NCBI GenBank assembly: GCA_913009825.1
Contig: CAJVYQ010000018.1
Location: 1-64,000, forward strand
DNA: 64,000 nt
Reading direction: 5' to 3'
DNA from: an uncultured Deferribacteres bacterium
GTDB lineage: Bacteria; Zhuqueibacterota; JdFR-76; DREG01
Numbering within the stretch: the first letter of the stretch is position 1; the number at the start of each line of letters is the position of its first letter. Below the pieces are notes generated by a model. The model did no database searches. It was not told the DNA's origin and saw only the letters and a list, made by a program, of their open reading frames with translations. Below are positions 1 through 64,000 of this stretch, piece after piece. A program made the position numbers and the translations under genes.

Positions 1-168
1 GAGAAACGATAAACCTTTTGTGCTAACCGATCCTAAAACTTTTCAATGGAAAAAAGCAAGTTAACTTTTCTTTTCTGTTCTTTGACATTATCCACATTTT
101 TCTCTTGACTTTTAATAGCTGGTCTTTATTTTTTACTTTTTCAAAAAAAGTCATTCATTATAAAGTGA

Positions 169-188
169 TAATTATCAATTGATAATTA
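169..188. terminator. AT-rich palindrome after the fadN stop
   Basis: A perfect 20-bp palindrome (TAATTATCAATTGATAATTA) lies immediately beyond the stop codon of the leftward fadN-like gene. It could fold in the transcript as a weak 3' end structure, but it has no GC and no classic stem plus T-run, so a terminator role is only a guess. The rest of bases 1-190 shows nothing recognisable. Confidence 0.3.
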
Positions 189-190
189 AA

Positions 191-2614
191 TCAGTTCCGT
201 AACGGTTTCCCGGTTTTCAGCATGTGAGCCATACGGTCCTGCGTGCGCTTATCGCCGCACAAACTAAGGAAAGCTTCTCTTTCCAGATCAAGAAAATACT
301 GTTCGTCAACCGGTTGCGGACGCGTAATATTTCCGCCGGTAATTACATAAGCCAGTTTTTCACCAACCACTTTGTCGTAATCGGTGATGAAGCCGGCTTC
401 GTGCATCTGATCCAGAGCGATTAAAATGGGAGCCAGCACACTTTCTCCGTAAGCGGTTATTTTTTCCGGAAGAATCGGTTTTTTATAACCGGACATGGCC
501 ATTGCCAGTGCGGTTTTCTTGGCATCGCCAATTTGCCGGTCCTGGTTCATGGAGATCAGGTCGGCATCGCGTAAAATACCGAACCGTTTTGCTTCCATGC
601 CGCCGGTGGCCACTTTAGCCATGCCCAGCATCTGGAACAGATTCTGAATGAGCGGCAAGGGATCGGCATCTTTCACGCCTGCAATTTTATTCAAGGTACG
701 CAGCGTCATTTCTTTGGTTCCGCCTCCGGCAGGGACGACACCAACACCCACTTCCACCAAACCGATGTAAGTTTCCGCAGCCGCCTGCACCCGGGCGCCA
801 TGCAGCGTAATTTCACAGCCGCCGCCCAGCGTCATGCCAAACGGGGCAATGACCACCGGTTTTTCCGCATATTTAATCTGCATATTCACATCCTGAAACA
901 TGCGGACGGCATGATCCAATTCGTCCCAATCCTGTTCCTGAGCCAGCATTAAAACCAGCATCAGATTGGCACCAATGGAAAAGTTTTTCGCCTGATTGCC
1001 GATCACCAGCGCTTCGTAATTTTTCTCCACTTCTTTGATTCCGTAATGGATCATGGACAAAATATCTTCGCCGATAGTATTCATTTTGGAATGAAACTCC
1101 ACCAGCGCTACCCCATCGCCCAGATTAACAAGACTGGCGCCGGCATTCTTTTTGAGTATCCGTCCTTCTTTTTCCTTTTCCAGATAAAGTAAAATAGTAT
1201 CCTTGCTCATCGGCGCCGGTTTATATTCATTCGCGGCAAAATCGAAATAAAACAGCCCGCCGTTTTCATGTTTGTAAAAAGACTTGTTTCCGGCCGCAAG
1301 CATCGCCTTTATTTTTTCAGGGACCTGTTTCCCCTCGTCTTCCATTCTTTTCACCGATTCCTCCAGTCCGAGAGCATCCCAGCTTTCGAATGGACCCAGT
1401 TCCCAGTTGAATCCCCACTTCAGGGCATTATCCGCATTGTAAATAGCATCGGTGATTTCCGGAATTCTGTTGGCCGTATAAATCAATACCGCGCTCATGG
1501 TTTCCCAGAAGAATTTACCGCCGCCATCCTTTGCATTGGCAAATGTTTTGATTCGTTCACCCACATCATCAATGTTTTTGGCCATCTCCAGCGAAGCAAA
1601 TTTTGCCTTCTCCCGCGGTTGGTATTCCATAGTATCATAACGCAGCGCATTGATGATCCGCTTGCCGGACGCATCTTTATCTTTGCGGTAAAATCCCTGC
1701 CTGCTCTTATCACCCAGCCAGCCGTTCTCCACCATTTTGGTGATAAAATCCGGCACTTTGAAAATCTCACGCATTTCATCATCCGGAGCGGCCTCGTAAA
1801 GGTTGTTGGCTACATGAACCAGCGTGTCGATCCCCACCAGATCTGCGGTGCGGAACGTGGCGCTTTTCGGCTTGCCTGTCGCCGGGCCGGTGACGGCATC
1901 CACTGTTTCCACCGTCAATCCGTCTTTGATCATCTGATGCAATGTGTACATCATGCCGAACACGCCGATGCGGTTGGCAATGAAATTTGCCGTATCCTTG
2001 CAATAAACCACTCCTTTACCCAGTGTCTTTTCGGCAAAATCACTCATAAACCGGATCAATTCCGGATCCGTGTCCGCAGTGGGAATGATTTCAAACAGGC
2101 GCATGTAACGCGGCGGGTTGAAAAAATGAGTGCCCAGAAAATGCCGTTTGAATTCCTCGCTCATGTATTCGGCAATTTTTGCGATGGAAATTCCCGAAGT
2201 ATTGCTGGTGACAATGGTTCCCGGTTTCCGCAGCGCCGTAATTTTTTCAAATAACTGCTGCTTAATGTCCAACCGTTCCACTACTACTTCGATAATCCAG
2301 TCCACATTTTTCACCCAGGCCAAATTATCCTCAAAATTTCCGATAGTGACCAGTTCCGCCAATTCCGGAATAAAGAAGGCCGCAGGCTTCGATTTGATTG
2401 CAGTCTGCAATCCCTGCGCGGCGAACCGGTTACGAACCTGCGCATCCTTTAGAGTCAGCCCTTTGGCTTCCTCCTCCGCAGTCAATTTATTGGGCACAAT
2501 GTCCAGCAAGTAAGATTCAATCCCGGCATTTGCCAGGTGAGCGGCAATACGTGCGCCCATCACGCCGGCCCCTAAAACGGCCACCTTTTTAATCTGATAT
2601 GTTGAATCTGGCAT
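191..2614 (-). CDS. fadN: Bifunctional 3-hydroxyacyl-CoA dehydrogenase / enoyl-CoA hydratase (FadN type)
   Basis: Catalyses two steps of fatty acid beta-oxidation in the cytoplasm: hydration of enoyl-CoA and NAD-dependent oxidation of 3-hydroxyacyl-CoA. The N-terminus has the dinucleotide-binding motif VAVLGAGVMGARIAAHLA (about residues 12-29), followed by the dehydrogenase C-terminal domains with a THFFNPPRYM segment near residue 160. The last third is a crotonase domain with the oxyanion-hole segment PFGMTLGGGCEITLHG (near 590) and a VGVVPAGGG motif (near 620). Dehydrogenase-first order and 807 aa match FadN of Bacillus rather than FadB/FadJ, where the hydratase comes first. The start is supported by GGGAGG eight bases upstream of the ATG. 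No thiolase or acyl-CoA dehydrogenase gene is adjacent. A separate 3-hydroxyacyl-CoA dehydrogenase and an acyl-CoA dehydrogenase lie at 42.3-44.3 kb. Confidence 0.93.
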   Translation of the reverse strand: MPDSTYQIKKVAVLGAGVMGARIAAHLANAGIESYLLDIVPNKLTAEEEAKGLTLKDAQVRNRFAAQGLQTAIKSKPAAFFIPELAELVTIGNFEDNLAWVKNVDWIIEVVVERLDIKQQLFEKITALRKPGTIVTSNTSGISIAKIAEYMSEEFKRHFLGTHFFNPPRYMRLFEIIPTADTDPELIRFMSDFAEKTLGKGVVYCKDTANFIANRIGVFGMMYTLHQMIKDGLTVETVDAVTGPATGKPKSATFRTADLVGIDTLVHVANNLYEAAPDDEMREIFKVPDFITKMVENGWLGDKSRQGFYRKDKDASGKRIINALRYDTMEYQPREKAKFASLEMAKNIDDVGERIKTFANAKDGGGKFFWETMSAVLIYTANRIPEITDAIYNADNALKWGFNWELGPFESWDALGLEESVKRMEDEGKQVPEKIKAMLAAGNKSFYKHENGGLFYFDFAANEYKPAPMSKDTILLYLEKEKEGRILKKNAGASLVNLGDGVALVEFHSKMNTIGEDILSMIHYGIKEVEKNYEALVIGNQAKNFSIGANLMLVLMLAQEQDWDELDHAVRMFQDVNMQIKYAEKPVVIAPFGMTLGGGCEITLHGARVQAAAETYIGLVEVGVGVVPAGGGTKEMTLRTLNKIAGVKDADPLPLIQNLFQMLGMAKVATGGMEAKRFGILRDADLISMNQDRQIGDAKKTALAMAMSGYKKPILPEKITAYGESVLAPILIALDQMHEAGFITDYDKVVGEKLAYVITGGNITRPQPVDEQYFLDLEREAFLSLCGDKRTQDRMAHMLKTGKPLRN

Positions 2615-3281
2615 TATGTTACCTCCCGATCATGTTATTAATTTTAGTTGATTAGAGCGTCCCCTGAAACAACGTCTGAAAAATACGATTTCTCACAAAT
2701 CAATATTTAAAAAATCCATTTCTTCTCCTTTTCCGGACATCATGTAATAAGCTGTATCATTCATCCTCACCATAAAGCTTGCGAAGAGAAAAATAACTTA
2801 TTGAAAGATCATAAACTATTCAACCTTTGGACGCAAAATTCCTCTCCAAATAGAAACGGATCAGAAATAACAGAGGGTTGAATGATTTCAAAAATTGAAT
2901 GTTGATATTGCAAATGGAGAAAAGTGCTCAAAATAATCGCATCCTTTCGATTGTTAATTTGAAACAGTCAATAAAAATTGAGCATTTTGTTTCAAGAGAA
3001 ATCTATTAAAATATAACAATCAAAAGTTACGATTTAATCCGGAATAAATCGTATTTTATTTTAGAGAAAAATCTGTTTTTATATGTACTAATTTTTATTC
3101 AATTTCTCAAGAAAAAATTTGTTTATGACAATTTTTTCATTTGTAATTTTTAATTGGTAGTCAAATAGCAATGCGGGAAAATTAATATCTGAATTACGTC
3201 TGGAATTTTACACGATTTTTTATTACATTTCTTTTAATTTTTTCAAGGCGTTCATTTTCCGGGAACCTGACAGTAAAACAG
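2615..3281. other. AT-rich divergent intergenic region
   Basis: About 670 bases between the leftward fadN-like gene and the rightward TRAP operon. It is very AT-rich with many A/T runs and no convincing reading frame or terminal repeat. It must contain the promoters of both divergent units, but no specific promoter or operator could be assigned by eye. Confidence 0.5.
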
Positions 3282-4190
3282 ATGGCGAATATGATGAAAA
3301 ATTACAGCAAATTAGCCCAAAAATTTCATTCGTTTTCCTCTTTTCTCTTCCTTCTCTTGTTACTTTTAACCGGATGCAGCACACAAAAACTGGTGGTGCA
3401 CTTTACCAGCGGAATTTTAGTAAACGGAATGGCTGCAATCAATGAAGAGAGCGATCTGATCCTCGCTGAACAGGCAATCGCTTCCGATCTGAAATTATTG
3501 GAAGCGCTGCTAAGAAGCGATCCGGGAAACACAAAACTTTTGCTGATGGCGGCGGAAGGCTACACCGGATATGCGCTGGGTTTTGTTGAGGATCAATCTC
3601 CCCAACGGGCGAGCCGTTTTTATCTGCGCGCCCGGGATTTTGCTATGACTGTTTTAAAAAAGAATCGGTCGTTTGCCGCCGTAAGCGCGGGAGATCCGGC
3701 AAAATTCACTGCCTCGCTCAGTTCATTCAAAAAGAAAGATGTTCCGGCTTTGTTCTGGACTGCCAACGCCTGGGGCAGTTATATCAATCTGAACAAAACG
3801 GAAGTGAATGCGCTGGCAAATTTATCTAAGGTGGAAGCACTGATGAAGCGGGCGCTGCAACTTGATGAGACTTTTTACTACGGCGGTCCCCATCTCTTTT
3901 TAGGCGCTATCTTAGCTTCCCGCCCGGCCATGCTGGGCGGCAATCCCGCCAAAGCGAAGGAACATTTTCAGGCCTGCTTCCGTATTAATCAAAACAAATA
4001 TCTATTGGCGAAGTACCTGTATGCTAAAACTTATGCCGTGCAGGTTCAGGATAGGGAACTGTTTAAAAATCTGTTGCAGGAGATTATAGCCGCATCCGAA
4101 AACCTGTTGCCGGAACAGCGTCTGTCCAATGAAATTGCCAAAAAAAAAGCGAAAGCATTATTGCAGCAAGAAGAGGATCTGTTTTTTTAG
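3282..4190 (+). CDS. TRAP-transporter-associated lipoprotein, TatT family
   Basis: Predicted periplasmic helical lipoprotein that works with the TRAP solute-binding protein encoded next door. The N-terminus is a lipoprotein signal: a long hydrophobic stretch followed by the lipobox LLTGCS near residue 32. The remainder (about 270 aa) is helical with TPR-like spacing. It contains ALLRSDPGNTKLLLMAAEGY and EHFQACFRINQNKYLLAKYL segments typical of the TatT family, first described as the Treponema pallidum Tp0956 protein that pairs with a DctP-type binding protein. The first gene of a tatT-dctP-dctQ-dctM operon, with only 9 bases to the next gene. ATGs at 3282, 3291 and 3294 are alternative starts, all leaving the signal intact. 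Confidence 0.82.
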   Translation: MANMMKNYSKLAQKFHSFSSFLFLLLLLLTGCSTQKLVVHFTSGILVNGMAAINEESDLILAEQAIASDLKLLEALLRSDPGNTKLLLMAAEGYTGYALGFVEDQSPQRASRFYLRARDFAMTVLKKNRSFAAVSAGDPAKFTASLSSFKKKDVPALFWTANAWGSYINLNKTEVNALANLSKVEALMKRALQLDETFYYGGPHLFLGAILASRPAMLGGNPAKAKEHFQACFRINQNKYLLAKYLYAKTYAVQVQDRELFKNLLQEIIAASENLLPEQRLSNEIAKKKAKALLQQEEDLFF

Positions 4191-4199
4191 ACGAGGTAA

Positions 4200-5222
4200 A
4201 TGATGAAAATAAAAAGTTGGCCCGGTTTGTTTTTAATTTTTCTGTTGATGATTCCGGCGGCTTCGCCGGCACAAAAATACAAAATAAAATTTGCCACGCT
4301 GGCGCCGGACGGATCAACCTGGATGAACATCATGCGGGAGTTCGATCAGGAACTGCGCCGGCAGACCAACGGAGAAGTCGGGTTTAAAATTTACGGCGGC
4401 GGTGTTTTGGGCGATGAAAGAGACGTACTGCGCAAAATCCGCATCGGACAACTCCATGCCGGCGGTTTCACCGGAGTTGGATTGGGGGAAATCGCCCCTT
4501 CAGTAAGGATACTGGACACACCTTTTTTATTCCGAAATTACAAAGAAGTCGATTATATTTACCATAAATTTAACGATATCTTTGCCAAAGATTTCGAGAA
4601 AAACGGTTACGAACTGTTGGGCTGGGCGGAAGTCGGTTTTGTCTATGTATTCACTAAAAATCCGGTAAATAATCTGGAAGAAATGCGCAAAACAAAAATG
4701 TGGGTTTGGCAGGGCGACCAGGTGGCAGAAGCCACATTCAAAGCATTCGGCTTAAATCCGATTCCCCTTTCTGTTATCGATGTTATGACTGCGCTGCAAA
4801 CCAATATGGTAGACGGCGTGTACACTTCACCGTTGGCCGCTGTTGTTTTGCAATGGTTCACCAAAGTAAAGTATATGATGCCGGTTCCTCTGGCCGATGC
4901 CGCCGGCGCGGTTCTAATATCTAAAAGAATGTACAAAAAAATCCCGGCAGATCATCAGAAAACATTGAAATATCTGGCACAAAAATACATGAGAAAATTG
5001 ACGCTGCTAAGTCGCGAAGACAATGCGAAGGCTATCGTAACGCTGAAAAAGAACGGAATCCAAATGTTACAACAACCGGATGCGACTACTCTGCAATCCT
5101 ATTACGATGTGGGTGCTTCTGCCAGAAAAAGCCTGATTGGTAAATTTTACCCGAAAGAACTGTTGCAGGAAATTGAAACCGCTATATCGGATTTTCGCGC
5201 CAAAGCAGACAACAGTCAATAG
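4200..5222 (+). CDS. dctP: TRAP transporter solute-binding protein DctP
   Basis: Periplasmic receptor that captures an organic acid (or similar ligand) and hands it to the DctQ/DctM permease. It has a Sec signal peptide (residues 1-24, ending near SPAQ). The mature start IKFATLAPDGSTWMNIM is characteristic of the DctP family. GGGVLGDERDVLRKIRIGQL (residues 63-82) is another conserved stretch, and the central NPVNNLEEMRKTKMWVW region matches the family substrate-binding core. The size of 340 aa is normal. The start is ATGATG at 4200/4203, just after a GAGG. The ligand cannot be inferred: the TatT association, not sequence, is the best hint, and it suggests a hydrophobic or lipid-like ligand as proposed for Tp0957. 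Confidence 0.92.
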   Translation: MMKIKSWPGLFLIFLLMIPAASPAQKYKIKFATLAPDGSTWMNIMREFDQELRRQTNGEVGFKIYGGGVLGDERDVLRKIRIGQLHAGGFTGVGLGEIAPSVRILDTPFLFRNYKEVDYIYHKFNDIFAKDFEKNGYELLGWAEVGFVYVFTKNPVNNLEEMRKTKMWVWQGDQVAEATFKAFGLNPIPLSVIDVMTALQTNMVDGVYTSPLAAVVLQWFTKVKYMMPVPLADAAGAVLISKRMYKKIPADHQKTLKYLAQKYMRKLTLLSREDNAKAIVTLKKNGIQMLQQPDATTLQSYYDVGASARKSLIGKFYPKELLQEIETAISDFRAKADNSQ

Positions 5223-5243
5223 AGCGGCAAATAAAGAGGCTAT

Positions 5244-5726
5244 GTGAAAATACTTCTTTCCATCGATCGTTTCTTGTCGCGAATTGAATCCGCTTTCCTG
5301 GTATTAACTCTGGGTGTAATGGTCCTTTTTGCCTTTTTTCAGGTTATCTTGCGCAATTTCTTTTCATCGGGAATTATTTGGGGCGACACCTTTCTTCGTC
5401 ATCTGGTTTTGTGGGTGGGTTTTTTAGGCGCCAGTTTAGCCACCCGGGAGAACCGCCACATCACTATTGATATTTTCTCCGGATTATTGCAGCCCGCAGC
5501 CAAACGTTGGGCGCAGCTTATCACTAATCTTTTTTCCGCTTTCATCAGCGGATTGTTAGGCCGGGCGGCTTATGTTTTCATCCGCGATGAACGGGCGGCG
5601 GGAACCACCCTGTTTTTGAGTATTCCGTTGTGGCTGTTTATGAGCATCATCCTGATCGGCTTCATCGTCATCACATTCAGGTTTTTGATAAAAGCAGCCA
5701 CTCCATTTTTTGGGGGAGAAGAGTAA
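5244..5726 (+). CDS. dctQ: TRAP transporter small membrane subunit DctQ
   Basis: Four-helix inner-membrane subunit (160 aa) that couples the binding protein to the large permease. Conserved family features are visible: a first helix ending in FFQVILRNFFSSGIIWGD, then LRHLVLWVGFLGASLATREN RHI (residues 47-69), and a final hydrophobic helix near 125-145. The start is GTG at 5244. The ATG two bases upstream is immediately followed by a stop in its own frame, so GTG preceded by AAAGAGG is the sensible choice. The stop codon is one base before the dctM ATG, so translation is probably coupled. Confidence 0.88.
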   Translation: MKILLSIDRFLSRIESAFLVLTLGVMVLFAFFQVILRNFFSSGIIWGDTFLRHLVLWVGFLGASLATRENRHITIDIFSGLLQPAAKRWAQLITNLFSAFISGLLGRAAYVFIRDERAAGTTLFLSIPLWLFMSIILIGFIVITFRFLIKAATPFFGGEE

Positions 5727-5727
5727 A

Positions 5728-7008
5728 ATGGAAATTGCCCTGTTTGGTCTTTTCTTCCTGTTGATGGCCCTGTTCGGCACGCCGCTTTTTATCATTATCG
5801 GCGCCATTGCCTTAATCAGTTTCCACACACAGGACATCGACAGTTCGGCAATCATCATCGAAATGTACCGTCTGGCCAACGCTCCCGCCCTGCTGGCTAT
5901 CCCGTTATTCACATTTGCCGGTTATCTGTTCTCGGAAAGCGGCACGCCAAAGCGGCTGGTCAATGTTTCCAAAGCGCTGTTCGGCTGGATGCCCGGAGGT
6001 CTGGCCATTGTCGCCCTAATTTCATGCGCCATTTTTACGGCATTCACCGGCGCCTCGGGCGTTACCATCATTGCCCTCGGCGGCTTGCTGCTTCCTTCCT
6101 TACTTGATGAAAACTATCCGGAAAAATTTTCTTTGGGATTACTCACCGCCTCCGGAAGTTTAGGGCTGCTGTTTCCGCCCAGTCTGCCCATCATTCTTTA
6201 TGCGTTGGTTGCCCAAATCAGCATCGACAAACTTTTTTTAGCCGGAATTTTGCCCGGCACGCTCATGGTAGTCCTGCTGATGGCCTACAGCTATTTCACC
6301 GGTAAACGGGCCAAACTTCCGGTTACCCCTTTTTCCTGGAAAAATCTGGCCAACGCAGTAAAAGAAACCGCTTGGGAAATTCCACTGCCTTTTTTAATTA
6401 TCGGCGGTATTTACGGCGGATTTTTTACAGTTACAGAAGCTGCGGCCATCACTGCTGTTTACGCCCTGGTGGCCGAAGTGTTCTTCTATCGTGAGCTCAA
6501 TTTAATCCGGGATGTGCCGCGCATTATGCGGGAAAGCATGCTGTTGGTCGGTGGTATTTTGATTATTCTGGGCACTGCACTTGGCCTTACCAATTACCTG
6601 ATTGACGCTGAGATTCCAACCCACATCTTGCACATGATGCAGCAATATGTAAGTAGTAAAATCTGGTTTTTAGTAATGTTGAACCTTTTTCTTCTTGTCG
6701 TAGGCTGTATGATCGACATCTTTTCCGCCATCATTGTGGTCGTTCCGCTGATCGCACCGGTAGCTCTCAGTTTCGGTATCGATCCGATTCATCTGGGCAT
6801 CATTTTTTTAGCAAACCTTGGCATCGGTTATACAACGCCTCCGGTAGGGATCAATCTGTTCATCGCCAGTTTCCGTTTTAAAAAACCGATTCCGCAACTT
6901 TACATGGCTGCCATTCCATTTCTGATTATATTGCTGATCAGTCTGATCATTATTACCTATGTGCCTGATTTAAGCCTTTTTCTGGTAAATCTTTACGGAT
7001 CACCTTAA
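5728..7008 (+). CDS. dctM: TRAP transporter large permease DctM
   Basis: Large membrane subunit (426 aa, about 12 hydrophobic segments) that uses an ion gradient to import the ligand delivered by DctP. Recognised by the N-terminal helix MEIALFGLFFLLMALFGTPL, the conserved AFTGASGVTIIALGGLLLPS block (near 105-125), and the C-terminal GIIFLANLGIGYTTPPVGIN signature (near 355-375). The start is taken at ATG 5728, preceded by GGGGGAGAAGAG. An in-frame TTG six codons earlier overlaps dctQ and is less likely. Completes the tatT-dctPQM operon. A TPR protein follows 31 bases later and may be cotranscribed. Confidence 0.93.
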   Translation: MEIALFGLFFLLMALFGTPLFIIIGAIALISFHTQDIDSSAIIIEMYRLANAPALLAIPLFTFAGYLFSESGTPKRLVNVSKALFGWMPGGLAIVALISCAIFTAFTGASGVTIIALGGLLLPSLLDENYPEKFSLGLLTASGSLGLLFPPSLPIILYALVAQISIDKLFLAGILPGTLMVVLLMAYSYFTGKRAKLPVTPFSWKNLANAVKETAWEIPLPFLIIGGIYGGFFTVTEAAAITAVYALVAEVFFYRELNLIRDVPRIMRESMLLVGGILIILGTALGLTNYLIDAEIPTHILHMMQQYVSSKIWFLVMLNLFLLVVGCMIDIFSAIIVVVPLIAPVALSFGIDPIHLGIIFLANLGIGYTTPPVGINLFIASFRFKKPIPQLYMAAIPFLIILLISLIIITYVPDLSLFLVNLYGSP

Positions 7009-7039
7009 GAGCCCCGGTTCTGTTTGCAAAGGAGTAGCA

Positions 7040-8092
7040 ATGAAATATTCCTTTTTTTTCTGCATCCTTCTTGTTCTAAATCTTGTTCCCGACCGTTCGC
7101 AGAGTCAATATTTAACTCAGTTTCCCAAGACGGATTCTCTGGTGGCGTTGGGCATCAAACAGATTCACAATCTACAATTGGATTCTTCTCTGGCAACTTT
7201 TGACAGATTGATCGCTTATTTTCCGGAGCATCCCATCGGTTATTTTTACAAGGCCGGTGTGTACGACCTGTTCAACCAGGATTACCGCATCACAACGTTT
7301 GAAAAACAGTTTGAAAAAAATGTTAATTTAGCTATTAAAAAAGGGGAAAAATATATAAAAAAAAATAAAAATGATGAACTGGCTTACTTTTATCTCGGCG
7401 GCGCTTACGGTTTCCGCGGAATTCATCGGGTTTATAAACGGGACTGGCTGCATGTTTTTATTGACGGCATCAAGGGTTTAAAAAATCTAAATAAATCTTT
7501 AAAGAAACGACCGGATTTTTACGACGCATATTTCGGCTTGGGGCTGTACCACTATTGGCGCAGCGCTCTGACAAAAAAATTCCGTTTCCTGCCTTTTATT
7601 TCCGATCAGCGGCAGCGGGGAATCAACGAATTGAAACTGGCCATCGAAAAAGGGAGATATGCCGGTGTGGAAGCGCGTATTTCTCTTTCATCCGTTTATT
7701 ATAATGAAACAAAATATGACAGCGCGCTCATCGTAAATAATTGGCTTCATTCTCATTTCCCAAATGATCCTTCCATCCTTTATTTTCGCACCAGAATTTT
7801 TGAACGCCAACAAAACTGGAGAAGTATGCTGGCCACCGCAAAACATCTGCTTGAGATACTCATGGATTACCAATATAAAAGTTATGGTTACCTTGTTGAG
7901 TGCCATTATTTGCAGGCGCTGCCGTTGTACCACCTTGGCGAGAAAGAAAAATCCCTTGTGCATCTTGAAACAGCCATTCGGTTAGAGAAATTGAGGAATA
8001 AAAAGAAGGAGTTAGAGGGGCCCAATGAAGATTTCAAAGTTATTTTTAAAAATGTAAAAAAATTGCGGAAAAAGATACAAAAGGGGAAATAA
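7040..8092 (+). CDS. Secreted TPR-repeat protein
   Basis: 350-aa protein with an N-terminal signal peptide (residues 1-20) and mature sequence beginning near SQSQYLTQFP. The body is made of helical repeats with TPR character, for example ALGIKQIHNLQLDSSLATFD, ELAYFYLGGAYGFRG and FYDAYFGLGLYHYW. The C-terminal tail is strongly basic (KNVKKLRKKIQKGK). Preceded by AAAGGAG and only 31 bases downstream of dctM, so it may be the last gene of the TRAP operon. TPR proteins mediate protein contacts. Since the first gene of the operon is also a TPR-like lipoprotein, a role near the transporter is possible but unproven. Confidence 0.75.
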   Translation: MKYSFFFCILLVLNLVPDRSQSQYLTQFPKTDSLVALGIKQIHNLQLDSSLATFDRLIAYFPEHPIGYFYKAGVYDLFNQDYRITTFEKQFEKNVNLAIKKGEKYIKKNKNDELAYFYLGGAYGFRGIHRVYKRDWLHVFIDGIKGLKNLNKSLKKRPDFYDAYFGLGLYHYWRSALTKKFRFLPFISDQRQRGINELKLAIEKGRYAGVEARISLSSVYYNETKYDSALIVNNWLHSHFPNDPSILYFRTRIFERQQNWRSMLATAKHLLEILMDYQYKSYGYLVECHYLQALPLYHLGEKEKSLVHLETAIRLEKLRNKKKELEGPNEDFKVIFKNVKKLRKKIQKGK

Positions 8093-8403
8093 ATTGTTGT
8101 AAATTTTTTGATGAACATCCCCCATATTCACGAACATTTTACCCCATCATGCAAATAGCCCCGGAAGCAGGTACCCTTTTTAAAATAGCACCTGAACGAA
8201 AACGTTTCTTTTTTACCATTCCCGTGCCGGAAAATTAAAAGTATTTTTTCTAATTCAAGCCATCGTGGCAGCTGTAAAAGAAGTACCGGATTGATTATGA
8301 CCCTGTTTAAAAATAAATATTTATAATTGCTCACAGAATCACTTTCCTCACAGAGTTGAAAAATCCCAGTATTAATTTTGCGAGGAAACTAAAAATAATT
8401 ATA
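8093..8403. other. Convergent intergenic region, no gene seen
   Basis: About 310 bases between the TPR gene and the leftward anti-sigma-like gene. Only short frames without family resemblance occur here (for example a 68-codon leftward frame at 8128-8334 with no ribosome site). It presumably holds the 3' ends of the two converging units. Confidence 0.4.
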
Positions 8404-8649
8404 TTACTCCGCCGAAGAATTTTTCTGTTTTATTTTGCGAATCAGCTTTTCCTCCATCTCTATTGTAAGCTTAACTGTGGCGTGGCACTCATTGTATAAA
8501 TCCACAACGCGGCGAACACTTTCAAAAAATTTTTGGCATTCCGGGGCATCTTCTAATTGCTGCAGAAAGTCCGCACAGGCAGGTGTGTCCATATCTTCTT
8601 CGAGTCGTTCGCATATTTCTCTAAAATATTTCTGTTCGTTCTTCGTCAT
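8404..8649 (-). CDS. Small soluble anti-sigma-like protein with degenerate zinc motif
   Basis: 81-aa protein whose start overlaps the end of the ECF sigma gene by 29 bases, the classic arrangement of a sigma factor and its anti-sigma partner. The segment QLEDAPECQKFFESVRRVVDLY (residues 31-52, one residue run broken here by position) aligns with zinc-finger anti-sigma consensus of the form HLxxCPxCRxFLxSL. However, the His is Gln31 and the first Cys is Ala35, leaving only Cys38; Cys13, Cys25 and Cys55 are elsewhere. No membrane segment. The ATG at 8649 is chosen because the longer frame reads back through the sigma gene. Anti-sigma function is inferred from position and partial motif. Binding to zinc is doubtful. 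Confidence 0.65.
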   Translation of the reverse strand: MTKNEQKYFREICERLEEDMDTPACADFLQQLEDAPECQKFFESVRRVVDLYNECHATVKLTIEMEEKLIRKIKQKNSSAE

Positions 8650-9238
8650 CACTAATATATTCCTTTTCCTTGCAGCGATCAAAATAGAGACACATTTCGT
8701 CACGCAAAAATAATCTTGCCCTGCGCAAGCGAACTTTCACATTGGATTCAGAGATATTTAAAATAGCCGCCGTTTCTGCGGTAGAGAGATGCTCCAGATC
8801 GCGCAGGATGAAAATGGTGCGGTACATTTCCGGAATCCGCGCCAGCGCTCTTTCCAATTCAACTTTTAGTTCTTCATTCAGAACCACCTGTTCCGGGTAA
8901 AAATTTTGGGAAGAAGCAGGCAAATTCTCTCTATTATCGTAATAATCCAATTCTGTTTCCGTCACGCTTTCTCTTTTGCTATAACGTATTTTCATCAGAG
9001 CAAAATTGGTTGCGATACGGTATATCCAAGTGAACAGATACGATTGTTCATTGAACGTATTAATTTTTTCATAGACTGCGGTGAAAGTTTCCTGGAAAAC
9101 ATCCTCTGCGTCGGTGGAATTGCGCAAAATTTTCATCGCCAGATTATAAACGCGCTCACCATATAAATCTATTAATTCAGAAAAGGCTGCAGGTTCCTGC
9201 TTTTTCATCCGTTTTACTAACTCTTTTGATCGATTCAT
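8621..9238 (-). CDS. RNA polymerase sigma factor, ECF (sigma-70 family)
   Basis: 205-aa extracytoplasmic-function sigma factor that directs RNA polymerase to a stress-type regulon. Region 2 is clear: YGERVYNLAMKILRNSTDAE DVFQETF (residues 24-50) and the promoter-melting segment FTWIYRIATNFALMKIR. Region 4 follows with IPEMYRTIFILRDLEHLSTAETAAILNIS (about 136-164), a helix-turn-helix, and a basic tail VKVRLRRARLFLRDEM. It is a single upstream gene for the small partner at 8404. The thioredoxin/TlpA redox cluster sits immediately upstream on the same strand but beyond a terminator, so a functional link is only suggested by proximity. Confidence 0.93.
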   Translation of the reverse strand: MNRSKELVKRMKKQEPAAFSELIDLYGERVYNLAMKILRNSTDAEDVFQETFTAVYEKINTFNEQSYLFTWIYRIATNFALMKIRYSKRESVTETELDYYDNRENLPASSQNFYPEQVVLNEELKVELERALARIPEMYRTIFILRDLEHLSTAETAAILNISESNVKVRLRRARLFLRDEMCLYFDRCKEKEYISDDEERTEIF

Positions 9239-9307
9239 TTTACTCTTTCTTTTTGAATTTCTCTTATTACCTCCTTCAATATAAAATTTAAAAATTCCAG
9301 AAACAAT

Positions 9308-9335
9308 AAAAAAGGGCGACTCAATCGGCCGCCCT
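9308..9335 (-). terminator. Rho-independent terminator of the thioredoxin unit
   Basis: On the minus strand AGGGCGGCCGATTGAGTCGCCC folds to a short GC-rich stem (GGGCG/CGCCC) and is followed by six T residues. It lies between the thioredoxin gene stop (9464) and the sigma gene start, so it separates the two leftward transcription units. Confidence 0.65.
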
Positions 9336-9463
9336 ATAATACATATTGTCTACAATCGTGTTACCGTAACAATGAGTTGCCAATCAGTTTCGTTATTTTC
9401 CGCAACAACCGATTTGACAAAGTCTGAGCATTTGCAAACGATTCATGATTCAATCACAGCAAT

Positions 9464-9802
9464 TTAATTTACGTGGCTATTCAGGTAGTATTTCAATTTA
9501 TCTTCGATCATACTGCGCGGGACGGCGCCGACGATTGTATCTACCATCTCACCATTTTTGAACACACCTAAAGTGGGAATACCCCGGATGCCGTATTTTG
9601 CAGCCAGTTCACCGCTTTCATCCGTATTCAGCTTGCACACTTTCAGCTTACCTTCGTAATCCACAGCCAACTCTTCAACAACCGGTGCAATGATACGGCA
9701 CGGCGCACACCAGGGCGCCCAAAAATCCACCAAAACCGGCATTTCAGATTTCAATACTTCCGACGTGAAATTGGTACTATCTAAATGTAATAATGACGAC
9801 AT
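9464..9802 (-). CDS. trxA: Thioredoxin
   Basis: 112-aa cytoplasmic thiol-disulfide oxidoreductase. Contains the canonical active site FWAPWCAPCRIIAP (CAPC variant of WCGPC) near residue 30 and the cis-proline region RGIPTLGVFKNGE. The start is placed at ATG 9802 because CAGGAGGAAAGC lies directly before it. A longer frame to 9826 would overlap the upstream gene and carries this ribosome site inside it. Last gene of a three-gene leftward cluster (TlpA-like lipoprotein, DUF6132-like protein, thioredoxin) ended by the terminator at 9308-9335. Confidence 0.93.
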   Translation of the reverse strand: MSSLLHLDSTNFTSEVLKSEMPVLVDFWAPWCAPCRIIAPVVEELAVDYEGKLKVCKLNTDESGELAAKYGIRGIPTLGVFKNGEMVDTIVGAVPRSMIEDKLKYYLNSHVN

Positions 9803-9818
9803 GCTTTCCTCCTGATTA

Positions 9819-10052
9819 TTATTCACTTGATTTTTTCTTCTTTTTTAATATAAAATCGATACTCAAATTTGCCCCAAACAGGGTACCCAATGCCACTGTA
9901 ATATTTGCATTTTCTGTCAACGGACAGGTGCCGTTACAACCCCAAAAGCGGTAATACAAATACCCGAGACCGGCACCCAAAACAACAACCGCGGTAAATT
10001 TTAACCAGGCTCCCGAATCCGATTTGAAATGATTTTTAAAAAATTTCCTCAT
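9819..10052 (-). CDS. Small membrane protein, DUF6132-like
   Basis: 77-aa protein with a first hydrophobic helix (WLKFTAVVVLGAGLGYLYYR), a short loop RFWGCNGTCPLTENANIT carrying two cysteines in a CxxxC arrangement, a second hydrophobic stretch and a lysine-rich tail. This layout matches the DUF6132 family known next to thioredoxins in Bacteroidota. Function unknown. It lies between a TlpA-like and a thioredoxin gene with spacings of 15 and 16 bases, which suggests that the two cysteines take part in redox traffic across the membrane. That role is inference. Confidence 0.7.
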   Translation of the reverse strand: MRKFFKNHFKSDSGAWLKFTAVVVLGAGLGYLYYRFWGCNGTCPLTENANITVALGTLFGANLSIDFILKKKKKSSE

Positions 10053-10067
10053 ATAACCGATAATTTT

Positions 10068-10652
10068 TTAGGAAGCCTTTTTGTACAACCACTTCTGAAT
10101 TTCATTTTCGAAGGCCGGTTCGCCGGGGAAGCCGACAAATTTATTCACTACTTCGCCTTTTCTGTTCACCACAAATGTTGTTGGGATGCCGGTAATACCG
10201 CCGTATTTCTGAATTACTTCCACATTATACATAACAATGGGGTAATTCACCTTATTGGCATCCACAAACCGTTTCACAACGTCAATACCGTTACGGTCGG
10301 TCGAAATGCCGATGATCTCCAAACCCTGATCTTTGTATTTATCATACATTCGGATGAAACCGGGGATTTCCGCACGACAGGGGGGACACCAGGTTGCCCA
10401 GAAATTCACAAATACCAATTTGCCGGCATAATCACTTAAACTGACATTTTTCCCGTTCAGATCTTTCAGCGTAAAATCCGGAGCTTTGGTATAATTTCTC
10501 TGCTGTCGTTCTGCAACAGGTTGAACCCCGGGTTGTTCGACCGCTGTTTTCGCAGCTTTATTTTCATTTTTACCGCACCCGAAAACGATGACGGAAACCA
10601 CCAGTGCACTGCTTATCAAACCAATCATTTTTTTCATTTCGTTCTTCCTCAT
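10068..10652 (-). CDS. TlpA-like thioredoxin-fold lipoprotein
   Basis: 194-aa envelope thiol-disulfide protein of the TlpA/ResA (AhpC-TSA/Redoxin) type. It has a lipoprotein signal with lipobox VIVFGCGK near residue 26, a linker rich in Ala/Gln, then PDFTLKDLNGKNVSLSDY and the active site FWATWCPPCRAEIPGF (CPPC), followed by GIPTTFVVNRKGE with the cis-proline. Probably reduces periplasmic disulfides or matures c-type cytochromes. The first gene of the redox cluster. Start alternatives at 10652 and at MKKMIG (10637) both keep the signal. Confidence 0.9.
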   Translation of the reverse strand: MRKNEMKKMIGLISSALVVSVIVFGCGKNENKAAKTAVEQPGVQPVAERQQRNYTKAPDFTLKDLNGKNVSLSDYAGKLVFVNFWATWCPPCRAEIPGFIRMYDKYKDQGLEIIGISTDRNGIDVVKRFVDANKVNYPIVMYNVEVIQKYGGITGIPTTFVVNRKGEVVNKFVGFPGEPAFENEIQKWLYKKAS

Positions 10653-11059
10653 TTTTTCTTTCCATTACTACCCAATTTAGATACACTTACTAAAAATCCG
10701 TTACAAAAATTATTGATAAATGAGGATTTTTTTATTTCCCCCAACTATTCAGTCTTTATTATTTAAAAACTGAATAAAGATCGACCGAATACGGAAATAA
10801 AAATCCGGATCGATCCTGTCCCTTTCGCAAATTCCGTTAAAATAGATTCGGCATAGTTTCCTCATTTCTCCAATACAACCAAAAACTACCGGAAAATATT
10901 TCATAATTCTAAAAAGTGTTGAACAAAAGCATATTTTTCTTATTTTAAATGGTTCACATGCTGAAACGATGGCGGATCAACCCGGTCGTTTCATTTACTG
11001 GAAAAACATTTCCAATTTCATGTCGGACAATACGGAACCGACCTATCAAAAGGGAAAAG
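10653..11059. other. Divergent promoter region
   Basis: About 400 bases between the leftward TlpA-like gene and the rightward GHL10 gene. AT-rich. The frame of the rightward gene is open through the last 110 bases, but the better start is at 11060. No operator or terminal-repeat element was recognised. Confidence 0.4.
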
Positions 11060-13354
11060 ATGCGAAATTTTCTACTGATTTTTTTATTCTCCTTCAACTT
11101 TCTTGCTCTGCCAAACCGGTCTGTCGATGCGCAAAATAATGAAACCGAAATCCGCGCCCTGTGGGTAACCCGTTGGGATTACTCTTCACCGGAGGATATC
11201 CGGAACATCGTAAAAAATGCCGCTGCGTTTCGTTTCAATCTTCTCCTTTTTCAAGTTCGGGGCAATGCCACCGTTTTCTATTCTTCAAATATTGAGCCGT
11301 GGGCCCGGGAAATGGGCGGCTCGGACCCCGGCTGGAACCCGCTTAAAATGGCGATTGCCGAGGCTCACGAAGTGGGAATCCAACTCCATGCCTGGATCAA
11401 CGTGCTGCCCGGCTGGCGCGGTGATAAACCGCCGCAAAATCAGAAACAAATTTATCGTGCTCATCCTGATTGGTTCATGACCGACGAATCCGGGAACCCC
11501 ATGCCGCTCAACTCACATTACGTCTGGCTGAACCCCATTCATCCCGATGTACAAAAATATCTTAAATCCGTTATTTTTGAACTCTCCGATACACCCGGTT
11601 TGGATGGTATTCATTTCGATTATTTTCGCTACCCCGGTCCGGGATGTTCTTATGATCGGAAATCACTGGAACTGTTCACAGACAAATATCACATTCAACC
11701 GCAGGACTCCACTAGGCAATGGAATAAATTTCGCCGGGAAGCGCTTACTAATCTGCTTCGGGATGTGTATCTCACGGTAAAAGCCAAACATCCCGGCTTC
11801 GTTTTTAGCTCTGCCGTTATCGGAGATTACGATATCGCCCAGCGCGTTTTTCTCCAGGAATCACATCGATGGCTGGCCGAAGGGATCATCGATATCATCT
11901 TTCCCATGACCTATACCGGCGATTTGTCCATGTTTACCCGCTGGCTGAAAAGACATGCCGTCTCTTTACCCGGCCATCTTATTTGTCCGGGTCTGATGAT
12001 CTACCCGGATAAAACGTTGCTGCAGAAGCAGATAAAAATCGCGCGCGCGCAGCATTTCTCCGGTTTTTCGCTGTTTGCTTACAGCAATTTATTCAGGGAA
12101 CATTTGCCCAATGATACAGCCATTTTTCTTTCGGATTCCATCTTCACCCGGCCGGCAAAACTGCCGGATTTAACTACCCGGCAGCCCAAACATTTCATTT
12201 CTCAAGTACACCGCTTTCCCCGGTTTCCCACAACAGAAGATTCTATCCGCATCGTTTGTAAAATTACCGGGGTTCAGACCTCATCCCGATTACGGGTAGT
12301 GAGTATCTGGCAGGATGAAAAATTCCAAAGTTTGAACCGCTTCCGCATGCGGCAAATTGCGAAAAAGCCGGAATACTGGTACACACCTGCCAAAGTTCCG
12401 CCGCAGCAAGCGGGAGATACCTATTTTCTCAGAATTGTGGCCTACAATCCACAGGATACTACCCTGTTCCCCATCACCAGTGATCCGCGCCAAATTATTG
12501 TGGATACGCCCGTGCAGATGTTTGGCCAAAATGTAGACATTGGACCGCCCCTCACTTTAGCGTCCAAAGCAGCTATCGACCGACAGGGAAACATCTGGAT
12601 TTACGAACCTAACAAAGGTTTGCGGGTTTTCTCTGCCGCCGGTGAAGAAAAACCGTTTTCACCTATCATTTCGTACACGGATCAAAAAGGGCATTTAAAC
12701 AGATTGACTAATGTCGCCGGATTGGCAACCCCCGCCGATAACCAAATTGCCGTTCTTGTCGATAAAAACGGGAGTGCCGTTGTTTTGTCCGGTGACAATC
12801 GATCGGGAAGATTAAGGCCATTTTGCAGTTTGCCTCAACCGGGCACGAATTTCGCCGTGGATGGGAGAAACCGGTTTTTTGTACTGCAAAAAAAAGGATG
12901 GTATATTGCTGATGCTCAGGGTAATCTGATGAACCGTTTTCAATTCACCGGCGTTCATTCACCCAACAATATCGCAGTTACGCCGGGTGGTGAATATGTT
13001 TTCGTTGCCTGTCGTACGGAGGGACAAGTGCATGTCTGGTTTAAAACGGGATCTGGCCCGTATTTAAATTACAGAGCAAAAGATAATTTACTTTGCCAAA
13101 ATATCGGCATGGGCGGTGTTTCCTGCGGCGGGGACGGAACCGTTTTTTTGGCGGCCACGCCCTCCGGCTCTGTCCGGGTTTTAAATTCCAATTTGGAAAC
13201 GATCGATTTCATCCAGGGCGGAAAACCGGCTGTTCAGGCCCCCCGTCTGGCCATAGCATCACCGGACGAAAGGTTTGTGATTATTCTGGAAGTCGGCGGA
13301 ACCACGCCGGTGAGGATGCACAAGTGGGAAAAACAAAACCACAAGGGGCACTGA
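11060..13354 (+). CDS. Secreted glycoside hydrolase-like 10 (GHL10/DUF187) protein with C-terminal propeller
   Basis: 764-aa secreted protein. Signal peptide residues 1-25 (ending SVDAQ). The TIM-barrel GHL10 domain follows (about 30-340): EIRALWVTRWDYSSPEDIRN at the start, HAWINVLPGWRGD, and GIHFDYFRYPG with the acidic FDYFRYPG motif typical of the family, then IIFPMTYTGDL. A linker domain (about 380-480) leads to a C-terminal NHL-like beta-propeller with repeated units such as AAIDRQGNIWIYEPNKGLRV and NIAVTPGGEYVFVA. GHL10 proteins are putative glycan hydrolases, several near peptidoglycan functions; the substrate here is unknown. The upstream frame extends to 10949, but ATG 11060 is preferred because it starts the signal peptide and follows AAGGGAAAAG. 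Confidence 0.82.
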   Translation: MRNFLLIFLFSFNFLALPNRSVDAQNNETEIRALWVTRWDYSSPEDIRNIVKNAAAFRFNLLLFQVRGNATVFYSSNIEPWAREMGGSDPGWNPLKMAIAEAHEVGIQLHAWINVLPGWRGDKPPQNQKQIYRAHPDWFMTDESGNPMPLNSHYVWLNPIHPDVQKYLKSVIFELSDTPGLDGIHFDYFRYPGPGCSYDRKSLELFTDKYHIQPQDSTRQWNKFRREALTNLLRDVYLTVKAKHPGFVFSSAVIGDYDIAQRVFLQESHRWLAEGIIDIIFPMTYTGDLSMFTRWLKRHAVSLPGHLICPGLMIYPDKTLLQKQIKIARAQHFSGFSLFAYSNLFREHLPNDTAIFLSDSIFTRPAKLPDLTTRQPKHFISQVHRFPRFPTTEDSIRIVCKITGVQTSSRLRVVSIWQDEKFQSLNRFRMRQIAKKPEYWYTPAKVPPQQAGDTYFLRIVAYNPQDTTLFPITSDPRQIIVDTPVQMFGQNVDIGPPLTLASKAAIDRQGNIWIYEPNKGLRVFSAAGEEKPFSPIISYTDQKGHLNRLTNVAGLATPADNQIAVLVDKNGSAVVLSGDNRSGRLRPFCSLPQPGTNFAVDGRNRFFVLQKKGWYIADAQGNLMNRFQFTGVHSPNNIAVTPGGEYVFVACRTEGQVHVWFKTGSGPYLNYRAKDNLLCQNIGMGGVSCGGDGTVFLAATPSGSVRVLNSNLETIDFIQGGKPAVQAPRLAIASPDERFVIILEVGGTTPVRMHKWEKQNHKGH

Positions 13355-13398
13355 GGGGAAAATTTAAATAAAATCCGGTTATACCGGATAACGGCAGT

Positions 13399-15717
13399 CT
13401 ATTTGGCAAAAAGTTTAAAGGGAACCAACCACAGCAAGACGGCTGATAAATTTAATATGGCTATTATTAAAACGGCTCCGTTTATCGCCAGCAGGGGAAT
13501 GAAAAACGTCCCCATGAAAAATGCACTAAGGCAGGCTCCGGAATGATCCGCGGCATCTACCCAGCCGGCGCTTCCGGTCAGATCGGCACCGGATTCCGTC
13601 ATTCCTTTCCCCGCCAGCGGGAAAACGGCGCCGGTGAGTGCGCCAACCGCCAGCACAATGAATAGATAGATCCCCTGCAGCAATACCTGGCTGCGCAATA
13701 TAAAAATCAATTGACCACACATTTTCAGAACAGCAGGTAAACCAACAGCAACCGAGAGAGCCAGGATTTCCATCAGGATGAAATACCATTTTATACTCTG
13801 CTTTGCCGGCAGCGAACGGTTAATGACCCAACTGCCTATGGCCAGACCAAACATAAAAAATGCGGTTACCAGCGCAATATTTTGGTACAAAGAACCAAAA
13901 AGATTTTGAAATCCGTACAGCAGAATAATCTCCAGTCCCATCGCCGTAAACCCTGAAACGGAAACACTCATCAAACTGTTCCACCGCAACGTTCCCCGGG
14001 GAGGTTCCTTCCCGGCCCAAAGCATAATTATCCGCAGTACAAATAATAAAACAAAAGCAATCAGAAAATGAACAACCCGCAGCCGGCGCAAAAATCCATA
14101 AAGGAGCCAAAGAATCTTGTCGCCACCACTGTAGCGGTTCCAAAGCAGCAAATTATAAAGATAACTCACCGGCCGTTGATCGGTATTCCGCACCGGGTGA
14201 GAAACGGATTGCAGGCTTTGTTGCAAAAAAGAAATCCTCGCCGTATCGAAAAAAGGATAGAGGCTGAAAAGTGAAGCTTTGCTATCCCGGTACATACCCG
14301 CTTGCCAACGACGTGTTAACGCCTTCTGATCCCGCGCCAAAACGCCGCCGGTTTTTGCCGCAAACAGGTAATTTTTCATTCCGGAAGTTAACAAAGTTTC
14401 TTTGAATACATCCGTCAACGTTAAATAAATGGATGAGGCAAATTGTAGGATTTCTTCGCCCAGATAATTTTCCGAAACGGGAAGTTGAAATCCCAACACG
14501 CCATTGGCCGTTAAACGGGAATAAGCCAGGCGGAAAAACCCGCGGGAATAATACCGGTTAAGCGCTGCGGTTGCAGGCGGCGGTAAATCGAGATAGATTA
14601 AATCGTACTTGGTGGTAGAATTGATCAGATACACACGGCCATCGCCAAAGATCAAATGCAGACGATCTCTGCTAAAATCGGCAAGGAGAGAATCGGCAAA
14701 CAGCGGTTCAAGCACAGTCAAAATCCGGCGATCCCGTACCAGCCAATATAATTCCGCTTGCGAATGTTGCAGTATAAAATGCAACAGATCGGAAATCCCG
14801 GAGGAGATAACCAGAATCCGTTTTGGATCGGGATGCTGCAGCAGAATCAAATTTGCCAGCAACCGGAAAGCATAAGGATCGGGAAACGAAAAGGCTACAT
14901 TGCCATTCTGAAACAGACTAAACTGACTACCCAGCTTACTCACGGAGATATGGTCGTACGGCGTATTTAAACTAATAATCAAGCGGTTTTGTTTTCCGCC
15001 AATGGATTGCCATCGTTCCCGCAGACTCCATTTTTGCATTGAACCGCTGAACAGCGAAAGAAGTACTCCCATTAAAATGCTTGTTAAAATCAACCAATTT
15101 ATCCTCTTTTCCAACAGAATAAATTTTAATGAAATCACAAGCAGAAAAACCGCAATTAAAAAAAGGAAAGATGCAATCCGAAACGGATCAAAATGGCCGA
15201 TAAGAAAAAATGAAAACAGCACCCCTCCCGCCAGACTGCCTAACGCTTCGAACAGATAAAGATAGCCGATGATTTTTCCCTGTCGGGTGAGCGCATTCCG
15301 AAAGACCTGCGCACCCAATGGAAAAGTTGAACCGATAACAAAGCTGAACGTGGACATGGATACAAACGCGATTAAAAAGATCCGGCTGAATGATAAATAG
15401 GTCCCCACCGGAGTGGAAAACACTGCACGGCCAAAACGGATGGCAACGATTTGCAATGGGAACAGAATCAATCCGGTTAAAAGTAGCAACCAAAAAATAG
15501 AATAGGGATTTTTGCATTTTCGGCCAATCCGGGAGCCGGACGCCGCGCCTAAAACGATCCAAAGAAACCAGACCGCAAAAAAAACACCGATCACCAATTC
15601 ATTACCAAAAGCGATGACCAGAAATTCCCGGATTAAGACGGATTGCACAATAACCGCGGCAAAACCGAGGAAAAGGTAGATAGCGGCAAGCAAAAAGTAT
15701 GTGTGTTTATTGATCAT
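13399..15717 (-). CDS. Membrane-anchored spermidine-synthase-like protein
   Basis: 772-aa polytopic protein of the 'fused MFS/spermidine synthase' type. About six N-terminal membrane segments (residues 1-215), a soluble Rossmann-like domain (about 230-500), then about seven further segments (545-770). In the soluble domain KRILVISSGISDLLHFIL replaces the usual glycine-rich GGGDG loop of spermidine synthases, but GDGRVYL and KYDLIYLDLPPPA retain the shape of the substrate/nucleotide region. The polyamine-synthase activity is therefore uncertain, and the protein may bind another ligand. Convergent with the GHL10 gene; a small ATCCGGTTATACCGGAT palindrome at 13373-13389 lies between the two stops. 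No RBS of note; ATG at 15717 follows a long leader. Confidence 0.75.
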   Translation of the reverse strand: MINKHTYFLLAAIYLFLGFAAVIVQSVLIREFLVIAFGNELVIGVFFAVWFLWIVLGAASGSRIGRKCKNPYSIFWLLLLTGLILFPLQIVAIRFGRAVFSTPVGTYLSFSRIFLIAFVSMSTFSFVIGSTFPLGAQVFRNALTRQGKIIGYLYLFEALGSLAGGVLFSFFLIGHFDPFRIASFLFLIAVFLLVISLKFILLEKRINWLILTSILMGVLLSLFSGSMQKWSLRERWQSIGGKQNRLIISLNTPYDHISVSKLGSQFSLFQNGNVAFSFPDPYAFRLLANLILLQHPDPKRILVISSGISDLLHFILQHSQAELYWLVRDRRILTVLEPLFADSLLADFSRDRLHLIFGDGRVYLINSTTKYDLIYLDLPPPATAALNRYYSRGFFRLAYSRLTANGVLGFQLPVSENYLGEEILQFASSIYLTLTDVFKETLLTSGMKNYLFAAKTGGVLARDQKALTRRWQAGMYRDSKASLFSLYPFFDTARISFLQQSLQSVSHPVRNTDQRPVSYLYNLLLWNRYSGGDKILWLLYGFLRRLRVVHFLIAFVLLFVLRIIMLWAGKEPPRGTLRWNSLMSVSVSGFTAMGLEIILLYGFQNLFGSLYQNIALVTAFFMFGLAIGSWVINRSLPAKQSIKWYFILMEILALSVAVGLPAVLKMCGQLIFILRSQVLLQGIYLFIVLAVGALTGAVFPLAGKGMTESGADLTGSAGWVDAADHSGACLSAFFMGTFFIPLLAINGAVLIIAILNLSAVLLWLVPFKLFAK

Positions 15718-15997
15718 TATGATATAAATTTCTGTTTCAACTGATCTAATTTAATAGCATTAGCAACCAAGCGCAAGTCGATTATTGGGTCAACCTTTTC
15801 TCCGAAAATTACTTGATTTTATACAATGAAATGGTACCTTTTATTTTGGCGCTTTAATAGAAGCTGAATAAAATGATTTGATGACAGTGGAAGAATGAAT
15901 TTAAAACATTTTCCAAGCAGTTCATTAGCATGGATTAAGGAGGTAATATAAAGCAATTAAAAAATTTCAAAATTGAGTATCAGGGAAAGAAATATTT

Positions 15998-16306
15998 ATG
16001 TTAAATACTACATACTCTGTTAATAATGTGGCAATAAGGCTAACTGATGAACGATGGACGCATATTGTCGAAAACCATGATGATATGGCAGGTTATTATG
16101 ACGCAGTTCTCCAAACAATGGAGGATGCCGATTATGTTATCAAAGGCTATGGAGGCGCTTCTATTGCTATACAGGAAGTTAAAAGAAATAAATTATTAGC
16201 AGTAGTTTACAAGGAATTTGACGATGATGGGTTTCTCATTACTGCATATTTTACCAGGAAAATCAAACTCGAAAAAGAGGAAATTTTATGGAAAAAGAAA
16301 TTTTAA
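15998..16306 (+). CDS. PBECR2-like small protein (putative nuclease-fold toxin)
   Basis: 102-aa protein with IRLTDERWTHIVENHDDM near residues 13-30 and AVVYKEFDDDGFLITAYFTRK near 70-90. This combination (RW-HI--NH in the first half and a VVYKE--DGFIITAF-TRK strand) is what I recall for the phage-Barnase-EndoU-ColicinE5/D-RelE-like PBECR2 family, small proteins thought to have RNase-like folds. The assignment is from memory of the pattern. The next gene, a DUF2283 protein, overlaps its end by 19 bases, the arrangement expected for a toxin-antitoxin-like pair. Catalytic candidates are the His residues in THIVENHDD and the C-terminal T-R-K. Function not shown. Confidence 0.6.
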   Translation: MLNTTYSVNNVAIRLTDERWTHIVENHDDMAGYYDAVLQTMEDADYVIKGYGGASIAIQEVKRNKLLAVVYKEFDDDGFLITAYFTRKIKLEKEEILWKKKF

Positions 16307-16533
16307 AACAAGAGACATTATCAGAAGTATTCAAAGCAACGCCGCATCTTTTAAAATTTCCTGTAACTAAAATGTGGATCGATTACGACAAGGAAGCCGA
16401 TGTGCTTTATATCAGTTTTGAACGTCCCCAGAAAGCGACGGATTCTGAAATGTCGACAGATGGTATTTTGCACCGGTATCGGGGTGAAAAACTGGTCGGA
16501 ATCACCATCCTTGACGCGTCTAAAAGGAACTGA
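16288..16533 (+). CDS. DUF2283 family protein (putative antitoxin)
   Basis: 81-aa protein whose second half has the DUF2283 signature: WIDYDKEADVLYISFERPQ (residues 29-47) followed by DGILHRYRGEKLVGITILDAS. DUF2283 proteins are small, often paired with DUF4258 or other toxin-like partners; here the pair is with the PBECR2-like gene and the two frames overlap by 19 bases, implying coupled translation. The N-terminal 28 residues (MEKEILKQETLSEVFKATPH) are an extension compared with the short family core. Antitoxin role is inferred from pairing. Confidence 0.7.
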   Translation: MEKEILKQETLSEVFKATPHLLKFPVTKMWIDYDKEADVLYISFERPQKATDSEMSTDGILHRYRGEKLVGITILDASKRN

Positions 16534-16663
16534 GGAACGAGTCTTTTTTTAAGAGCACCTTATACTTTGACAGGCGAACGGAGAAAAACAAATTTAAAAA
16601 AACCGATAATATTGCCGGGCTTTCCGAAACTTGAATTTCACTAAAGAAAAACAGAGGCGATTG

Positions 16664-17266
16664 ATGGGTGAAATCCATTTAACCGAATCCGAAAAAAATA
16701 AAATTATCGAATTAATTAAAAACGGCAAACCCCTGCCTGAAGAAACTATTTACAAAATCTACGCCGATGACGAGGACGTTTTTCTGTTTTGGAACGGGCG
16801 CAATGAAACCGTGACCGGCGCCGTGCTGCCTTTTCATTCCATCGAACACATTGATGAGCCGAGGAAGGAAAAGAAACAGGCCGGTCTCAAAGGTCATCAT
16901 TGAAAAAGGGCGGATCACCAAATTAAGCAAAGATAAAAACAGCATTTTACCGCGGGAACTGCTCATAAAAAACTGGACAGACTGGATTGATTACCGGTCG
17001 GTTGATTTTGATTACGAGGATAAAAAGGAAGTTATCCAAATAAATGCAGGGGCGGATGGCAATCCGCCCAATGAAGTAAAAAAAGTTTGGACGGGCAATT
17101 ATATTTTTGAAAATATCTGGCAGTCGTTCCGCACCAAAAAAAAGTCAAAGATTGAATTGAACACTGCGCCGCATACTTTTACAAAAACAGGTAGAAAATT
17201 ATAGTAAAAGTGGTTGATATTTCAGGCGTGGATACATCGCACGTGGTTGAGGTTGAAATCAAATAA
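16664..17266 (+). pseudogene. Collapsed type III/site-specific DNA methyltransferase gene (ends only)
   Basis: Three frames read in succession give pieces that resemble the two ends of a long site-specific DNA methyltransferase of the type III Mod kind. The first piece (16664-about 16875) reads IHLTESEKNKIIELIKNGKP then FLFWNGRNETVTGAVLPFHS and IEHIDEPR, like the N-terminus. After a frame change near 16870 comes VIIEKGRITKLSKDK, NWTDWIDYRSVDFDYE and NYIFENIWQSFRTKK, like the C-terminal tail. After a second frame change near 17200, IIVKVVDISGVDTSHVVEVE finishes the tail, stop at 17264. The catalytic core (DPPY/AdoMet motifs, several hundred residues) is absent. So this is an internal deletion with at least two frameshifts. 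The family identification is from memory, without a search. Confidence 0.6.
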
Positions 17267-17282
17267 CAAAAAGGAGAGTTGC

Positions 17283-18953
17283 ATGAAACGAATGATCACA
17301 CTGGTTTTTATGATTTTTATTTTGATGGCCGGTTGCAGTCAACAGGAGAAAATATCCATGAAAAGGAATCAGAATCCCGAATTTATCAAATCCAAACTGG
17401 CAAAATATACGGTAGTGGAGTTAAAAGTCGACCGAACTTCTCTGACGGATAATCAGATGGACATACTGAAATATTTGGTGAACGCGGCACAGGCCATCGA
17501 TGATATTTTTTGGCGGCAGAGTTACAATAAAGCGCTGGTTATGAAACAAGAACTGGCAAAATCCACTGCTCCCATCGACAAAGATTACCTTCATTTTCTG
17601 AATATCAATTACGGACCGTTCGACCGGCAGGATGGCGACAAGCCGTTCATCGGTGATACGCCTCATCCGCCCGGCGCGGGATTCTATCCGGAGGATCTGA
17701 CAAGGGGAGAGTTTGAAACATTTATCGCTGAACACCCGGAGAAAAAAGAGGAATTTTACAAGCTGAATACGGTCATCAAAAGAGAAGACGGTCAATTAGT
17801 AGCTATACCTTATGAAGAAGAATATCGCGCCTCGCTGGAAAAAGCGGCAGCTAATCTGCGCAAAGCGGCGGAAATTTGCCGGGACGAACGGTTCAAAAAA
17901 TATTTGTCTTTGCGCGCCGAAGCGCTTCTTGCCGGAGATTTTTTTAACAGCGATATGGCCTGGATGGATTTGCAAAATAATCCGCTGGACATCGTCATCG
18001 GCCCCATCGAAACTTATGAAGATAAATTGATGGGATTGAAAGCTTCTTACGAGGGTTTTGTTATGATCCGGGACAAAAAAGAAACCGAAAAATTGGCCAG
18101 ATTTAAAAAATATATGAATCAGCTTGAGCATAAACTGCCCGTACCCCGGCTTTATAAAAAAGTGAAAGCGGCGCCACGCGCGCCCATCGGTGTGTTCAAT
18201 ACCGTGTACACCTCCGCCGATGCCAATGTGGCCGTGAAAAGTATCGCCTTCTCTTTGCCCAATGACGAACGGGTGCGGGAATTGAAGGGGGCGCGCACGG
18301 TTCAGCAAAAAAATGTAATTCTGGCAAAATTCAACAAAATAATGGTGCCCATCTCCAGACGGGTTTTAATGGATGAATTCCACAGTTACGTGGATGGCGA
18401 TGCATTTTTCACCAACACACTGCTGCACGAATTAGCTCACCCGCTGGGTCTGAATTACGTGAAAGGGAAAAACGGCGTCACGGTTCGGGAAGCATTAAAA
18501 GAGAATTATTCGGCCATTGAAGAAGCGAAAGCGGACGTCGTTGGTTTATTCAATGTGGATTTTTTTGTCAGAAGAGGCGTATTATCACCCGAATTGGAAA
18601 CCAAATCGTACGTAACTTTTTTAGCGTCCATTTTCCGCGCCGTACGCTTTGGCGCCACCGATGCGCATGCCAGAGCCAATATGATTGAATTCAACTACCT
18701 GGTCAAAGAAAAAGCGGTCATTTTCGATCAGGCCTCCGGTCGTTATGGCGCCAATCTGGCCTGGATGAAAACGGCGATTAAAAAATTAGCCATCGATCTT
18801 TTGATGATCGAAGGCGATGGGAATTATGAGAAAGCCGGGCAATGGGTAAAAGAGATGGGAATTATCCCTCCGGAAATGCAGAAATTACTGAACAATCTCA
18901 GCGACATCCCGATCGATATCGAGTTTAAATTCGACCCGGTGTTATTCGATTAG
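17283..18953 (+). CDS. M49-like (dipeptidyl peptidase III-related) metallopeptidase lipoprotein
   Basis: 556-aa lipoprotein with signal and lipobox LMAGCSQ near residue 18. The C-terminal half holds a zinc-binding motif HELAH (382-386, in LLHELAHPLG) and a downstream EEAKAD (413-418), corresponding to the HExxxH/EECRAD pair of peptidase family M49. The HExxH spacing is like that of plant NUDX3/DPP III-like proteins rather than the classical HELLGH. Likely a peptidase of the periplasm. The N-terminal half (DKPFIGDTPHPPGAGFYPED, residues 120-139, and later) also fits DPP III relatives. ATG 17283 is chosen after AAAGGAGAGTTGC. A strong terminator lies 26 bases beyond the stop. The broken methyltransferase ends just upstream. 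Confidence 0.8.
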   Translation: MKRMITLVFMIFILMAGCSQQEKISMKRNQNPEFIKSKLAKYTVVELKVDRTSLTDNQMDILKYLVNAAQAIDDIFWRQSYNKALVMKQELAKSTAPIDKDYLHFLNINYGPFDRQDGDKPFIGDTPHPPGAGFYPEDLTRGEFETFIAEHPEKKEEFYKLNTVIKREDGQLVAIPYEEEYRASLEKAAANLRKAAEICRDERFKKYLSLRAEALLAGDFFNSDMAWMDLQNNPLDIVIGPIETYEDKLMGLKASYEGFVMIRDKKETEKLARFKKYMNQLEHKLPVPRLYKKVKAAPRAPIGVFNTVYTSADANVAVKSIAFSLPNDERVRELKGARTVQQKNVILAKFNKIMVPISRRVLMDEFHSYVDGDAFFTNTLLHELAHPLGLNYVKGKNGVTVREALKENYSAIEEAKADVVGLFNVDFFVRRGVLSPELETKSYVTFLASIFRAVRFGATDAHARANMIEFNYLVKEKAVIFDQASGRYGANLAWMKTAIKKLAIDLLMIEGDGNYEKAGQWVKEMGIIPPEMQKLLNNLSDIPIDIEFKFDPVLFD

Positions 18954-18979
18954 CGAAACCGGGCTCTTTTCCTGCAATC

Positions 18980-19014
18980 TGCGGCGTATCTCAAAAATAC
19001 GCCGCATTTATTTT
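18980..19014 (+). terminator. Rho-independent terminator of the M49-like gene
   Basis: TGCGGCGTAT, a 7-base loop, ATACGCCGCA, then TTTATTTT: a perfect 10-bp stem with a T-rich tail, 26 bases after the stop codon. Confidence 0.85.
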
Positions 19015-19280
19015 CTACCTTCCTTAAGTTTTTCTGAACCTTTCCGATAAAAAAACAGGCGCATGACAATTTTGCCGCCGGTTTGATGACTGTTAAAAAT
19101 GTGATCCGCTTGTTGATCACTTAAACATACTCTGTGGTTCAGCAACAAGCATGATATTATTGTTGAATAGATTTCGATGGATTATTCCTTTTAATAACAG
19201 TTGCTTGACCGGGTCGGCAATTATGCGCATTGCTATCGTCAAACAAATATTCGTTTCTCTGCAAATGACAGGAGGTACAC

Positions 19281-19979
19281 ATGGGAAGGCAAAGAATTTC
19301 CGGATTGATTATGTTGGTTGCAGCCGTTTTACTGATGGGATGTTTCGAAAAACTTACACTGAACGACAGTGAAAACAATCCTCCCGAAATTCCCGAGATC
19401 ATCATTTTTAAAGCGCCCTCATCTGTAAACGCACCTCAGGAATTGCAAACCGGTATAAGGGAATTAAATAATCAGTTGGCTCCCGGCTATACCTACCTTT
19501 CCATTGCCACAATCAACCATCCTGAAATCGAAGGAAACCAAGTCACCTGGAATGTATCTGCCGGCGTTTTTAAAGCCACAATCGTTGCCAATAAAAAAGT
19601 AGATGAAACAACCGATTGGACTGTAACCATCAACGGCAGCGATGATAACCATTCCTACAACAACTGGCTGGCCCTCCAGGGGAATTCCACGGTTGATGGA
19701 AAAGCCGGGGACTGGCATATTTTTTCTGAACAATTGGCTGCTGAAATTGGCATAGTCAATTGGAGCAATGATGCAAACAACCTGAAAAAAGGCCTGTTTC
19801 TATTCCATTATTCCGGAGCTGAGTATGAAATAGTAAACCGTCCCGATAAATCCGGCAGTTTTACTAAAAAACTGAATGGTATAAAAGTATTCGAATCATC
19901 CTGGGATAATCTTGGCAGTGGTAATTATACACGCCGGGATGCCAACGGAAATGTCGTAGATACCGGTAATTGGTCTTAA
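19281..19979 (+). CDS. Hypothetical lipoprotein
   Basis: 232-aa protein with lipobox LLMGCFEK near residue 21 and the ideal ribosome site AGGAGGT before ATG 19281. The mature part has no recognised family: a proline-rich start (NNPPEIPEIIIFKAPSS), beta-rich central region with WNVSAGVFKATIVANKK and WTVTINGSDDNHS, and a C-terminal repeat-like DANGNVVDTGNWS, suggestive of a beta-sandwich/lipocalin-like exported protein. Standing alone, flanked on the right by a nested repeat block. Function unknown. Confidence 0.7.
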   Translation: MGRQRISGLIMLVAAVLLMGCFEKLTLNDSENNPPEIPEIIIFKAPSSVNAPQELQTGIRELNNQLAPGYTYLSIATINHPEIEGNQVTWNVSAGVFKATIVANKKVDETTDWTVTINGSDDNHSYNNWLALQGNSTVDGKAGDWHIFSEQLAAEIGIVNWSNDANNLKKGLFLFHYSGAEYEIVNRPDKSGSFTKKLNGIKVFESSWDNLGSGNYTRRDANGNVVDTGNWS

Positions 19980-20064
19980 AACCGGACTCCATTAAAAAAT
20001 TTATCGCCCGGTTACCTATTTTTGTTGCTTCTGTAAATGGTTTTTTATATTTTAACAACAGTTG

Positions 20065-20319
20065 GTAACTATTCAGCCCGCGAAACACACTAAATACACG
20101 AGAGGGAATGATAATTAGTACCTGCCCGAAAACCTTTCTTTTTTGTTATTCCCGCGAAAACGGGAATCTATAAATTTATAATTTTATTGGATTCCCCGCC
20201 TGCCCCGGGCACGGCAGGAATGATATTTTTTTCTGTCTTTCAGAGGAGTTTTCGGACAGACACTAATTAAAGATGTTTTAGTGTTTTTCTTGTATTTAGT
20301 GAGCAGCCTGAGTAGTGGC
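20065..20319. mobile_element. Family A MITE-like element, interrupted by a family C element
   Basis: Begins GTAACTATTCAGCCCGCG and ends GCAGCCTGAGTAGTGGC, the inverted ends of family A (imperfect at the right). Without the internal family C insertion it would be about 100 bases long and resembles the AAATACACGA / TGTATTTAGTG type of inner repeat. Confidence 0.6.
20112..20269. mobile_element. Family C MITE-like element (nested)
   Basis: 158 bases bounded by TAATTAGTACCTGCCCGAAA and the inverted TTTTCGGACAGACACTAATTA (18 of 21 bases match). It contains an inner ATTCCCGCGAAAACGGGAAT hairpin and sits inside a family A element. Confidence 0.65.
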
Positions 20320-20557
20320 GGAAATTTGTAAAAATAACGAATCTAATTGTAGATGAGAAACTTAAAAATTAGCCTTTAATGACCTAAATATTTCTCTAAC
20401 CGCGAAGATGATTTAGATCTTTGGTTTCTTCTGTGGTATTTCAGTTCTGCGGCCCAATTTTTTTCAAGTTTCTTGAAAGATACAGCGATTGAATAAAATT
20501 CCAACTGCCTGTTTTACAAATCTAATCAATAAAAGAAGGAAACAAACCGGAGGAGAT

Positions 20558-20776
20558 ATGATCCAGGACTTGGCTCAAACCTATATTTTAAATTTCACCT
20601 ATGTCATTTTGAAGGCAATTTTTTTTGCGGTTGCCTGTTTCTTCACCTGGCGATTATTTGATTGGCTGGAAAAATTAGATATCCGCGCGGAGATAGCCGA
20701 AAGGAATAATCTTGGACTGGCCATTATGATCGCAGCCATCTTTTTGGGTTTGGCGTATGTCATCGGGCAAATTTAG
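20558..20776 (+). CDS. Small membrane protein, DUF350-like
   Basis: 72-aa protein with two hydrophobic helices: YVILKAIFFAVACFFTW (residues 14-30) and AIMIAAIFLGLAYVIGQI (55-72), separated by a charged loop KLDIRAEIAERNNLGL. The second helix and ERNNLGLAIMIAAIFLGLA fit one half of the DUF350 family. The start at ATG 20558 follows GGAGGAG; the upstream frame back to 20489 has no ribosome site. Its end overlaps the next gene by 20 bases. Role unknown, but coupling to a transglycosylase suggests the cell envelope. Confidence 0.65.
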   Translation: MIQDLAQTYILNFTYVILKAIFFAVACFFTWRLFDWLEKLDIRAEIAERNNLGLAIMIAAIFLGLAYVIGQI

Positions 20777-21413
20777 CCTCCTTATTTTTCTTGCACTGAC
20801 GATTGGCTGTAGCTTTGACACAGGTAAACAAGTAGCGGAAAAACCGGTTAAAGACGTTTCAACAAAAATCGATTCAACCGGAATTATGAAGAAAATCGAC
20901 TCAGCGTCGGTTAAATTGAAATACGAGTTATTTCTGTTTAACCCGGTAAAGGCCCGCCAAATTTCCCAATATGATCACCTGATTAAAAAATACAGCCGTC
21001 GTTTTGGTTTCGATTGGCGTTTAATCGCCGCCCAAATTTTTGCCGAAAGCCGTTTTCGTGCCAATGCCAGAAGTCATGTTGGCGCCATTGGTCTTATGCA
21101 GATTATGCCCGGCACTGCAAAACACCTGGGCATAGATCCCAATTTATTGCTAACGCCGGAACACAACATCAGTCTCGGCTGTCTGTACGATTGGCGTCTA
21201 TTCCGGCTTTGGAAGGAAAAAAAAGGCAAAGATCGACTGGCCTTCACCTTTGCCAGCTACAATGCAGGGCGAAGAAAGGTTTTACGCGCCGGTAGTCGTG
21301 TACCGCAACCCAGATCCTGGATAGGCGTGGCGCCCTATTTACCTCGGGAGACCAGAAGATATGTAAGTAAAATTTTTAACCAATACACAGTTTACAAGAA
21401 AAAATTTTTCTGA
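20757..21413 (+). CDS. Lytic transglycosylase (SLT domain) lipoprotein, MltF-like
   Basis: 218-aa lipoprotein (lipobox LTIGCSFD near residue 18) that should cleave peptidoglycan glycan strands in the periplasm. The SLT domain occupies residues 70-215: YDHLIKKYSRRFGFDWRLIA, then AESRFRANARSHVGAIGLMQ with the catalytic Glu in AESRF, the GLMQIMPGTA motif, and FASYNAGRRKV. Compared with MltF (about 480 aa) it lacks the N-terminal solute-binding-like domain. ATG 20757 overlaps the small upstream membrane protein gene by 20 bases, pointing to coupled translation. Confidence 0.88.
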   Translation: MSSGKFSLLIFLALTIGCSFDTGKQVAEKPVKDVSTKIDSTGIMKKIDSASVKLKYELFLFNPVKARQISQYDHLIKKYSRRFGFDWRLIAAQIFAESRFRANARSHVGAIGLMQIMPGTAKHLGIDPNLLLTPEHNISLGCLYDWRLFRLWKEKKGKDRLAFTFASYNAGRRKVLRAGSRVPQPRSWIGVAPYLPRETRRYVSKIFNQYTVYKKKFF

Positions 21414-21452
21414 TACCTGGAACGATTCTATCCACGAAATATGTGAGAAATT

Positions 21453-21465
21453 GTAACGATTCAGG
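21453..21465. repeat. Isolated family A end
   Basis: GTAACGATTCAGG, the variant family A terminus also seen at 23319, without a recognisable partner end before the complete element at 21648. Probably a truncated copy. Confidence 0.4.
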
Positions 21466-21647
21466 ACACGATAAGATTCTATCGGAAGTTGATTTACACG
21501 CCCATCCCCTCTCACATGAGTCATCGAATTCTTCCTTCCTGAGAAAGTAAGAACGGGAAATATGCTTCCAATCTACCTGCATCGTGACGAAAAACACAAA
21601 AATTCTGTGGCGATTCCCGGCACTTAATAATCGTAAAACAAAATTTT

Positions 21648-21807
21648 GTAACTACTCAGGTGTTTTCTTTCAATCTTTTTCGCCTTGCCGTGAACGACAA
21701 GGCTAAGAAATGAAAGGGCGCTAAAGCGTCCTATTTACGATAGCATCCTTCAGGATGCTTTCATGTCTTAGCCTGAGGGTTCACTCTCAGGCGACCTGAG
21801 TAGTTAC
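21648..21807. mobile_element. Family A MITE-like element, best-preserved ends
   Basis: 160 bases. The ends GTAACTACTCAGG and CCTGAGTAGTTAC are perfect inverted repeats, and the flanks AAAATTTT / AAAATTTT extend the symmetry. The interior holds several short hairpins (GGGCGCTAAAGCGTCC, GCATCCTTCAGGATGC) and a CCTTGCCGTGAACGACAAGG stem related to the repeat at 62332. Confidence 0.75.
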
Positions 21808-21846
21808 AAAATTTTTAATAACTCGCACAAATTTCAGCAGGCCCGC

Positions 21847-22287
21847 ATGGAGCAAAATAAAATCAATAAAAATGATCTGCTTTCCCAAACGCAAAAAAAT
21901 TCTCTGGCTGCAATTTTACAATTGATAGAAAAGAATCTTTATAACGTCCGGCTGCAGTTAAAAGCAGGAGAATACAACGGAGTAGTCTACTCGGTAAAAA
22001 TAGAAATAAGTCCGTGTCAACTTGATAAAATTTGCAATAAGATAAAGCAAATCGAAGATGAAATTCTATTCCTGAAAGAAAGATATGATCTTCCGGTAAA
22101 AGAAAGGACACTGAGCAAACAGCTTATGAGTTTGAGCAGTTATTTTTGGTCCGTTCTCATCGATAAAAAAACTGAAAAATTGAAGCGATACGGAGCCGTT
22201 CCGGATCAATTAAAAACCGAATTAGATCCTCATATTGATAGTTTGATTTCTCTTGTTAACGGGCTCTCGGAAATCGTAACCGAGTAG
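21847..22287 (+). CDS. Hypothetical helical protein
   Basis: 146-aa protein beginning ATGGAGCAAAATAAAATC just beyond a family A element. It is predicted mostly helical, with CNKIKQIEDEILFLKERYDL (about 60-79) and LSKQLMSLSSYFWSVLIDKK (about 89-108). No signal peptide or recognised family. No strong ribosome site, and its neighbours are repeats on both sides, so expression is uncertain. Codon use is like that of the surrounding genes, which favours a real gene. Confidence 0.5.
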   Translation: MEQNKINKNDLLSQTQKNSLAAILQLIEKNLYNVRLQLKAGEYNGVVYSVKIEISPCQLDKICNKIKQIEDEILFLKERYDLPVKERTLSKQLMSLSSYFWSVLIDKKTEKLKRYGAVPDQLKTELDPHIDSLISLVNGLSEIVTE

Positions 22288-22333
22288 CTTGATTATTCAT
22301 TGCGAATCTACATGTTCCACTCCGGTAGTATAT

Positions 22334-22700
22334 TGGACCCATAAAACCGGACAGTCGTATAAGGTGTAAAAACATCAGAAAGAAAGGTTCAATTGATTAG
22401 GAAAAAACATAAATGGGCATCCAGGCTATTTATCCTAAACCAAAACTCAGTAAAAGTGATAAAGGCCATAAGATTTACCCGTATCTCCTGCGCAATATTT
22501 CCACTGACCGGGTTAATCAAGTCCGGAGTGCCGACATCACCTATATTCCACTTCGTTATGGCTTTATGTATCTTGTTGCCATAATCGACTGGTTCAGCCG
22601 CTATGTGCTTTCCTGGCGGTTATCGAAAACATTGGACACCACTTTTTGTTTAGAGACGTTAGAATCCGCCTTAGAGATAAACAAGCCGATTTTTTCGTCC
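22334..22700 (+). pseudogene. IS3-family insertion sequence remnant (left end plus piece of OrfB)
   Basis: Starts with TGGACCCATAAAACCGGACA, like an IS3-type terminus. A short frame (22413-about 22690) then reads GIQAIYPKPKLSK, HKIYPYLLRN and ADITYIPLRYGFMYLVAIID, followed by WFSRYVLSWRLSKTLDT. These match the beginning of the integrase (rve) core of IS3 OrfB, including the first catalytic Asp in ADITYI. Most of OrfA, the rest of OrfB and the right end are missing, so it cannot transpose. Confidence 0.75.
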
Positions 22701-23318
22701 TACCGCAAGATAAAAAAGAGAGTGCGGATTCTTTCCTGCATGTTTTGCGAAGTGGATTTTATCCCAACCGTGTCGTTGCTCTGTTAAATGGTTCAAAACC
22801 GGGACGATGTAAACAGTCTTATCCCCTGGAGTGAAGATCGGCAAAGTATAAACAGCAAAACTACGGCGTATGTCTGTTAGAATTTCACTCGCCAATTGCC
22901 CACGGCCGATGTTGCTGAATTTACAAAACAGTTGGCAAAATAAGTGTTTTCCACTACGTACACCTTCCTTTCATTTGCATTTATCAGCAATAGTGATTAT
23001 CTTAAAAATAAAATTGAGAGTAACAATTTAGTCTTTTGAAAATTGAAAGGTTTGTGCTTCTTTCAATAAATTAGGAAAATTTGGCAGGTTTTCTTTTTGG
23101 GCTAAAGTCCGGTGAGTCTTGATACCGAAACCGTTCCACGAGCTAAAGCTCGCGGCAATGAAAAGAAAAGAGAGAATTAATTGCTACGGTCTTCAGATCG
23201 TGGATTTATATAGATAACCAACTTTAAGTGGCTTTAGCCTAATTCTACGCAAGTTGAAGCGCCAAGTTCTTATTTCCGTTTAAATGAGACACTGATCACT
23301 ACTATTTTTTTAAAATCC
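22701..23318. other. Intergenic debris with small hairpins
   Basis: About 620 bases with no supported gene. Around 23098-23255 there are short palindromic units (GGGCTAAAGTCC, GAGCTAAAGCTC, GGCTTTAGCC) of the same hairpin style found inside several family A elements. Small frames here show no family resemblance. Confidence 0.4.
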
Positions 23319-23496
23319 GTAACGATTCAGGTATGCTTTATAATATTAACTGTAATCACGCTTCGCGTCCCTACCCGCAGCAGGGAGGCCCGCAGAGGCG
23401 GGCAAGCGCTCAGCATAGTTGTTCAAGCCATCCGTCTCAGGCGGAGTAGTCGAAGGTTTCCTGTACATCAAATAACAATTATGCCTGAGTAGTCAC
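23319..23496. mobile_element. Family A MITE-like element (long-inner-hairpin subtype)
   Basis: 178 bases from GTAACGATTCAGGTATGC to ATGCCTGAGTAGTCAC. Its interior (TTAACTGTAATCACGCTTCG, then CCTACCCGCAGCAGGGAGG) is closely related to the elements at 28187, 45340 and 48717. Confidence 0.7.
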
Positions 23497-23509
23497 TTTT
23501 AATTTAACA

Positions 23510-23640
23510 TAAACTGAGCGAATCTCACGCTCATTCTGGAGGAATCTTGTCAAATTTTGGCAAGAAACCAACAAGATTCCTTCTGAATGAGATTTCACCC
23601 GATGGATTACCAATTTAGATTAAGAATCGCTCAATTCAGG
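23510..23640. mobile_element. Family B MITE-like element
   Basis: Ends in AGAATCGCTCAATTCAGG at the right and carries a degenerate AAACTGAGCGAAT at the left. The interior has TCATTCTGGAGGAATCTTG and its inverted partner ATTCCTTCTGAATGA, the same core hairpin as the family B element at 33387. It lies 13 bases from the family A element to its left. Confidence 0.6.
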
Positions 23641-23714
23641 TTTAAGTTTAAAAGGCATGTCGTCTGTGCTTTATGTAAGTTAACTGCAAATCGATCATCA
23701 AAAAAAGTGATTCC

Positions 23715-25721
23715 ATGAAACGTTTCCTCTATTTCGCCAATTTTGTTATTCTGTGCTTTTTCTTCTCTTGTTCATCTAAAAAAGAACCGGCAAAAATATC
23801 GCCCGTACTTGATAAACATTTGGTCCTCACAACAGAATTGGCTTATGATCCATCGGTCGCTTTTCAAGCCGACCTGATTTTTATCCGTTTTAACGGGGAT
23901 ACCGCGCTCCTATCATCGCAATTGGCAAGCTGGAAAAATAGCGGTTATTCCCCCGGCGTTATTTTTTCTACGGAGCACCAACCGATGGATACAGCCAGGA
24001 TTGCCTATTTTAAGCAGATGATCAAGCATTTTATCGATGAAAAGATTGCGAACATTGTGTTGGAGTTTCCGCACAGTCCTGCATCTGCGCAATATTCACC
24101 GGCGTTCATCTCATATTGGCAAAAAAAAACCGGCAGCCGGTGGAGCAACCCTGCTGATTCTGTGGATGTCTGGTACCGGGCGGCAAAATTGAAACAGGAG
24201 ATTTTCACTCATTCCCTGCAGCAGTTAACTGAATTTGGCAAAACATACTCAGCCGCTCGCGGCAGGACAGTTCATTTTTTCATTGCCACAAAAGGCAGCA
24301 TTGCAAATGCCCAAAATAACATTGTTGCTCCGGGGGAAGATGCGCTTAAATTGTTCAATGCAGATGGTATCATTGCTCAAAGCGGCTTCTTGTCATCCGG
24401 CAATTTTATGTATCAGGGAAAAAACAGGAATCGTCCGTTCGCCGAAACTTATTTTTCAGATTCCTGGTTCGCCAACAGCACGGATCAAAATAGCACTCCG
24501 GTTTTTTTACCGGTAGAAATTGAGAACCCTTTCAGTTTGATTGCCGCGATGATGCAGCCTTCCGTGGAACATTTCAGTTGGCAAAACATTTCTAATCCGG
24601 TTGCAGCAGGGTCTGCCCCCGGTAAGTCCGGAGCAAACCCAAAGAACAATGCCGATGTTTTTTCTTTTGTGCTCGAATCTTTGCAAGATTTCCCGGCAAA
24701 GGATACGAAGTGGCTGGAAAATCCATGGCCAAAGACCGGTGTGGTTTTTTCCGATACCTACATGTACCAGCGCGGCAGTCCGTGGACTTGCGAAATGGAA
24801 TCTTTTTACCAGCTTGCCATGCCGTTTTTGCAGCATGGTGTGCCGGTGCAAATTGTGCCGCTGGAACGATTGCAGGACGATGATTATCTGGATCGGTTCG
24901 ATGTGCTGTTTATGAGCTACGAAGGGTACAAACCGGCCGGACCGGAAGTTCATCCGCATTTACGTCATTGGGTGAGCCGTAAAGGCGGACTGCTGTTTTT
25001 CTACCTGGGAATTTCCAATCAATTCGATGAAGTGAACGAATGGTGGGCGGATTTGTACGATCGACCTCATGAACATCTGTTTGAAATGCTCAAAACCGGG
25101 CTTTACCCGTTTGCCGGTCTGCACAAAGTAGGGAGAGGGATTGTTTACACTGAACACAGTTCTCCGCGGGAGATGGCAAAGAAACCGAACAGCGGAGAAA
25201 TTATCCGGAACATTTATGTGGGGATTTTAAGAAGTTATGCCGGCAAAGATGCCGCCGTTGCATTGCAAAAGAACCATTTAGTTTTGCAGCGGGGCCCCTA
25301 TTATGCTATTTATGTTTCCGATGAAGGGGAGCATCCCGTTGCCAAAAAAATGACCGGGAATTTTATTGATCTGTTCGCTGCCAATCTTCCTCTTATCACG
25401 GAAAAAGAGATTCGCCCGGGACAAACCGGATTGTTACTCAATACGGACTTTTTTCCGCGGGATACCTCTGCCGTTGTTTTATCTTCCGGCGTAATCTCCA
25501 ACATAGAAACGGATTCACTGGGGATCCGGTTTGATTCTTTCCTGAATATCGCTGCTCCCGCCACAACTTTTTTGCACTTACCCGGACGACCACAAACAAT
25601 CAGTTGCAAAGATGGAAACAGAGGGGAAATCCTCTACAGGCAAATTTGGTTCGATGCACAAAAATTGTTGCAATTAACTTATTCCTGTGCAGGACAGCCG
25701 GTTCGAATTGAAATTAAATAA
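23715..25721 (+). CDS. Lipoprotein with TIM-barrel-like and GATase-like domains, unknown substrate
   Basis: 668-aa lipoprotein with lipobox CFFFSCSSK near residue 19. Residues about 35-290 look like a TIM-barrel hydrolase (repeated beta-alpha units such as ADLIFIRFNGDTALLSSQLA and HFIDEKIANIVLEFPHSP). A second region (about 340-460) resembles a class I glutamine-amidotransferase-like fold of the kind found in beta-galactosidase trimerisation domains: GVVFSDTYMYQRGS, PVQIVPLERLQDDDYLDRFD and VLFMSYEGYKPAGPEVHPHL. A beta-rich C-terminus follows. Probably a cell-surface carbohydrate-active or sensing protein; no catalytic residues can be assigned with confidence. Followed 73 bases later by a subtilase gene. 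Confidence 0.6.
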   Translation: MKRFLYFANFVILCFFFSCSSKKEPAKISPVLDKHLVLTTELAYDPSVAFQADLIFIRFNGDTALLSSQLASWKNSGYSPGVIFSTEHQPMDTARIAYFKQMIKHFIDEKIANIVLEFPHSPASAQYSPAFISYWQKKTGSRWSNPADSVDVWYRAAKLKQEIFTHSLQQLTEFGKTYSAARGRTVHFFIATKGSIANAQNNIVAPGEDALKLFNADGIIAQSGFLSSGNFMYQGKNRNRPFAETYFSDSWFANSTDQNSTPVFLPVEIENPFSLIAAMMQPSVEHFSWQNISNPVAAGSAPGKSGANPKNNADVFSFVLESLQDFPAKDTKWLENPWPKTGVVFSDTYMYQRGSPWTCEMESFYQLAMPFLQHGVPVQIVPLERLQDDDYLDRFDVLFMSYEGYKPAGPEVHPHLRHWVSRKGGLLFFYLGISNQFDEVNEWWADLYDRPHEHLFEMLKTGLYPFAGLHKVGRGIVYTEHSSPREMAKKPNSGEIIRNIYVGILRSYAGKDAAVALQKNHLVLQRGPYYAIYVSDEGEHPVAKKMTGNFIDLFAANLPLITEKEIRPGQTGLLLNTDFFPRDTSAVVLSSGVISNIETDSLGIRFDSFLNIAAPATTFLHLPGRPQTISCKDGNRGEILYRQIWFDAQKLLQLTYSCAGQPVRIEIK

Positions 25722-25794
25722 TTACCGGTGTTTGTCAGCAGATGTCACACAAAGTTTTGGGGCAAAAATCTGAACGATCGTCAAAGGATGGAAA

Positions 25795-27780
25795 ATGAAA
25801 AAGGTTATTTTATTTTTTTCCGTACTCTTCTTGTTCTCCGGTTTTAATTCTGTCTCGTTTTCCCAAAACCGGGAAATATTGATTAAATTCAAGCCGGATG
25901 TATCTGACGCGAGGCGGGATTCGATTTTGCAGCAGTTGCATGTTACACTCGATAGAGAGTTGAAAAGTTTACGTATTGCCGTCTGCCGGTTACCGCAAAA
26001 CAGCGCTATGGAAACGGTTCAAAAAAAGGCGGAAGAATTTGCTGAAATTGAATACAGTGAAGCCAATGTTTCTTACCGAACCCTCGACGAACAAACGGTT
26101 CAGAAAAAAATACAGGAGAAACTCCCTTTTAAATTGGCTGATTTGGACAAATTTACTATCCAGCCGGAACAGGTCATCGTCAAGTACAAATTTTCAGCTA
26201 CGATTGGGCAGATTGATCAATTTACCAAATCGCAGGGATATACACAGCTTAAACATATCCCGCGGCTGGGCGCTCATGTTTACAAAACTCCGGCGGGGCA
26301 AAAAATACGGAATGTTGTTATTGCCTGTGCCGTGGAGAATATAGTAGATTATGTAGAACCTAATTATATCGTCCGTGCTTTCGATTTGCCAAATGACCCG
26401 AAATTAAAAGATCAGTGGGGTTTATTCAACAAAGATGATCACGACATAGACGCTCCGGAGGCCTGGCAAATCCAGACCGGAGATCCTGCTGTATCGATCG
26501 GAATCGTGGATACCGGTATCGATTATAACCACGAAGATTTGCGGGACCGGTATTGGCATAATTCGGGTGAAATGGGTGACGGCAAAGAGAACAACGGCAT
26601 CGATGACGACGATAACGGCTACGTGGATGATTGGCGCGGCTGGGATTTTAAAGGCATGGATAACAATCCCATGGACGATAACGGTCATGGGACTCACTGT
26701 GCCGGAATTGCTGCCGCAACGGGAAACAACGGGAAAGGAGGAACCGGTGTGGCCTGGCATGCTTCTTTAATTGCGCTGAAATTTTTAGGCATGGACGGCA
26801 GCGGGACAGTTGCCGATGCCGCCGAAGCGATCGTTTACGGCACTGATAACGGGATTAAAATTCTCAGCAATAGCTGGGGCGGCACCGATTATTCCCAAAC
26901 GCTGGAGGATGCGGTAAAATATGCGGCAAGCCGGTCGGTGCTGTTTTTAGCCGCTGCCGGCAATGATAAGGAGGATAATGACAGCAGCCCTCACTATCCC
27001 TGTAACTTAACGGAAGAAAATGTTATTTCTGTTGCCGCCAGCGATGAGGACGACCGGCCGGCGAATTTTTCTAACTACGGCGCCAAATCAGTGGACATCG
27101 CCGCGCCGGGCACCAACATTGTCTCCACTTATCTGCACAATAAATACGAAATTTTAAGCGGCACATCCATGGCTACGCCGTTTGTTTCCGGAACCGCCGC
27201 CCTTATCCGCGCTGAATTTCCCGGTATCTCCATGCATTATGTCAAACTCCGGTTGCTGGGCGGTGTGGATTATCCGGGCAACTGGGAAGGATTAACCCTG
27301 ACCGGTGGCCGGCTGAATGCGGCCAAATCTTTATCACACTCACCCATCGTTGCTCTGCCGGTAAAATACAAAGACACCAAAGATACCGCCGGACCGTATA
27401 AAATTTCCGCTTATATAATCGATGACAGTTCATTGGCCTCGGTAAAATTGATTTATTATTTCAACAATTTTTCTCAAAAAGAAATATTGCAAATGAAGAT
27501 GCAGGGTAATGATAAATATGAAGCAGGAATTCCCGGGCAGGCCTACGGCTCTGCCGTATCATATTACATTGTAGCAGAAGATTATGATACCAATCGAACG
27601 GCAAGCAGAGTTTTTCATTTCAAAGTTTCGGAAACCGGGAACGGTTGCTGTGGTGGAGCCGCTTTTGCTGCAGCGCAAAATGACAACAACCGGATTTTCA
27701 CCGGTGCCGTTTTGCTGGCTAATCTTTTTATCGTGATTGTGCCATGGGGATTGCTGCGCAGGTTTTACGGGAGAAAATAA
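25795..27780 (+). CDS. Subtilisin-like serine protease (S8) with two propeptide-like domains and a C-terminal anchor
   Basis: 661-aa secreted protease. Signal peptide 1-24. Two propeptide-like modules follow (REILIKFKPDVSDARRDSIL from residue 24; EQVIVKYKFSATIGQIDQFT from about 124), each ending in a YSEANVSY- or YVEPNYIV-type motif. The S8 domain has the catalytic triad Asp239 (GIVDTGIDYNHED), His298 (NGHGTHCAGIAA) and Ser458 (SGTSMATPFVSG). It also has acidic Ca-binding-like inserts (NNGIDDDDNGYVDDW). A small beta domain (540-605) precedes the C-terminus: NGCCGGAAFAA, a hydrophobic helix, and RRFYGRK, a Cys/Gly motif plus helix plus basic cluster resembling processed sorting signals (GlyGly-CTERM or MYXO-CTERM style). 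Either a membrane anchor or a cleavage signal. Confidence 0.9.
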   Translation: MKKVILFFSVLFLFSGFNSVSFSQNREILIKFKPDVSDARRDSILQQLHVTLDRELKSLRIAVCRLPQNSAMETVQKKAEEFAEIEYSEANVSYRTLDEQTVQKKIQEKLPFKLADLDKFTIQPEQVIVKYKFSATIGQIDQFTKSQGYTQLKHIPRLGAHVYKTPAGQKIRNVVIACAVENIVDYVEPNYIVRAFDLPNDPKLKDQWGLFNKDDHDIDAPEAWQIQTGDPAVSIGIVDTGIDYNHEDLRDRYWHNSGEMGDGKENNGIDDDDNGYVDDWRGWDFKGMDNNPMDDNGHGTHCAGIAAATGNNGKGGTGVAWHASLIALKFLGMDGSGTVADAAEAIVYGTDNGIKILSNSWGGTDYSQTLEDAVKYAASRSVLFLAAAGNDKEDNDSSPHYPCNLTEENVISVAASDEDDRPANFSNYGAKSVDIAAPGTNIVSTYLHNKYEILSGTSMATPFVSGTAALIRAEFPGISMHYVKLRLLGGVDYPGNWEGLTLTGGRLNAAKSLSHSPIVALPVKYKDTKDTAGPYKISAYIIDDSSLASVKLIYYFNNFSQKEILQMKMQGNDKYEAGIPGQAYGSAVSYYIVAEDYDTNRTASRVFHFKVSETGNGCCGGAAFAAAQNDNNRIFTGAVLLANLFIVIVPWGLLRRFYGRK

Positions 27781-27827
27781 ACCGGGATTATAATTTGATG
27801 TATCATCCCGATGTATTAAAACGAGCA

Positions 27828-27963
27828 TAATTAGTGCCTGTCCGAATTTGTCATTCCCGCATGCTTTTAGCGGGAATCCATTGCTGCACTTGAGTAGATT
27901 GCCTGCCTGTGCAGACAGGCCGGAATGATAATATCATGTGTATTTTCGAACAGACACTAATTA
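27828..27963. mobile_element. Family C MITE-like element
   Basis: 136 bases between TAATTAGTGCCTGTCCGAA and TTCGAACAGACACTAATTA. The flanks GCA and TGC extend the inverted symmetry. The interior contains ATTCCCGCATGC/GCGGGAATCC and GCCTGCCTGTGCAGACAGGC hairpins. Confidence 0.75.
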
Positions 27964-28186
27964 TGCTAAAACCAATAGAGAACCGGGTACTTATGTGAAT
28001 CCACGATTTGAAGATCGTGGAACAAATTATCAAGCACCTTTCTTCGGGCTTTCGTCCAAAAGAGCGATTATTGTGTTGTTCAGGAATTTTTTTTAGCGAG
28101 GATTTACCTTAATTCAATAAATGAATTCACGGTAAAACATTCCGGAATAACCTGGTATTGCCTATCTAAAGTTCTAAAAAATAGTT

Positions 28187-28341
28187 GTAACTACTCAGGT
28201 GCACTTGTTTTTTTATGTGCAGGAAACTTTCCACTGAGTTTATCCTGAGCTTGACGAAGTGCTCAGGCCGGCTTCAATAGCCATGCTGACCGGAGTCGAA
28301 GCGTGATTACAATTAATTCATGGAGCACACCTGAATAGTTA
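28187..28341. mobile_element. Family A MITE-like element (long-inner-hairpin subtype, reverse orientation)
   Basis: 155 bases from GTAACTACTCAGGTGCAC to a right end CACCTGAATAGTTA. It contains CTTGACGAAGTGCTCAGG and GGAGTCGAAGCGTGATTACA, in inverse orientation to the copies at 23319 and 48717. Confidence 0.7.
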
Positions 28342-28450
28342 AAAAAAATTGCAAGCAGCAAATATTTTGTTGCATGAGTTCAGTATTTTTTACTCATTTT
28401 AAAAACGGAATTTTCTTTTTCACAGAACATTTACACACACGGAGGTAAAC

Positions 28451-29932
28451 ATGAAATCAATTGTCCGGGCAGGTGCATTTTTCCTTTTCGGTTTATTGTT
28501 CATCAATGCGGTTTCGGCACAGGAATTTAGCGGAAATTTCGGCATAGGTATTTTTGCCGGCCCGCAGAAACTGGTAGGCGGCAATACTGATAAATCCATG
28601 ATTGGCCCCTGGGGCGGTGTGACTTTGTTTTTCGGTCTGTCTGACCGCGTTGTTTTAAGCTTCTCTGCGGGAGATGGCTGGACCCACTATGCAGACGCGC
28701 AAGATCCTTTCGCAAAAACCAGTGCGGCGCACTGGCAATATTTTCGCACCTGGTTATGGCCGGCGGATGTGAATTTTTCCCTCTATCTGAAAAACAACGG
28801 CAGATTCCGGCCTTATCTTCAACTTGGCGCCGGTATTTTGGTGTGGCAGTTAAATTATGAGCGCTGGGGCAGCGATCTGTTTTCTCCTTCAGGCTTCAAC
28901 AAAACAGGCACACAATACAATGCCAAAGGGAATGCGGGCCTGGGCGTTACCATTGCCCTGTCTCAACATCTTCTGTTGGATCTCAGCGGCAGGTATCATT
29001 ATCTTTACGATCAAAATCGGGACAACATCGGCGACGGCTACGATTGGGTGAAAGTAAATAATGACAATTACGGCGATGTGGTCTCCAAGCGTCCCGGCGA
29101 TGTGAATAACGGCATCCTGGAATTTCGTATCGGTTTGAACCTCTTGTTCGGCGGCCCCAAAGATAGTGATCACGATGGCATCATCGACCGTCTGGACAAA
29201 GCTCCCAACGAGCCGGAAGATTTTGACGGCTTTCAGGATGAGGACGGGGTTCCGGACCCGGACAACGACAACGACGGCATCCCGGATGTGAAAGATAAAT
29301 GCCCAAATGAACCGGAAGATATCGATGGTTTTATGGATACAGACGGCTGCCCCGATCCGGATAACGACCATGATGGTATTTTAGATAAAGATGATAAATG
29401 CCCCAACCAACCGGAGGATTTTGATGGTTTTCAGGATGCGGACGGTTGTCCCGATCCCGATAACGACGGTGACGGCATCCCCGATACCAAGGATTTATGT
29501 CCCAACAAAGCGGAAACTGTCAACGGTTATCAGGACGAAGACGGTTGTCCCGATGAAGCGCCGAAAAAGGAACCGTCGCCTATGAAAAAAGGTGTGAATT
29601 TAATCTTCCCCGGCGTCACATTTCTAACCGGCAGCGCCAAATTGACGGCTCAGGCTAAATTGACGTTGGATAATGTGTACCAGATGCTATATGATCACTC
29701 TGAAGTTGTGATTGAAATCCGCGGTTATACGGACAATACGGGTAGTGCGGCCATCAATCAGAAATTATCCGCCAAACGCGCGCAGTCGGTTAAAGAATAC
29801 CTGACGAATAAAGGAATTTCTGCAAATAAAATAGTGGCGTATGGTTACGGTGAAGAAAATCCTCTCGCCGACAATTCGACCAAAGAAGGCAGAGCAAAAA
29901 ACAGACGGATTGAGTTTGTAAGAATTAAATAG
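28451..29932 (+). CDS. OmpA-family outer-membrane protein with thrombospondin type 3 repeats
   Basis: 493-aa outer-membrane protein. Signal peptide 1-23 (INAVSAQ). An N-terminal beta-barrel-like domain (24-235) with alternating strands such as RFRPYLQLGAGILVWQLNYE. Then about four calcium-binding TSP3 repeats rich in Asp (DSDHDGIIDRLDKAP, DNDNDGIPDVKDKCP, DNDHDGILDKDDKCP, DNDGDGIPDTKDLCP; residues about 236-370). The C-terminal OmpA domain (about 385-490) has IEIRGYTDNTGSAAINQKLS and LSAKRAQSVKEYL, the peptidoglycan-binding motif ending in GRAKNRRIEF. It links outer membrane and peptidoglycan. An excellent ribosome site GGAGGT precedes ATG 28451. Common in the FCB group. Confidence 0.93.
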   Translation: MKSIVRAGAFFLFGLLFINAVSAQEFSGNFGIGIFAGPQKLVGGNTDKSMIGPWGGVTLFFGLSDRVVLSFSAGDGWTHYADAQDPFAKTSAAHWQYFRTWLWPADVNFSLYLKNNGRFRPYLQLGAGILVWQLNYERWGSDLFSPSGFNKTGTQYNAKGNAGLGVTIALSQHLLLDLSGRYHYLYDQNRDNIGDGYDWVKVNNDNYGDVVSKRPGDVNNGILEFRIGLNLLFGGPKDSDHDGIIDRLDKAPNEPEDFDGFQDEDGVPDPDNDNDGIPDVKDKCPNEPEDIDGFMDTDGCPDPDNDHDGILDKDDKCPNQPEDFDGFQDADGCPDPDNDGDGIPDTKDLCPNKAETVNGYQDEDGCPDEAPKKEPSPMKKGVNLIFPGVTFLTGSAKLTAQAKLTLDNVYQMLYDHSEVVIEIRGYTDNTGSAAINQKLSAKRAQSVKEYLTNKGISANKIVAYGYGEENPLADNSTKEGRAKNRRIEFVRIK

Positions 29933-29986
29933 GTTGTTTTTAAGTAACACTTTAATTCTTTAAAAAACAGCAAGTAATTATAAGAG

Positions 29987-30054
29987 TGTCATTCCCGAAT
30001 GCTCTTATCGGCCTGTCTGCACAGGCAGGCTGCTTAAATCATGCGGGAATGACA
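29987..30054. repeat. Long hairpin downstream of the OmpA gene
   Basis: TGTCATTCCCG at the left pairs with CGGGAATGACA at the right, with an inner GCCTGTCTGCACAGGCAGGC hairpin. The inner hairpin is shared with the family C elements. It may terminate transcription or be a stripped family C relic. Confidence 0.55.
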
Positions 30055-30153
30055 GGTTGTCTGACAATTTTTATCATTCAAAAAACGAACATATTACCGA
30101 ATTGCTATCGATTGCATTTTATTAATCCGAAAACACGCAGAAAGAGATAACCT

Positions 30154-31068
30154 ATGTTCATCACACAACCCGGCCGGATATCTCCTCATGTTCATTTCGC
30201 CGGCAACCGGATGATATGCAATTACATCATCGCCGCAAAGAAACAGCTGATTTTACTGGACGCCGGCCTCACCCTTTCCGCCGTGATTCTTGAACAGCAG
30301 ATCAACCGGCTACAAACCGGAAATTGCCGGCTGCAGGCTGTCTATCTGACCCATTCCCATTACGATCATCTGGGCAGCGTGCCCTATCTGATGAAAAAAT
30401 TCCCCGGTTTACAGACCGGCGCGCATCCTGTAGCGCAAGAAGTGATGCACAATCCCAAAGCCGTCAAACTGATGCAGGCGTTGAATGAAGAATCAGAAAA
30501 GAAGTACGCCCACCTCATCCGGCTGCCGCCGGAAGCGAAGTTCCGGCCGTTTTTAATCGACAGGATTTTCCGGGATCAGGAGATCATTTACCCGGATGAT
30601 ACTATCAGCATGCAGATTATCTACATGCCGGGGCATAGCAGAGATTCCATCGCATTTTATATTTTGCCGGATAAAGTTCTCTACTGCAGCGACGGAATCG
30701 GCGTGCCCACGCCGACCGGATTTATTCAGGCAACATTTCTCTCCAATTACGATGATTATCTTGCTTCACTTTACAAATTACAAAAGCTGGACATTGATAT
30801 CCTGGCGCTGCCTCACACCGGGGTGATCAAAGGGAGAACGGATATTCAAACTCACTTTGCCGGTTCCATTGACGAGACGGTAGCGCTGCGGGAACGGATC
30901 GCCCGGTATCTGACTGAATTTGACGGAGAAGTAGAAAAAGTTACCCGGCGGATTGCCGAAGAAGATATCGAAAAGCACCAGATCATACAGCCGAGGGAAG
31001 CGTTTATAATTAATCTGAAAGCGATGGTTGTGAAAACGAAAAGGGACATTGAAACCGGCCTTCTTTAA
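30154..31068 (+). CDS. MBL-fold metallo-hydrolase
   Basis: 304-aa cytoplasmic metallo-beta-lactamase-fold enzyme (glyoxalase II/hydrolase type). It carries the zinc ligands HSHYDHLG (residues 69-76), a His in GAHPVAQ near 91, the GHSRDS motif near 168, Asp in YCSDGIG near 185 and PHTGVIKG near 219. A helical insertion of about 45 residues after the metal motif (QEVMHNPKAVKLMQALNEES) and a long C-terminal helix set (RERIARYLTEF onwards) are like the 'hydroxyacylglutathione-hydrolase-like' subfamily acting on unknown esters or thioesters. Flanked by a hairpin on the left and repeat debris on the right. Substrate unknown. Confidence 0.88.
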   Translation: MFITQPGRISPHVHFAGNRMICNYIIAAKKQLILLDAGLTLSAVILEQQINRLQTGNCRLQAVYLTHSHYDHLGSVPYLMKKFPGLQTGAHPVAQEVMHNPKAVKLMQALNEESEKKYAHLIRLPPEAKFRPFLIDRIFRDQEIIYPDDTISMQIIYMPGHSRDSIAFYILPDKVLYCSDGIGVPTPTGFIQATFLSNYDDYLASLYKLQKLDIDILALPHTGVIKGRTDIQTHFAGSIDETVALRERIARYLTEFDGEVEKVTRRIAEEDIEKHQIIQPREAFIINLKAMVVKTKRDIETGLL

Positions 31069-31274
31069 AAATGCCGTGAATTATTTAGTTTAAGAAGGTC
31101 TGTTTCTTGAGTTTCGTTCTTTACAGAAAAAAATCTTAGCTATTCCAATTATTGATAATATTGTAATAACAGGCAAAAAAACAATTTCTGTGTCTCTTGC
31201 ATAAAGTGGAGAAATGATTAATTGCCTGGAATTTTTGAGTAATTGGAAATAAGGAAAATTACGGTAATAATTTT

Positions 31275-31621
31275 GTAACTATTCAGCTCACGTCTGTCTG
31301 ACACAGGCAGAAAACACACGAAACAATCGAATGATCTCATCTAACTTTTTTCCTGTTTTTTTTGAGTCTTTCACGGGCTGCCTGAGTAGTGACAATACCG
31401 TAACACTTTAGTTTTTTGAACAAATCCGCTTTCTCTGCGCTCTCTGCGTCTCTGCGTTTTAAAGCGCCTGTTTTTTTAACGCAGAGACGCGGAGGGCGCA
31501 GAGAAATTGAAAAAATCGTCTGCCTGTTCAGCCCGCGAATTACACGAAATCGTACGAATAGGACAAAATAGTTAACGATTCGCGTTTTTTAGCGATATTA
31601 GCGGGCAACCTGAATAGTTAC
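31275..31621. repeat. Composite family A block, left arm of a 7.4-kb inverted repeat
   Basis: 347 bases made of a 121-base family A element (GTAACTATTCAGCTCACG to CCTGAGTAGTGAC), a CTCTGCG/CGCAGAG hairpin unit, and a second family A piece ending CCTGAATAGTTACC. The whole block recurs in inverse orientation at 38981-39330, nearly identical by eye apart from a few differences (for example near the TTTTTTTAACGCAGAG segment). Confidence 0.8.
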
Positions 31622-32144
31622 CAAAAATCAGTCTTCGACTCCGCTCAGACCGGCTTAAATAGGAAGCCATAGTGAGCGGAATCGAACTGTGGCAAGTATG
31701 GAATTATGATTGGTACTTATTCAGGTATCACCCAAAAACAATAAAAACTCTGCGAACTCTGCGTTTTAATTCCTGCCCTCTTTTTTAATGCAGAGACGCG
31801 GAGGGCGCAGAGAGATAGCACAAGGGAAAAACACTTCACTATTCAGCAATTTGTGATTCCTCATCCTGCTAAATGGAGTTCACTGGTCTGTGGCAGACAG
31901 GTGAGGCCAATCTGAATAGTTACTAAGATTGATTTAATTTCAACTGTTCATTCATATTCTTAATAAATGATAAGAAATCAAAAGTTTATACTTCAGGAGA
32001 AAAATTCTTAGAACAAACTAAGTTCACATTACGAAATTGTCTTATTTCTTTATTCTTAGTGACTTAGTGACTTAGTGTCTTGGTGGCAAAAGTTTATGAA
32101 TTATTCAGGAGACAGAGTACCTAATTCAAACAAGAGGAGTTCCC
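31622..32144. repeat. Further repeat debris upstream of the PepT2-like gene
   Basis: Contains a degraded family A unit with the CTTCGACTCCGCTCAGAC theme ending TACTTATTCAGG (to about 31729), another CTCTGCG/CGCAGAG hairpin unit (about 31747-31815), and a short family A element from CACTATTCAG (31837) to CTGAATAGTTAC (31923). No gene is supported. The last 100 bases hold the leader of the next gene. Confidence 0.6.
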
Positions 32145-33221
32145 ATGTCCGAAAGAATGATTAAGCAGTTTATGGAAATGGTTCAAATCAGCAGCGAGTC
32201 CGGTGAAGAAGCGCAGATGATCGACTATCTTTTGCAGGAGTTTAAAAAACTTGGCGCTGAAGCGATCAAAGACAGCTACGGCAATCTGATGGCAAAAATC
32301 CCGGCGAAGGACTGTACAGGAAAAGAACCCATTTTACTTTCCTGCCATGCAGATACGGTGAAACCGGGAAAAGGGATTAAACCCAGTCTAAAAGAGGGTG
32401 TGATCCGTTCCGACGGCAGCACGATTTTGGGTGCGGATGATAAAGCCGGTATCGCTGAAATGTTGGAGGCATTGCGCATCGCTGAAATTCACCCGCCGGT
32501 GGAAGTGGCCATCAGCAGGCAGGAAGAGGTTGGCTTGTTCGGAGTTAAAAATATGGATTTTAACCTGATCAGCGCAAAGAAGGGATTTTTACTGGATAAC
32601 GATACGTTGGACACCATTGTCATCGGCGGCCCGTCCTATTTTGCCATTGATGTGGAGATCCACGGCCGGTCTGCCCATGCGGGAATGGAGCCGGAAAAGG
32701 GAATTAATGCCATTTTAGCGGCGGCAAAAGCCGTTGCCAATCTACGACTCGGACGGCTGGACGACGAAACCACCGCCAACGTGGGTGTTATTAACGGCGG
32801 CATGATTCGAAACGGCGTGCCGGACAAAGCCACTTTTTTAGCAGAATGCCGCAGCCTAAATCATGACAAAGCGCAGGCTCTGGCCGATGAGATGGTGCAA
32901 ATCATTACCGGGCAGGTCGAATCGATTCAGGCAAAAGTGGACATCAAAGTTGATAATTTGTGCAGAGCGGTGGATATCCCGGAAGATTCTCCCACGGTAC
33001 AAATGTCCAAAAGAGCGCTGCAAAGAGTGGGCATCGACGCCAAAACCACATTTATTACCGGTTTTACCGATGCTTCCATTTACAATAACACGGGCATCGA
33101 AATGGCGGTGGTTGGCATTGGCGCCCGCCTGGAGCATTCTACAGAAGAACACATTTATGTAACCGATATGGAAAAAGCGCTGCAAATGATTCTGGAAATT
33201 TTCCGTCTCTCGGCGGAATAG
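32145..33221 (+). CDS. M20 family peptidase, PepT2/tripeptidase-like
   Basis: 358-aa cytoplasmic zinc peptidase. Metal and catalytic residues of clan MH are visible: LLSCHADTVKPGKG (His and Asp, near residues 62-75), ILGADDKAGIAEML (about 94-107), SRQEEVGLFGVKN (Glu-Glu, about 125-137), LLDNDT (metal Asp near 151). The dimerisation domain begins with GRSAHAGMEPEKGINAI. The last ligand His is in LEHSTEEHIYV (about 330-340). Length and motifs fit the PepT2-like tripeptidase group. Strong ribosome site AGAGGAG before ATG 32145. Stands alone among repeats. Confidence 0.9.
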   Translation: MSERMIKQFMEMVQISSESGEEAQMIDYLLQEFKKLGAEAIKDSYGNLMAKIPAKDCTGKEPILLSCHADTVKPGKGIKPSLKEGVIRSDGSTILGADDKAGIAEMLEALRIAEIHPPVEVAISRQEEVGLFGVKNMDFNLISAKKGFLLDNDTLDTIVIGGPSYFAIDVEIHGRSAHAGMEPEKGINAILAAAKAVANLRLGRLDDETTANVGVINGGMIRNGVPDKATFLAECRSLNHDKAQALADEMVQIITGQVESIQAKVDIKVDNLCRAVDIPEDSPTVQMSKRALQRVGIDAKTTFITGFTDASIYNNTGIEMAVVGIGARLEHSTEEHIYVTDMEKALQMILEIFRLSAE

Positions 33222-33386
33222 ACCATATTGGGCGGGGATGAGAAATGTAAAAAGCCGGTTCCGGGGTTTCCAATCTGATTACTAAAATGCAGGCTTGTTC
33301 GTGAAAAGCACGAATGGAGATTTCTCTCTTCGTCCCGATAAAAACCATCGGGACTGCGCTCGAAATGACATTTACACTATTATACT

Positions 33387-33565
33387 CCTAAATTGAGCGA
33401 TTCTTAATCTAAAGTGGCAACCAATTGGGTGAAATGTCATTCAGAAGGAATCTTATTAGTTTCTTGCTAAAATTTGACAAAATTCCTCCCCGCCTGCATC
33501 GGGCAGGCTGAATGACATTTCACTCTTTGGGTGGTTGTTTTAAATATAGAATCGCTCAATTTAGG
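33387..33565. mobile_element. Family B MITE-like element
   Basis: 179 bases from CCTAAATTGAGCGATTCT to AGAATCGCTCAATTTAGG (perfect 18-base inverted ends). Inner hairpin: GTGAAATGTCATTC and its partner GAATGACATTTCAC. The same core appears in the element at 23510. Confidence 0.8.
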
Positions 33566-33631
33566 AATAACTTAAAGGGTTAAACAGATTTCTCTCCGCC
33601 TTTTGGCGGATCGAAATGACAAAAAAGTGTA

Positions 33632-33650
33632 TTTTCGGACAGACACTATT
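33632..33650. repeat. Solitary family C end
   Basis: TTTTCGGACAGACACTATT, matching the right end of family C elements at 20112 and 27828. A matching left end was not found nearby, so this is probably a truncated copy. Confidence 0.45.
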
Positions 33651-33827
33651 TAGTGTGGTTTGCGGGCAGAACCGGGCAAAATATTTTATTTTTATCTTGA
33701 TATTCTAAAAAAAAATCATTAATCTTTTGCCTGTGATGTTGTTGTGCAATCTTATGTTACTTTTCGCTTTCCCGATCGTATTTAAGATTCGATGTGCCGC
33801 ATTTGATCTTTCTCCGGAGATTCGATA

Positions 33828-34793
33828 ATGAGGAAGTTATTCTTTCCTGTTTTTCTTTTCATTTTTATCCCTGTTTCCGGTTATGCCCAGACAACTATTC
33901 AGCCTGCCGGCAAACCGCAAAGAATCTCCATGAAAGATCATTTTTTTATGCGGCCTTCCTGGGCGCCTTCCGGCGATAAATTGGCTTTCACCGGCGCCAA
34001 TCAAAAAGGGATCTGGATTTTAGAATTGTCTTCCAATGATATCTTTCAGCTTTCCGATAAATCCGGCGCCGGCTATAAATTTTCGTGGTCGCCGGACGGA
34101 GAATATATCGCTTATCGGGCGCGGTATGTGGAAAAAAAGCGAGCCCGGATGGCCATCGAAGTGGTTCAAGTTGAATCGAGAAAAATTATAAAATTATCCG
34201 CAAAGCGGAAACGGTTGGGATTGCCTCTGTGGGGGCGTGATAACAAAACCTTGTTTTTTACACGGAATGAAAAACTCTTTTCCGTCGATACCGGAATCTC
34301 TGTCACTAAAACGCTGCAAAAAAGATTTTTGCCACCGGAAAATGAGATCGTTTTTACCCGGTATCAAAAATTACAGATTGCCCAAATTGATCGACCGGAT
34401 AGTTTGGAGAAATTTTTAAAGAATACGAAAGTCATCAATCCCGTTCTCTCCCCCGACGGGAATTACATCGCCTGTGAAGAATACGTCGGTGATCTGATCG
34501 TGCTGAACCGGGCAACCGGCAAAAGAGTCGATCTTGGCACCGGACATCGCCCGGCTTGGTCTCCCGATGGTAAGTGGGTTTGCTACATGGTAACCGAGGA
34601 TGACGGTCACCGCTATTTGGCTTCCGATATTTATATTTCCAGCATCGACGGTAAGCGGCAATTTAATTTAACCCAAACCGACGAATTGTTGGAAATGAAT
34701 CCTAACTGGTCACCGGACGGAACGGCAATTGCCTATGATGAATTGCAATCCGGTGTGATTTACATCCAAAAATTGCAATACGAACAAAATTAG
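33828..34793 (+). CDS. Secreted TolB-like beta-propeller (PD40) protein
   Basis: 321-aa exported protein with signal peptide 1-21 (ending SGYAQ). At least four PD40/WD40-like blades with the typical WSPDG motif are visible: PSWAPSGDKLAFTGANQKGI, FSWSPDGEYIAYRARYV, PAWSPDGKWVCYMVT and PNWSPDGTAIAYDELQ. Related to TolB propellers; probably binds a periplasmic or surface partner. The stop is directly followed (7 bases) by the amidase gene, so the two are likely cotranscribed and may work on the same envelope process. Confidence 0.82.
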   Translation: MRKLFFPVFLFIFIPVSGYAQTTIQPAGKPQRISMKDHFFMRPSWAPSGDKLAFTGANQKGIWILELSSNDIFQLSDKSGAGYKFSWSPDGEYIAYRARYVEKKRARMAIEVVQVESRKIIKLSAKRKRLGLPLWGRDNKTLFFTRNEKLFSVDTGISVTKTLQKRFLPPENEIVFTRYQKLQIAQIDRPDSLEKFLKNTKVINPVLSPDGNYIACEEYVGDLIVLNRATGKRVDLGTGHRPAWSPDGKWVCYMVTEDDGHRYLASDIYISSIDGKRQFNLTQTDELLEMNPNWSPDGTAIAYDELQSGVIYIQKLQYEQN

Positions 34794-34800
34794 TTTGCCT

Positions 34801-37266
34801 ATGAAAAAATTTGTTACGATTTCCATTTTATTAATTTTAACAATTTCATTCTTCATCTCTCCGCTTCAAGCGCAGGATCTTTCCGGTTTGAGTATCTGCA
34901 TCGATCCTGGACATGGGATTAATACGCCCAATCAGGGACCTACCGGTCTGACGGAACATATCATCAATGTCCGCGTAGCTCGTTTTCTTGAGTCTTACCT
35001 TAAATCTGCCAATGTTGATACGGTGATTTTAACGGTTGATGAAAATAGCGTGGAACCGGGATTGTCCGCCCGGGAGGATATTGCTAATCAGAATGGTGTG
35101 GACTGGTTTCATTCCATTCATCATAATGCCTGGAACGGAAAACTGCGCTACACGCTTGTTTTGTACGAGGAAATTCCTTATCAAAAAGTTCCGGAGTGGC
35201 CGGGTGAATCGGATACCATGAGTTATCTGATGGGGTTCAATCTCTGGCAGGGTTATCGCACGACGCATTATTCGGTACGTGGGGACTGGAGTTTTTACGG
35301 CGGGGCTAATGGCGGTTTTAACCTTGGCGTTTTGAATGATTTGCAAATGCCGGGAGAGTTAAGCGAGGCCACATTTCATGATAATCCCGGTGAAGAAGTA
35401 AAATTGCGTAATCTCAATTTTCTCCAATTTGAGGGTCTTGCCCTGTATAAATCTTTTTTGCAATATTATGATGCCGGGAATTGGGGCTTTGCCCCTTTAG
35501 GCGGCATTATTTATAATAAAAAGACCAGCAAACCTATCGACGGGGCAACTGTTGTTCTGCATCCGTCAGAGCAAACATACAAGACTGATAATTATCACAA
35601 CGGATTTTACAGCTTTCCCGAACTGCAGGCAGGGAAATATGTTGTGGAAGTGACGGTACCGGGGTATGAAGCGGGTATTGATTCTATTCAGGTCGCCGAG
35701 AATGAGTTCAACTTTCTGGATTTTTATCTCTATCCGCACGAAGCGCCCATTGTTAAAAATTCACAGCCGGCAGAAATGGACTCTGCTTTTTCCCCTTATG
35801 GCATGATCGAAATTGAATTCAACCGGGAGATGAATACACAATCCGTTAAAGAGGCGCTTTCCGTTGAGCCGGATTTTCCTTACGTGCTTTTATGGAGCCC
35901 GGATCATGAAAAACTGCGCATAGATCCCAAACCGGTTTTGCTTTTTGGTATGCGTTACATTGTAACCATCGATACGATGGCTCACGATATTTTCAATCAC
36001 CCTCTCGATGGCAACGGCGACGGTATCGTCGGCGATCCGTTCCAATTGCAATTTACCACGCAAAAGATCGATTTGTCCCGTCCGCAGGTTTTGGCCACTG
36101 AACCGTTCGATCTGGACTCCAGTGTGGCAATCAGCGAGCTTGTCCGGGTAACTTTCAATAAACCGCTAAATGAGGCCGAATTGACGGAAAATAATATTTA
36201 CATCCGCGGCCCGATGCGCAAAAAGATAAAGATAAATATTTTGATAAATAATACACCTTCCGGACGAAGCATATTGACTCTTGTTCCTCTTGAACCGTTA
36301 ACGCCGGCCACCCGGTATAATGTCACCCTGGTAAAGGCTATAACGGATTCCAATCTGATTGAAATGGAAAAACACTTTCTTTTTCAGTTTTACACGGAAG
36401 AAGTGCAGCACAATTTACTCGTTATTGATAATTTGAACACCGGATTGAACAATTGGAGTGATCCGATGCAGTCGCTCAGGTCACAAAATTTTGATCCGGA
36501 CAGTACATCCTGGCTGCCCGATATCCAACTGCTGCAGGATTCAAGCCGGGTTGCCAGGTTGAACTATTCATTCCACGCCGATGGTTTGCTGGATGTGTCC
36601 CTCACCGGTTATTTGGAACCGTTCCGTGATTTACAAACGGAAGATGAAATCGGCGTTTATCTTTTTGGCGACAGCAGTCTCACCCGGTTCCGGTTTTATT
36701 TTAAGGATTCGGCAGATAGCCTGGAAGCCGGCGCCTGGCATACCATCGATTGGTATGGCTGGAAAGCCGTACATGAAAAAATCGGGATCGATTCGATTTT
36801 TGCTTTTGATGGCGGCACCGGTAGTTTAGACGGCCAGATCAGTCTGGCCGGTTTTCAATTAAAAGGGACAGAGGGTAACGAAGGGGTGTTATTTCTGGAC
36901 GATTTTTATCTGGCCGGTAAATCGATTACATCCATTGAAACCAAAAAAGAAACGACCCGGCCCAAATCCCATATTTTGGTGCAAAGCTACCCCAACCCTT
37001 TTTCCCGCAAACTGAATCACACCGGTGTGTCAATCCTGTTTAAAATTCCCAACGAAATGGGTGGCTCACCGGTGAATGTATCTATTTATAATACGCTGGG
37101 ACAGAAAGTACGTGAATTGGTGAATCAAAAATTACAACCGGGGCAATATGAAAATTTCTGGAACGGCCTGGATGAGTACAATCAGAATGTTCCGGCCGGG
37201 GTTTATTTTTTCCGGGTTCAGGTTGGCAATTTGACTGAAACCCGGCGGCTTATTATTTTAAACTGA
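34801..37266 (+). CDS. Secreted N-acetylmuramoyl-L-alanine amidase-like protein with Ig-like domains and C-terminal sorting domain
   Basis: 821-aa exported protein. Signal peptide 1-24. The amidase_3 domain (30-225) begins SGLSICIDPGHGINTPNQGP (zinc His), then HHNAWN with the metal-binding His near residue 115, and a Glu in LSEATFHDNP. Then a carboxypeptidase-like beta domain (GIIYNKKTSKPIDGATVVLH, about 240-310), two Big_5-type Ig-like domains, and a beta-sandwich region. The C-terminal about 90 residues form a FlgD-like/T9SS-type sorting domain: SYPNPFSRKLNHTGVS and YNTLGQKVRELVNQKLQPGQ. Cleaves peptidoglycan peptides or a related bond. ATG 34801 follows the upstream stop by 7 bases; a TTG two codons upstream is also possible. 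Confidence 0.87.
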   Translation: MKKFVTISILLILTISFFISPLQAQDLSGLSICIDPGHGINTPNQGPTGLTEHIINVRVARFLESYLKSANVDTVILTVDENSVEPGLSAREDIANQNGVDWFHSIHHNAWNGKLRYTLVLYEEIPYQKVPEWPGESDTMSYLMGFNLWQGYRTTHYSVRGDWSFYGGANGGFNLGVLNDLQMPGELSEATFHDNPGEEVKLRNLNFLQFEGLALYKSFLQYYDAGNWGFAPLGGIIYNKKTSKPIDGATVVLHPSEQTYKTDNYHNGFYSFPELQAGKYVVEVTVPGYEAGIDSIQVAENEFNFLDFYLYPHEAPIVKNSQPAEMDSAFSPYGMIEIEFNREMNTQSVKEALSVEPDFPYVLLWSPDHEKLRIDPKPVLLFGMRYIVTIDTMAHDIFNHPLDGNGDGIVGDPFQLQFTTQKIDLSRPQVLATEPFDLDSSVAISELVRVTFNKPLNEAELTENNIYIRGPMRKKIKINILINNTPSGRSILTLVPLEPLTPATRYNVTLVKAITDSNLIEMEKHFLFQFYTEEVQHNLLVIDNLNTGLNNWSDPMQSLRSQNFDPDSTSWLPDIQLLQDSSRVARLNYSFHADGLLDVSLTGYLEPFRDLQTEDEIGVYLFGDSSLTRFRFYFKDSADSLEAGAWHTIDWYGWKAVHEKIGIDSIFAFDGGTGSLDGQISLAGFQLKGTEGNEGVLFLDDFYLAGKSITSIETKKETTRPKSHILVQSYPNPFSRKLNHTGVSILFKIPNEMGGSPVNVSIYNTLGQKVRELVNQKLQPGQYENFWNGLDEYNQNVPAGVYFFRVQVGNLTETRRLIILN

Positions 37267-37523
37267 TACTTCTTCGTTTATTATCATCACCGTGCAAATC
37301 TCACTTTTCGTCAGAAATGATCTGCAAATTTTTACACACAATTTCTGCCATATCGGAATATTTCTCTGCAAAAATGACATACACCACAAATATTGGATCT
37401 TGTTGCTAATTTGAGTTGTGTAGCGTAACAGCTTGATATTGAATGAATTATCTTTAACAAGTCCGGTGTTTGAAAAAAAATGGCATGTATCTTGCAATTT
37501 CACGTTACGAAATTAAAATTAAA

Positions 37524-37640
37524 CCTGAATTGAGCGATTCTTTTGTTTTTAAGTTTGTTACTGTTACCAAGCGGGTTTATGGTTTTAGTGTAAATTCTGT
37601 TGGCGATTCAGCGAATCGCCCTACAATCGCTTAATTCAGG
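37524..37640. mobile_element. Family B MITE-like element in the hsp20 upstream region
   Basis: 117 bases from CCTGAATTGAGCGATTC to AATCGCTTAATTCAGG (one mismatch). The interior contains GGCGATTCAGCGAATCGCC. It ends 43 bases before the hsp20 ATG, so it may carry or affect that gene's promoter. Confidence 0.7.
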
Positions 37641-37683
37641 TTAAAGTAAGTTTAACTATAAAATTAAAAAGGAGGGCTTAAAA

Positions 37684-38133
37684 ATGACGCTGATGAAATG
37701 GAAACCTTCACGCAATTGGTTAAGTTTGCGGGACGAAATGGACCGGTTTTTTGATGATTTTTTAGGGGGTGAATTGGATCGGTTTCCGGCTGGTTTTGAG
37801 TCCAACTGGACTCCCAGTGTAGATTTACTGGAAACGGACGATGAACTGGTGGCAAAGGTAGAGCTTCCGGGAATGGATAAGAAAGATATCAATATTTCGG
37901 TACAGGATAATGTGTTGATGATCCGCGGAACCAAGAACCAGGAAAAAGAAGATAAAAATGAGAATTATCATCGGATTGAAAGAAGTTTTGGTTCCTTTCA
38001 AAGATCGTTAAGTCTGCCGGCACCGGTTGATGTGAAAAAAGTAAAAGCCAGTTATAAGGATGGCGTGTTAAAAGTTGCGCTTCCTAAAGTTCCGGAAGCC
38101 AAGGCCAAAGAGATCCCAATTACGGTAGAATAA
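37684..38133 (+). CDS. Small heat shock protein, Hsp20/alpha-crystallin family
   Basis: 149-aa ATP-independent holdase chaperone. N-terminal arm LMKWKPSRNWLSLRDEMDRF, then the alpha-crystallin domain (about 45-140) with DLLETDDELVAKVELPGMDK and KDINISVQDNVLMIRG, and the C-terminal GVLKVALPKVPEAK followed by the IPITVE tail that carries an I-x-I/V motif. Strong ribosome site AAGGAGGG. Its own strong terminator follows 15 bases after the stop, so it is a single-gene unit. Confidence 0.93.
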   Translation: MTLMKWKPSRNWLSLRDEMDRFFDDFLGGELDRFPAGFESNWTPSVDLLETDDELVAKVELPGMDKKDINISVQDNVLMIRGTKNQEKEDKNENYHRIERSFGSFQRSLSLPAPVDVKKVKASYKDGVLKVALPKVPEAKAKEIPITVE

Positions 38134-38147
38134 TGAGAGAAAAGTTG

Positions 38148-38177
38148 CGGGCGTCTGATCAGACGCCCGTATTTTTT
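38148..38177 (+). terminator. Rho-independent terminator of hsp20
   Basis: CGGGCGTCTGATCAGACGCCCG is a perfect self-complementary stem followed by TATTTTTT, 15 bases after the hsp20 stop. Confidence 0.88.
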
Positions 38178-38293
38178 ACGATGAATATTTGTTGAAAGGG
38201 ATCTGAATCCTAACATATTAAAAATGATTCTGTTGGATGAATAAACTTCCAAAGTTTTTTATTGGAATTTCAGAACTCCTGACCCATCTTCAA

Positions 38294-38500
38294 TCAAGAT
38301 GTCGCGAATTTGTAAAATAGTTGCAAATTTTTACCGGGGAATTTAGTTTTTGTTTCATTTAATAGCTGACATATTTGCCTGGCTGCATTATTGTCCCGCG
38401 GATTAGATAGAGAAAATAATTCCACGGTAAGTGTTTCATTTTTATAATCGGGGATTATGTTTGCTTTTGTTTTTATCAGGCTTTTAGCTAATGCTCCCAT
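38294..38500 (-). pseudogene. Short gene fragment, possible C-terminus of a transposase
   Basis: 68-codon frame reading TVELFSLSNPRDNNAARQIC and LLNETKTKFPGKNLQLFYK. The frame is open upstream to the edge of the family A element at 38515-38963, where it stops in the terminal repeat. The NPRDN---ICxLLNETxTxFPGxNLxLxYK pattern gives a weak impression of the C-terminal tail of an uncharacterised transposase family, but I cannot name it. Without a start or ribosome site of its own it is most likely the 3' piece of a gene broken by the neighbouring element. Confidence 0.4.
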
Positions 38501-38514
38501 TTCTTTTGTTTTTT

Positions 38515-38963
38515 GTAACTACTCAGCACATCCAGAAAAAAGTGGCCGGCCCTGAAAGACTTTAGTTAATGATTCCGGCACCTCATCAATCTTGACATAA
38601 TTAGATGTAGTGTGAAGCCTTGGTGGCAATTGTATCAGTTGCTTCTCTTTCCAGGCGTAATAAAAGCTCACGACACGCCATCTCTTTATATTGCCCGTTA
38701 GATTGCCGCCGATCCCATTTTTGACATAATTTGCGTGAAATCGCTGATCGACCTAATCTCCAATATTGTTCAACTGTGGCTCGGATAAAGGCTAAAACAT
38801 CTTCTGTGATGTGGCGATTTCTAATCTTTAGTTCATTCATTGATGATTTCTATATCTTCATATTCCATAATTATATCCTGATATGAATATATGAATTCAA
38901 TTAAGATGACGTCGATTTTTAAAAAATTTTCAAAGAATTAATTTAAACGTGCTGAGTAGTTAC
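38515..38963. mobile_element. Family A element carrying a DUF4338/DruA-like gene fragment
   Basis: 449 bases between GTAACTACTCAGCAC and the perfect inverse GTGCTGAGTAGTTAC. Longest complete family A element in the window, and the only one with coding sequence: on the minus strand a leader of about 120 bases is followed by the 5' part of a DUF4338-like gene that ends at a stop codon formed inside the terminal repeat. It abuts the composite block at 38981. Confidence 0.75.
38519..38840 (-). pseudogene. DUF4338 (DruA-like) gene fragment
   Basis: From ATG 38840 the frame reads MNELKIRNRHITEDVLAFIR, then VEQYWRLGRSAISRKLCQKW, then QSNGQYKEMACRELLLRLER. This is the pattern I recall at the start of DUF4338 (DruA) proteins, which have a K-M-A-C-R-x-LLLRLE stretch. 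A one-base frameshift near 38650 follows, after which the other frame continues KQLIQLPPRLHTTSNYVKID and then runs to TAG at 38519-38521 within the terminal repeat. The family's C-terminal two thirds are missing. Cannot be functional. Identification is from memory. Confidence 0.6.
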
Positions 38964-38980
38964 TAAATAATACAAATTAT

Positions 38981-39330
38981 GTAACTATTCAGGTTGCCCG
39001 CTAATATCGCTGAAAAACGCGAATCGTTCACTATTTTGTCCTATTCGTATGATTTTCGTGTAATTCGCGTGCTGAACAGGCAGACGATTTTTTCAATTTC
39101 TCTGCGCCCTCCGCGTCTCTGTGTTAAATAAATAGGCGCTTTAAAACGCAGAGACGCAGAGAGCGCAAAGGAAGCGGATTTGTTCAAAAAACTAAAGTGT
39201 TACGGTATTGTCACTACTCAGGCAGCCCGCGAAAGACTCAAAAAAAAAACAGGAAAAAAGTTAGATGAGATCATTCGATTGTTTCGTGTGTTTTCTGCTT
39301 GTGTCAGACAGACGTGAGCTGAATAGTTAC
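38981..39330. repeat. Composite family A block, right arm of a 7.4-kb inverted repeat
   Basis: 350 bases from GTAACTATTCAGGTTGCCCG to GTGAGCTGAATAGTTAC, the inverse of the block at 31275-31621. The same order of family A half, CTCTGCG/CGCAGAG hairpin, spacer and second family A element is present, reversed. Confidence 0.8.
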
Positions 39331-39469
39331 CAGATTATGATGAACTCGTAGAGAGTCATAAATCATTCTAAATAATTAGTAATAAGTATGATAGGCAAGA
39401 ATAACTATTGCATTTAGTGATAAAAGCACTTATCTTATCTTCATATAAAACAGAAGGATAAGATAAAAG

Positions 39470-40027
39470 ATGGTAGAGAATAAAAAACGTGACAATTCAT
39501 GTTTCCCAGGTATGGAATCCTGGAGTAGTATTTTAAATGAATGAAAGATCAAACTTCTCAAAAGTTCGTAGGCCGGAGTGTTTCGAGATCATCTTTTAGA
39601 GACCTTGCCGATATATGCGGTCAGTCTCCATTTCTCAAAAACGATGGACCTTCCGAAAGAATTGGTTACGGTGGTTGAAGCGTGCGTATTTCAACAAGTG
39701 TTTGATCTAACCGACATCGAGACGCGAGATCAATTGGCATTTAATGAACAATGGCATTATGCATTAGAAAGTTTTAATCCAAAGGATCATGTTATATCAC
39801 TCAAGATATTGTGGAGTATGCGAAATTTTTTGGTTAGTGACAACCTGGCAAAGGAGACATTTTCAAAATCAGCCGATAAGTTGACGGACGTATATCATGT
39901 AGCTACATGTTTACAACGTCTTGATTCGGTTTATATTCAATCCAACATGGCTCAATTAGGGCGTGTACGTTTATTAAGTTGTACGATAACCGGATTTTTA
40001 AAGAACATAGCTTTGCAAATTAATTAA
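39470..40027 (+). pseudogene. Transposase remnant (DUF772-type N-terminus)
   Basis: ATG 39470 starts a frame (MVENKKRDNSCFPGMESWSS) that stops at about 39544. A second frame from about 39578 reads FRDHLLETLPIYAVSLHFSK, FQQVFDLTDIETRDQLAFNE and QWHYALESFNP, then RLDSVYIQSNMAQLGRVRLL. The FDLTDxET--QLAFNxQWHYAL and QRLDSxxIxSNMxxLGR motifs are typical of the first third of DUF772-containing transposases (IS1182/ISNCY-like). The catalytic DDE core is missing. Two frame breaks and truncation make this a dead insertion sequence. Confidence 0.7.
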
Positions 40028-40097
40028 AAAGTTAGAAAAAAGGTTTACTTTTTATTAATTTGTTGAGTGAGTGGGAAAGGCTAAGGAGAAAAGAATA

Positions 40098-40237
40098 ATG
40101 TCATATAAAGACTTCACCGAAATGCCGGTTTGGAAAAAAGCAATTATGAGATAGTTAGCCAAATATTAACCTCCTGTGCCTTAAAATATATATCAAAGGA
40201 AGAGGGAAAAGAAATGTTGGCAATACAATGTAGTTAA
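40098..40237 (+). pseudogene. Four-helix-bundle (23S rRNA IVP-like) gene remnant
   Basis: ATG 40098 gives MSYKDFTEMPVWKKA followed by an early stop. In another frame, after an apparent deletion, the sequence reads LKYISKEEGKEMLAI and stops at 40235. Both ends match the well-known small four-helix-bundle protein family (S23/intervening-sequence protein, about 120 aa), whose middle is missing here. Identification by pattern memory. Confidence 0.5.
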
Positions 40238-40307
40238 ATCCATATAACTTTGAAATTTCGGTACATTTAAATATGGAGAAAGTTATGGTAAAAACATTTT
40301 TCCTTAT

Positions 40308-42139
40308 TCTGCAACTACTATTGTGGACAGCACCGATGTTGCCCGCGGCGTGCAGATTGCGCTGGGCCAGCCGTCGCTGGTCACCCAGGCAGAGAGGTGC
40401 AAAAACAAATTATCAATCTTTATCACGAGGCAGGCTTTAAAGTTCAATGGATAATTCAATTGATGTATGATCACGACTTCGGTTGGGCAAACCCACGACC
40501 CGTAGCGTATTATGACAGATGGAAACAGGAGTTTCGCGAGAAAATTACCGTCAGGGAAGCAGGGTTTCTCGACAGTTTGGGAGTAGAAATGATTCTCTTT
40601 TCGGATGTCTTGCCAGTTTTTGTCGACAGCAGCAACAACATGAATATCACCCTGCCCCTTGCTAATCAGGTCATAAATGAATTCAGGCAAAACTATTCCG
40701 GGACCGTCGGTTCGTTCGAACTGCTTTTTGGCCCACCGGAAGACTCTCCTGATTTTGAACAAATATTTAATCACAGCATCATTGATTTCGGCCAGACTGA
40801 ATTTTACAAACAACTGTATCAGAACTTCGATTATGTCGAGATTTCTTTTCAGCCCAACATCACCCGATTGAATGATCCGTCGGTCGAGCAGCTCCGGAAT
40901 CAATTTGAAGTCATTCTGCACGACTATGTCAAGCCACTCTTCGATGTGGTCCAGAAGCCTTTATATTTAGAGACCATTTTTCCCAGTTATGATGGCGCTA
41001 ATATAAACACTTCACGGGTGTTTACCTTCTTTTTCTCGACTGACATCACTATCGACATCACCGATTCCACCGGCATTGTTCCAGGTGCGAGCTTTGGTGG
41101 AAATCTGGCCTGGGGTGACTATAACAACGATGGATATCTGGATATCTATATGACCCGCGGTGATTTCATGTCTGCCAACCTCTACAAAAATAACGGCAGC
41201 GGCACCTTTACAGATGTCACGATCTCGGCTGGCGTGGGGTTGCAAAAAGCAAACGCCGTGGCCTGGGCCGATGTCGACAACGATGGTGATCTCGATCTGT
41301 TTGTCACGCGCCCAGCCGTGATAGATTCTCCTTATGTGCTGTTCAGAAACAACGGCGACGGTACGTTCACGGATATTGCGTTACTCGCTAATATGGTTCG
41401 TGACTCCTGGTTTCCTGGAAATGATGGAGCAACACCAGGGCAAGGGGCTGCCTGGAGTGACTTCAACAACGATGGTAGGGTCGATCTTTTCGTCGCTAAC
41501 AATACGCCGCCGGATTTTCTGTTTGAGAACCGCGGCAACGGCGCGGGGAATCATTATCTAACGATCAAACTGATTGGCAAAGAGAGCAATCGTTCAGCCA
41601 TCGGTGCACGTGTTAAAATAGAAGCTGGCGGCATCAAGCAAATTCGTGGAGTCGAAGGGGGCGCCAACACCTCGCAAAACAGCCTGCCGGTGGAATTCGG
41701 TTTGGGCCAGGCGCATCAGGTGGATAAAATCGCTATTCGCTGGCCGTCGGGACTGGAAGAGTCCACAGTTCGTTCGGTGGCAGCAGACCAAATTATAACC
41801 ATTACTGAAGGCGCTGTGAATGTGGTGGGAGTGGCAGAAGACGCCGACTCCGGTGTGCCGGAAAAATTTCGCTTATTTCAGAACTACCCGAATCCGTTTA
41901 ATCCTGCTACCACTGTCCAATATCAAATACCGCAAGCCGGGTATGTGATCTTAAAAATCTACAATTTGACCGGGCAGGAAGTGCAGACGCTGGTGGACGA
42001 AGTCAAACAGTCCGGTATTTACAAAATTACCTGGGATGGGAAAAACCGTCAAGGCCGAACTGTCGGCACAGGTATGTATGTAATTCGGATGAAGGCTGGT
42101 GAATTTACTAAGAGTAAAAAGATCGTACTTTTAAAATAG
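40308..42139 (+). pseudogene. Truncated FG-GAP/VCBS-ASPIC surface protein with C-terminal sorting domain
   Basis: The long open frame (40397-42139, GTG start) has no signal peptide. Upstream, another frame (40308-about 40396) reads TIVDSTDVARGVQIALGQPS and then VTQAE, which joins the long frame by a one-base shift, so the 5' part of a larger gene is gone. Residues about 1-205 look like part of a TIM-barrel domain. They switch abruptly near residue 212 to FG-GAP repeats (GDYNNDGYLDIYMTRG, ADVDNDGDLDLFVTRP, SDFNNDGRVDLFVANN), then an ASPIC/UnbV domain (IRWPSGLEESTVR), and a complete sorting domain: YPNPFNPATTVQYQIP and WDGKNRQGRTVGTGMYVIRM. Probably a fusion made by deletion. It might still be transcribed but cannot be secreted normally. 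Confidence 0.65.
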
Positions 42140-42336
42140 GCTGTTCAGCATCTGGAAGATAAGACAAAATAAATCCTGGGACGGATAACAAAAGGTTCAT
42201 CGTGGCCAAACCGCTATGCTTCTGTCGTAGTTCGGTGGTTGAATTTACAGTTTGATGCATTGTATCTGTTCTGTGTAAGCGCTTTGGCAGGTTACCCTTA
42301 GCGTTACTTTACAAACAAATCCAATTCGGAGGAACC

Positions 42337-43188
42337 ATGGATAAAAAAAAAGTAATGGTCATCGGCGCGGGAACCATGGGGAACGGTATCGCCCATGTTT
42401 TTGCCCAAAATGGATATATGGTTCATTTGGTAGATATTAAACAGGAATTTTTAGACCGGGCAATGAACGCCATCAGTAAAAATCTTGACCGGCAGGTTAA
42501 AAAAGAGATCATCACTCCGGCGGGAAAGGAAGCAGCATTGGCGCGTATCGACACGGAAACAGATTTTAGCGCCGGTAAGGATGCGTTTCTCTTTGTGGAA
42601 GCGGTGCCGGAAAATGCCGACTTAAAAATTGATCTTTTTAAAAAATTGGATCAGACAGCGGGACCAGATGCCATTTTAGCTTCTAACACGTCTTCCATTT
42701 CTATCACGGAATTAGCCGCGGTTACCGGGCGGCCTGAGAAAGTGATCGGCATGCATTTTATGAATCCGGTGCCGGTGATGAAGTTGATCGAAGTGATCCG
42801 CGGTTTGAGCACGTCGGATGCAACGTATCGGCAAATCATGGAAATCAGCAAAACCCTGGGCAAAGTTCCTGTGGAAGTGCATGATTATCCAGGATTCATT
42901 GCCAACCGGGTTTTAATGCCCATGATCAACGAAGCTATTTTCTGTTTGATGGAGGGTGTTGCCTCCGAAGAAGCAATCGATACGGTGATGAAACTGGGAA
43001 TGAATCACCCCATGGGCCCCCTGGCGCTGGCGGATTTCATCGGCCTGGATGTGTGTCTGCATATTCTGAAGGTTCTTCATGAAGGTCTGGGCGATCCCAA
43101 ATACCGTCCCTGTCCTCTGCTGAAAAAAATGGTGGCCGCCGGGCACCTGGGACGCAAAACCGGGAAAGGTTTTTACGATTACAAATAA
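42337..43188 (+). CDS. hbd: 3-hydroxybutyryl-CoA dehydrogenase
   Basis: 283-aa NAD(P)-dependent dehydrogenase that oxidises 3-hydroxybutyryl-CoA or reduces acetoacetyl-CoA in short-chain acyl-CoA metabolism. NAD-binding motif [20 protein letters not shown] at residues 6-25. The catalytic His-Glu region is [20 protein letters not shown] (near residue 140), and [19 protein letters not shown] (near 184) follows. The C-terminus [15 protein letters not shown] is characteristic. Single domain, family-normal length. Strong ribosome site GGAGGAACC; the acyl-CoA dehydrogenase gene follows after 14 bases, so the two form an operon for a butyrate/crotonyl-type pathway. Direction in vivo is not evident. 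Confidence 0.93.
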
Positions 43189-43202
43189 AAAAAGAGGTAA
43201 AT

Positions 43203-44345
43203 ATGGATTTCGAGTTAACCGAAGAACAGAAAATGGTGCAACAAACCGCCCGTTCCTTTGCGCAGGAAGTTTTAGCAAAAACCGTTGCCGAACGGGATGC
43301 GGAAGAAAGATTTCCGTATGATGAAGTGAAACAGATGGCCGAATTAGGTTTTATGGGAATTGCCGTTCCGGAAGAATATAACGGCTCCGGTCTGGATATT
43401 GTCAGCTACGCAGTGATGATAGAAGAGCTGGCAAAAGTGGATGCGTCAGCGGCCGTTGTGGTTTCTGTGAACAATTCGCTTGTTTGTGATATTTTACTTA
43501 AATTTGCCGACGATGAACAAAAGGAGAAATATCTCAAACCGCTGGCGAGCGGCCAAAAATTGGGCGCGTTTGCTCTTTCCGAAGCAGAGGCCGGCTCCGA
43601 TCCGGGGGGTCTGATCTGCACCGCCGGGAAGGTAGGCAATGAATATATTTTGAACGGAACTAAAAATTTCACCACCAACGGCTCAACGGCGGATGTAGTT
43701 ATTGTTTTTGCAACCATTAATAAAGAGATCGGCCATAAAGGAATTTGTGCTTTCATCGTTGAAAAAGGAACCCCGGGATTTCGTGTGTCTAAAAAGGAGA
43801 AAAAAATGGGCATCCGTAGCTCGGATACCTGCGAACTAACCTTTGAAGATTGTCATATTCCGGCGGAAAATTTGTTGTTTCAGGAAGGCAAGGGACTGAA
43901 AATTGCCTTAACGGCGCTGGATAGCGGCAGGATCGGTATTGCTTCACAAGCCATTGGTATCGCTCAGGCTTCTCTGGACACAGCTCTTGCCTACGCCAAA
44001 GAACGGAAACAATTTGGTAAAGCCATCAGCGAATTTCAGGCAACTCAGTTTAAATTTGCCGATTTGGCCACGGAAATAGATGCAGCCCGCCTGTTGATCT
44101 ATCGGGCCGCTGCGTTGAAAGATGCGGGCAAAAAGTTTGAACGGGAAGCGGCAATGGCCAAATTAAAGGCTTCCCAAATTGCCGTCCGGGCTTCCGACGA
44201 AGCGGTTCAAATATTGGGTGGGTACGGTTACATTACAGATTTTCCTGTGGAAAGATATTTCCGGGACGCAAAAATAACGGAATTGTACGAAGGGACAAGC
44301 GAAATCCAAAAATTAGTGATCGCCCGGCAGCTTCTGCGCGAATAG
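43203..44345 (+). CDS. Acyl-CoA dehydrogenase (short-chain/butyryl-CoA type)
   Basis: 380-aa FAD-dependent enzyme that introduces the alpha-beta double bond in acyl-CoA (or, with electron-transfer flavoprotein, reduces crotonyl-CoA). N-terminal MDFELTEEQKMVQQTARSFA, FAD-contacting LGAFALSEAEAGSDPGG (near 120-136), SSDTCELTFEDCHIPAENLL, and the C-terminal QILGGYGYITDFPVERYFRD and ITELYEGTSEIQKLVIARQL with the catalytic base Glu in YEGTSE. Length and motifs match Bcd-like short-chain dehydrogenases. Ribosome site AGAGG before ATG 43203. No etfAB genes are visible in the window. Confidence 0.93.
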   Translation: MDFELTEEQKMVQQTARSFAQEVLAKTVAERDAEERFPYDEVKQMAELGFMGIAVPEEYNGSGLDIVSYAVMIEELAKVDASAAVVVSVNNSLVCDILLKFADDEQKEKYLKPLASGQKLGAFALSEAEAGSDPGGLICTAGKVGNEYILNGTKNFTTNGSTADVVIVFATINKEIGHKGICAFIVEKGTPGFRVSKKEKKMGIRSSDTCELTFEDCHIPAENLLFQEGKGLKIALTALDSGRIGIASQAIGIAQASLDTALAYAKERKQFGKAISEFQATQFKFADLATEIDAARLLIYRAAALKDAGKKFEREAAMAKLKASQIAVRASDEAVQILGGYGYITDFPVERYFRDAKITELYEGTSEIQKLVIARQLLRE

Positions 44346-44390
44346 GCCGGCGCACATTTTGACGGAGTATCCTGCCCGGGTTTTTGTAAT

Positions 44391-44516
44391 CTTAATTGAG
44401 CGATTGTAGATCGATTCGCTGGATCGATCACCTCATTTAATGGATTTATTCGAAATAGTGAAAATCCGTTGAGTAACAAAAATATGCTTATAAACCGGAA
44501 AATTGCTCAATTTAGG
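44391..44516. mobile_element. Family B MITE-like element
   Basis: 126 bases from CTTAATTGAGCGATTG to AATTGCTCAATTTAGG (degenerate left end). The inner part contains GATCGATTCGCTGGATCGATC. It sits between the acyl-CoA dehydrogenase and nusB genes. Confidence 0.6.
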
Positions 44517-44725
44517 TATGAAAAAATCCCGCTTTGATGTAATTTCCGGAAGTTCTGTTCCGTCTAAGGCCGGTTGCGGAAAAATAACCGGATTATCACT
44601 TGTTTCATGTGAAGTAAATTATTACATTAAAATCAGTATCATCGATGCCAAAAACTTTGTGAAACTATACGTAAATTCTAATGAATAAATTAAATTATTC
44701 CCAAAACAGGTAGGTTCATTTATCC

Positions 44726-45181
44726 ATGGGGAAAACAGGTCGAAGAGAAGGGAGGGAATATACATTACGTGTTCTCTATGCGTTCGAGATGACTAAAAAT
44801 CCGGTAGAGGACATTTTTCACGACAGTTTAATGGGGAGATTATCTGCGAAAAAGACAGAAAATTTTTCGTCCGAATTAGTCCACTTGTGTGTCGAACACG
44901 AAAAAGAATTCGATAAAATAATTCGCTCAAAGGCGCTGAATTGGGAATTTCATAGAATTGCGATTTTAGACCGGATTGTCCTGCGTATCGGAATTTGTGA
45001 ATTAATTTATTTTCCGGATATCCCCCCGAAGGTTTCTATCAATGAGGCGATTGAAATAGCCAAAAAATACAGTACTGAAAAAAGTGGTCTATTTGTGAAT
45101 GGAATTTTAGATGCTGTTCTACAGGATTTGAAAGATTCCGGAAAATTTCACAAAAGCGGACGTGGTTTAGTGAACGGTTAA
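44726..45181 (+). CDS. nusB: Transcription antitermination factor NusB
   Basis: 151-aa all-helical RNA-binding factor needed for rRNA transcription antitermination with NusE. It begins MGKTGRREGREYTLRVLYAF, with the typical RRxGREYTLRVLYAFEMT helix 1. AILDRIVLRIGICELIYFPD and PPKVSINEAIEIAKKYSTEK, then SGLFVNGILDAVL, are the family signature region. Length is normal. A good terminator follows 23 bases after the stop. Confidence 0.92.
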   Translation: MGKTGRREGREYTLRVLYAFEMTKNPVEDIFHDSLMGRLSAKKTENFSSELVHLCVEHEKEFDKIIRSKALNWEFHRIAILDRIVLRIGICELIYFPDIPPKVSINEAIEIAKKYSTEKSGLFVNGILDAVLQDLKDSGKFHKSGRGLVNG

Positions 45182-45204
45182 TCAGGAGACAAAAAACAAG
45201 ACAG

Positions 45205-45237
45205 GCCGGAAACTTGAATGGTTTTCGGCTTTTTTTA
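45205..45237 (+). terminator. Rho-independent terminator of nusB
   Basis: GCCGGAAAC, a 7-base loop, GTTTTCGGC (one G-U pair), then seven T residues, right after nusB. Confidence 0.8.
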
Positions 45238-45339
45238 TAGATAGTCATTCTGTTCCTGTCAAGCCGGCAACCGAATTCCAAATTGTTGCATGGTATAAAA
45301 AATCGATATATATTGTATTGGTTTTTCTGAAAATTATTT

Positions 45340-45463
45340 GTAACTATTCAGGTATGCCGGTTTCCTGATGTGAGATAATCCTTCGACTTTGCTCAGGCTG
45401 GCCTTGAAAGCCATGCTCAGCGGAGTCGAAGTGTGATTACAATGAGTATACTTGAATAGTTAC
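45340..45463. mobile_element. Family A MITE-like element upstream of secA
   Basis: 124 bases from GTAACTATTCAGGTATGC to ATACTTGAATAGTTAC. Interior CTTCGACTTTGCTCAGG and GGAGTCGAAGTGTGATTACA as in the copy at 28187. The right end is 96 bases from the secA start. A stray CTGAATAGTAAC (45534-45545) lies between them. Confidence 0.7.
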
Positions 45464-45558
45464 AATCCTTTTTTTGCTTACATCGGTGGATAAAAAAACT
45501 GTTCGGTGTTTTTGTAGGAGGCAGGTGCAGGCTGAATAGTAACGATAGAGGTTAAATC

Positions 45559-48500
45559 ATGTTAGATGGCATTCTTACAAAAGTTTTTGGCAGCAAATAC
45601 GGTAGAGAAATTAAAAAGCTTCAACCTATCGTGGAACAAATCAATGAAAAATATGAAGAATATCAATCATGGAGTGATGAAGAATTAAAAGCATTAACGC
45701 CCAAATTCCGGCGAAGAATTATTGAACGGATCAAACCGGTACAGGATGAAATTTCCGATATACAGCGCCAATTAGAAGAGAGCTTTGCCAAAGGAGAATC
45801 TGCAGAGAGCAGGGAAGAACTGCGGCTTCGGATTGAAAGTTTAGAGAAAGAAGAGAAAGAATTAACTTCGACTGTGTTGGATGAAATTTTACCGGAAGCA
45901 TTCGCCGCAGTGAAAGATACCTGTCGGCGTTTGCTTGGAAAATCCTGGGACGTGGTAGGGCAAAAGGCAACCTGGGAAATGATTCCATACGATGTGCAAT
46001 TGTTGGGCGCTGTTGTGCTTCAGCAGGGAAAAATTGCCGAAATGGCTACAGGCGAAGGAAAAACGCTGGTGGCAACCATGCCGGTATACTTGAATGCATT
46101 GCCGGGAAAGGGAGCTCACCTTGTAACGGTAAATGATTATCTTGCCCGGCGTGATGCTGAATGGATGGGCGAAATTTATAACTTTTTGGGGCTGAGCTTC
46201 GCTTATATCACCAACGATATGGATCCCGCCGAACGAAAAGTGGCCTATGATGCGGATGTCACTTACGGAACTAACAATGAATTCGGTTTTGATTACCTTC
46301 GTGACAATATGGCGGTAACCGTTGACGGTTTGGTGCAAAGGGGTCACTATTTTGCGATTGTTGATGAAGTGGACAGCGTTTTAATCGATGAGGCGAGAAC
46401 CCCGCTGATCATCTCCGGCCCGGTGAGCCATTCAACTCATAAATATGATGAATTGCGGCCATTGGTGGATCGCCTGGTGAGAAATCAAACGATTCTGGTA
46501 AATAAAATTGTGGCGGAAGCGGAAAAACTGTTGGAAACAGATGAATATCAGGCGGGAATTAAGCTGCTGCAGGCACAGCGCGGTGCGCCCAAGAATAAAA
46601 GATTGGCTAAATTACTGCAGGAGCAGGGCATCATCAAATTGATGCGCCGGGTAGAAAATGATTATATCCGCGATAAAAAAGTAAATGAACTGGATGAAGA
46701 TCTGTATTATTCCATCGATGAGAAAAACCATACTTCCGATTTGACCGATAAAGGACGGTTGGCGCTTTCTCCCAATGATGACGGCGGTATGTTTGTTATC
46801 CCTGACATCGATACCCTCCTCTCCGAACTGGAAGGGGACGAAAGTTTATCAAAGACAGAAAAACAGCGGAGGCGGGAAAAGATTTATAAGGAATATGGCG
46901 AAAAGAGCGAACGCGTTCATAATGTTTCCCAGTTGCTGAAAGCATATTCCCTGTTTGAAAAAGATGTGGAATATGTGGTTTCGGATAACAAGGTAATGAT
47001 TGTCGACGAGTTTACCGGCAGACTAATGCCCGGCAGGCGATTCAGCGACGGTTTGCATCAGGCGCTCGAGGCAAAGGAAAACGTTAAAATTGAGCGGGAA
47101 ACGCAAACGTTAGCGACCATTACACTGCAAAATTATTTCCGGATGTACAACAAGTTAGCAGGTATGACCGGAACGGCCGAAACCGAAGCCGGTGAATTTT
47201 GGGAAATATACAAGTTAGATGTCATCGTTGTTCCCACCAACCGGCCGGTACGCCGTATGGATTACAATGATCTGATTTACAAAACGAGACGGGAAAAATA
47301 CAATGCAGTGATCGATGAAATTGTGCGCATGCACGAAATAGGAAGACCGGTTTTGGTTGGCACGGTGACGGTGGAAGTTTCGGAAATTCTAAGCCGGATG
47401 TTAAAACGGCGCGGGATTCGCCACAACGTCTTGAATGCCAAATACCACCAACAAGAGGCGGAAATTGTGGCAAAAGCCGGTCAGCCGGGTATGGTTACCA
47501 TCGCAACCAATATGGCGGGTCGTGGTACCGATATCAAACTTGGCGCCGGTGTGGTGCAGTGTAAGGAGGAGTGTTATTTAATCGATAGAGAGAATGAAGC
47601 GCCGGAAAATGTGGATATCGATTTCTGTAAATCGGATATGCCGTGCGGTCTTCATATAATCGGAACGGAAAGACATGAATCGAGACGAATCGATTTACAG
47701 TTACGGGGCCGTGCCGCCCGTCAGGGCGATCCGGGTTCATCGATATTTTATCTTTCCCTCGAGGATGATTTGATGCGTCTGTTTGCTCCGGAACGGATTG
47801 CCGGTGTGATGGATCGTTTGGGATTGAAGGAGGGAGAAGTCATTCAGCATTCCATGGTGACCCGATCCATCGAAAGGGCGCAAAAGAAAGTGGAAATGCA
47901 AAATTTCGGTATTCGAAAACATCTTCTGGAATACGATGATGTGATGAACAAGCAGCGTGAAAGTATTTACAAAAGACGGAATTTTGCCCTGCGCGAACAA
48001 AATTTAAAAGATGAAATTACCACAATTATCCGCGATTTTGCGGAGGAGACTGTTCTCGATTATAGCGATGAAAAAGCTTATCCGGAGGAATGGGATTGGG
48101 ACAATCTTCGGGAGCAATTTATGCGCGTTGCCTTTTTGGATATCGACGTGAAACCCGGCGAATACAATGATTTCACGCAGGAAAGTTTGATCGAACATAT
48201 TTACAAAAAGTCGATGGACCTGTATGAATGGCGGGAGAAAAATTTCGGTCCCGATGTGATGCGGCAGATCGAGCGCATCGCTACCCTGCATATTATCGAT
48301 GATCGCTGGAAAGAGCATCTTTATGAGATGGACCTGCTGAAAGAGGGTATCGGATTACGTGCCTACGGACAGAAAAATCCGTTAATTGAATACAAGCAGG
48401 AAGGTTATAAAACATTTGTGGAGATGCTTGGCCGGGTGGACGAAGGAGTGCTTGAATTTGTCTTCAAGGCGCAACCGGCTTCGATGCAGGAGAGGAGAAC

Positions 48501-48702
48501 TAATGTGGAGCAGGAAATGGAAACCGTCCATGCCTCTTCCGACGGAATGGCGTACCAATATTCCGGTGAAGGTGATGAGGGCCCGGACCGGGCCGCAACC
48601 CAGACCAAACAAAAACCGATTCGCGTGGCACAAAAAGTTGGCAGGAATGATCCCTGTCCTTGTGGCAGCGGCAAGAAATATAAATATTGTCACGGCAGAT
48701 AA
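45559..48702 (+). CDS. secA: Preprotein translocase ATPase SecA
   Basis: 1047-aa motor that drives Sec-dependent export. Walker A ATGEGKTLVATMPVYLNA near residue 163, DEAD-like VDEVDSVLIDEARTP near 267, and HIIGTERHESRRIDLQLRGR with the conserved helicase motif. A long insert after the preprotein cross-linking start (about 315-460, LLETDEYQAGIKLLQAQRGA onward) is typical of FCB SecA. An extra cysteine-bearing insert (VVQCKEECYLIDRENEAPE then DFCKSDMPCGLHI, residues about 668-700) is described in the findings. The C-terminus ends in the zinc-binding SEC-C motif VGRNDPCPCGSGKKYKYCHG. Ribosome site AGAGG before ATG 45559. Bracketed by family A elements. Confidence 0.97.
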   Translation: MLDGILTKVFGSKYGREIKKLQPIVEQINEKYEEYQSWSDEELKALTPKFRRRIIERIKPVQDEISDIQRQLEESFAKGESAESREELRLRIESLEKEEKELTSTVLDEILPEAFAAVKDTCRRLLGKSWDVVGQKATWEMIPYDVQLLGAVVLQQGKIAEMATGEGKTLVATMPVYLNALPGKGAHLVTVNDYLARRDAEWMGEIYNFLGLSFAYITNDMDPAERKVAYDADVTYGTNNEFGFDYLRDNMAVTVDGLVQRGHYFAIVDEVDSVLIDEARTPLIISGPVSHSTHKYDELRPLVDRLVRNQTILVNKIVAEAEKLLETDEYQAGIKLLQAQRGAPKNKRLAKLLQEQGIIKLMRRVENDYIRDKKVNELDEDLYYSIDEKNHTSDLTDKGRLALSPNDDGGMFVIPDIDTLLSELEGDESLSKTEKQRRREKIYKEYGEKSERVHNVSQLLKAYSLFEKDVEYVVSDNKVMIVDEFTGRLMPGRRFSDGLHQALEAKENVKIERETQTLATITLQNYFRMYNKLAGMTGTAETEAGEFWEIYKLDVIVVPTNRPVRRMDYNDLIYKTRREKYNAVIDEIVRMHEIGRPVLVGTVTVEVSEILSRMLKRRGIRHNVLNAKYHQQEAEIVAKAGQPGMVTIATNMAGRGTDIKLGAGVVQCKEECYLIDRENEAPENVDIDFCKSDMPCGLHIIGTERHESRRIDLQLRGRAARQGDPGSSIFYLSLEDDLMRLFAPERIAGVMDRLGLKEGEVIQHSMVTRSIERAQKKVEMQNFGIRKHLLEYDDVMNKQRESIYKRRNFALREQNLKDEITTIIRDFAEETVLDYSDEKAYPEEWDWDNLREQFMRVAFLDIDVKPGEYNDFTQESLIEHIYKKSMDLYEWREKNFGPDVMRQIERIATLHIIDDRWKEHLYEMDLLKEGIGLRAYGQKNPLIEYKQEGYKTFVEMLGRVDEGVLEFVFKAQPASMQERRTNVEQEMETVHASSDGMAYQYSGEGDEGPDRAATQTKQKPIRVAQKVGRNDPCPCGSGKKYKYCHGR

Positions 48703-48716
48703 AAGATAAAATATTG

Positions 48717-48892
48717 GTAACTACTCAGGTATGCACCATGAATTAACTGTAATCACGCTTCGACTCCCTGCCCGTAGCAGGCAGGCGTTCAGCATGGCTA
48801 TTTATGCCGGCCCGAGCCTCTTCGTAAAGCTCGGGGTAAACTCAGTCGCAGGCTTCCTGCACATCAAACAATAAGCATGCCTGAATAGTCAC
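48717..48892. mobile_element. Family A MITE-like element downstream of secA
   Basis: 176 bases from GTAACTACTCAGGTATGC to ATGCCTGAATAGTCAC, closely similar to the copy at 23319 (same TTAACTGTAATCACGCTTCG and CCTGCCCGTAGCAGGCAGG hairpin). It begins 15 bases after the secA stop and may act as its 3' end. Confidence 0.7.
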
Positions 48893-49097
48893 ATCAAATA
48901 TTACAGTTTTTTAATATTGTTTTAACTGATTTAAGAAACAAATGGTTAAACATCTGCCGTCTTTTCAGGACGTTTTCTGCAGGAAAAACGTTCTGAATTT
49001 GCTTGACAATAAGACGAATAATTATATATTGAAATCGTTGTGCGATTTTCCACGAAAAAAGGCGGCACAGTTAGTTAAAACGGAGGCGAGAAAGAGC

Positions 49098-49571
49098 ATG
49101 AACGAGCGTGTTGTGGAAATTTTAATTTATTTGATGTCGGAAATCCGTGAACACCAGGGTAATATGGAACAGATAAATGGAATTTCCAAATATCTGAAAA
49201 AACAGGGCTACACGGAAAGCGAAATAAATACCGCCTTTTCCTGGTTGTTTGAACGAATCAAATCGGATACCGAGCAGCTCTACACATCGGAAAGTGCATC
49301 GTCGGCTCATTCCTATCGTGTGTTGCATGAGGTGGAGAAAATTGTCATCACACCGGCAGCCTACGGCTACATTTTACAACTTCAACAATTGGAAATTATT
49401 GATATCAATGAGGTGGAACAGGTTATTGAACGGGCAATGATGTTGAGCGTGAGCAAAGTCGATGTGAATGATATCAAGTCGATAGTTGCTTCTTTGTTTT
49501 TTAATCTGGATGATGGTGATTATAATTATCTGGGTAAATCAATTTTGGATACGGATGGAATTATTCACTAG
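49098..49571 (+). CDS. smg: Smg/DUF494 family protein
   Basis: 157-aa small helical protein of unknown function. MNERVVEILIYLMSEIREHQ and AFSWLFERIKSDTEQLYTSE, then TPAAYGYILQLQQLEIIDIN and QVIERAMMLSVSKVDVNDIK match the DUF494/Smg pattern. The start is placed at ATG 49098, after GAAAGAGC; the frame is open back to 48942 without a better site. topA follows 23 bases later and xerC after that, a cluster order seen widely in bacteria (smg next to topA), which supports the call. Confidence 0.82.
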   Translation: MNERVVEILIYLMSEIREHQGNMEQINGISKYLKKQGYTESEINTAFSWLFERIKSDTEQLYTSESASSAHSYRVLHEVEKIVITPAAYGYILQLQQLEIIDINEVEQVIERAMMLSVSKVDVNDIKSIVASLFFNLDDGDYNYLGKSILDTDGIIH

Positions 49572-49594
49572 ATTAAGAAAGAAATCGAGATAAT

Positions 49595-51838
49595 ATGGCG
49601 CAATTCCTCGTAGTCGTTGAGTCGGTCGCCAAAACCAAAACCATAAATAAAATTCTTGGTACAAACTATACGGTAAAGGCTTCAATTGGTCATGTCAAAG
49701 ATTTGCCCAAGAAGCGTTTAGGGGTGGATATAGAAAAAGGATTTGAACCTGAGTATGTCGCAATTAGAGGAAAGGGGAGAACCCTGCAGGAATTGCGGAA
49801 AATAGCAGCTCAGAGCGATGAAGTTTTCATTGCTACCGATCCTGACCGGGAAGGTGAAGCGATCGCCTATCATTTAGCGGAAGAAATCCGGCCTAAAAAT
49901 AAAAATATCAAAAGAGTACTGTTTAACGAAATAACCCCTTCTGCCGTTAAACAGGCAATTTCTCAACCCACTATTATCAATCTGGGCAAGGTAGATGCCC
50001 AAAAAGCACGCCGTGTGATGGATAGATTGGTCGGTTACCAGATCAGTCCGATCCTTTGGAAAACCATCTGTAGTGGTTTAAGTGCCGGCCGGGTTCAATC
50101 GGTGGCTTTACGCTTGATTTGTGAGCGTGAAGATAAGGTGACATCCTTTGTTCCGGAAGAATATTGGTCTGTTACAGCCAAGTTGTGCGGCGACAGAACG
50201 GATCCGTTTCATGCAAAATTGGTGAAAATTCAAAAGAAAGATCCCAAGATTGAAAACGAATCGGCCGCCCAAATTTATGTCGAAGACATCCGGAAAAAAG
50301 AATTTACCGTTGAAAAGATCAACACGAAAAATGTTAAACGGAACCCGTTTCCGCCATTTACCACCAGCACTCTCCAGCAGGACGCCGCCCGCCGGTTCGG
50401 TTTTTCAGCTTCCCGGATTATGTCCATAGCCCAGCAGTTATACGAAGGCATCGAGCTGGGTACCGGGGGAAGCGTCGGTTTGATTACTTACATGCGTACC
50501 GATTCCACCCGAATAGCCAACGATGCATTGCAAATGGCGAGAGTATACATTGCCGGCGCTTACGGTCAGCAGTACTTACCGGACAAACCGAGGATTTTCA
50601 AGAAAAAGGCCAAAATCCAGGATGCCCATGAAGCGATTCGCCCCACGTCTCTGAAATACGAGCCGAAACAGATTGCTAAATTCCTTACAAAAGACCAATT
50701 TAAAATCTATCAGTTAATCTGGAAACGCTTTGTTGCTTCTCAGATGGCTGCTGCCCTGTTCGAGCAGACGGCGATCGATATCAAAGCGGACGAATACCTC
50801 TTCAGAAAAACAGGTTCGGTAACCAAGTTTCGCGGCTTTCTGCAACTTTATGAAGAAATGCCGGATAAAAACAATAGCGATGAAAACGGTAATAAGGATG
50901 AACCGTTTCCCCGGGATCTTAAAGCCGGTGAATTGTTGAAACTGCTTGACCTGATTAAAAAACAACACTTTACTACTCCCCCGCCCAGGTATAACGAAAG
51001 CACCCTGATTAAGGAATTGGATCAGTTGGGGATCGGGCGGCCGTCAACCTACGCTCAGATTATTACTACTTTACTGAACCGCACTTATGTGGAAAAACAG
51101 GAAAGAAGATTACATCCAACCGATTTGGGGTGCACGGTGAACAATCTTCTTGTTGCTAATTTCCCGGATATTTTTAATGTGAAGTTTACAGCTCACATGG
51201 AAAACGAACTTGATTTGGTGGAAGCCGGTACAAAGACTTCCCATTCTGTTTTACAGGATTTTTACGATCCTTTCAGCCAGGCCATCGAGCAGGCGGATGC
51301 TAAAAAATCGGAGATAAAAAAATCACTGCAAAAATCAACCGGTGAAATCTGTCCGGAGTGTGGGAAAGGTCATCTTGTGGTCAAGTGGGGCCGCAATGGG
51401 AAATTCATGGCTTGCAGCAATTATCCCGATTGTCGTTTTACACGCCCTATCGATGAAGAAGAAACCAAAACAGATGAAAAATGTGAACTGTGTGGCGCGG
51501 AGATGATCATTAAAAATGGCCGCTTTGGACGGTTTTTAGCTTGTTCCGCTTACCCGAAATGTAAAAATACCAAGCCAATCTCCCTCCATATTCATTGTCC
51601 CAAGGATGGATGCGAAGGAACCATCGTAGAAAAACAATCGCGGCGTGGCAAGATATTCTACGGCTGCAGCAATTATCCCCAATGCGATTTTGCCACTTGG
51701 AATAAACCGGTGGAGAAGGCCTGTCCTCAATGTGGTAATCCTTATATGGAATTGCGGAAGAGCAAAGCCAAAGGCGAGTTTCTCAAATGTCCGTCCTGTA
51801 AATTTGAAATGACCGGTGAAACCCTGGAACAGGATTAA
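49595..51838 (+). CDS. topA: DNA topoisomerase I
   Basis: 747-aa type IA topoisomerase that relaxes negatively supercoiled DNA. The Toprim domain starts MAQFLVVVESVAKTKTINKI with the acidic FIATDPDREGEAIAYHLA near 85-102. The active-site region is GLITYMRTDSTRIA (Tyr near 302). Then EAIRPTS and GIGRPSTYAQIITTL. The C-terminus has four zinc-ribbon modules with paired cysteines (CPECGKG, CELCGAEM, CPKDGCEG and CPQCGNPY with their partner CxxYPxCxF-type cysteines). Length is normal for a TopA with four ribbons. Between smg and xerC. Confidence 0.97.
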   Translation: MAQFLVVVESVAKTKTINKILGTNYTVKASIGHVKDLPKKRLGVDIEKGFEPEYVAIRGKGRTLQELRKIAAQSDEVFIATDPDREGEAIAYHLAEEIRPKNKNIKRVLFNEITPSAVKQAISQPTIINLGKVDAQKARRVMDRLVGYQISPILWKTICSGLSAGRVQSVALRLICEREDKVTSFVPEEYWSVTAKLCGDRTDPFHAKLVKIQKKDPKIENESAAQIYVEDIRKKEFTVEKINTKNVKRNPFPPFTTSTLQQDAARRFGFSASRIMSIAQQLYEGIELGTGGSVGLITYMRTDSTRIANDALQMARVYIAGAYGQQYLPDKPRIFKKKAKIQDAHEAIRPTSLKYEPKQIAKFLTKDQFKIYQLIWKRFVASQMAAALFEQTAIDIKADEYLFRKTGSVTKFRGFLQLYEEMPDKNNSDENGNKDEPFPRDLKAGELLKLLDLIKKQHFTTPPPRYNESTLIKELDQLGIGRPSTYAQIITTLLNRTYVEKQERRLHPTDLGCTVNNLLVANFPDIFNVKFTAHMENELDLVEAGTKTSHSVLQDFYDPFSQAIEQADAKKSEIKKSLQKSTGEICPECGKGHLVVKWGRNGKFMACSNYPDCRFTRPIDEEETKTDEKCELCGAEMIIKNGRFGRFLACSAYPKCKNTKPISLHIHCPKDGCEGTIVEKQSRRGKIFYGCSNYPQCDFATWNKPVEKACPQCGNPYMELRKSKAKGEFLKCPSCKFEMTGETLEQD

Positions 51839-51841
51839 CAC

Positions 51842-52741
51842 TTGGAAGAGTCGATCCCAAAATTTATAAAATTTCTCAAAGCTGAAAAGAACTACTCCGA
51901 TTTCACAATTGTAGCTTATGAGCTGGATTTGTGCCAATTCCGGGAATATATTAACCGGGAATATAACAGAAGCTTAGCTTTGGATGAAATTACGAAACAG
52001 CAGATACGCGGTTTCATGTCCCATCTCGTTGCTGCCGGGCTTTCCAGAAACTCCATTGGCCGAAAATTAGCGGCGTTGCGTTCCTATTTTCGTTATCTGA
52101 ACCGCATCGGCGAAATTTCTGCCAATCCGGCACAGCAAATCCAAACACCAAAATATAAGAAAAAATTGCCCGTATTTCTGAGTATTCAGCAAGCATTGCA
52201 AGTTTTGAATTTACCCGATTCAGATACGCCGGAAGGACTGCGCGACCGGGCTATTTTAGAGTTGTTTTATGGAACCGGCATTCGCCTGAGAGAGTTAACT
52301 AATTTAGATATCGAGGATATTGATTTTTACAGCGGCTTGATTAGAATTTTAGGTAAAGGCAGAAAAGAGAGAATGGTACCGTTGGGACCAAATGCAGCAA
52401 AAATTCTGAAAAAATATTTGAAAAACAGAAGCCATTTTTTTACGCATTCACAAGAACTGTACCGTGCCGCTTTATTTTTAGGAACCAGGGGGAAGCGTAT
52501 TTCCCCCCGGCAGGTGCAACGCCGTGTGCAATATTTTCTCAGTAAAATTTCCGATGCAACATCACTCAGTCCCCATGTTCTGCGTCATACTTTTGCTACC
52601 CATCTTTTGGATGCCGGCGCCGACCTGGAAGCAGTGAGAGAACTTTTGGGACATACAAGTTTATCGACCACGCAAATCTACACGCATGTGAGTATGGAAA
52701 AGTTGAAAAGAATTTATAAACAAGCGCATCCGAGAGCATGA
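51842..52741 (+). CDS. xerC: Tyrosine recombinase XerC/XerD-like
   Basis: 299-aa site-specific recombinase that resolves chromosome dimers at dif sites. N-terminal SAM-like core-binding domain (FIKFLKAEKNYSDFTIVAYE). The catalytic domain carries Arg in GTGIRLREL, the HxxR in LSPHVLRHTFATHLLDAG, and the His and Tyr of ELLGHTSLSTTQIYTHVSM. Starts at TTG 51842, three bases after the topA stop, so it is translationally coupled; the first residues MEESIPKFIKFLK agree with the family length. XerC and XerD cannot be told apart here. Confidence 0.9.
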   Translation: MEESIPKFIKFLKAEKNYSDFTIVAYELDLCQFREYINREYNRSLALDEITKQQIRGFMSHLVAAGLSRNSIGRKLAALRSYFRYLNRIGEISANPAQQIQTPKYKKKLPVFLSIQQALQVLNLPDSDTPEGLRDRAILELFYGTGIRLRELTNLDIEDIDFYSGLIRILGKGRKERMVPLGPNAAKILKKYLKNRSHFFTHSQELYRAALFLGTRGKRISPRQVQRRVQYFLSKISDATSLSPHVLRHTFATHLLDAGADLEAVRELLGHTSLSTTQIYTHVSMEKLKRIYKQAHPRA

Positions 52742-52953
52742 TATTTTTAAATTATTTTGGATTGAATTGTTGTTCTTTGATAAAATGTACTCCGCAAGTT
52801 TGTCCTTGATCTGATGAAAATTTCGTTTGGAGAAATGGTAAAGAGTGTCCGGTACAGATTAATTAAAAAGATGTCGGAATAAATCATAGGACGGATTATC
52901 CGGGGAGAGTAATAGTCATGAAGTATTCATTCTAAAATCAGAAGGAGAAGGCT

Positions 52954-53304
52954 ATGCAAACAACATTCACGTCTCGGCACTTCAAGTCAACGGAAAACTT
53001 GAAAACTTATGCGCAAGATGAAGTCCAAAAGATGCAAAAGTTTTTTGACAGAATAGTTGAATGTGATATCATTTTGGTGAAGGAGAAAAAAAATAACCTG
53101 ACTGCCGATATTTCGATGAAAGTATCCAACAGTGTGCTGAACGCAAAAGAGTCTTCTGATGATTTTTACAAATCGATTGATCTTGCTGTAGAAAAATTAG
53201 AGAGACAGATAAAAAAATACAAAGGTAAGAATCACAACCATTCACATACAAAAATTAATGATGTTCTTCTGGAGACGGAAAATGTAGAAGAAGAAAAAAC
53301 ATAA
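52954..53304 (+). CDS. hpf: Ribosome hibernation-promoting factor (HPF/YfiA family)
   Basis: 116-aa short-type HPF that binds the 30S decoding region in stationary phase. Starts MQTTFTSRHFKSTENLKTYA, followed by DEVQKMQKFFDRIVECDIIL and ADISMKVSNSVLNAKESSDD, then FYKSIDLAVEKLERQIKKYK. It lacks the C-terminal dimerisation domain of long HPF. Ribosome site AGAAGGAGAAGG. The gene lies 2 bases before hprK, an arrangement shared with other FCB and Gram-positive genomes that hold stress and carbon regulation together. Confidence 0.9.
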   Translation: MQTTFTSRHFKSTENLKTYAQDEVQKMQKFFDRIVECDIILVKEKKNNLTADISMKVSNSVLNAKESSDDFYKSIDLAVEKLERQIKKYKGKNHNHSHTKINDVLLETENVEEEKT

Positions 53305-53306
53305 AA

Positions 53307-54296
53307 ATGAATCCGCTTACAGTCCAAAATCTGTACGATGATAATCGCCGGTCACTTAAGTTTGAAAATTTGACCGGCCATATAAATGATAAAAAAATTG
53401 TCAGCAGCGAAATCCACAGACCCGGTCTGGCACTTTCCGGGTTTGTGGATATTTTTACTTATGAAAAGATTCAGGTGCTTGGCAATACGGAAATAGCCTA
53501 TCTGGATTCATTAAGTAAAAGAGAACGTTTAATTGCCATTCAACGCCTTGTTGAATTTGATATCCCCTGTATCATTATCACAAATAAAAACAGTGTTTAC
53601 AAAGAATTGCTTGATTTGGGGGAAAAGCGGGCGATTCCCATCTTTCGCACGCCCATGAATACCACTCAATTTGTGAGAAAAATCGGGGATTATCTGGATG
53701 AAAAATTTGCCCCGCTGATAACAAAACACGGCACGCTGGTTGATATTTACGGTATCGGTGTTTTGCTTGCCGGCCGGAGTGGCATCGGCAAAAGCGAAGT
53801 GGCGCTGGACCTAATTGAACGGGGTCACCGTCTGGTTGCCGATGATATGGTAATCATCAGCCGCAGGAGCGAAGATGTGCTGATTGGCTCCGGCAATGAA
53901 GTTATCCGGCACTATATCGAAATCCGTGGTCTGGGTGTCATAGATATCAAAAGTATGTTTGGCATCCGGTCAATCCGGCAGCAGAAAAGAATTGAAGTGG
54001 AAGTCTTGCTGGAAGATTGGGATTCGAAAAAGGAATATGAACGATTGGGTATTAAGGAGAATTATACTGAAATTTTAGATGTAAAGATACCCCAGGTTCA
54101 TTTGCAGATTTATCCCGGTAAAAATATCACAGTGATTGTTGAAACCATTGCTCTGAATACGCTGCTGAAAATTTTTGGTATTCATCCGGCTAAAGAGTTC
54201 GATAGACGGTTGCTGAGTAAATTACGCAATAAAAAGATAGAGAATAAAAAAACACAAGATCAATTAAAAGAATATCTGGAACACGACATGGAATAA
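53307..54296 (+). CDS. hprK: HPr kinase/phosphorylase
   Basis: 329-aa bifunctional enzyme that phosphorylates and dephosphorylates Ser46 of HPr-type proteins in response to carbon status. The C-terminal kinase domain has the Walker A GRSGIGKSEVALDL (near residue 154-167), the signature HYIEIRGLGVIDIKSMFGIR (near 205-225) and the QKRIEVEVLLEDW region. The N-terminal half (1-125) is the regulatory domain, ending with the LITKHGTLVDIYG bridge. Length normal. It follows hpf by 2 bases and precedes EIIA and EIIB of mannose-type PTS, but no HPr or EI gene is in the window. Confidence 0.95.
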   Translation: MNPLTVQNLYDDNRRSLKFENLTGHINDKKIVSSEIHRPGLALSGFVDIFTYEKIQVLGNTEIAYLDSLSKRERLIAIQRLVEFDIPCIIITNKNSVYKELLDLGEKRAIPIFRTPMNTTQFVRKIGDYLDEKFAPLITKHGTLVDIYGIGVLLAGRSGIGKSEVALDLIERGHRLVADDMVIISRRSEDVLIGSGNEVIRHYIEIRGLGVIDIKSMFGIRSIRQQKRIEVEVLLEDWDSKKEYERLGIKENYTEILDVKIPQVHLQIYPGKNITVIVETIALNTLLKIFGIHPAKEFDRRLLSKLRNKKIENKKTQDQLKEYLEHDME

Positions 54297-54307
54297 AAGT
54301 TGGTGAA

Positions 54308-54706
54308 ATGATAAAACTAATTATTTTGACTCACGGGAGTTTAAGTGAAGCCCTTTATGAAACTGCAACCAAAATTGTGGGTGAGCAGGAGGGGATTTTG
54401 CGTTTTTCCAGTCTAAATCTGGGACCTGCAGATATGTTTAAATTGCTGCGGGAGGCGGTTCTGCAAAACGATCATCATGAAACAATAATTGCCGTTGATC
54501 TGAAAGGGGGCAACACCTGGAATATCGCCTGCAAATTAGCCCACGAAAATGATAATGTAAGGGTCGTTTCCGGTGTAAACCTTGGCATGATTTTTTCTTT
54601 TTCAACCAAGCGTAAAGAGAATAACCTGGATGGGTTGGTGGATGTATTGGTACAAGACGGCCACCGCCACATCGATAAATACGTCCCTAAACCGGGAGGG
54701 GTCTGA
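54308..54706 (+). CDS. PTS mannose/sorbose-family EIIA
   Basis: 132-aa phosphotransfer protein. MIKLIILTHGSLSEALYETA places the phosphorylated His at residue 9 (LTHGSL), the EIIA-Man position. VDLKGGNTWNIACKLAHEND and VVSGVNLGMIFSFSTKRKEN fit the family. 11 bases after hprK and 2 bases before the EIIB gene. In other genomes such an EIIA stands beside EIIB, EIIC and EIID; here EIIC and EIID are not seen, so this pair may have a regulatory role. Confidence 0.88.
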   Translation: MIKLIILTHGSLSEALYETATKIVGEQEGILRFSSLNLGPADMFKLLREAVLQNDHHETIIAVDLKGGNTWNIACKLAHENDNVRVVSGVNLGMIFSFSTKRKENNLDGLVDVLVQDGHRHIDKYVPKPGGV

Positions 54707-54708
54707 TT

Positions 54709-55200
54709 ATGCCTTTTGTATTGTACCGCGTAGATGACCGAATGATCCACGGACAGGTTGTTGTGGGTTGGGGCAGTGCGATTCACCCTGACCGGATCAT
54801 TCTTTGTCATGATGAAATATCGGCTAATCAGTGGGAGAAGGATCTCTACGAAAGTTCGTTTTCCGTGCCTGATTGCCAAATTTGTGTCTTTTCCCTCGAT
54901 GAATTGCTCGATTATTTCCAGGGAGAGGAATACCAAAAAGAGCGTACTATTCTTTTGGTAGAAACACCCAAAGATGCACTAAATATATTTCGGGCGGGAA
55001 TTCATTTTGATAAATTGAATATTGGCGGTTTACATTTTCGGGATAAAAAAAAGGAATTAAACAATTATATCTATGTAGATGCCGAAGATGTGGATTGTAT
55101 CAATGATCTGCAGAAACTCGGTGTGAAACTGGAAGGGCAAACAGTGCCCAATGCCAAAAAAATTGACGTGGGAGTTTTATTGGAGAAAAAAATAAGTTGA
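54709..55200 (+). CDS. PTS mannose/sorbose-family EIIB
   Basis: 163-aa phosphotransfer protein. MPFVLYRVDDRMIHGQVVVG has the phosphorylated His at residue 14 in RMIHGQ, followed by WGSAIHPDRIILCHDE. NIFRAGIHFDKLNIGGLHFR and YVDAEDVDCINDLQKLGVKL are typical. Ribosome site GGGAGGGG, two bases after EIIA. Probably receives a phosphoryl group from EIIA. The partner permease is absent from the window. Confidence 0.88.
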   Translation: MPFVLYRVDDRMIHGQVVVGWGSAIHPDRIILCHDEISANQWEKDLYESSFSVPDCQICVFSLDELLDYFQGEEYQKERTILLVETPKDALNIFRAGIHFDKLNIGGLHFRDKKKELNNYIYVDAEDVDCINDLQKLGVKLEGQTVPNAKKIDVGVLLEKKIS

Positions 55201-55270
55201 TTGGCAAAATTTTTTACCGTAAAGTAAATAGGAATTCACAGAAAAAACAAGAAAACATAAGGAGCTTTCT

Positions 55271-55738
55271 ATGAAAATTAGAATGTTTGTACTGTTTGCT
55301 ATCGCAGCTATACTCGCCAGCTCTCTCTTTGCGGAGGATGGGAAGAAATACGGCGCCGGCGTAACATTGAAAAAAGCAACAAAAATATCGGAGATTCTTA
55401 AAAATCCGAAAGAATATGTGGGGAAAAAAGTAATGGTTTCCGGAACCGTGGTTGGCGTTTGTGAACACAAAGGCTGCTGGATTGATATCGCCGGTGATAA
55501 AGAATTCGAAAAAATGAAAATTAAAGTGAAAGACGGCGAAATTGTTTTTCCGCTGACTGCAAAAGGAAAACAGGCAATGGCCGAAGGCATCTTCGAAGAA
55601 ATTAATATATCCAAAGAGCAGTTGATTGAAACGAAGAAGAAACAGGCAAAAGAACGTGGAACCAAATTTGATCCCGCTTCTGTAAAAGGCCCGATGACGA
55701 TTTACCGGATAAAAGGTACCGGCGCAGTAATCAAATAA
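55271..55738 (+). CDS. Exported DUF4920 family protein
   Basis: 155-aa secreted protein, signal peptide 1-20 (ASSLFAED). The mature core KVMVSGTVVGVCEHKGCWID (residues 56-75) is the DUF4920 signature, an OB-fold-like region with two cysteines spaced CxxxxGC. Acts in the periplasm; function unknown. Ribosome site AAGGAG before ATG 55271. A terminator follows 25 bases after the stop. The next gene encodes a PepSY-associated membrane protein, so the two could relate to iron or heavy metals, but that is speculation. Confidence 0.8.
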   Translation: MKIRMFVLFAIAAILASSLFAEDGKKYGAGVTLKKATKISEILKNPKEYVGKKVMVSGTVVGVCEHKGCWIDIAGDKEFEKMKIKVKDGEIVFPLTAKGKQAMAEGIFEEINISKEQLIETKKKQAKERGTKFDPASVKGPMTIYRIKGTGAVIK

Positions 55739-55762
55739 AAGAAAAAAATACGGAATATTAAG

Positions 55763-55798
55763 GCCGTCTTGTGTTGTTTACAGGACGGCTTTTTTTTA
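55763..55798 (+). terminator. Rho-independent terminator of the DUF4920 gene
   Basis: GCCGTCTTG and CAGGACGGC pair over a loop of about 10 bases and are followed by nine T residues. Confidence 0.85.
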
Positions 55799-55813
55799 AC
55801 GAGGGAATCAGAA

Positions 55814-56368
55814 ATGAAGTGGCGAAAATGGAATAATATTATTCATCGGGATCTGGGTTATCTCTGTGTCGGGTTAACCATCGTGTATGCTGTTTCCGGG
55901 ATCGCGGTGAATCATGTTCAGGATTGGAATCCGAATTATATCGTTGAAAACAAGAAGACTCAAATTGAACCCATCTCAGAAAACAAGCCGGTTACCATAG
56001 CAACTGTGGCGGAAATATTAAACAAACTTGGTGAAAAACGGCCGTACAAAAGTCATTTCAGGCCGGACCCTGAGACACTGCAAATCTTTGTGGAGGGAAG
56101 TACCATTTCGGTGAATCTTACCACCGGAGAGGTTTCGCAGGAAAGTGTCAGAAATCGTCCTGTTCTGCGGGAGATGAATTTTCTTCATTTGAATCATCCC
56201 AAAAAATTGTGGACATATTTTTCTGATTTGTACGCTGTTTCCCTGGCTCTGCTGGCCATTACCGGCGTGTTTGTGATCAGAGGCCGGAAAGGGATAAAAG
56301 GCCGGGGAAAGTGGTGGGTTGCCGCGGGTGTCGTTCTGCCGGTTCTGTTTTTGTGGCTCTATTTTTAA
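55814..56368 (+). CDS. PepSY-associated transmembrane protein
   Basis: 184-aa membrane protein. MKWRKWNNIIHRDLGYLCVG then LTIVYAVSGIAVNHVQDWNP forms the first helix with the IHRDLGY-type motif of the PepSY_TM family. A periplasmic part (40-130) contains KPVTIATVAEILNKLGEKRP, and the C-terminus holds LYAVSLALLAITGVFVIRGR and VAAGVVLPVLFLWLYF helices. Related proteins are linked with iron/siderophore reduction or peptidase control. ATG 55814 is preferred because the upstream in-frame ATG (55769) lies inside the terminator. Confidence 0.8.
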   Translation: MKWRKWNNIIHRDLGYLCVGLTIVYAVSGIAVNHVQDWNPNYIVENKKTQIEPISENKPVTIATVAEILNKLGEKRPYKSHFRPDPETLQIFVEGSTISVNLTTGEVSQESVRNRPVLREMNFLHLNHPKKLWTYFSDLYAVSLALLAITGVFVIRGRKGIKGRGKWWVAAGVVLPVLFLWLYF

Positions 56369-56400
56369 AGGATTCCATTGCTTTAAGTGATGGAATCCTT
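56368..56400. terminator. Stem between convergent genes
   Basis: AAGGATTCCAT and ATGGAATCCTT form an 11-bp perfect stem directly after the PepSY gene stop and 20 bases beyond the acs stop. Either transcript could end here. The T-tract on each side is short. Confidence 0.6.
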
Positions 56401-56419
56401 ATTCTTCTTTATTTCTTTC

Positions 56420-58330
56420 CTATTCCTCCAACGTAGTTAAATCGCCTTCATCTTCTCCCAATGCCCTGGCACGGAGGACGCGGCGCATAATTTTGCCGCT
56501 TCTCGTTTTTGGCAGGGATTCCACAAAAGCAACACTCTCCGGCCGGGCAATGGGTCCTAATTCATGGCTGACATGTTTTTTCAGCTCTTGTTCCAGAGTC
56601 TTATCGCCGGAAACTCCCGCCCGGGTGATTACGAAAGTGTGAATGGCATTTCCTTTCAAATCGTGGGGAAGAGCGATGGCCGCAGCTTCGGCAATATCCG
56701 GGTGACTTACCAGGGCGCTTTCAATCTCGGCGGTTCCCAACCGGTAGCCGCTCACTTTGATCACGTCGTCTATTCTGCCGATGATCCAGATGTAGCCGTC
56801 TTCGTCAATCCTTGCCGAGTCTCCCGCTTTGTACCAGCCCATTTTTTCATAATCCTTCCAGTAAACTTCTATATAGCGATCCGGGTCTTTGTAAATGGTT
56901 CGTGCCATCCCCGGCCATGGTGATTTGATGACTAGTTTGCCCTCTTCTCCGGTTTTGACTTCATTCCCTGCGTCGTCGACAACACCGACTTCGATGCCAA
57001 AAAACGGTTTGGTTGCAGAACCCGGTTTAAGAGGTGTGATGGGCAGCGGCGTGATCATGAACCCGCCCGTTTCCGTTTGCCACCAGGTATCCATAATCGG
57101 GCATTTTCTCTTGCCGATTACCTCATGATACCAGCGCCAGGCCTCGGGATTGATCGGTTCGCCTACGGAACCTAAAAGACGCAGGGAACTCAGATCGTGC
57201 CGGTTTGGCCAGGCATCGCCAAAACGCATCAGCCCTCTGATAGCTGTTGGAGAGGTGTAAAGGATGGAGATACCGTATTTTTCAATCATATGCCACCAGC
57301 GGTTCGGATAGGGATGATTGGGTGCGCCTTCGTACATCATCACGGTGGCACCATTGATCAGCGGTGCGTAAATGATATAACTGTGGCCGGTGATCCAACC
57401 CGGGTCGGCTGCGCACCACCAGCGGTCTTCTTCTTTGATATCGAATACCATGCGATGTGTGGTGGCTGTGTAAACGCTGTAACCGCCGTGGGTGTGTACC
57501 ACTCCTTTAGGACGGCCGGTGGTGCCGGAAGTGTACAGAATGAAGAGCATATCTTCGGCGTCCATCACTTCGGTTTCGCATTTGTTGTTTGTGATGGGCA
57601 GTGAGATCAGATCGTGATACCAGAAATCACGATCGCTTTCCATGTACACATCCTGGCCGGTTCGTTTTACGGTGATACAGACCTCGATTGTGGGCGAACG
57701 CTTCATGGCTTCGTTGGCGATCTCTTTCAGATTAGTGGCCTTGCCGCGCCGGTAACCGCCGTCTGCCGTGAGCAAAACCCGGCTGCCGGCATCGGCAATC
57801 CGTTCCGCCAGCGCTTCCACACTAAAGCCGCCGTACACCACGCTGTGCGCCGCGCCGATCTTGGCACAAGCCAGCATGGAGATCGCCAACTCGGGGATCT
57901 GCGGCATGTAGATCGTGACGATTTCCCCCTTTTGTACGCCCATGCTTTTCAGTATATTGGCAAATTTGCTAACCTCACGGTTCAATGCATGGTAGGAAAA
58001 TGTCCGTACATCTCCCGGCTCGCCTTCCCAGATGAAAGCGACCTTATTGCGCCGCCAGGTTTTCAGATGCCGGTCGATGGCGTTGTATACAATGTTGATT
58101 TTTCCACCGGTAAACCATTTGTAAAACGGCGGGTTGCTGTTATCCAAAACGGTTTTCCATTTTTTGAACCATTTCAGATTGTTAGCCTGTTCGGCCCAGA
58201 AATCTTCTCTGTGTTCATTGGAGTAAGTGTAGAGATTCTCATATTCTTTGACATTTGCTCTTCGGATAATACTTTTAGGAGGCTTGTAGAATTCGGAATT
58301 TGAGTTTGCCGGCGCGCTTGTCTTTTTCAT
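56420..58330 (-). CDS. acs: Acetyl-CoA synthetase (AMP-forming)
   Basis: 636-aa enzyme that activates acetate to acetyl-CoA with ATP. Core motifs: FILYTSGTTGRPKGVVHTHG (near residue 260), WWCAADPGWITGHSYIIYAP, MDTWWQTETGGFMITPLP and the C-terminal LPKTRSGKIMRRVLRARA containing the lysine that is acetylated for regulation. Start at ATG 58330 (MKKTSAPANS), preceded by GGAGATGG; an upstream ATG six codons earlier has no better ribosome site. Convergent with the PepSY gene, divergent from the adaptor gene at 58586. Its acetate-scavenging role fits the acyl-CoA enzymes elsewhere in the window. Confidence 0.95.
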   Translation of the reverse strand: MKKTSAPANSNSEFYKPPKSIIRRANVKEYENLYTYSNEHREDFWAEQANNLKWFKKWKTVLDNSNPPFYKWFTGGKINIVYNAIDRHLKTWRRNKVAFIWEGEPGDVRTFSYHALNREVSKFANILKSMGVQKGEIVTIYMPQIPELAISMLACAKIGAAHSVVYGGFSVEALAERIADAGSRVLLTADGGYRRGKATNLKEIANEAMKRSPTIEVCITVKRTGQDVYMESDRDFWYHDLISLPITNNKCETEVMDAEDMLFILYTSGTTGRPKGVVHTHGGYSVYTATTHRMVFDIKEEDRWWCAADPGWITGHSYIIYAPLINGATVMMYEGAPNHPYPNRWWHMIEKYGISILYTSPTAIRGLMRFGDAWPNRHDLSSLRLLGSVGEPINPEAWRWYHEVIGKRKCPIMDTWWQTETGGFMITPLPITPLKPGSATKPFFGIEVGVVDDAGNEVKTGEEGKLVIKSPWPGMARTIYKDPDRYIEVYWKDYEKMGWYKAGDSARIDEDGYIWIIGRIDDVIKVSGYRLGTAEIESALVSHPDIAEAAAIALPHDLKGNAIHTFVITRAGVSGDKTLEQELKKHVSHELGPIARPESVAFVESLPKTRSGKIMRRVLRARALGEDEGDLTTLEE

Positions 58331-58585
58331 AAATCCATCTCCTTTCATTTTTCGTATTTAGTTGCATCTGCGTTTAAGTTGTGAAATATGGTGTAATAAA
58401 AAAATATAAAGAATCTACCCCAGTAAATCAACATTTGATTTTTTTTACAGAAAAACCAGGTTGTTGTGCGGATCGCATAAAAGATAATGATGGTTATGAA
58501 ACAATCTCTTTTGGTTCTCGTAAAACATCCGGTACTTGGCAAAATGAAATCAACAAACTCTCATTAGAAAGTGAGGAAATCCGAA

Positions 58586-59677
58586 ATGAAGAAAAAGTTG
58601 CTTTGGTTATTTTTGTTTATCGTTGTTTTGGTTATCACCTATTTTGTTGTGTGCAATAAATGGGCTTCTAAATCAAAAGATCGGGCAAAAACAGTGCAGG
58701 TTAGCAAGGGCGAAATTGTAGAAAAAGCGCTGGCGGTTGGCAACATCGAACCGCTGGAGGAAATCGATGTAAAATCCAAAATGTCGGGTGTTGTGAAAAA
58801 ACTTTTTATCGATGATGGCCATTATGTGCATAAAGGCGATCCGTTACTGGAAATTCAGCCGGAGCCGACGCCGCTTGAACTGGCGGAGGCGACACGAAAT
58901 GTCGAGATGACTAAAATACAGATGGAAAATCTGCAAAAAGAGATGAACCGGGCCGGGGACTTGAATAAAAAAGGGCTCCTTTCTACCCAGGAATTTGAAA
59001 AAGCGACAAAAGATTTCCAAGAGGCGCGGTTACGTTTCACCATCGCTCAGGAAAAATTAGCGCTCATAGAAACCGGAAAAATTACGATCAATAAGAAAAA
59101 TATCGAAACCATCATCCGGTCGCCCATCGATGGCTATGTGTTGGGAAAAGCGGTTCATGTTGGTGATCCCGTTGTGCCCCTGACTTCTTACCAGGCCGGA
59201 ACAAGCCTGATGAAAATTGCCGATATGTCCCGCTTGATTTTTCGCGGCACCGTAGATGAAATTGATGTGGGCAAACTGAAAGAGGGATTGCCGGCAGAAA
59301 TTCAGATAGGCGCTCTGCCGGATGTGGAAATAAAAGGCAAAGTGACAAAAATTTCCCTGGAAGCGACCAAGAGGGAAAATGCCACGGTGTTTCTTGTGGA
59401 GATCAACATTCTAAAAACAAACGGCTCTACATTGCGGGCGGGATATTCCGCCAACGCGCATATCATCATCAGTAAAAAAGAGGATGTGCTGTTGTTGCCG
59501 GAACGGGTTATCTATTTTAAAGATGATTCTGTTTTTGTCCATCTGCCCGGCGAGAAAGGAACACTCCGGGTCCGGGTAATCCAGGTTGGTCTCAGCGATG
59601 CCATCAATACGGAAATTGTGAGCGGATTGAAAGAGAATGAGGAAGTCCTGGAAAAACCGGAAAGGGAAATTAAATAG
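58586..59677 (+). CDS. HlyD/MacA-like efflux adaptor (membrane fusion protein)
   Basis: 364-aa periplasmic adaptor for an ABC-type efflux system. N-terminal membrane anchor MKKKLLWLFLFIVVLVITYF. Then the barrel/lipoyl region IDVKSKMSGVVKKLFIDDGH and KGDPLLEIQP, a coiled-coil hairpin (about residues 92-155), the second lipoyl half RSPIDGYVLGKAVHVGDPVV and beta-barrel domain FRGTVDEIDVGKLKEGLPAE. ATG 58586 follows GTGAGGAAAT; an in-frame GTG five codons upstream is less likely. The two permease genes follow at 9- and 16-base gaps, forming an operon. Confidence 0.9.
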   Translation: MKKKLLWLFLFIVVLVITYFVVCNKWASKSKDRAKTVQVSKGEIVEKALAVGNIEPLEEIDVKSKMSGVVKKLFIDDGHYVHKGDPLLEIQPEPTPLELAEATRNVEMTKIQMENLQKEMNRAGDLNKKGLLSTQEFEKATKDFQEARLRFTIAQEKLALIETGKITINKKNIETIIRSPIDGYVLGKAVHVGDPVVPLTSYQAGTSLMKIADMSRLIFRGTVDEIDVGKLKEGLPAEIQIGALPDVEIKGKVTKISLEATKRENATVFLVEINILKTNGSTLRAGYSANAHIIISKKEDVLLLPERVIYFKDDSVFVHLPGEKGTLRVRVIQVGLSDAINTEIVSGLKENEEVLEKPEREIK

Positions 59678-59686
59678 GATTAAACC

Positions 59687-60913
59687 ATGCTCATTAAAGC
59701 CATTCTGTCGGAATTTTTTAACAATCTGAAACGTCAGAAATTACGCACATTTTTAACTCTGTTCGGCATTGTCTGGGGTACCATCGCGGTGATTGTGCTG
59801 TTATCTTTTGGCACCGGAGTAAGGATTAAAACCATGCAGGGTATGCATGGACTTGGTGACAGAATCATGATTATTTTCAACGGTAAAACAACAAAAGCGT
59901 ACCAGGGATACGGAATTGGCAGGCAGATTCACATGGAAGAGGAAGATAGCCGGCTGCTTGCCCGGGAGATCCCGGAGATCGCTTCCATCAGTCCGGAATA
60001 CAGTTCGTGGAGTTTTCCGGTAAAAAGGAATGAAAAATCCATGACGGTGAATGTGACCGGTGTGTATCCCAACTATACTTTTATGAGAAATATCATTCCG
60101 GAAAAAGGAAGGTTTGTCAACCGGAAAGACCAGCAAAAAAAGCGGAAGGTTATTTTTCTCGGCGATGAATTGAGCAAGTATCTGTTTGATGAAAAGGAAC
60201 CGGTTGGTAAGTATGTCCTGATCGGCGATATTCCTTTCCGGGTCATCGGTGTGATGAAAAAGAAAACCCAAAATTCGTCATACAATTCACGCGATAAAGA
60301 CCGGGCATTTATCCCCGCAGCAACATTTTCCTCTGTTTTTGGCCGGAGGTTTATCAGTAATTTAATCATCAAACCCAAAGATGCGCGGAATTCAAAATAT
60401 ATTCAGGATAGATTGTTCCACATTCTGGGTAAAAAATATAAATTCGATCCCACCGATAAAAACGCCCTTTGGGTTTGGGATACGTCGGAATTCGACAAAA
60501 TCATGTTCTATGTTCTCCTGAGTTTCAATGCTTTTTTAGGGATGATCGGAGCGTTCACGCTCATCGTTGGCGGGATTGGGGTGGCAAATATCATGTTTGT
60601 TGCGGTTAAAGAACGGACAAATGAAATTGGTATTAAATTAGCGGTAGGGGCAAAAAAAAGGCAGATTCTGCTTCAGTTTTTTCTGGAATCTTTCTTGATT
60701 GTTACTCTCGGCGGACTTATCGGTTTTTTGGTTTCTCTGGGTATCGTAAAAGCTGCTGTCTCGTTGCCTTTTGAAGAATATATCGGCGTTCCGCAGATAT
60801 CTTTACCGGTCGTGTTGATTACGCTGCTGCTTATCTCCCTGATTGGTATGGCGGCATCATTTTTCCCCGCGCGCAGAGCTGCCCAGTTACGGCCGGTTGA
60901 ATGTCTGAAATAA
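59687..60913 (+). CDS. MacB-type ABC transporter permease (first)
   Basis: 408-aa inner-membrane permease of the MacB/FtsX (type VII) fold without its own ATPase domain. N-terminal helix RTFLTLFGIVWGTIAVIVLL, large periplasmic MacB_PCD domain (about 50-265) with VIFLGDELSKYLFDEKEPVG, and three C-terminal helices starting at LIVGGIGVANIMFVAVKERT NEIGIKLAVGA, the signature that contacts the ATPase. Second gene of the operon. Confidence 0.88.
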   Translation: MLIKAILSEFFNNLKRQKLRTFLTLFGIVWGTIAVIVLLSFGTGVRIKTMQGMHGLGDRIMIIFNGKTTKAYQGYGIGRQIHMEEEDSRLLAREIPEIASISPEYSSWSFPVKRNEKSMTVNVTGVYPNYTFMRNIIPEKGRFVNRKDQQKKRKVIFLGDELSKYLFDEKEPVGKYVLIGDIPFRVIGVMKKKTQNSSYNSRDKDRAFIPAATFSSVFGRRFISNLIIKPKDARNSKYIQDRLFHILGKKYKFDPTDKNALWVWDTSEFDKIMFYVLLSFNAFLGMIGAFTLIVGGIGVANIMFVAVKERTNEIGIKLAVGAKKRQILLQFFLESFLIVTLGGLIGFLVSLGIVKAAVSLPFEEYIGVPQISLPVVLITLLLISLIGMAASFFPARRAAQLRPVECLK

Positions 60914-60929
60914 AGAAAGGGTTAGACAA

Positions 60930-62174
60930 GTGATCGCAACACTTATTTCTGATTTTATTTCCGATTTAAAAACGCAGAAAATGCGGGCGTTCCTGACCGT
61001 GATGGCAATAAGCTGGGGTACCATTACTATTATCCTTTTGCTGACTTTCGGGGAAGGCTTAAAAATCCAGATGGCCCGTAGTCTGACCGGATCCGGCGAC
61101 CGCATTTTGAAAATTTACGGCGGCACCACCACCAGGGAATATCAGGGATTGAAAAAGGGACGGAGAATCCGTTTCACTGAAGAAGATATCCCAATTTTAA
61201 AAGAAAATATTCCCCAAATTGAATACATCAGCGCACAGTATGGCCATTGGAATGCGGTTTTAACCCACAAAAAAAATTCGGCTTCAACTTTTGCAGTTGG
61301 GGTGTATCCTTCTTTTGAAATCATGCGCACTATGTATCCGCAGCCGGGCAGCCGGTTTCTCAATGAGGAGGATTTAAAGCAGAAACGCCGGGTTTTATTT
61401 ATGGGCTGGGAGTTGGCGAAGAGGCTGTTTGATGAAGAAAATCCCGTTGGTAAAATCGTTACTATGGATCAGATTCCGTTTGTTGTCATCGGTGTGATGA
61501 AGGAAAAGTTTCAGAACAGTATGAGCAACGGCCCGGACGCCATGCGGGCGGTGATGCCCGCTTCAACCTTTCGATCCATTTATGGCAATCGCTATGTGAA
61601 TCAAATTGTGATCAGGCCCAAAGATCCGGCAGAAGCGGAATATGTTAAGCAGAAGATCAAACATATCCTCAGCAGAAGACATAAATTTGATCCTGACGAT
61701 AAACGGGCCATGCCAATCTGGGATTTTATTGAAGAAGAAAAAATAACCGGCAAAGTATTTTTAGGTATTCAAATTTTTCTTGGCATAGTCGGGTCGCTCA
61801 CTTTAATTGTCGCCGGCGTCGGCGTCGCCAATATTATGTTTGTGGTAGTGAAGGAACGTACCCGGGAAATTGGCATTAAAATGGCGGTGGGCGCCAGAAA
61901 AGCTCATATTCTGTTTCAATTTCTCGCCGAATCCCTCTTGATTGCTATGACCGGCGGTGGAATCGGCATCGCCTTCTCGCTGTCGGTTATTCAGATTATG
62001 CATATGCTGCCATTAGAAGGAGGAGTCTGGGACTTTTTAGGCAAACCGACCCTCTCGCCCGGAATTATGATTGTGACCGCATTTATTCTAGGCAGCATCG
62101 GCGTCCTGTCCGGATTTTTTCCGGCCAGACGGGCTGCCGGCGTAGATCCGGTAGAATCGCTTCGCTATGAATAG
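60930..62174 (+). CDS. MacB-type ABC transporter permease (second)
   Basis: 414-aa paralogue of the preceding gene with the same order: RAFLTVMAISWGTITIILLL, a periplasmic domain containing VLFMGWELAKRLFDEENPVG, then LIVAGVGVANIMFVVVKERT and EIGIKMAVGARKAHILFQFL. GTG start at 60930, 16 bases after the previous stop, with GAAAGGG upstream. The two permeases may form a heterodimer; the ATPase that powers them is not in the window. Confidence 0.87.
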   Translation: MIATLISDFISDLKTQKMRAFLTVMAISWGTITIILLLTFGEGLKIQMARSLTGSGDRILKIYGGTTTREYQGLKKGRRIRFTEEDIPILKENIPQIEYISAQYGHWNAVLTHKKNSASTFAVGVYPSFEIMRTMYPQPGSRFLNEEDLKQKRRVLFMGWELAKRLFDEENPVGKIVTMDQIPFVVIGVMKEKFQNSMSNGPDAMRAVMPASTFRSIYGNRYVNQIVIRPKDPAEAEYVKQKIKHILSRRHKFDPDDKRAMPIWDFIEEEKITGKVFLGIQIFLGIVGSLTLIVAGVGVANIMFVVVKERTREIGIKMAVGARKAHILFQFLAESLLIAMTGGGIGIAFSLSVIQIMHMLPLEGGVWDFLGKPTLSPGIMIVTAFILGSIGVLSGFFPARRAAGVDPVESLRYE

Positions 62175-62331
62175 TCGTTAACAGCGTTTCCATCGTAAAT
62201 TTTGTCACTAGCGTAGATTTACCGGCATATTGGTACTGTTTAAACTTCGATATTCCAAAATCATTAATCCTTATTCTTAAATCAAAAAAGATATTTTTTA
62301 TTCTGAAAACTTTTCTTGCCACAAATGCACA

Positions 62332-62391
62332 AAGTTCTCCCCGCGGTGAACCACGGGGCTAAGAACAGGAAGGACGCTAAAGCGCCCTGCT
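62332..62391. repeat. Family D hairpin repeat
   Basis: CCCCGCGGTGAACCACGGGG CTAAGAAC followed by GGACGCTAAAGCGCCCTGC: two small hairpins. The inverse occurs in each of the tandem units below (for example near 62846-62900), and a relative lies inside the family A element at 21648. Confidence 0.6.
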
Positions 62392-62570
62392 GTGTTAGTG
62401 TTCAAACCGGCATATTTTGGTTAATTGTAATGCTTTGGAAATTTACAGGCCTTGTAAAAAACTTAGAAATTCTTGTTCATAATTCAAAAAGAGGTACAAA
62501 AGCCGACTTTCTTTGAGAAGGTCAGCTTCTGCCGGTTTCTGGTAACCGTTAAACTTTGAACCCGGGATAT

Positions 62571-63460
62571 GCGAACCTCTGCGTTCTCTGCGTCTCTGCG
62601 TTTATTCTCAACTCTTATTTTAACGCAAAGGCGCAGAGGACGCAAAGACCGCGGAGGTATTTGATCTGAACTTTGAACCGTGAACCCCTAAACCGGAACT
62701 TTTAAAACGAATACCGAACCAGGAACGCCGAATTATAATTTAGGAATTTGAGAGGATTTACTCCGTAAATCAGAATATCCCTTGCTAATTTGTGATCAGT
62801 AAAATAAAAAGAGCAAGCATCAGCCAACCGGCAGATATACCCTTCGCAGGGCGTTTCAGCGTCCTTTCTATTCTTAGCCCCGCGGTTCGCCACGGGGCGG
62901 AAATGCTGTTTATAATTCGTAACCTCTGCGAACCTCTGCGTTCTCTGCGTTTGTTCTCAACTCTTTTTTTAACGCAAAGGCGCAGAGGACGCAAAGACCG
63001 CGGAGGTATTTGATCTGAACTTTGAACCGTGAACCCCTGAACCGGAACTTTTAAAAACGAATACCGAACCAGGAACGCCGAATTATAATTTAAGAATTTG
63101 AGAGGATTTACTCCATAAATCAGAATATCCCTTGCTAATTTGTGATCAGTAAAATAAAAAGAGCAAGCATCAGCCAACCGGCAGATATACCCTTCGCAGG
63201 GCGTTTCAGCGTTCTTTCTATTCTTAGCCCCGCGGTTCGCCACGGGGCGGGATTGCTGTTTATAATTCGTAACCTCTGCGAACCTCTGCGTCTCTGCGTT
63301 TGTTCTCAACTCTTATTTTAACGCAAAGGCGCAGAGGACGCAAAGACCGCGGAGGTATTTGATCTGAACTTTGAACCGTGAACCCCTGAACCGGAACTTT
63401 TAAAACGAATACCGAACAAGGAACGCCGAATTATTATTTAAGAATTTGATAAATCAGGAT
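62571..63460. repeat. Tandem array of about 2.5 copies of a 350-357-bp repeat
   Basis: Copy 1 starts at 62571 and copies 2 and 3 at 62928 and 63278 (periods 357 and 350); the third stops near 63460. Each unit holds a CTCTGCG.../CGCAGAG hairpin, TTTGATCTGAACTTTGAACC, GGATTTACTCCGTAAATC and an inverse family D hairpin. Differences are single bases and small indels. The reading frames inside (for example 62785-63309 on the minus strand) are repeat artefacts, not genes. The remaining stretch 62175-62570 and 63461-63693 shows no gene. Confidence 0.85.
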
Positions 63461-63693
63461 ATTCCCATGTTCGTGGTTCAATATTCAAATTTGTTTTGAA
63501 TATTATTTAGCTTTTTATTGCCATAAAACGATTACTTGTTCAACTCTTTTTTTCAGGTGGGCTGACTTTTTACATATTTTCTTGAATTTTTCATTAGAAA
63601 TCATATATTAAATAAGTAATTTTGTAATTCCACCAGGTATGTATTTTTTTAACAGATAGTTTTCAAACTAAATAAATAGCGAGAGTGTGATTT

Positions 63694-64000
63694 ATGAAAC
63701 GATGGCAATGTACGGTTTGCGGTTATATTCATGAAGGCGATGAACCGCCTGAAGTTTGTCCTATTTGCGATGCCGGTCCGGATGAATTTGAGTTGATTGA
63801 AGAAACACCGGATGAAGTTCAAACTTCATCGGTTCAAAAAATTGTAATTATTGGTAACGGTACGGCAGGAATAGAAGCCGCCCGGGCTGCCCGCAGCATG
63901 GACGACGATGCTGAAATCCACATATTTTCCGGTGAACCACACTCATTTTACTCCAGATTGTTGCTGACAACTTATTTGGCCGGGGAGAAAAAGGAAAAGG
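63694..64000 (+). CDS. Rubredoxin-fused NAD(P)/FAD oxidoreductase, N-terminal part (cut by window edge)
   Basis: From ATG 63694 to the window end a single open frame encodes at least 102 residues. It begins MKRWQCTVCGYIHEGDEPPE, then VCPICDAGPDEFELIEE, so Cys6, Cys9, Cys22 and Cys25 make a rubredoxin iron site. After a short linker comes IVIIGNGTAGIEAARAARSM (near 50-69), the Rossmann motif of a pyridine-nucleotide-disulfide/NADH:rubredoxin oxidoreductase. Probably transfers electrons from NAD(P)H through FAD to the rubredoxin domain, a set-up common in anaerobes handling oxygen or peroxide. The rest lies beyond the window. Confidence 0.8.
   Translation, partial: MKRWQCTVCGYIHEGDEPPEVCPICDAGPDEFELIEETPDEVQTSSVQKIVIIGNGTAGIEAARAARSMDDDAEIHIFSGEPHSFYSRLLLTTYLAGEKKEK

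Follow-up and report, generated by a model that had tools for sequence, protein, structure and literature searches.

The two inverted repeats that bracket a block of genes in the window (the whole stretch of DNA analysed, 64,000 nucleotides) very probably arose by separate insertion of the same MITE, which has no gene, is non-autonomous and derives from an ISBst12-group element (IS66 family). The sequence-only reading had described near-identical inverted repeats of ~350 bp situated 7.4 kb apart. The repeats turned out to be real, with 96.0% identity in the full-length alignment of 31275-31621 (forward strand, arm 1) with 38981-39330 (reverse strand, arm 2). Their cause is ordinary: a MITE of the ISBst12 type, present in many copies, accounts for both.

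The arms and their family in the genome

The inverted-repeat search returned three consecutive paired segments of 97, 194 and 75 nt, with identities of 96-97%, covering 31267-31621 and 38981-39338. Within these segments the element itself measured 347 bp in arm 1 and 350 bp in arm 2, with a spacer of 7,359 bp (Table 1). Both arms start at GTAACTATTCAG and end at CTGAATAGTTAC, its reverse complement; the 12-bp ends, which form the terminal inverted repeat GTAACTAYTCAG, are perfect in both. Both arms are intergenic, no ORF of at least 80 aa was found in either of them, and neither codes for a transposase. The genes previously listed as lying between them were named correctly and encode an M20 peptidase (PepT-like), a PD40/TolB-like protein, Amidase_3 and HSP20.

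For the element, folding predicted a long hairpin with imperfect pairing (-125.8 kcal/mol, z -7.55). No Rfam match to a known structured RNA was found within 27000-46000. We also observed an end-like motif, GTCACTACTCAG, inside the arms at 31382-31393 and 39210-39221, 119-121 bp from one end. Given this internal motif, a shorter MITE joined to additional sequence may have given rise to the 347-bp MITE.

Table 1. Coordinates of the MITE copies, their ends and duplications, and related features of the window
Feature	Coordinates	Strand	Remarks
MITE copy 1 (left arm), ISBst12/IS66-type ends	31275..31621	+	347 bp; own target duplication not recognisable (3/8)
MITE copy 2 (right arm), inverse orientation	38981..39330	-	350 bp, same element as copy 1
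Left target-site duplication of copy 2, CAAATTAT	38973..38980		From sequence; 7/8 against the right one
Right target-site duplication of copy 2, CAGATTAT	39331..39338		From sequence
Terminal inverted repeat of copy 1, GTAACTATTCAG	31275..31286	+	End-motif search
Terminal inverted repeat of copy 1, other end	31610..31621	-	End-motif search
Terminal inverted repeat of copy 2	38981..38992	+	End-motif search
Terminal inverted repeat of copy 2, other end	39319..39330	-	End-motif search
Central palindrome of copy 1, core of the hairpin fold	31430..31506		34-nt arms, 88%; inverted-repeat search and folding
DruA/DUF4338 remnant, 449 bp, single copy	38515..38963	-	15-bp perfect ISBst12-type ends GTAACTACTCAGCAC
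160-bp sister MITE	21648..21807		Perfect 8-bp target duplication AAAATTTT
178-bp sister MITE	23319..23496		Degenerate ends
156-bp sister MITE	28187..28342		Target duplication 6/8
124-bp sister MITE	45340..45463		Target duplication 6/8
176-bp sister MITE	48717..48892		Degenerate ends

With arm 1 as the query, at least 40 main places were detected in the assembly (5.1 Mb in 123 contigs); 30 of these places were full length with identities from 93 to 100%. Additional truncated copies of the element sit at contig ends; the number of copies given here is therefore a minimum, and it is at these repeats that the assembly is broken. The same should be taken as a warning for genomes of this kind, whose contigs break at such repeats.

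The 12-mer GTAACTAYTCAG occurred 440 times genome-wide (223 forward and 217 reverse), while the control, the motif read backwards, gave 0 and 0. In the window alone, 22 end motifs with at most one mismatch were found, compared to 0.17 expected. For 36 neighbouring end pairs in 698 kb of sampled sequence, we surveyed the flanks for target duplications and found perfect identity at a length of exactly 8 bp in 17 pairs, and in none at 5-7 or 9-12 bp. In the 347-bp subfamily, a duplication of at least 7/8 was present in 24 of 28 copies (perfect in 18), compared to only 13 of 756 control comparisons between flanks of mismatched copies. The target sites were A/T-rich. Sister subfamilies of ~56-250 bp have the same ends, and five sister copies lie in the window (Table 1). 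These features are those of a MITE: the element is short and gene-less, with 12-bp terminal inverted repeats, 8-bp duplications in most copies, a high dispersed copy number and a hairpin. A large expansion of MITEs, with its 440 end-motif copies and several subfamilies, is documented here in a poorly studied lineage.

The sequence directly to the right of arm 1 (31622-31923) is again degenerate and rich in repeats; it contains a solitary MITE end at 31912-31923 as well as the motif CGCAGAGACGC. Motifs of the CGCAGAGACGC type, which also make the core of the MITE hairpin, are found in three tandem units of ~349 bp at 62577-63449 of the window. Strong enrichment of the GTAACTAYTCAG end motif was also observed in five genomes of the same phylum (G062, G073, G079, G066 and G080), with 30-104 copies per genome compared to 0-2 in controls, and related MITE expansions therefore exist elsewhere in the phylum.

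Probable kinship with the ISBst12 group of IS66

Autonomous elements with ends of this type were found in the same phylum. In G037, a 1523-bp element is bounded on both sides by GTAACTACTCAG and carries one gene, for a 476-aa IS66-family transposase; in G079, which has 93 copies of the end motif, a 1508-bp element shows the same layout with the gene degraded. Neither of the two has a clear target duplication of its own. Perfect 8-bp duplications were observed for three elements on sequenced plasmids: ISGst1 of Geobacillus (ends GTAACTATTCAG, duplication AAAAGAAC), an IS66 element of Leptolyngbya (ends GTAACTACTCAG, duplication ATCAGCGG) and an IS66 element of Chlorohelix (ends GTAACAATTCAG, duplication TTCAATTT). 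For ISDge4 of the ISBst12 group, a published description gives GTGACTACTCAGCA / GTAACTGCTCAGCA as the ends and CCTCGATG as the 8-bp repeat (PMC12898284). Since the ends and the 8-bp duplication of the arms match those of ISGst1, ISDge4 and the Leptolyngbya and Chlorohelix elements, we assign the arms to MITEs of the ISBst12 type (IS66 family), a kinship suggested by the ends and by the length of the duplication.

Members of the ISBst12 group such as ISGst1 and ISDge4 share with the arms the GTAACTAYTCAG ends, or ends one or two bases off, as well as the 8-bp target duplications (PMC12898284); they differ in being ~1.5-1.6 kb long with one transposase gene, whereas the arms are ~350 bp long and gene-less. 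Similarly, bacterial MITEs such as MITEPsy1 of Pseudomonas syringae and MITEAba12 of Acinetobacter are short, gene-less and multicopy with inverted terminal repeats. However, these have other ends and another parent family, while here several hundred copies of the ends reside in one genome. Movement of bacterial MITEs is thought to take place in trans (PMC3189936).

Common ends, 8-bp duplications, high copy number and the match to the ends of the ISBst12 group are direct observations; mobilisation of the MITEs in trans by an ISBst12-type transposase is the mechanism that we infer. After recognition of the GTAAC...CAG ends, such a transposase would bring the ~350-bp unit to an A/T-rich target, where an 8-bp duplication is left behind, and in this way the family would have grown to at least 40 copies. 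Searches of the organism's own genome with profiles and with protein sequences found no IS66 transposase, which is weak evidence given the fragmented assembly, and for this reason the transposase that moved the MITEs is a deduced one. As the assembly shows no source transposase, the family is either quiescent here or has its source within an unassembled repeat.

Other accounts of the inverse pair

An inverse pair 7.4 kb apart is the expected product of random insertion of a high-copy element, and independent insertion is the simplest account of the arms. The check for flanking duplications came out differently for the two copies: arm 2 has its own duplication (CAAATTAT/CAGATTAT, 7/8), while arm 1 has no recognisable one (3/8), and the latter is a point against independent insertion.

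The missing duplication of arm 1 bears on the proposal of the sequence-only reading that the arms can drive inversion. If they acted as a hinge, recombination between them would let the 7.4-kb segment exist in two orientations. With ~350 bp at 96% identity in inverse orientation, the arms are indeed a possible substrate of homologous recombination, and the left flank of arm 1 agrees at 7/8 positions with the right flank of arm 2, as in a swapped pair. However, inversion should exchange both flanks, and the reciprocal pair (the left flank of arm 2 and the right flank of arm 1) agrees at only 3/8; with values of 7/8 and 3/8 the reciprocal test fails. Besides, arm 2 still has its own duplication, and the left flank of arm 1 agrees equally well (7/8) with the flanks of three unlinked copies that have the same A/T-rich target preference. 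An inversion read from the swapped flanks was therefore rejected, as one pair fits and the reciprocal one does not, and we saw no sign that an inversion had happened. We regard the hinge as quite improbable. Known invertible segments with inverted-repeat hinges resemble the present case in that a gene block lies between two inverse copies; the present case differs in showing no sign of two orientations and in having as its repeat a mobile element that is dispersed. With the M20 peptidase as the query, a search for the locus in eight relatives gave no match at E <= 1e-60.

A different driver of the MITEs was the candidate first favoured. At G000:C7:24728-27213, an ORF of 768 aa that joins DruA to a Tn5-type (IS4 family) transposase lies in an interval of 2486 bp between GTAACTATTCAG ends, the 12-bp ends of the MITEs. 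On the other hand, the element's own ends, CTTAACATGTCCCTCATTATTTACTG, are internal to this interval, and homologous ends flank the Brocadia copies, one of them with a 9-bp repeat, GTTTACGGG. Relatives of the protein occur without GTAACTAYTCAG ends, and genomes rich in GTAACTAYTCAG ends occur without DruA. The candidate was dropped on account of the internal ends, as seen in Brocadia, and of the IS66 element with MITE ends in G037; that the DruA-IS4 transposase drives the MITEs is now highly improbable. The element is best read as nested inside a GTAAC-ended element. A deleted relative of it, at G000:C49 (L150), likewise lies within GTAAC-type ends; both are situated beside C-rich stretches and are apparently nested insertions.

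The notion of a composite unit, in which the arms carried the 7.4-kb segment as a single transposon, draws on the gene block being bracketed by two inverted copies and has next to no probability: the outer flanks ATAATTTT and CAGATTAT differ and share no common duplication, the arms are not sister copies (their mutual identity equals the family average, ranking 15 and 6 of 27), the element is found singly at dozens of sites and no transposase is encoded in either arm; the absence of an outer duplication and of a sister relationship decided the rejection.

The DruA remnant and the patch at arm 2

The DruA fragment adjacent to arm 2 opens a more interesting question than the repeats themselves. 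The 449-bp remnant (Table 1) encodes an N-terminal fragment of DruA/DUF4338 with one frameshift; because of its shortness the fragment gives no Pfam match, and it was assigned by alignment. DruA is known from the Druantia anti-phage system.

We observed druA next to transposase genes of different families. It overlaps the start of an IS66 transposase gene by 4 bp in G045 and G060, and it lies just upstream of IS66 transposases at L182, L189 and L195 and of ISKra4 transposases at L180 and L186 (the one at L186 is truncated). At L197 and in G038, druA precedes transposase-like ORFs with merely weak or accessory-domain matches. DruA is fused to an ISAs1 transposase in Thiodictyon and to IS4/Tn5 transposases in several phyla. 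The DruA-transposase loci in our set included L107, L158, L168, L178, L180, L182, L186, L189, L195 and L197; the sample came partly from genomes already known for DruA-IS4 fusions, and the numbers are not an unbiased rate. Except for Thiodictyon, no DruA relatives were found on plasmids. Among the papers searched, none used the whole words DruA and transposase together; a looser search returned papers with both words, one of which uses them in unrelated contexts.

The predicted fold of DruA (pLDDT 77, pTM 0.61) had as its best solved match the Mom protein of phage Mu (PDB 8bv8, E 9e-6, target TM 0.60), followed by many acetyltransferases. Matches of the Pfam Mom model were below its cut-off. 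DUF4338 has been called a GNAT domain (PMC10853773).

A tentative reading, which we hold to be somewhat less than an even bet, is that the remnant arose by deletion from an IS66-type element with druA, and that DruA is a recurrent accessory module of transposons of at least four transposase families, with a Mom-like GNAT fold. It would perhaps modify DNA to protect or mark the element, and Druantia would be a later co-option. A role of DruA in transposition or DNA modification is what these associations may point to. This by-product of the analysis, the coupling to unrelated transposases together with a Mom-like predicted fold, may matter more than the repeats, and the same two features would make the role of DruA directly testable.

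The right side of the segment is an insertion-rich patch, made of the DruA remnant, the MITE and the fragment at 39335-40005 (ORF 39578-40027). The fragment, which had no Pfam match, looks like an insertion-sequence remnant. Located directly beside arm 2, it matches the 5' part of a longer element (C5) at 87% identity and then ends; the longer relative has an open frame of 551 codons.

Follow-up and report, generated by a model that had tools for sequence, protein, structure and literature searches.

A short element with IS66-like ends holds a remnant of a DUF4338 (DruA family) gene, a regular part of IS66-type elements across many bacterial phyla

The window analyzed here (i.e., the whole 64,000-nucleotide stretch of DNA) contains, at 38515-38963, a 449-base element with perfect 15-bp inverted repeats at both ends (Table 1). 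The boundaries and the perfect ends given in the first-pass annotation were exact. At up to three mismatches, the end pattern of the element has 10 matches in the window, compared with 0.37 expected. The left repeat is on the 3' side of a DUF4338 reading frame and holds the TAG that ends the shifted part of that frame. The sequences flanking this copy (TGTTTTTT and TAAATAAT) agree at 3 of 8 positions, i.e., an 8-bp target duplication is absent. A second relic of the right end, consisting of 39 identical bp, is present at C43:26269-26307 of the genome from which the window was taken (the host genome). The window also carries two copies of an approximately 350-bp family with GTAACTATTCAG ends (38981-39330 and 31275-31621), which is also present at C43, C38, C5, and C7; the first of these copies begins 17 bp beyond the 449-bp element and has a 7/8 duplication (CARATTAT).

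Table 1. Features of the 449-bp element in window coordinates
Feature	Position	Strand	Basis
Left terminal inverted repeat, GTAACTACTCAGCAC	38515..38529	-	Perfect match to the right repeat; near-identical to the ISDge4 ends (PMC12898284)
Frame-shifted continuation of the DUF4338 N-terminal domain	38529..38645	-	Translation and BLAST alignments of the read-through
DUF4338 N-terminal domain in frame, 66 residues starting at the 38840 ATG	38643..38840	-	Profile searches; unguided scan, 38637-38834, E 2.5e-15
5' leader, right repeat to DUF4338 start	38841..38948	-	Intact DUF4338-TnpC elements have similar (70-130 bp) leaders
Right terminal inverted repeat, GTGCTGAGTAGTTAC	38949..38963	+	Perfect match to the left repeat; 39-bp right end recurs in the genome

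After its 66 in-frame residues, the DUF4338 frame shifts near 38645 and continues in the neighboring frame (KQLIQLPPRL...) to the TAG in the left repeat. The first residues of the shifted frame (LIQLPPR) match the DUF4338 family, while its tail is less certain. A broken DUF4338/DruA-like gene, comprising the first ~90 residues with one frameshift and a stop in the terminal repeat, had been proposed from the sequence, and profile searches bore this out: the element encodes the N-terminal ~75 to 90 residues of a DUF4338 protein. The read-through scored 60 bits (E 2.5e-17) against a profile of the DUF4338 proteins of the phylum (best of 2000 shuffles, 7.9 bits) and 75 bits (E 1.2e-21) against one built from 84 DUF4338 proteins (11.5 bits for the best of 5000 shuffles). 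Its best single match was a DUF4338 protein of Desulfobulbus alkaliphilus (51% identity over 75 aa; E 4e-22). The locus was also recovered unguided, as one of three host-genome matches, by a six-frame scan of 82 whole genomes using a profile built from 63 proteins of other bacteria. The Pfam DruA model (PF14236), which the first-pass annotation had put forward as the check, gave no match to the 79-aa frame alone or to the read-through. The model misses the fragment because the best Pfam match in most intact DUF4338 proteins begins near residue 60 to 105, past the domain retained here. A chance resemblance, in favor of which this null result counts, is refuted by the 5000-shuffle profile test and the unguided scan, and we give it almost no credence. 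Searches with tblastn among plasmids and phages returned no matches to the fragment. Other genomes of the phylum also contain N-terminal fragments of DUF4338 (L202-L206); these had no GTAAC ends, and several of them were at contig ends.

The ends of the 449-bp element are those of the IS66 family, ISBst12 group. Target duplications of 8 bp and GTAA ends are IS66 traits. The terminal repeats of the element start with GTAA, as do those of known ISBst12-group members (ISDge4; ISPsko1, GTAAGCG). The 12-mer CTGARTAGTTAC occurs 440 times in the 5.1-Mb host genome, compared with 0 for the reversed control, and it is enriched in several further genomes of this phylum. Among 37 paired elements drawn from the window and 28 further stretches of the host genome, the 8-bp target duplication was exact in 20 and matched at 7 or more of 8 positions in 26 (swapped-flank control, 0.66); for the other duplication lengths from 4 to 12, not a single exact match was present among the 37 pairs. 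The commonest size class in the host genome is represented in the window by a 160-bp element (21648-21807) whose ends are GTAACTACTCAG and whose 8-bp duplication, AAAATTTT, is perfect. One candidate, an end pair 2163 bp apart at C9:6685-8847, was rejected as a single element: its left end pairs with a nearer end, and its far end is inside an ordinary gene.

In the phylum, such ends also bound elements some 1.5 kb long that code for the IS66 transposase TnpC (DDE_Tnp_IS66), namely L048/L170 (1523 bp), L189 (1525 bp; duplication ATTTTTTG, 8/8), and L172 (1508 bp). No IS66 transposase was found in the host genome assembly; the 440 copies of the 12-mer and numerous short elements are present there, yet no TnpC that would mobilize them was seen. 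In ISDge4, an active element described in the literature (IS66 family, ISBst12 group), the ends are GTGACTACTCAGCA and GTAACTGCTCAGCA, nearly the same as those of the 449-bp element, and there is an 8-bp direct repeat (CCTCGATG), as in the end family (PMC12898284). The single ORF of ISDge4 encodes a TnpC-type transposase, with no DUF4338, whereas the 449-bp element is a deleted remnant without a transposase (PMC12898284). Other IS66 elements have GTAAGCG ends, and some carry passenger genes (PMC12888890).

We surveyed DUF4338 loci by an alignment scan of genome contigs with the DUF4338 proteins of the window's phylum as the query, and analyzed the best 80 of at least 570 matches, which span approximately 17 phyla as counted from record titles; most of these loci are from metagenome bins, in which small repeat contigs can be misplaced. 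TnpC was detected with an HMM built from eight IS66 TnpC proteins, and loci with at least 600 bp downstream were considered (n = 74). Within these best 80 of at least 570 matches, a TnpC frame was present just downstream of DUF4338 on the same strand at 71 of the 74 loci, and TnpB was present just upstream at 54 of the 71 loci with upstream room; the common order is therefore TnpB-DUF4338-TnpC. The full set of PF14236 matches in eight host genomes gave a less biased look: of 19 matches, 13 were at loci with an IS66 TnpC frame as well, and the others were mostly fused to IS4/Tn5 transposases. The nine matches in the window's phylum were made up of IS4/Tn5 fusions or their remnants, along with two matches next to IS66 genes, one next to a frame of another DDE type, and one defense-type DruA. 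DUF4338 genes are a regular part of IS66-type elements across many bacterial phyla.

At two loci (L022, 835; L024, 1393), the start of TnpC and the stop codon of DUF4338 overlap (ATGA), which suggests translational coupling of the two genes. At L026, a DUF4338 gene is followed by frames weakly matching a different type of DDE transposase (DDE_Tnp_1). A gene annotated as an ISAs1 transposase on plasmid pTs417 (L207) overlies a DUF4338 match; a third transposase family may accompany DUF4338 at these loci. Our literature search found no link between DruA and IS66; the gene may already be recorded in ISfinder, which was outside the search. Passenger-carrying tIS66 elements, such as ISPa75 with fosZ, likewise combine a further gene with the IS66 transposition genes, but that passenger is an occasional resistance gene placed after the transposase, whereas DUF4338 precedes TnpC in an order that recurs across many phyla (PMC12888890).

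Since contigs stop at repeats, one or both ends were out of reach at most DUF4338-IS66 loci. For the same reason (i.e., many contigs stopping at repeats), an anchor-free search for ends and duplications around 71 loci gave mostly chance pairs, except at L135. Complete elements were readable in a smaller group of loci with DUF4338 and TnpC only. In this group, L135 (2335 bp) has an intact DUF4338-TnpC pair, GTAATCCCTCAGTC at both ends, and an 8/8 duplication, CTCTTTCA; L133 (2378 bp) has an intact pair and 20/20 end bases; and L080, L110, and L071 are further complete DUF4338-TnpC elements with GTAA ends. L076 (Rhodoferax-type; 3025 bp) has an intact pair between copies of GTAACTATTCAGGT, the ends of the window's family, and L085, from a chromosome-level assembly, has an intact DUF4338 gene with CTGAATAGTTAC at one side and GTGACTATTCAACTCAA at the other. 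Elements with these ends and an intact DUF4338 gene thus exist, as the first-pass annotation had supposed of the parent. The 449-bp element has the layout of the DUF4338-TnpC-only group minus its inside, i.e., a repeat, a short leader, and the DUF4338 start; the part where TnpC would follow DUF4338 has been lost, and the copy encodes no transposase.

On this evidence, we consider the 449-bp element to be, with a probability of roughly 85%, a nonautonomous, internally deleted copy of an ISBst12-type IS66 element whose parent carried DUF4338 first and the DDE transposase TnpC second. The earlier idea that the autonomous parent of this family carries a DUF4338 gene would thereby hold for the parent type; its description as a DUF4338 element as such would not, since the transposase is TnpC and DUF4338 would be an accessory. 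Observations against the deletion reading are that neither the host genome nor the phylum yielded an intact parent with GTAACTACTCAGCAC ends, that the host assembly showed no IS66 transposase, that the 449-bp copy has no 8-bp duplication, and that few DUF4338-IS66 loci were readable to both ends. The missing duplication would also suit a different origin, in which a DUF4338-free ISBst12-type element or a short derivative incorporated part of an unrelated DUF4338 gene through recombination and the parent never had the gene; the existence in the phylum of elements with these ends that encode TnpC only (L048, L189, and L172) likewise speaks for it. Against such a capture, a short leader precedes the DUF4338 start codon with which the fragment begins, as in intact DUF4338-TnpC elements with GTAA ends, and intact DUF4338 occurs in elements with the same ends (L076 and L085). 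We therefore regard capture as unlikely.

A parent of another kind was suggested by the only intact DUF4338 gene of the host genome (C7:24845-27151), which encodes a 768-aa protein with DruA, Tnp_DNA_bind, and IS4-family transposase domains. This gene is between GTAACTATTCAG and CTGAATAGTTAC, 2486 bp apart (C7:24728-27213; L013 6729-9214), and on account of these ends we first favored a parent with DUF4338 fused to an IS4/Tn5-type transposase and GTAACTATTCAG as its own ends. We rejected it on the inner motif, the absence of an 8-bp duplication, and the weaker match. The C7 element has an inner inverted motif (CATGTCCCTCATTATTTACTGRACACGG) common to its fused relatives, and the motif CATGTCCC..ACTGRACAC upstream of the gene is present in C7, L023, and L025; L023 and L025 have no GTAACTAYTCAG beside it, and the leader of the 449-bp element lacks the motif. 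Transposition of Tn5 duplicates 9 bp of target, compared with the 8 bp of the end family, and the outer ends of C7 have no 8-bp duplication (2/8). Moreover, the fragment matches unfused DUF4338 proteins better than the DUF4338 domain of the C7 fusion. A fusion of this kind is thus a very improbable parent. As to the proposed check whether intact DUF4338 genes of this genome are flanked by such ends, the C7 gene is so flanked, but the C7 fusion is most likely not the parent and would instead be an IS4-type insertion nested within another element. The nesting remains an inference, since the C7 left arm occurs once in the host genome, so that the element that it would have entered has no sister copy there, and no empty site was seen. 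The IS4/Tn5-DUF4338 fusions (C7, L023, L146-L148, and L157) resemble the IS66 elements in combining DUF4338 with a DDE transposase but differ in the transposase family, in being one fused protein, and in the terminal motif. At C54:15187-15495, the host genome also has a degraded C-terminal piece of DUF4338 that resembles the C7 fusion.

The element-borne proteins belong to the same Pfam family as DruA of the Druantia defense system: PF14236 matched all 63 aligned element-borne DUF4338 proteins. In contrast, the PADLOC DruA models matched only 1 of the 63 at E 0.001, and the neighbors of the element-borne genes are TnpB and TnpC, not defense genes. The defense-type DruA of the phylum (L021; G033:C249), with a PADLOC E value of 6e-82, is beside a HerA-like ATPase and an HNH protein, with no transposase, and shares 18% identity with the L133 protein. 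By the PADLOC models, the element-borne proteins would form a branch different from defense DruA. The link between the defense-named family and a mobile element drawn at first reading accordingly stands at the family level and does not extend to defense DruA proper.

A structure model of the L133 protein (mean pLDDT, 93.5) had as its nearest solved structure in a Foldseek search Mom of phage Mu (8bv8; E 6e-7), followed by GNAT acetyltransferases. The two folds match in part (TM, 0.42 by query and 0.59 by target), and DUF4338 differs from Mom in having an extra N-terminal helical domain and weak sequence similarity. The Pfam Mom model matched 13 of the 63 element-borne proteins at E 0.001 (best, 1.1e-9). 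A profile comparison that was weak overall (hhalign probability, 9%; E 0.0036) aligned Mom H48/Y49, S114, and D139 with H131/Y132, S206, and D236, positions that show little or no variation across the 63 DUF4338 proteins. The PDB title of 8bv8 describes an S124A mutant of Mom as inactive; as the two annotated starts differ by 10 codons, S124 would be S114 as numbered here. DUF4338 had already been called a GNAT domain in 2024 (PMC10853773). From the model, element-borne DUF4338 is predicted to consist of a helical N-terminal domain and a GNAT domain nearest phage Mu Mom with the key residues kept, and a DNA-modifying accessory is our leading guess for its function.

A possible course of events is that a parent IS66-type element, with DUF4338 and then TnpC between GTAA ends, lost its inside to leave the 449-bp copy. 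The short elements of the host genome would be moved in trans by a TnpC that recognizes GTAACTAYTCAG ends and makes 8-bp staggered joins; this TnpC would now be lost from, or missing in, the host assembly. DUF4338 may act with TnpC as an accessory protein, whose N-terminal helical domain may contact DNA and whose Mom-like GNAT domain may chemically modify DNA or protein during transposition.

A gene assigned to the DruA Pfam family may be taken for antiphage defense. Nearly all DruA family genes at the loci sampled are parts of IS66 or IS4 elements (the IS66 counts being from the best 80 of at least 570 matches), and therefore annotation or defense counts by family name alone would mislead. 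For IS66, whose accessory proteins are poorly understood, the recurrent TnpB-DUF4338-TnpC order adds another conserved component, one predicted to have a Mom-like enzyme domain. We tentatively propose, while holding it to be rather doubtful, that a large IS66 branch found in many phyla has a Mom-type DNA-modifying core gene with a DNA-binding-like domain, which would modify transposon or target DNA, and that defense DruA is a relative recruited into antiphage systems. If this is true, modification during transposition could, for example, shield the element from host restriction. Element-borne DUF4338 offers a concrete hypothesis for the origin of a defense protein.
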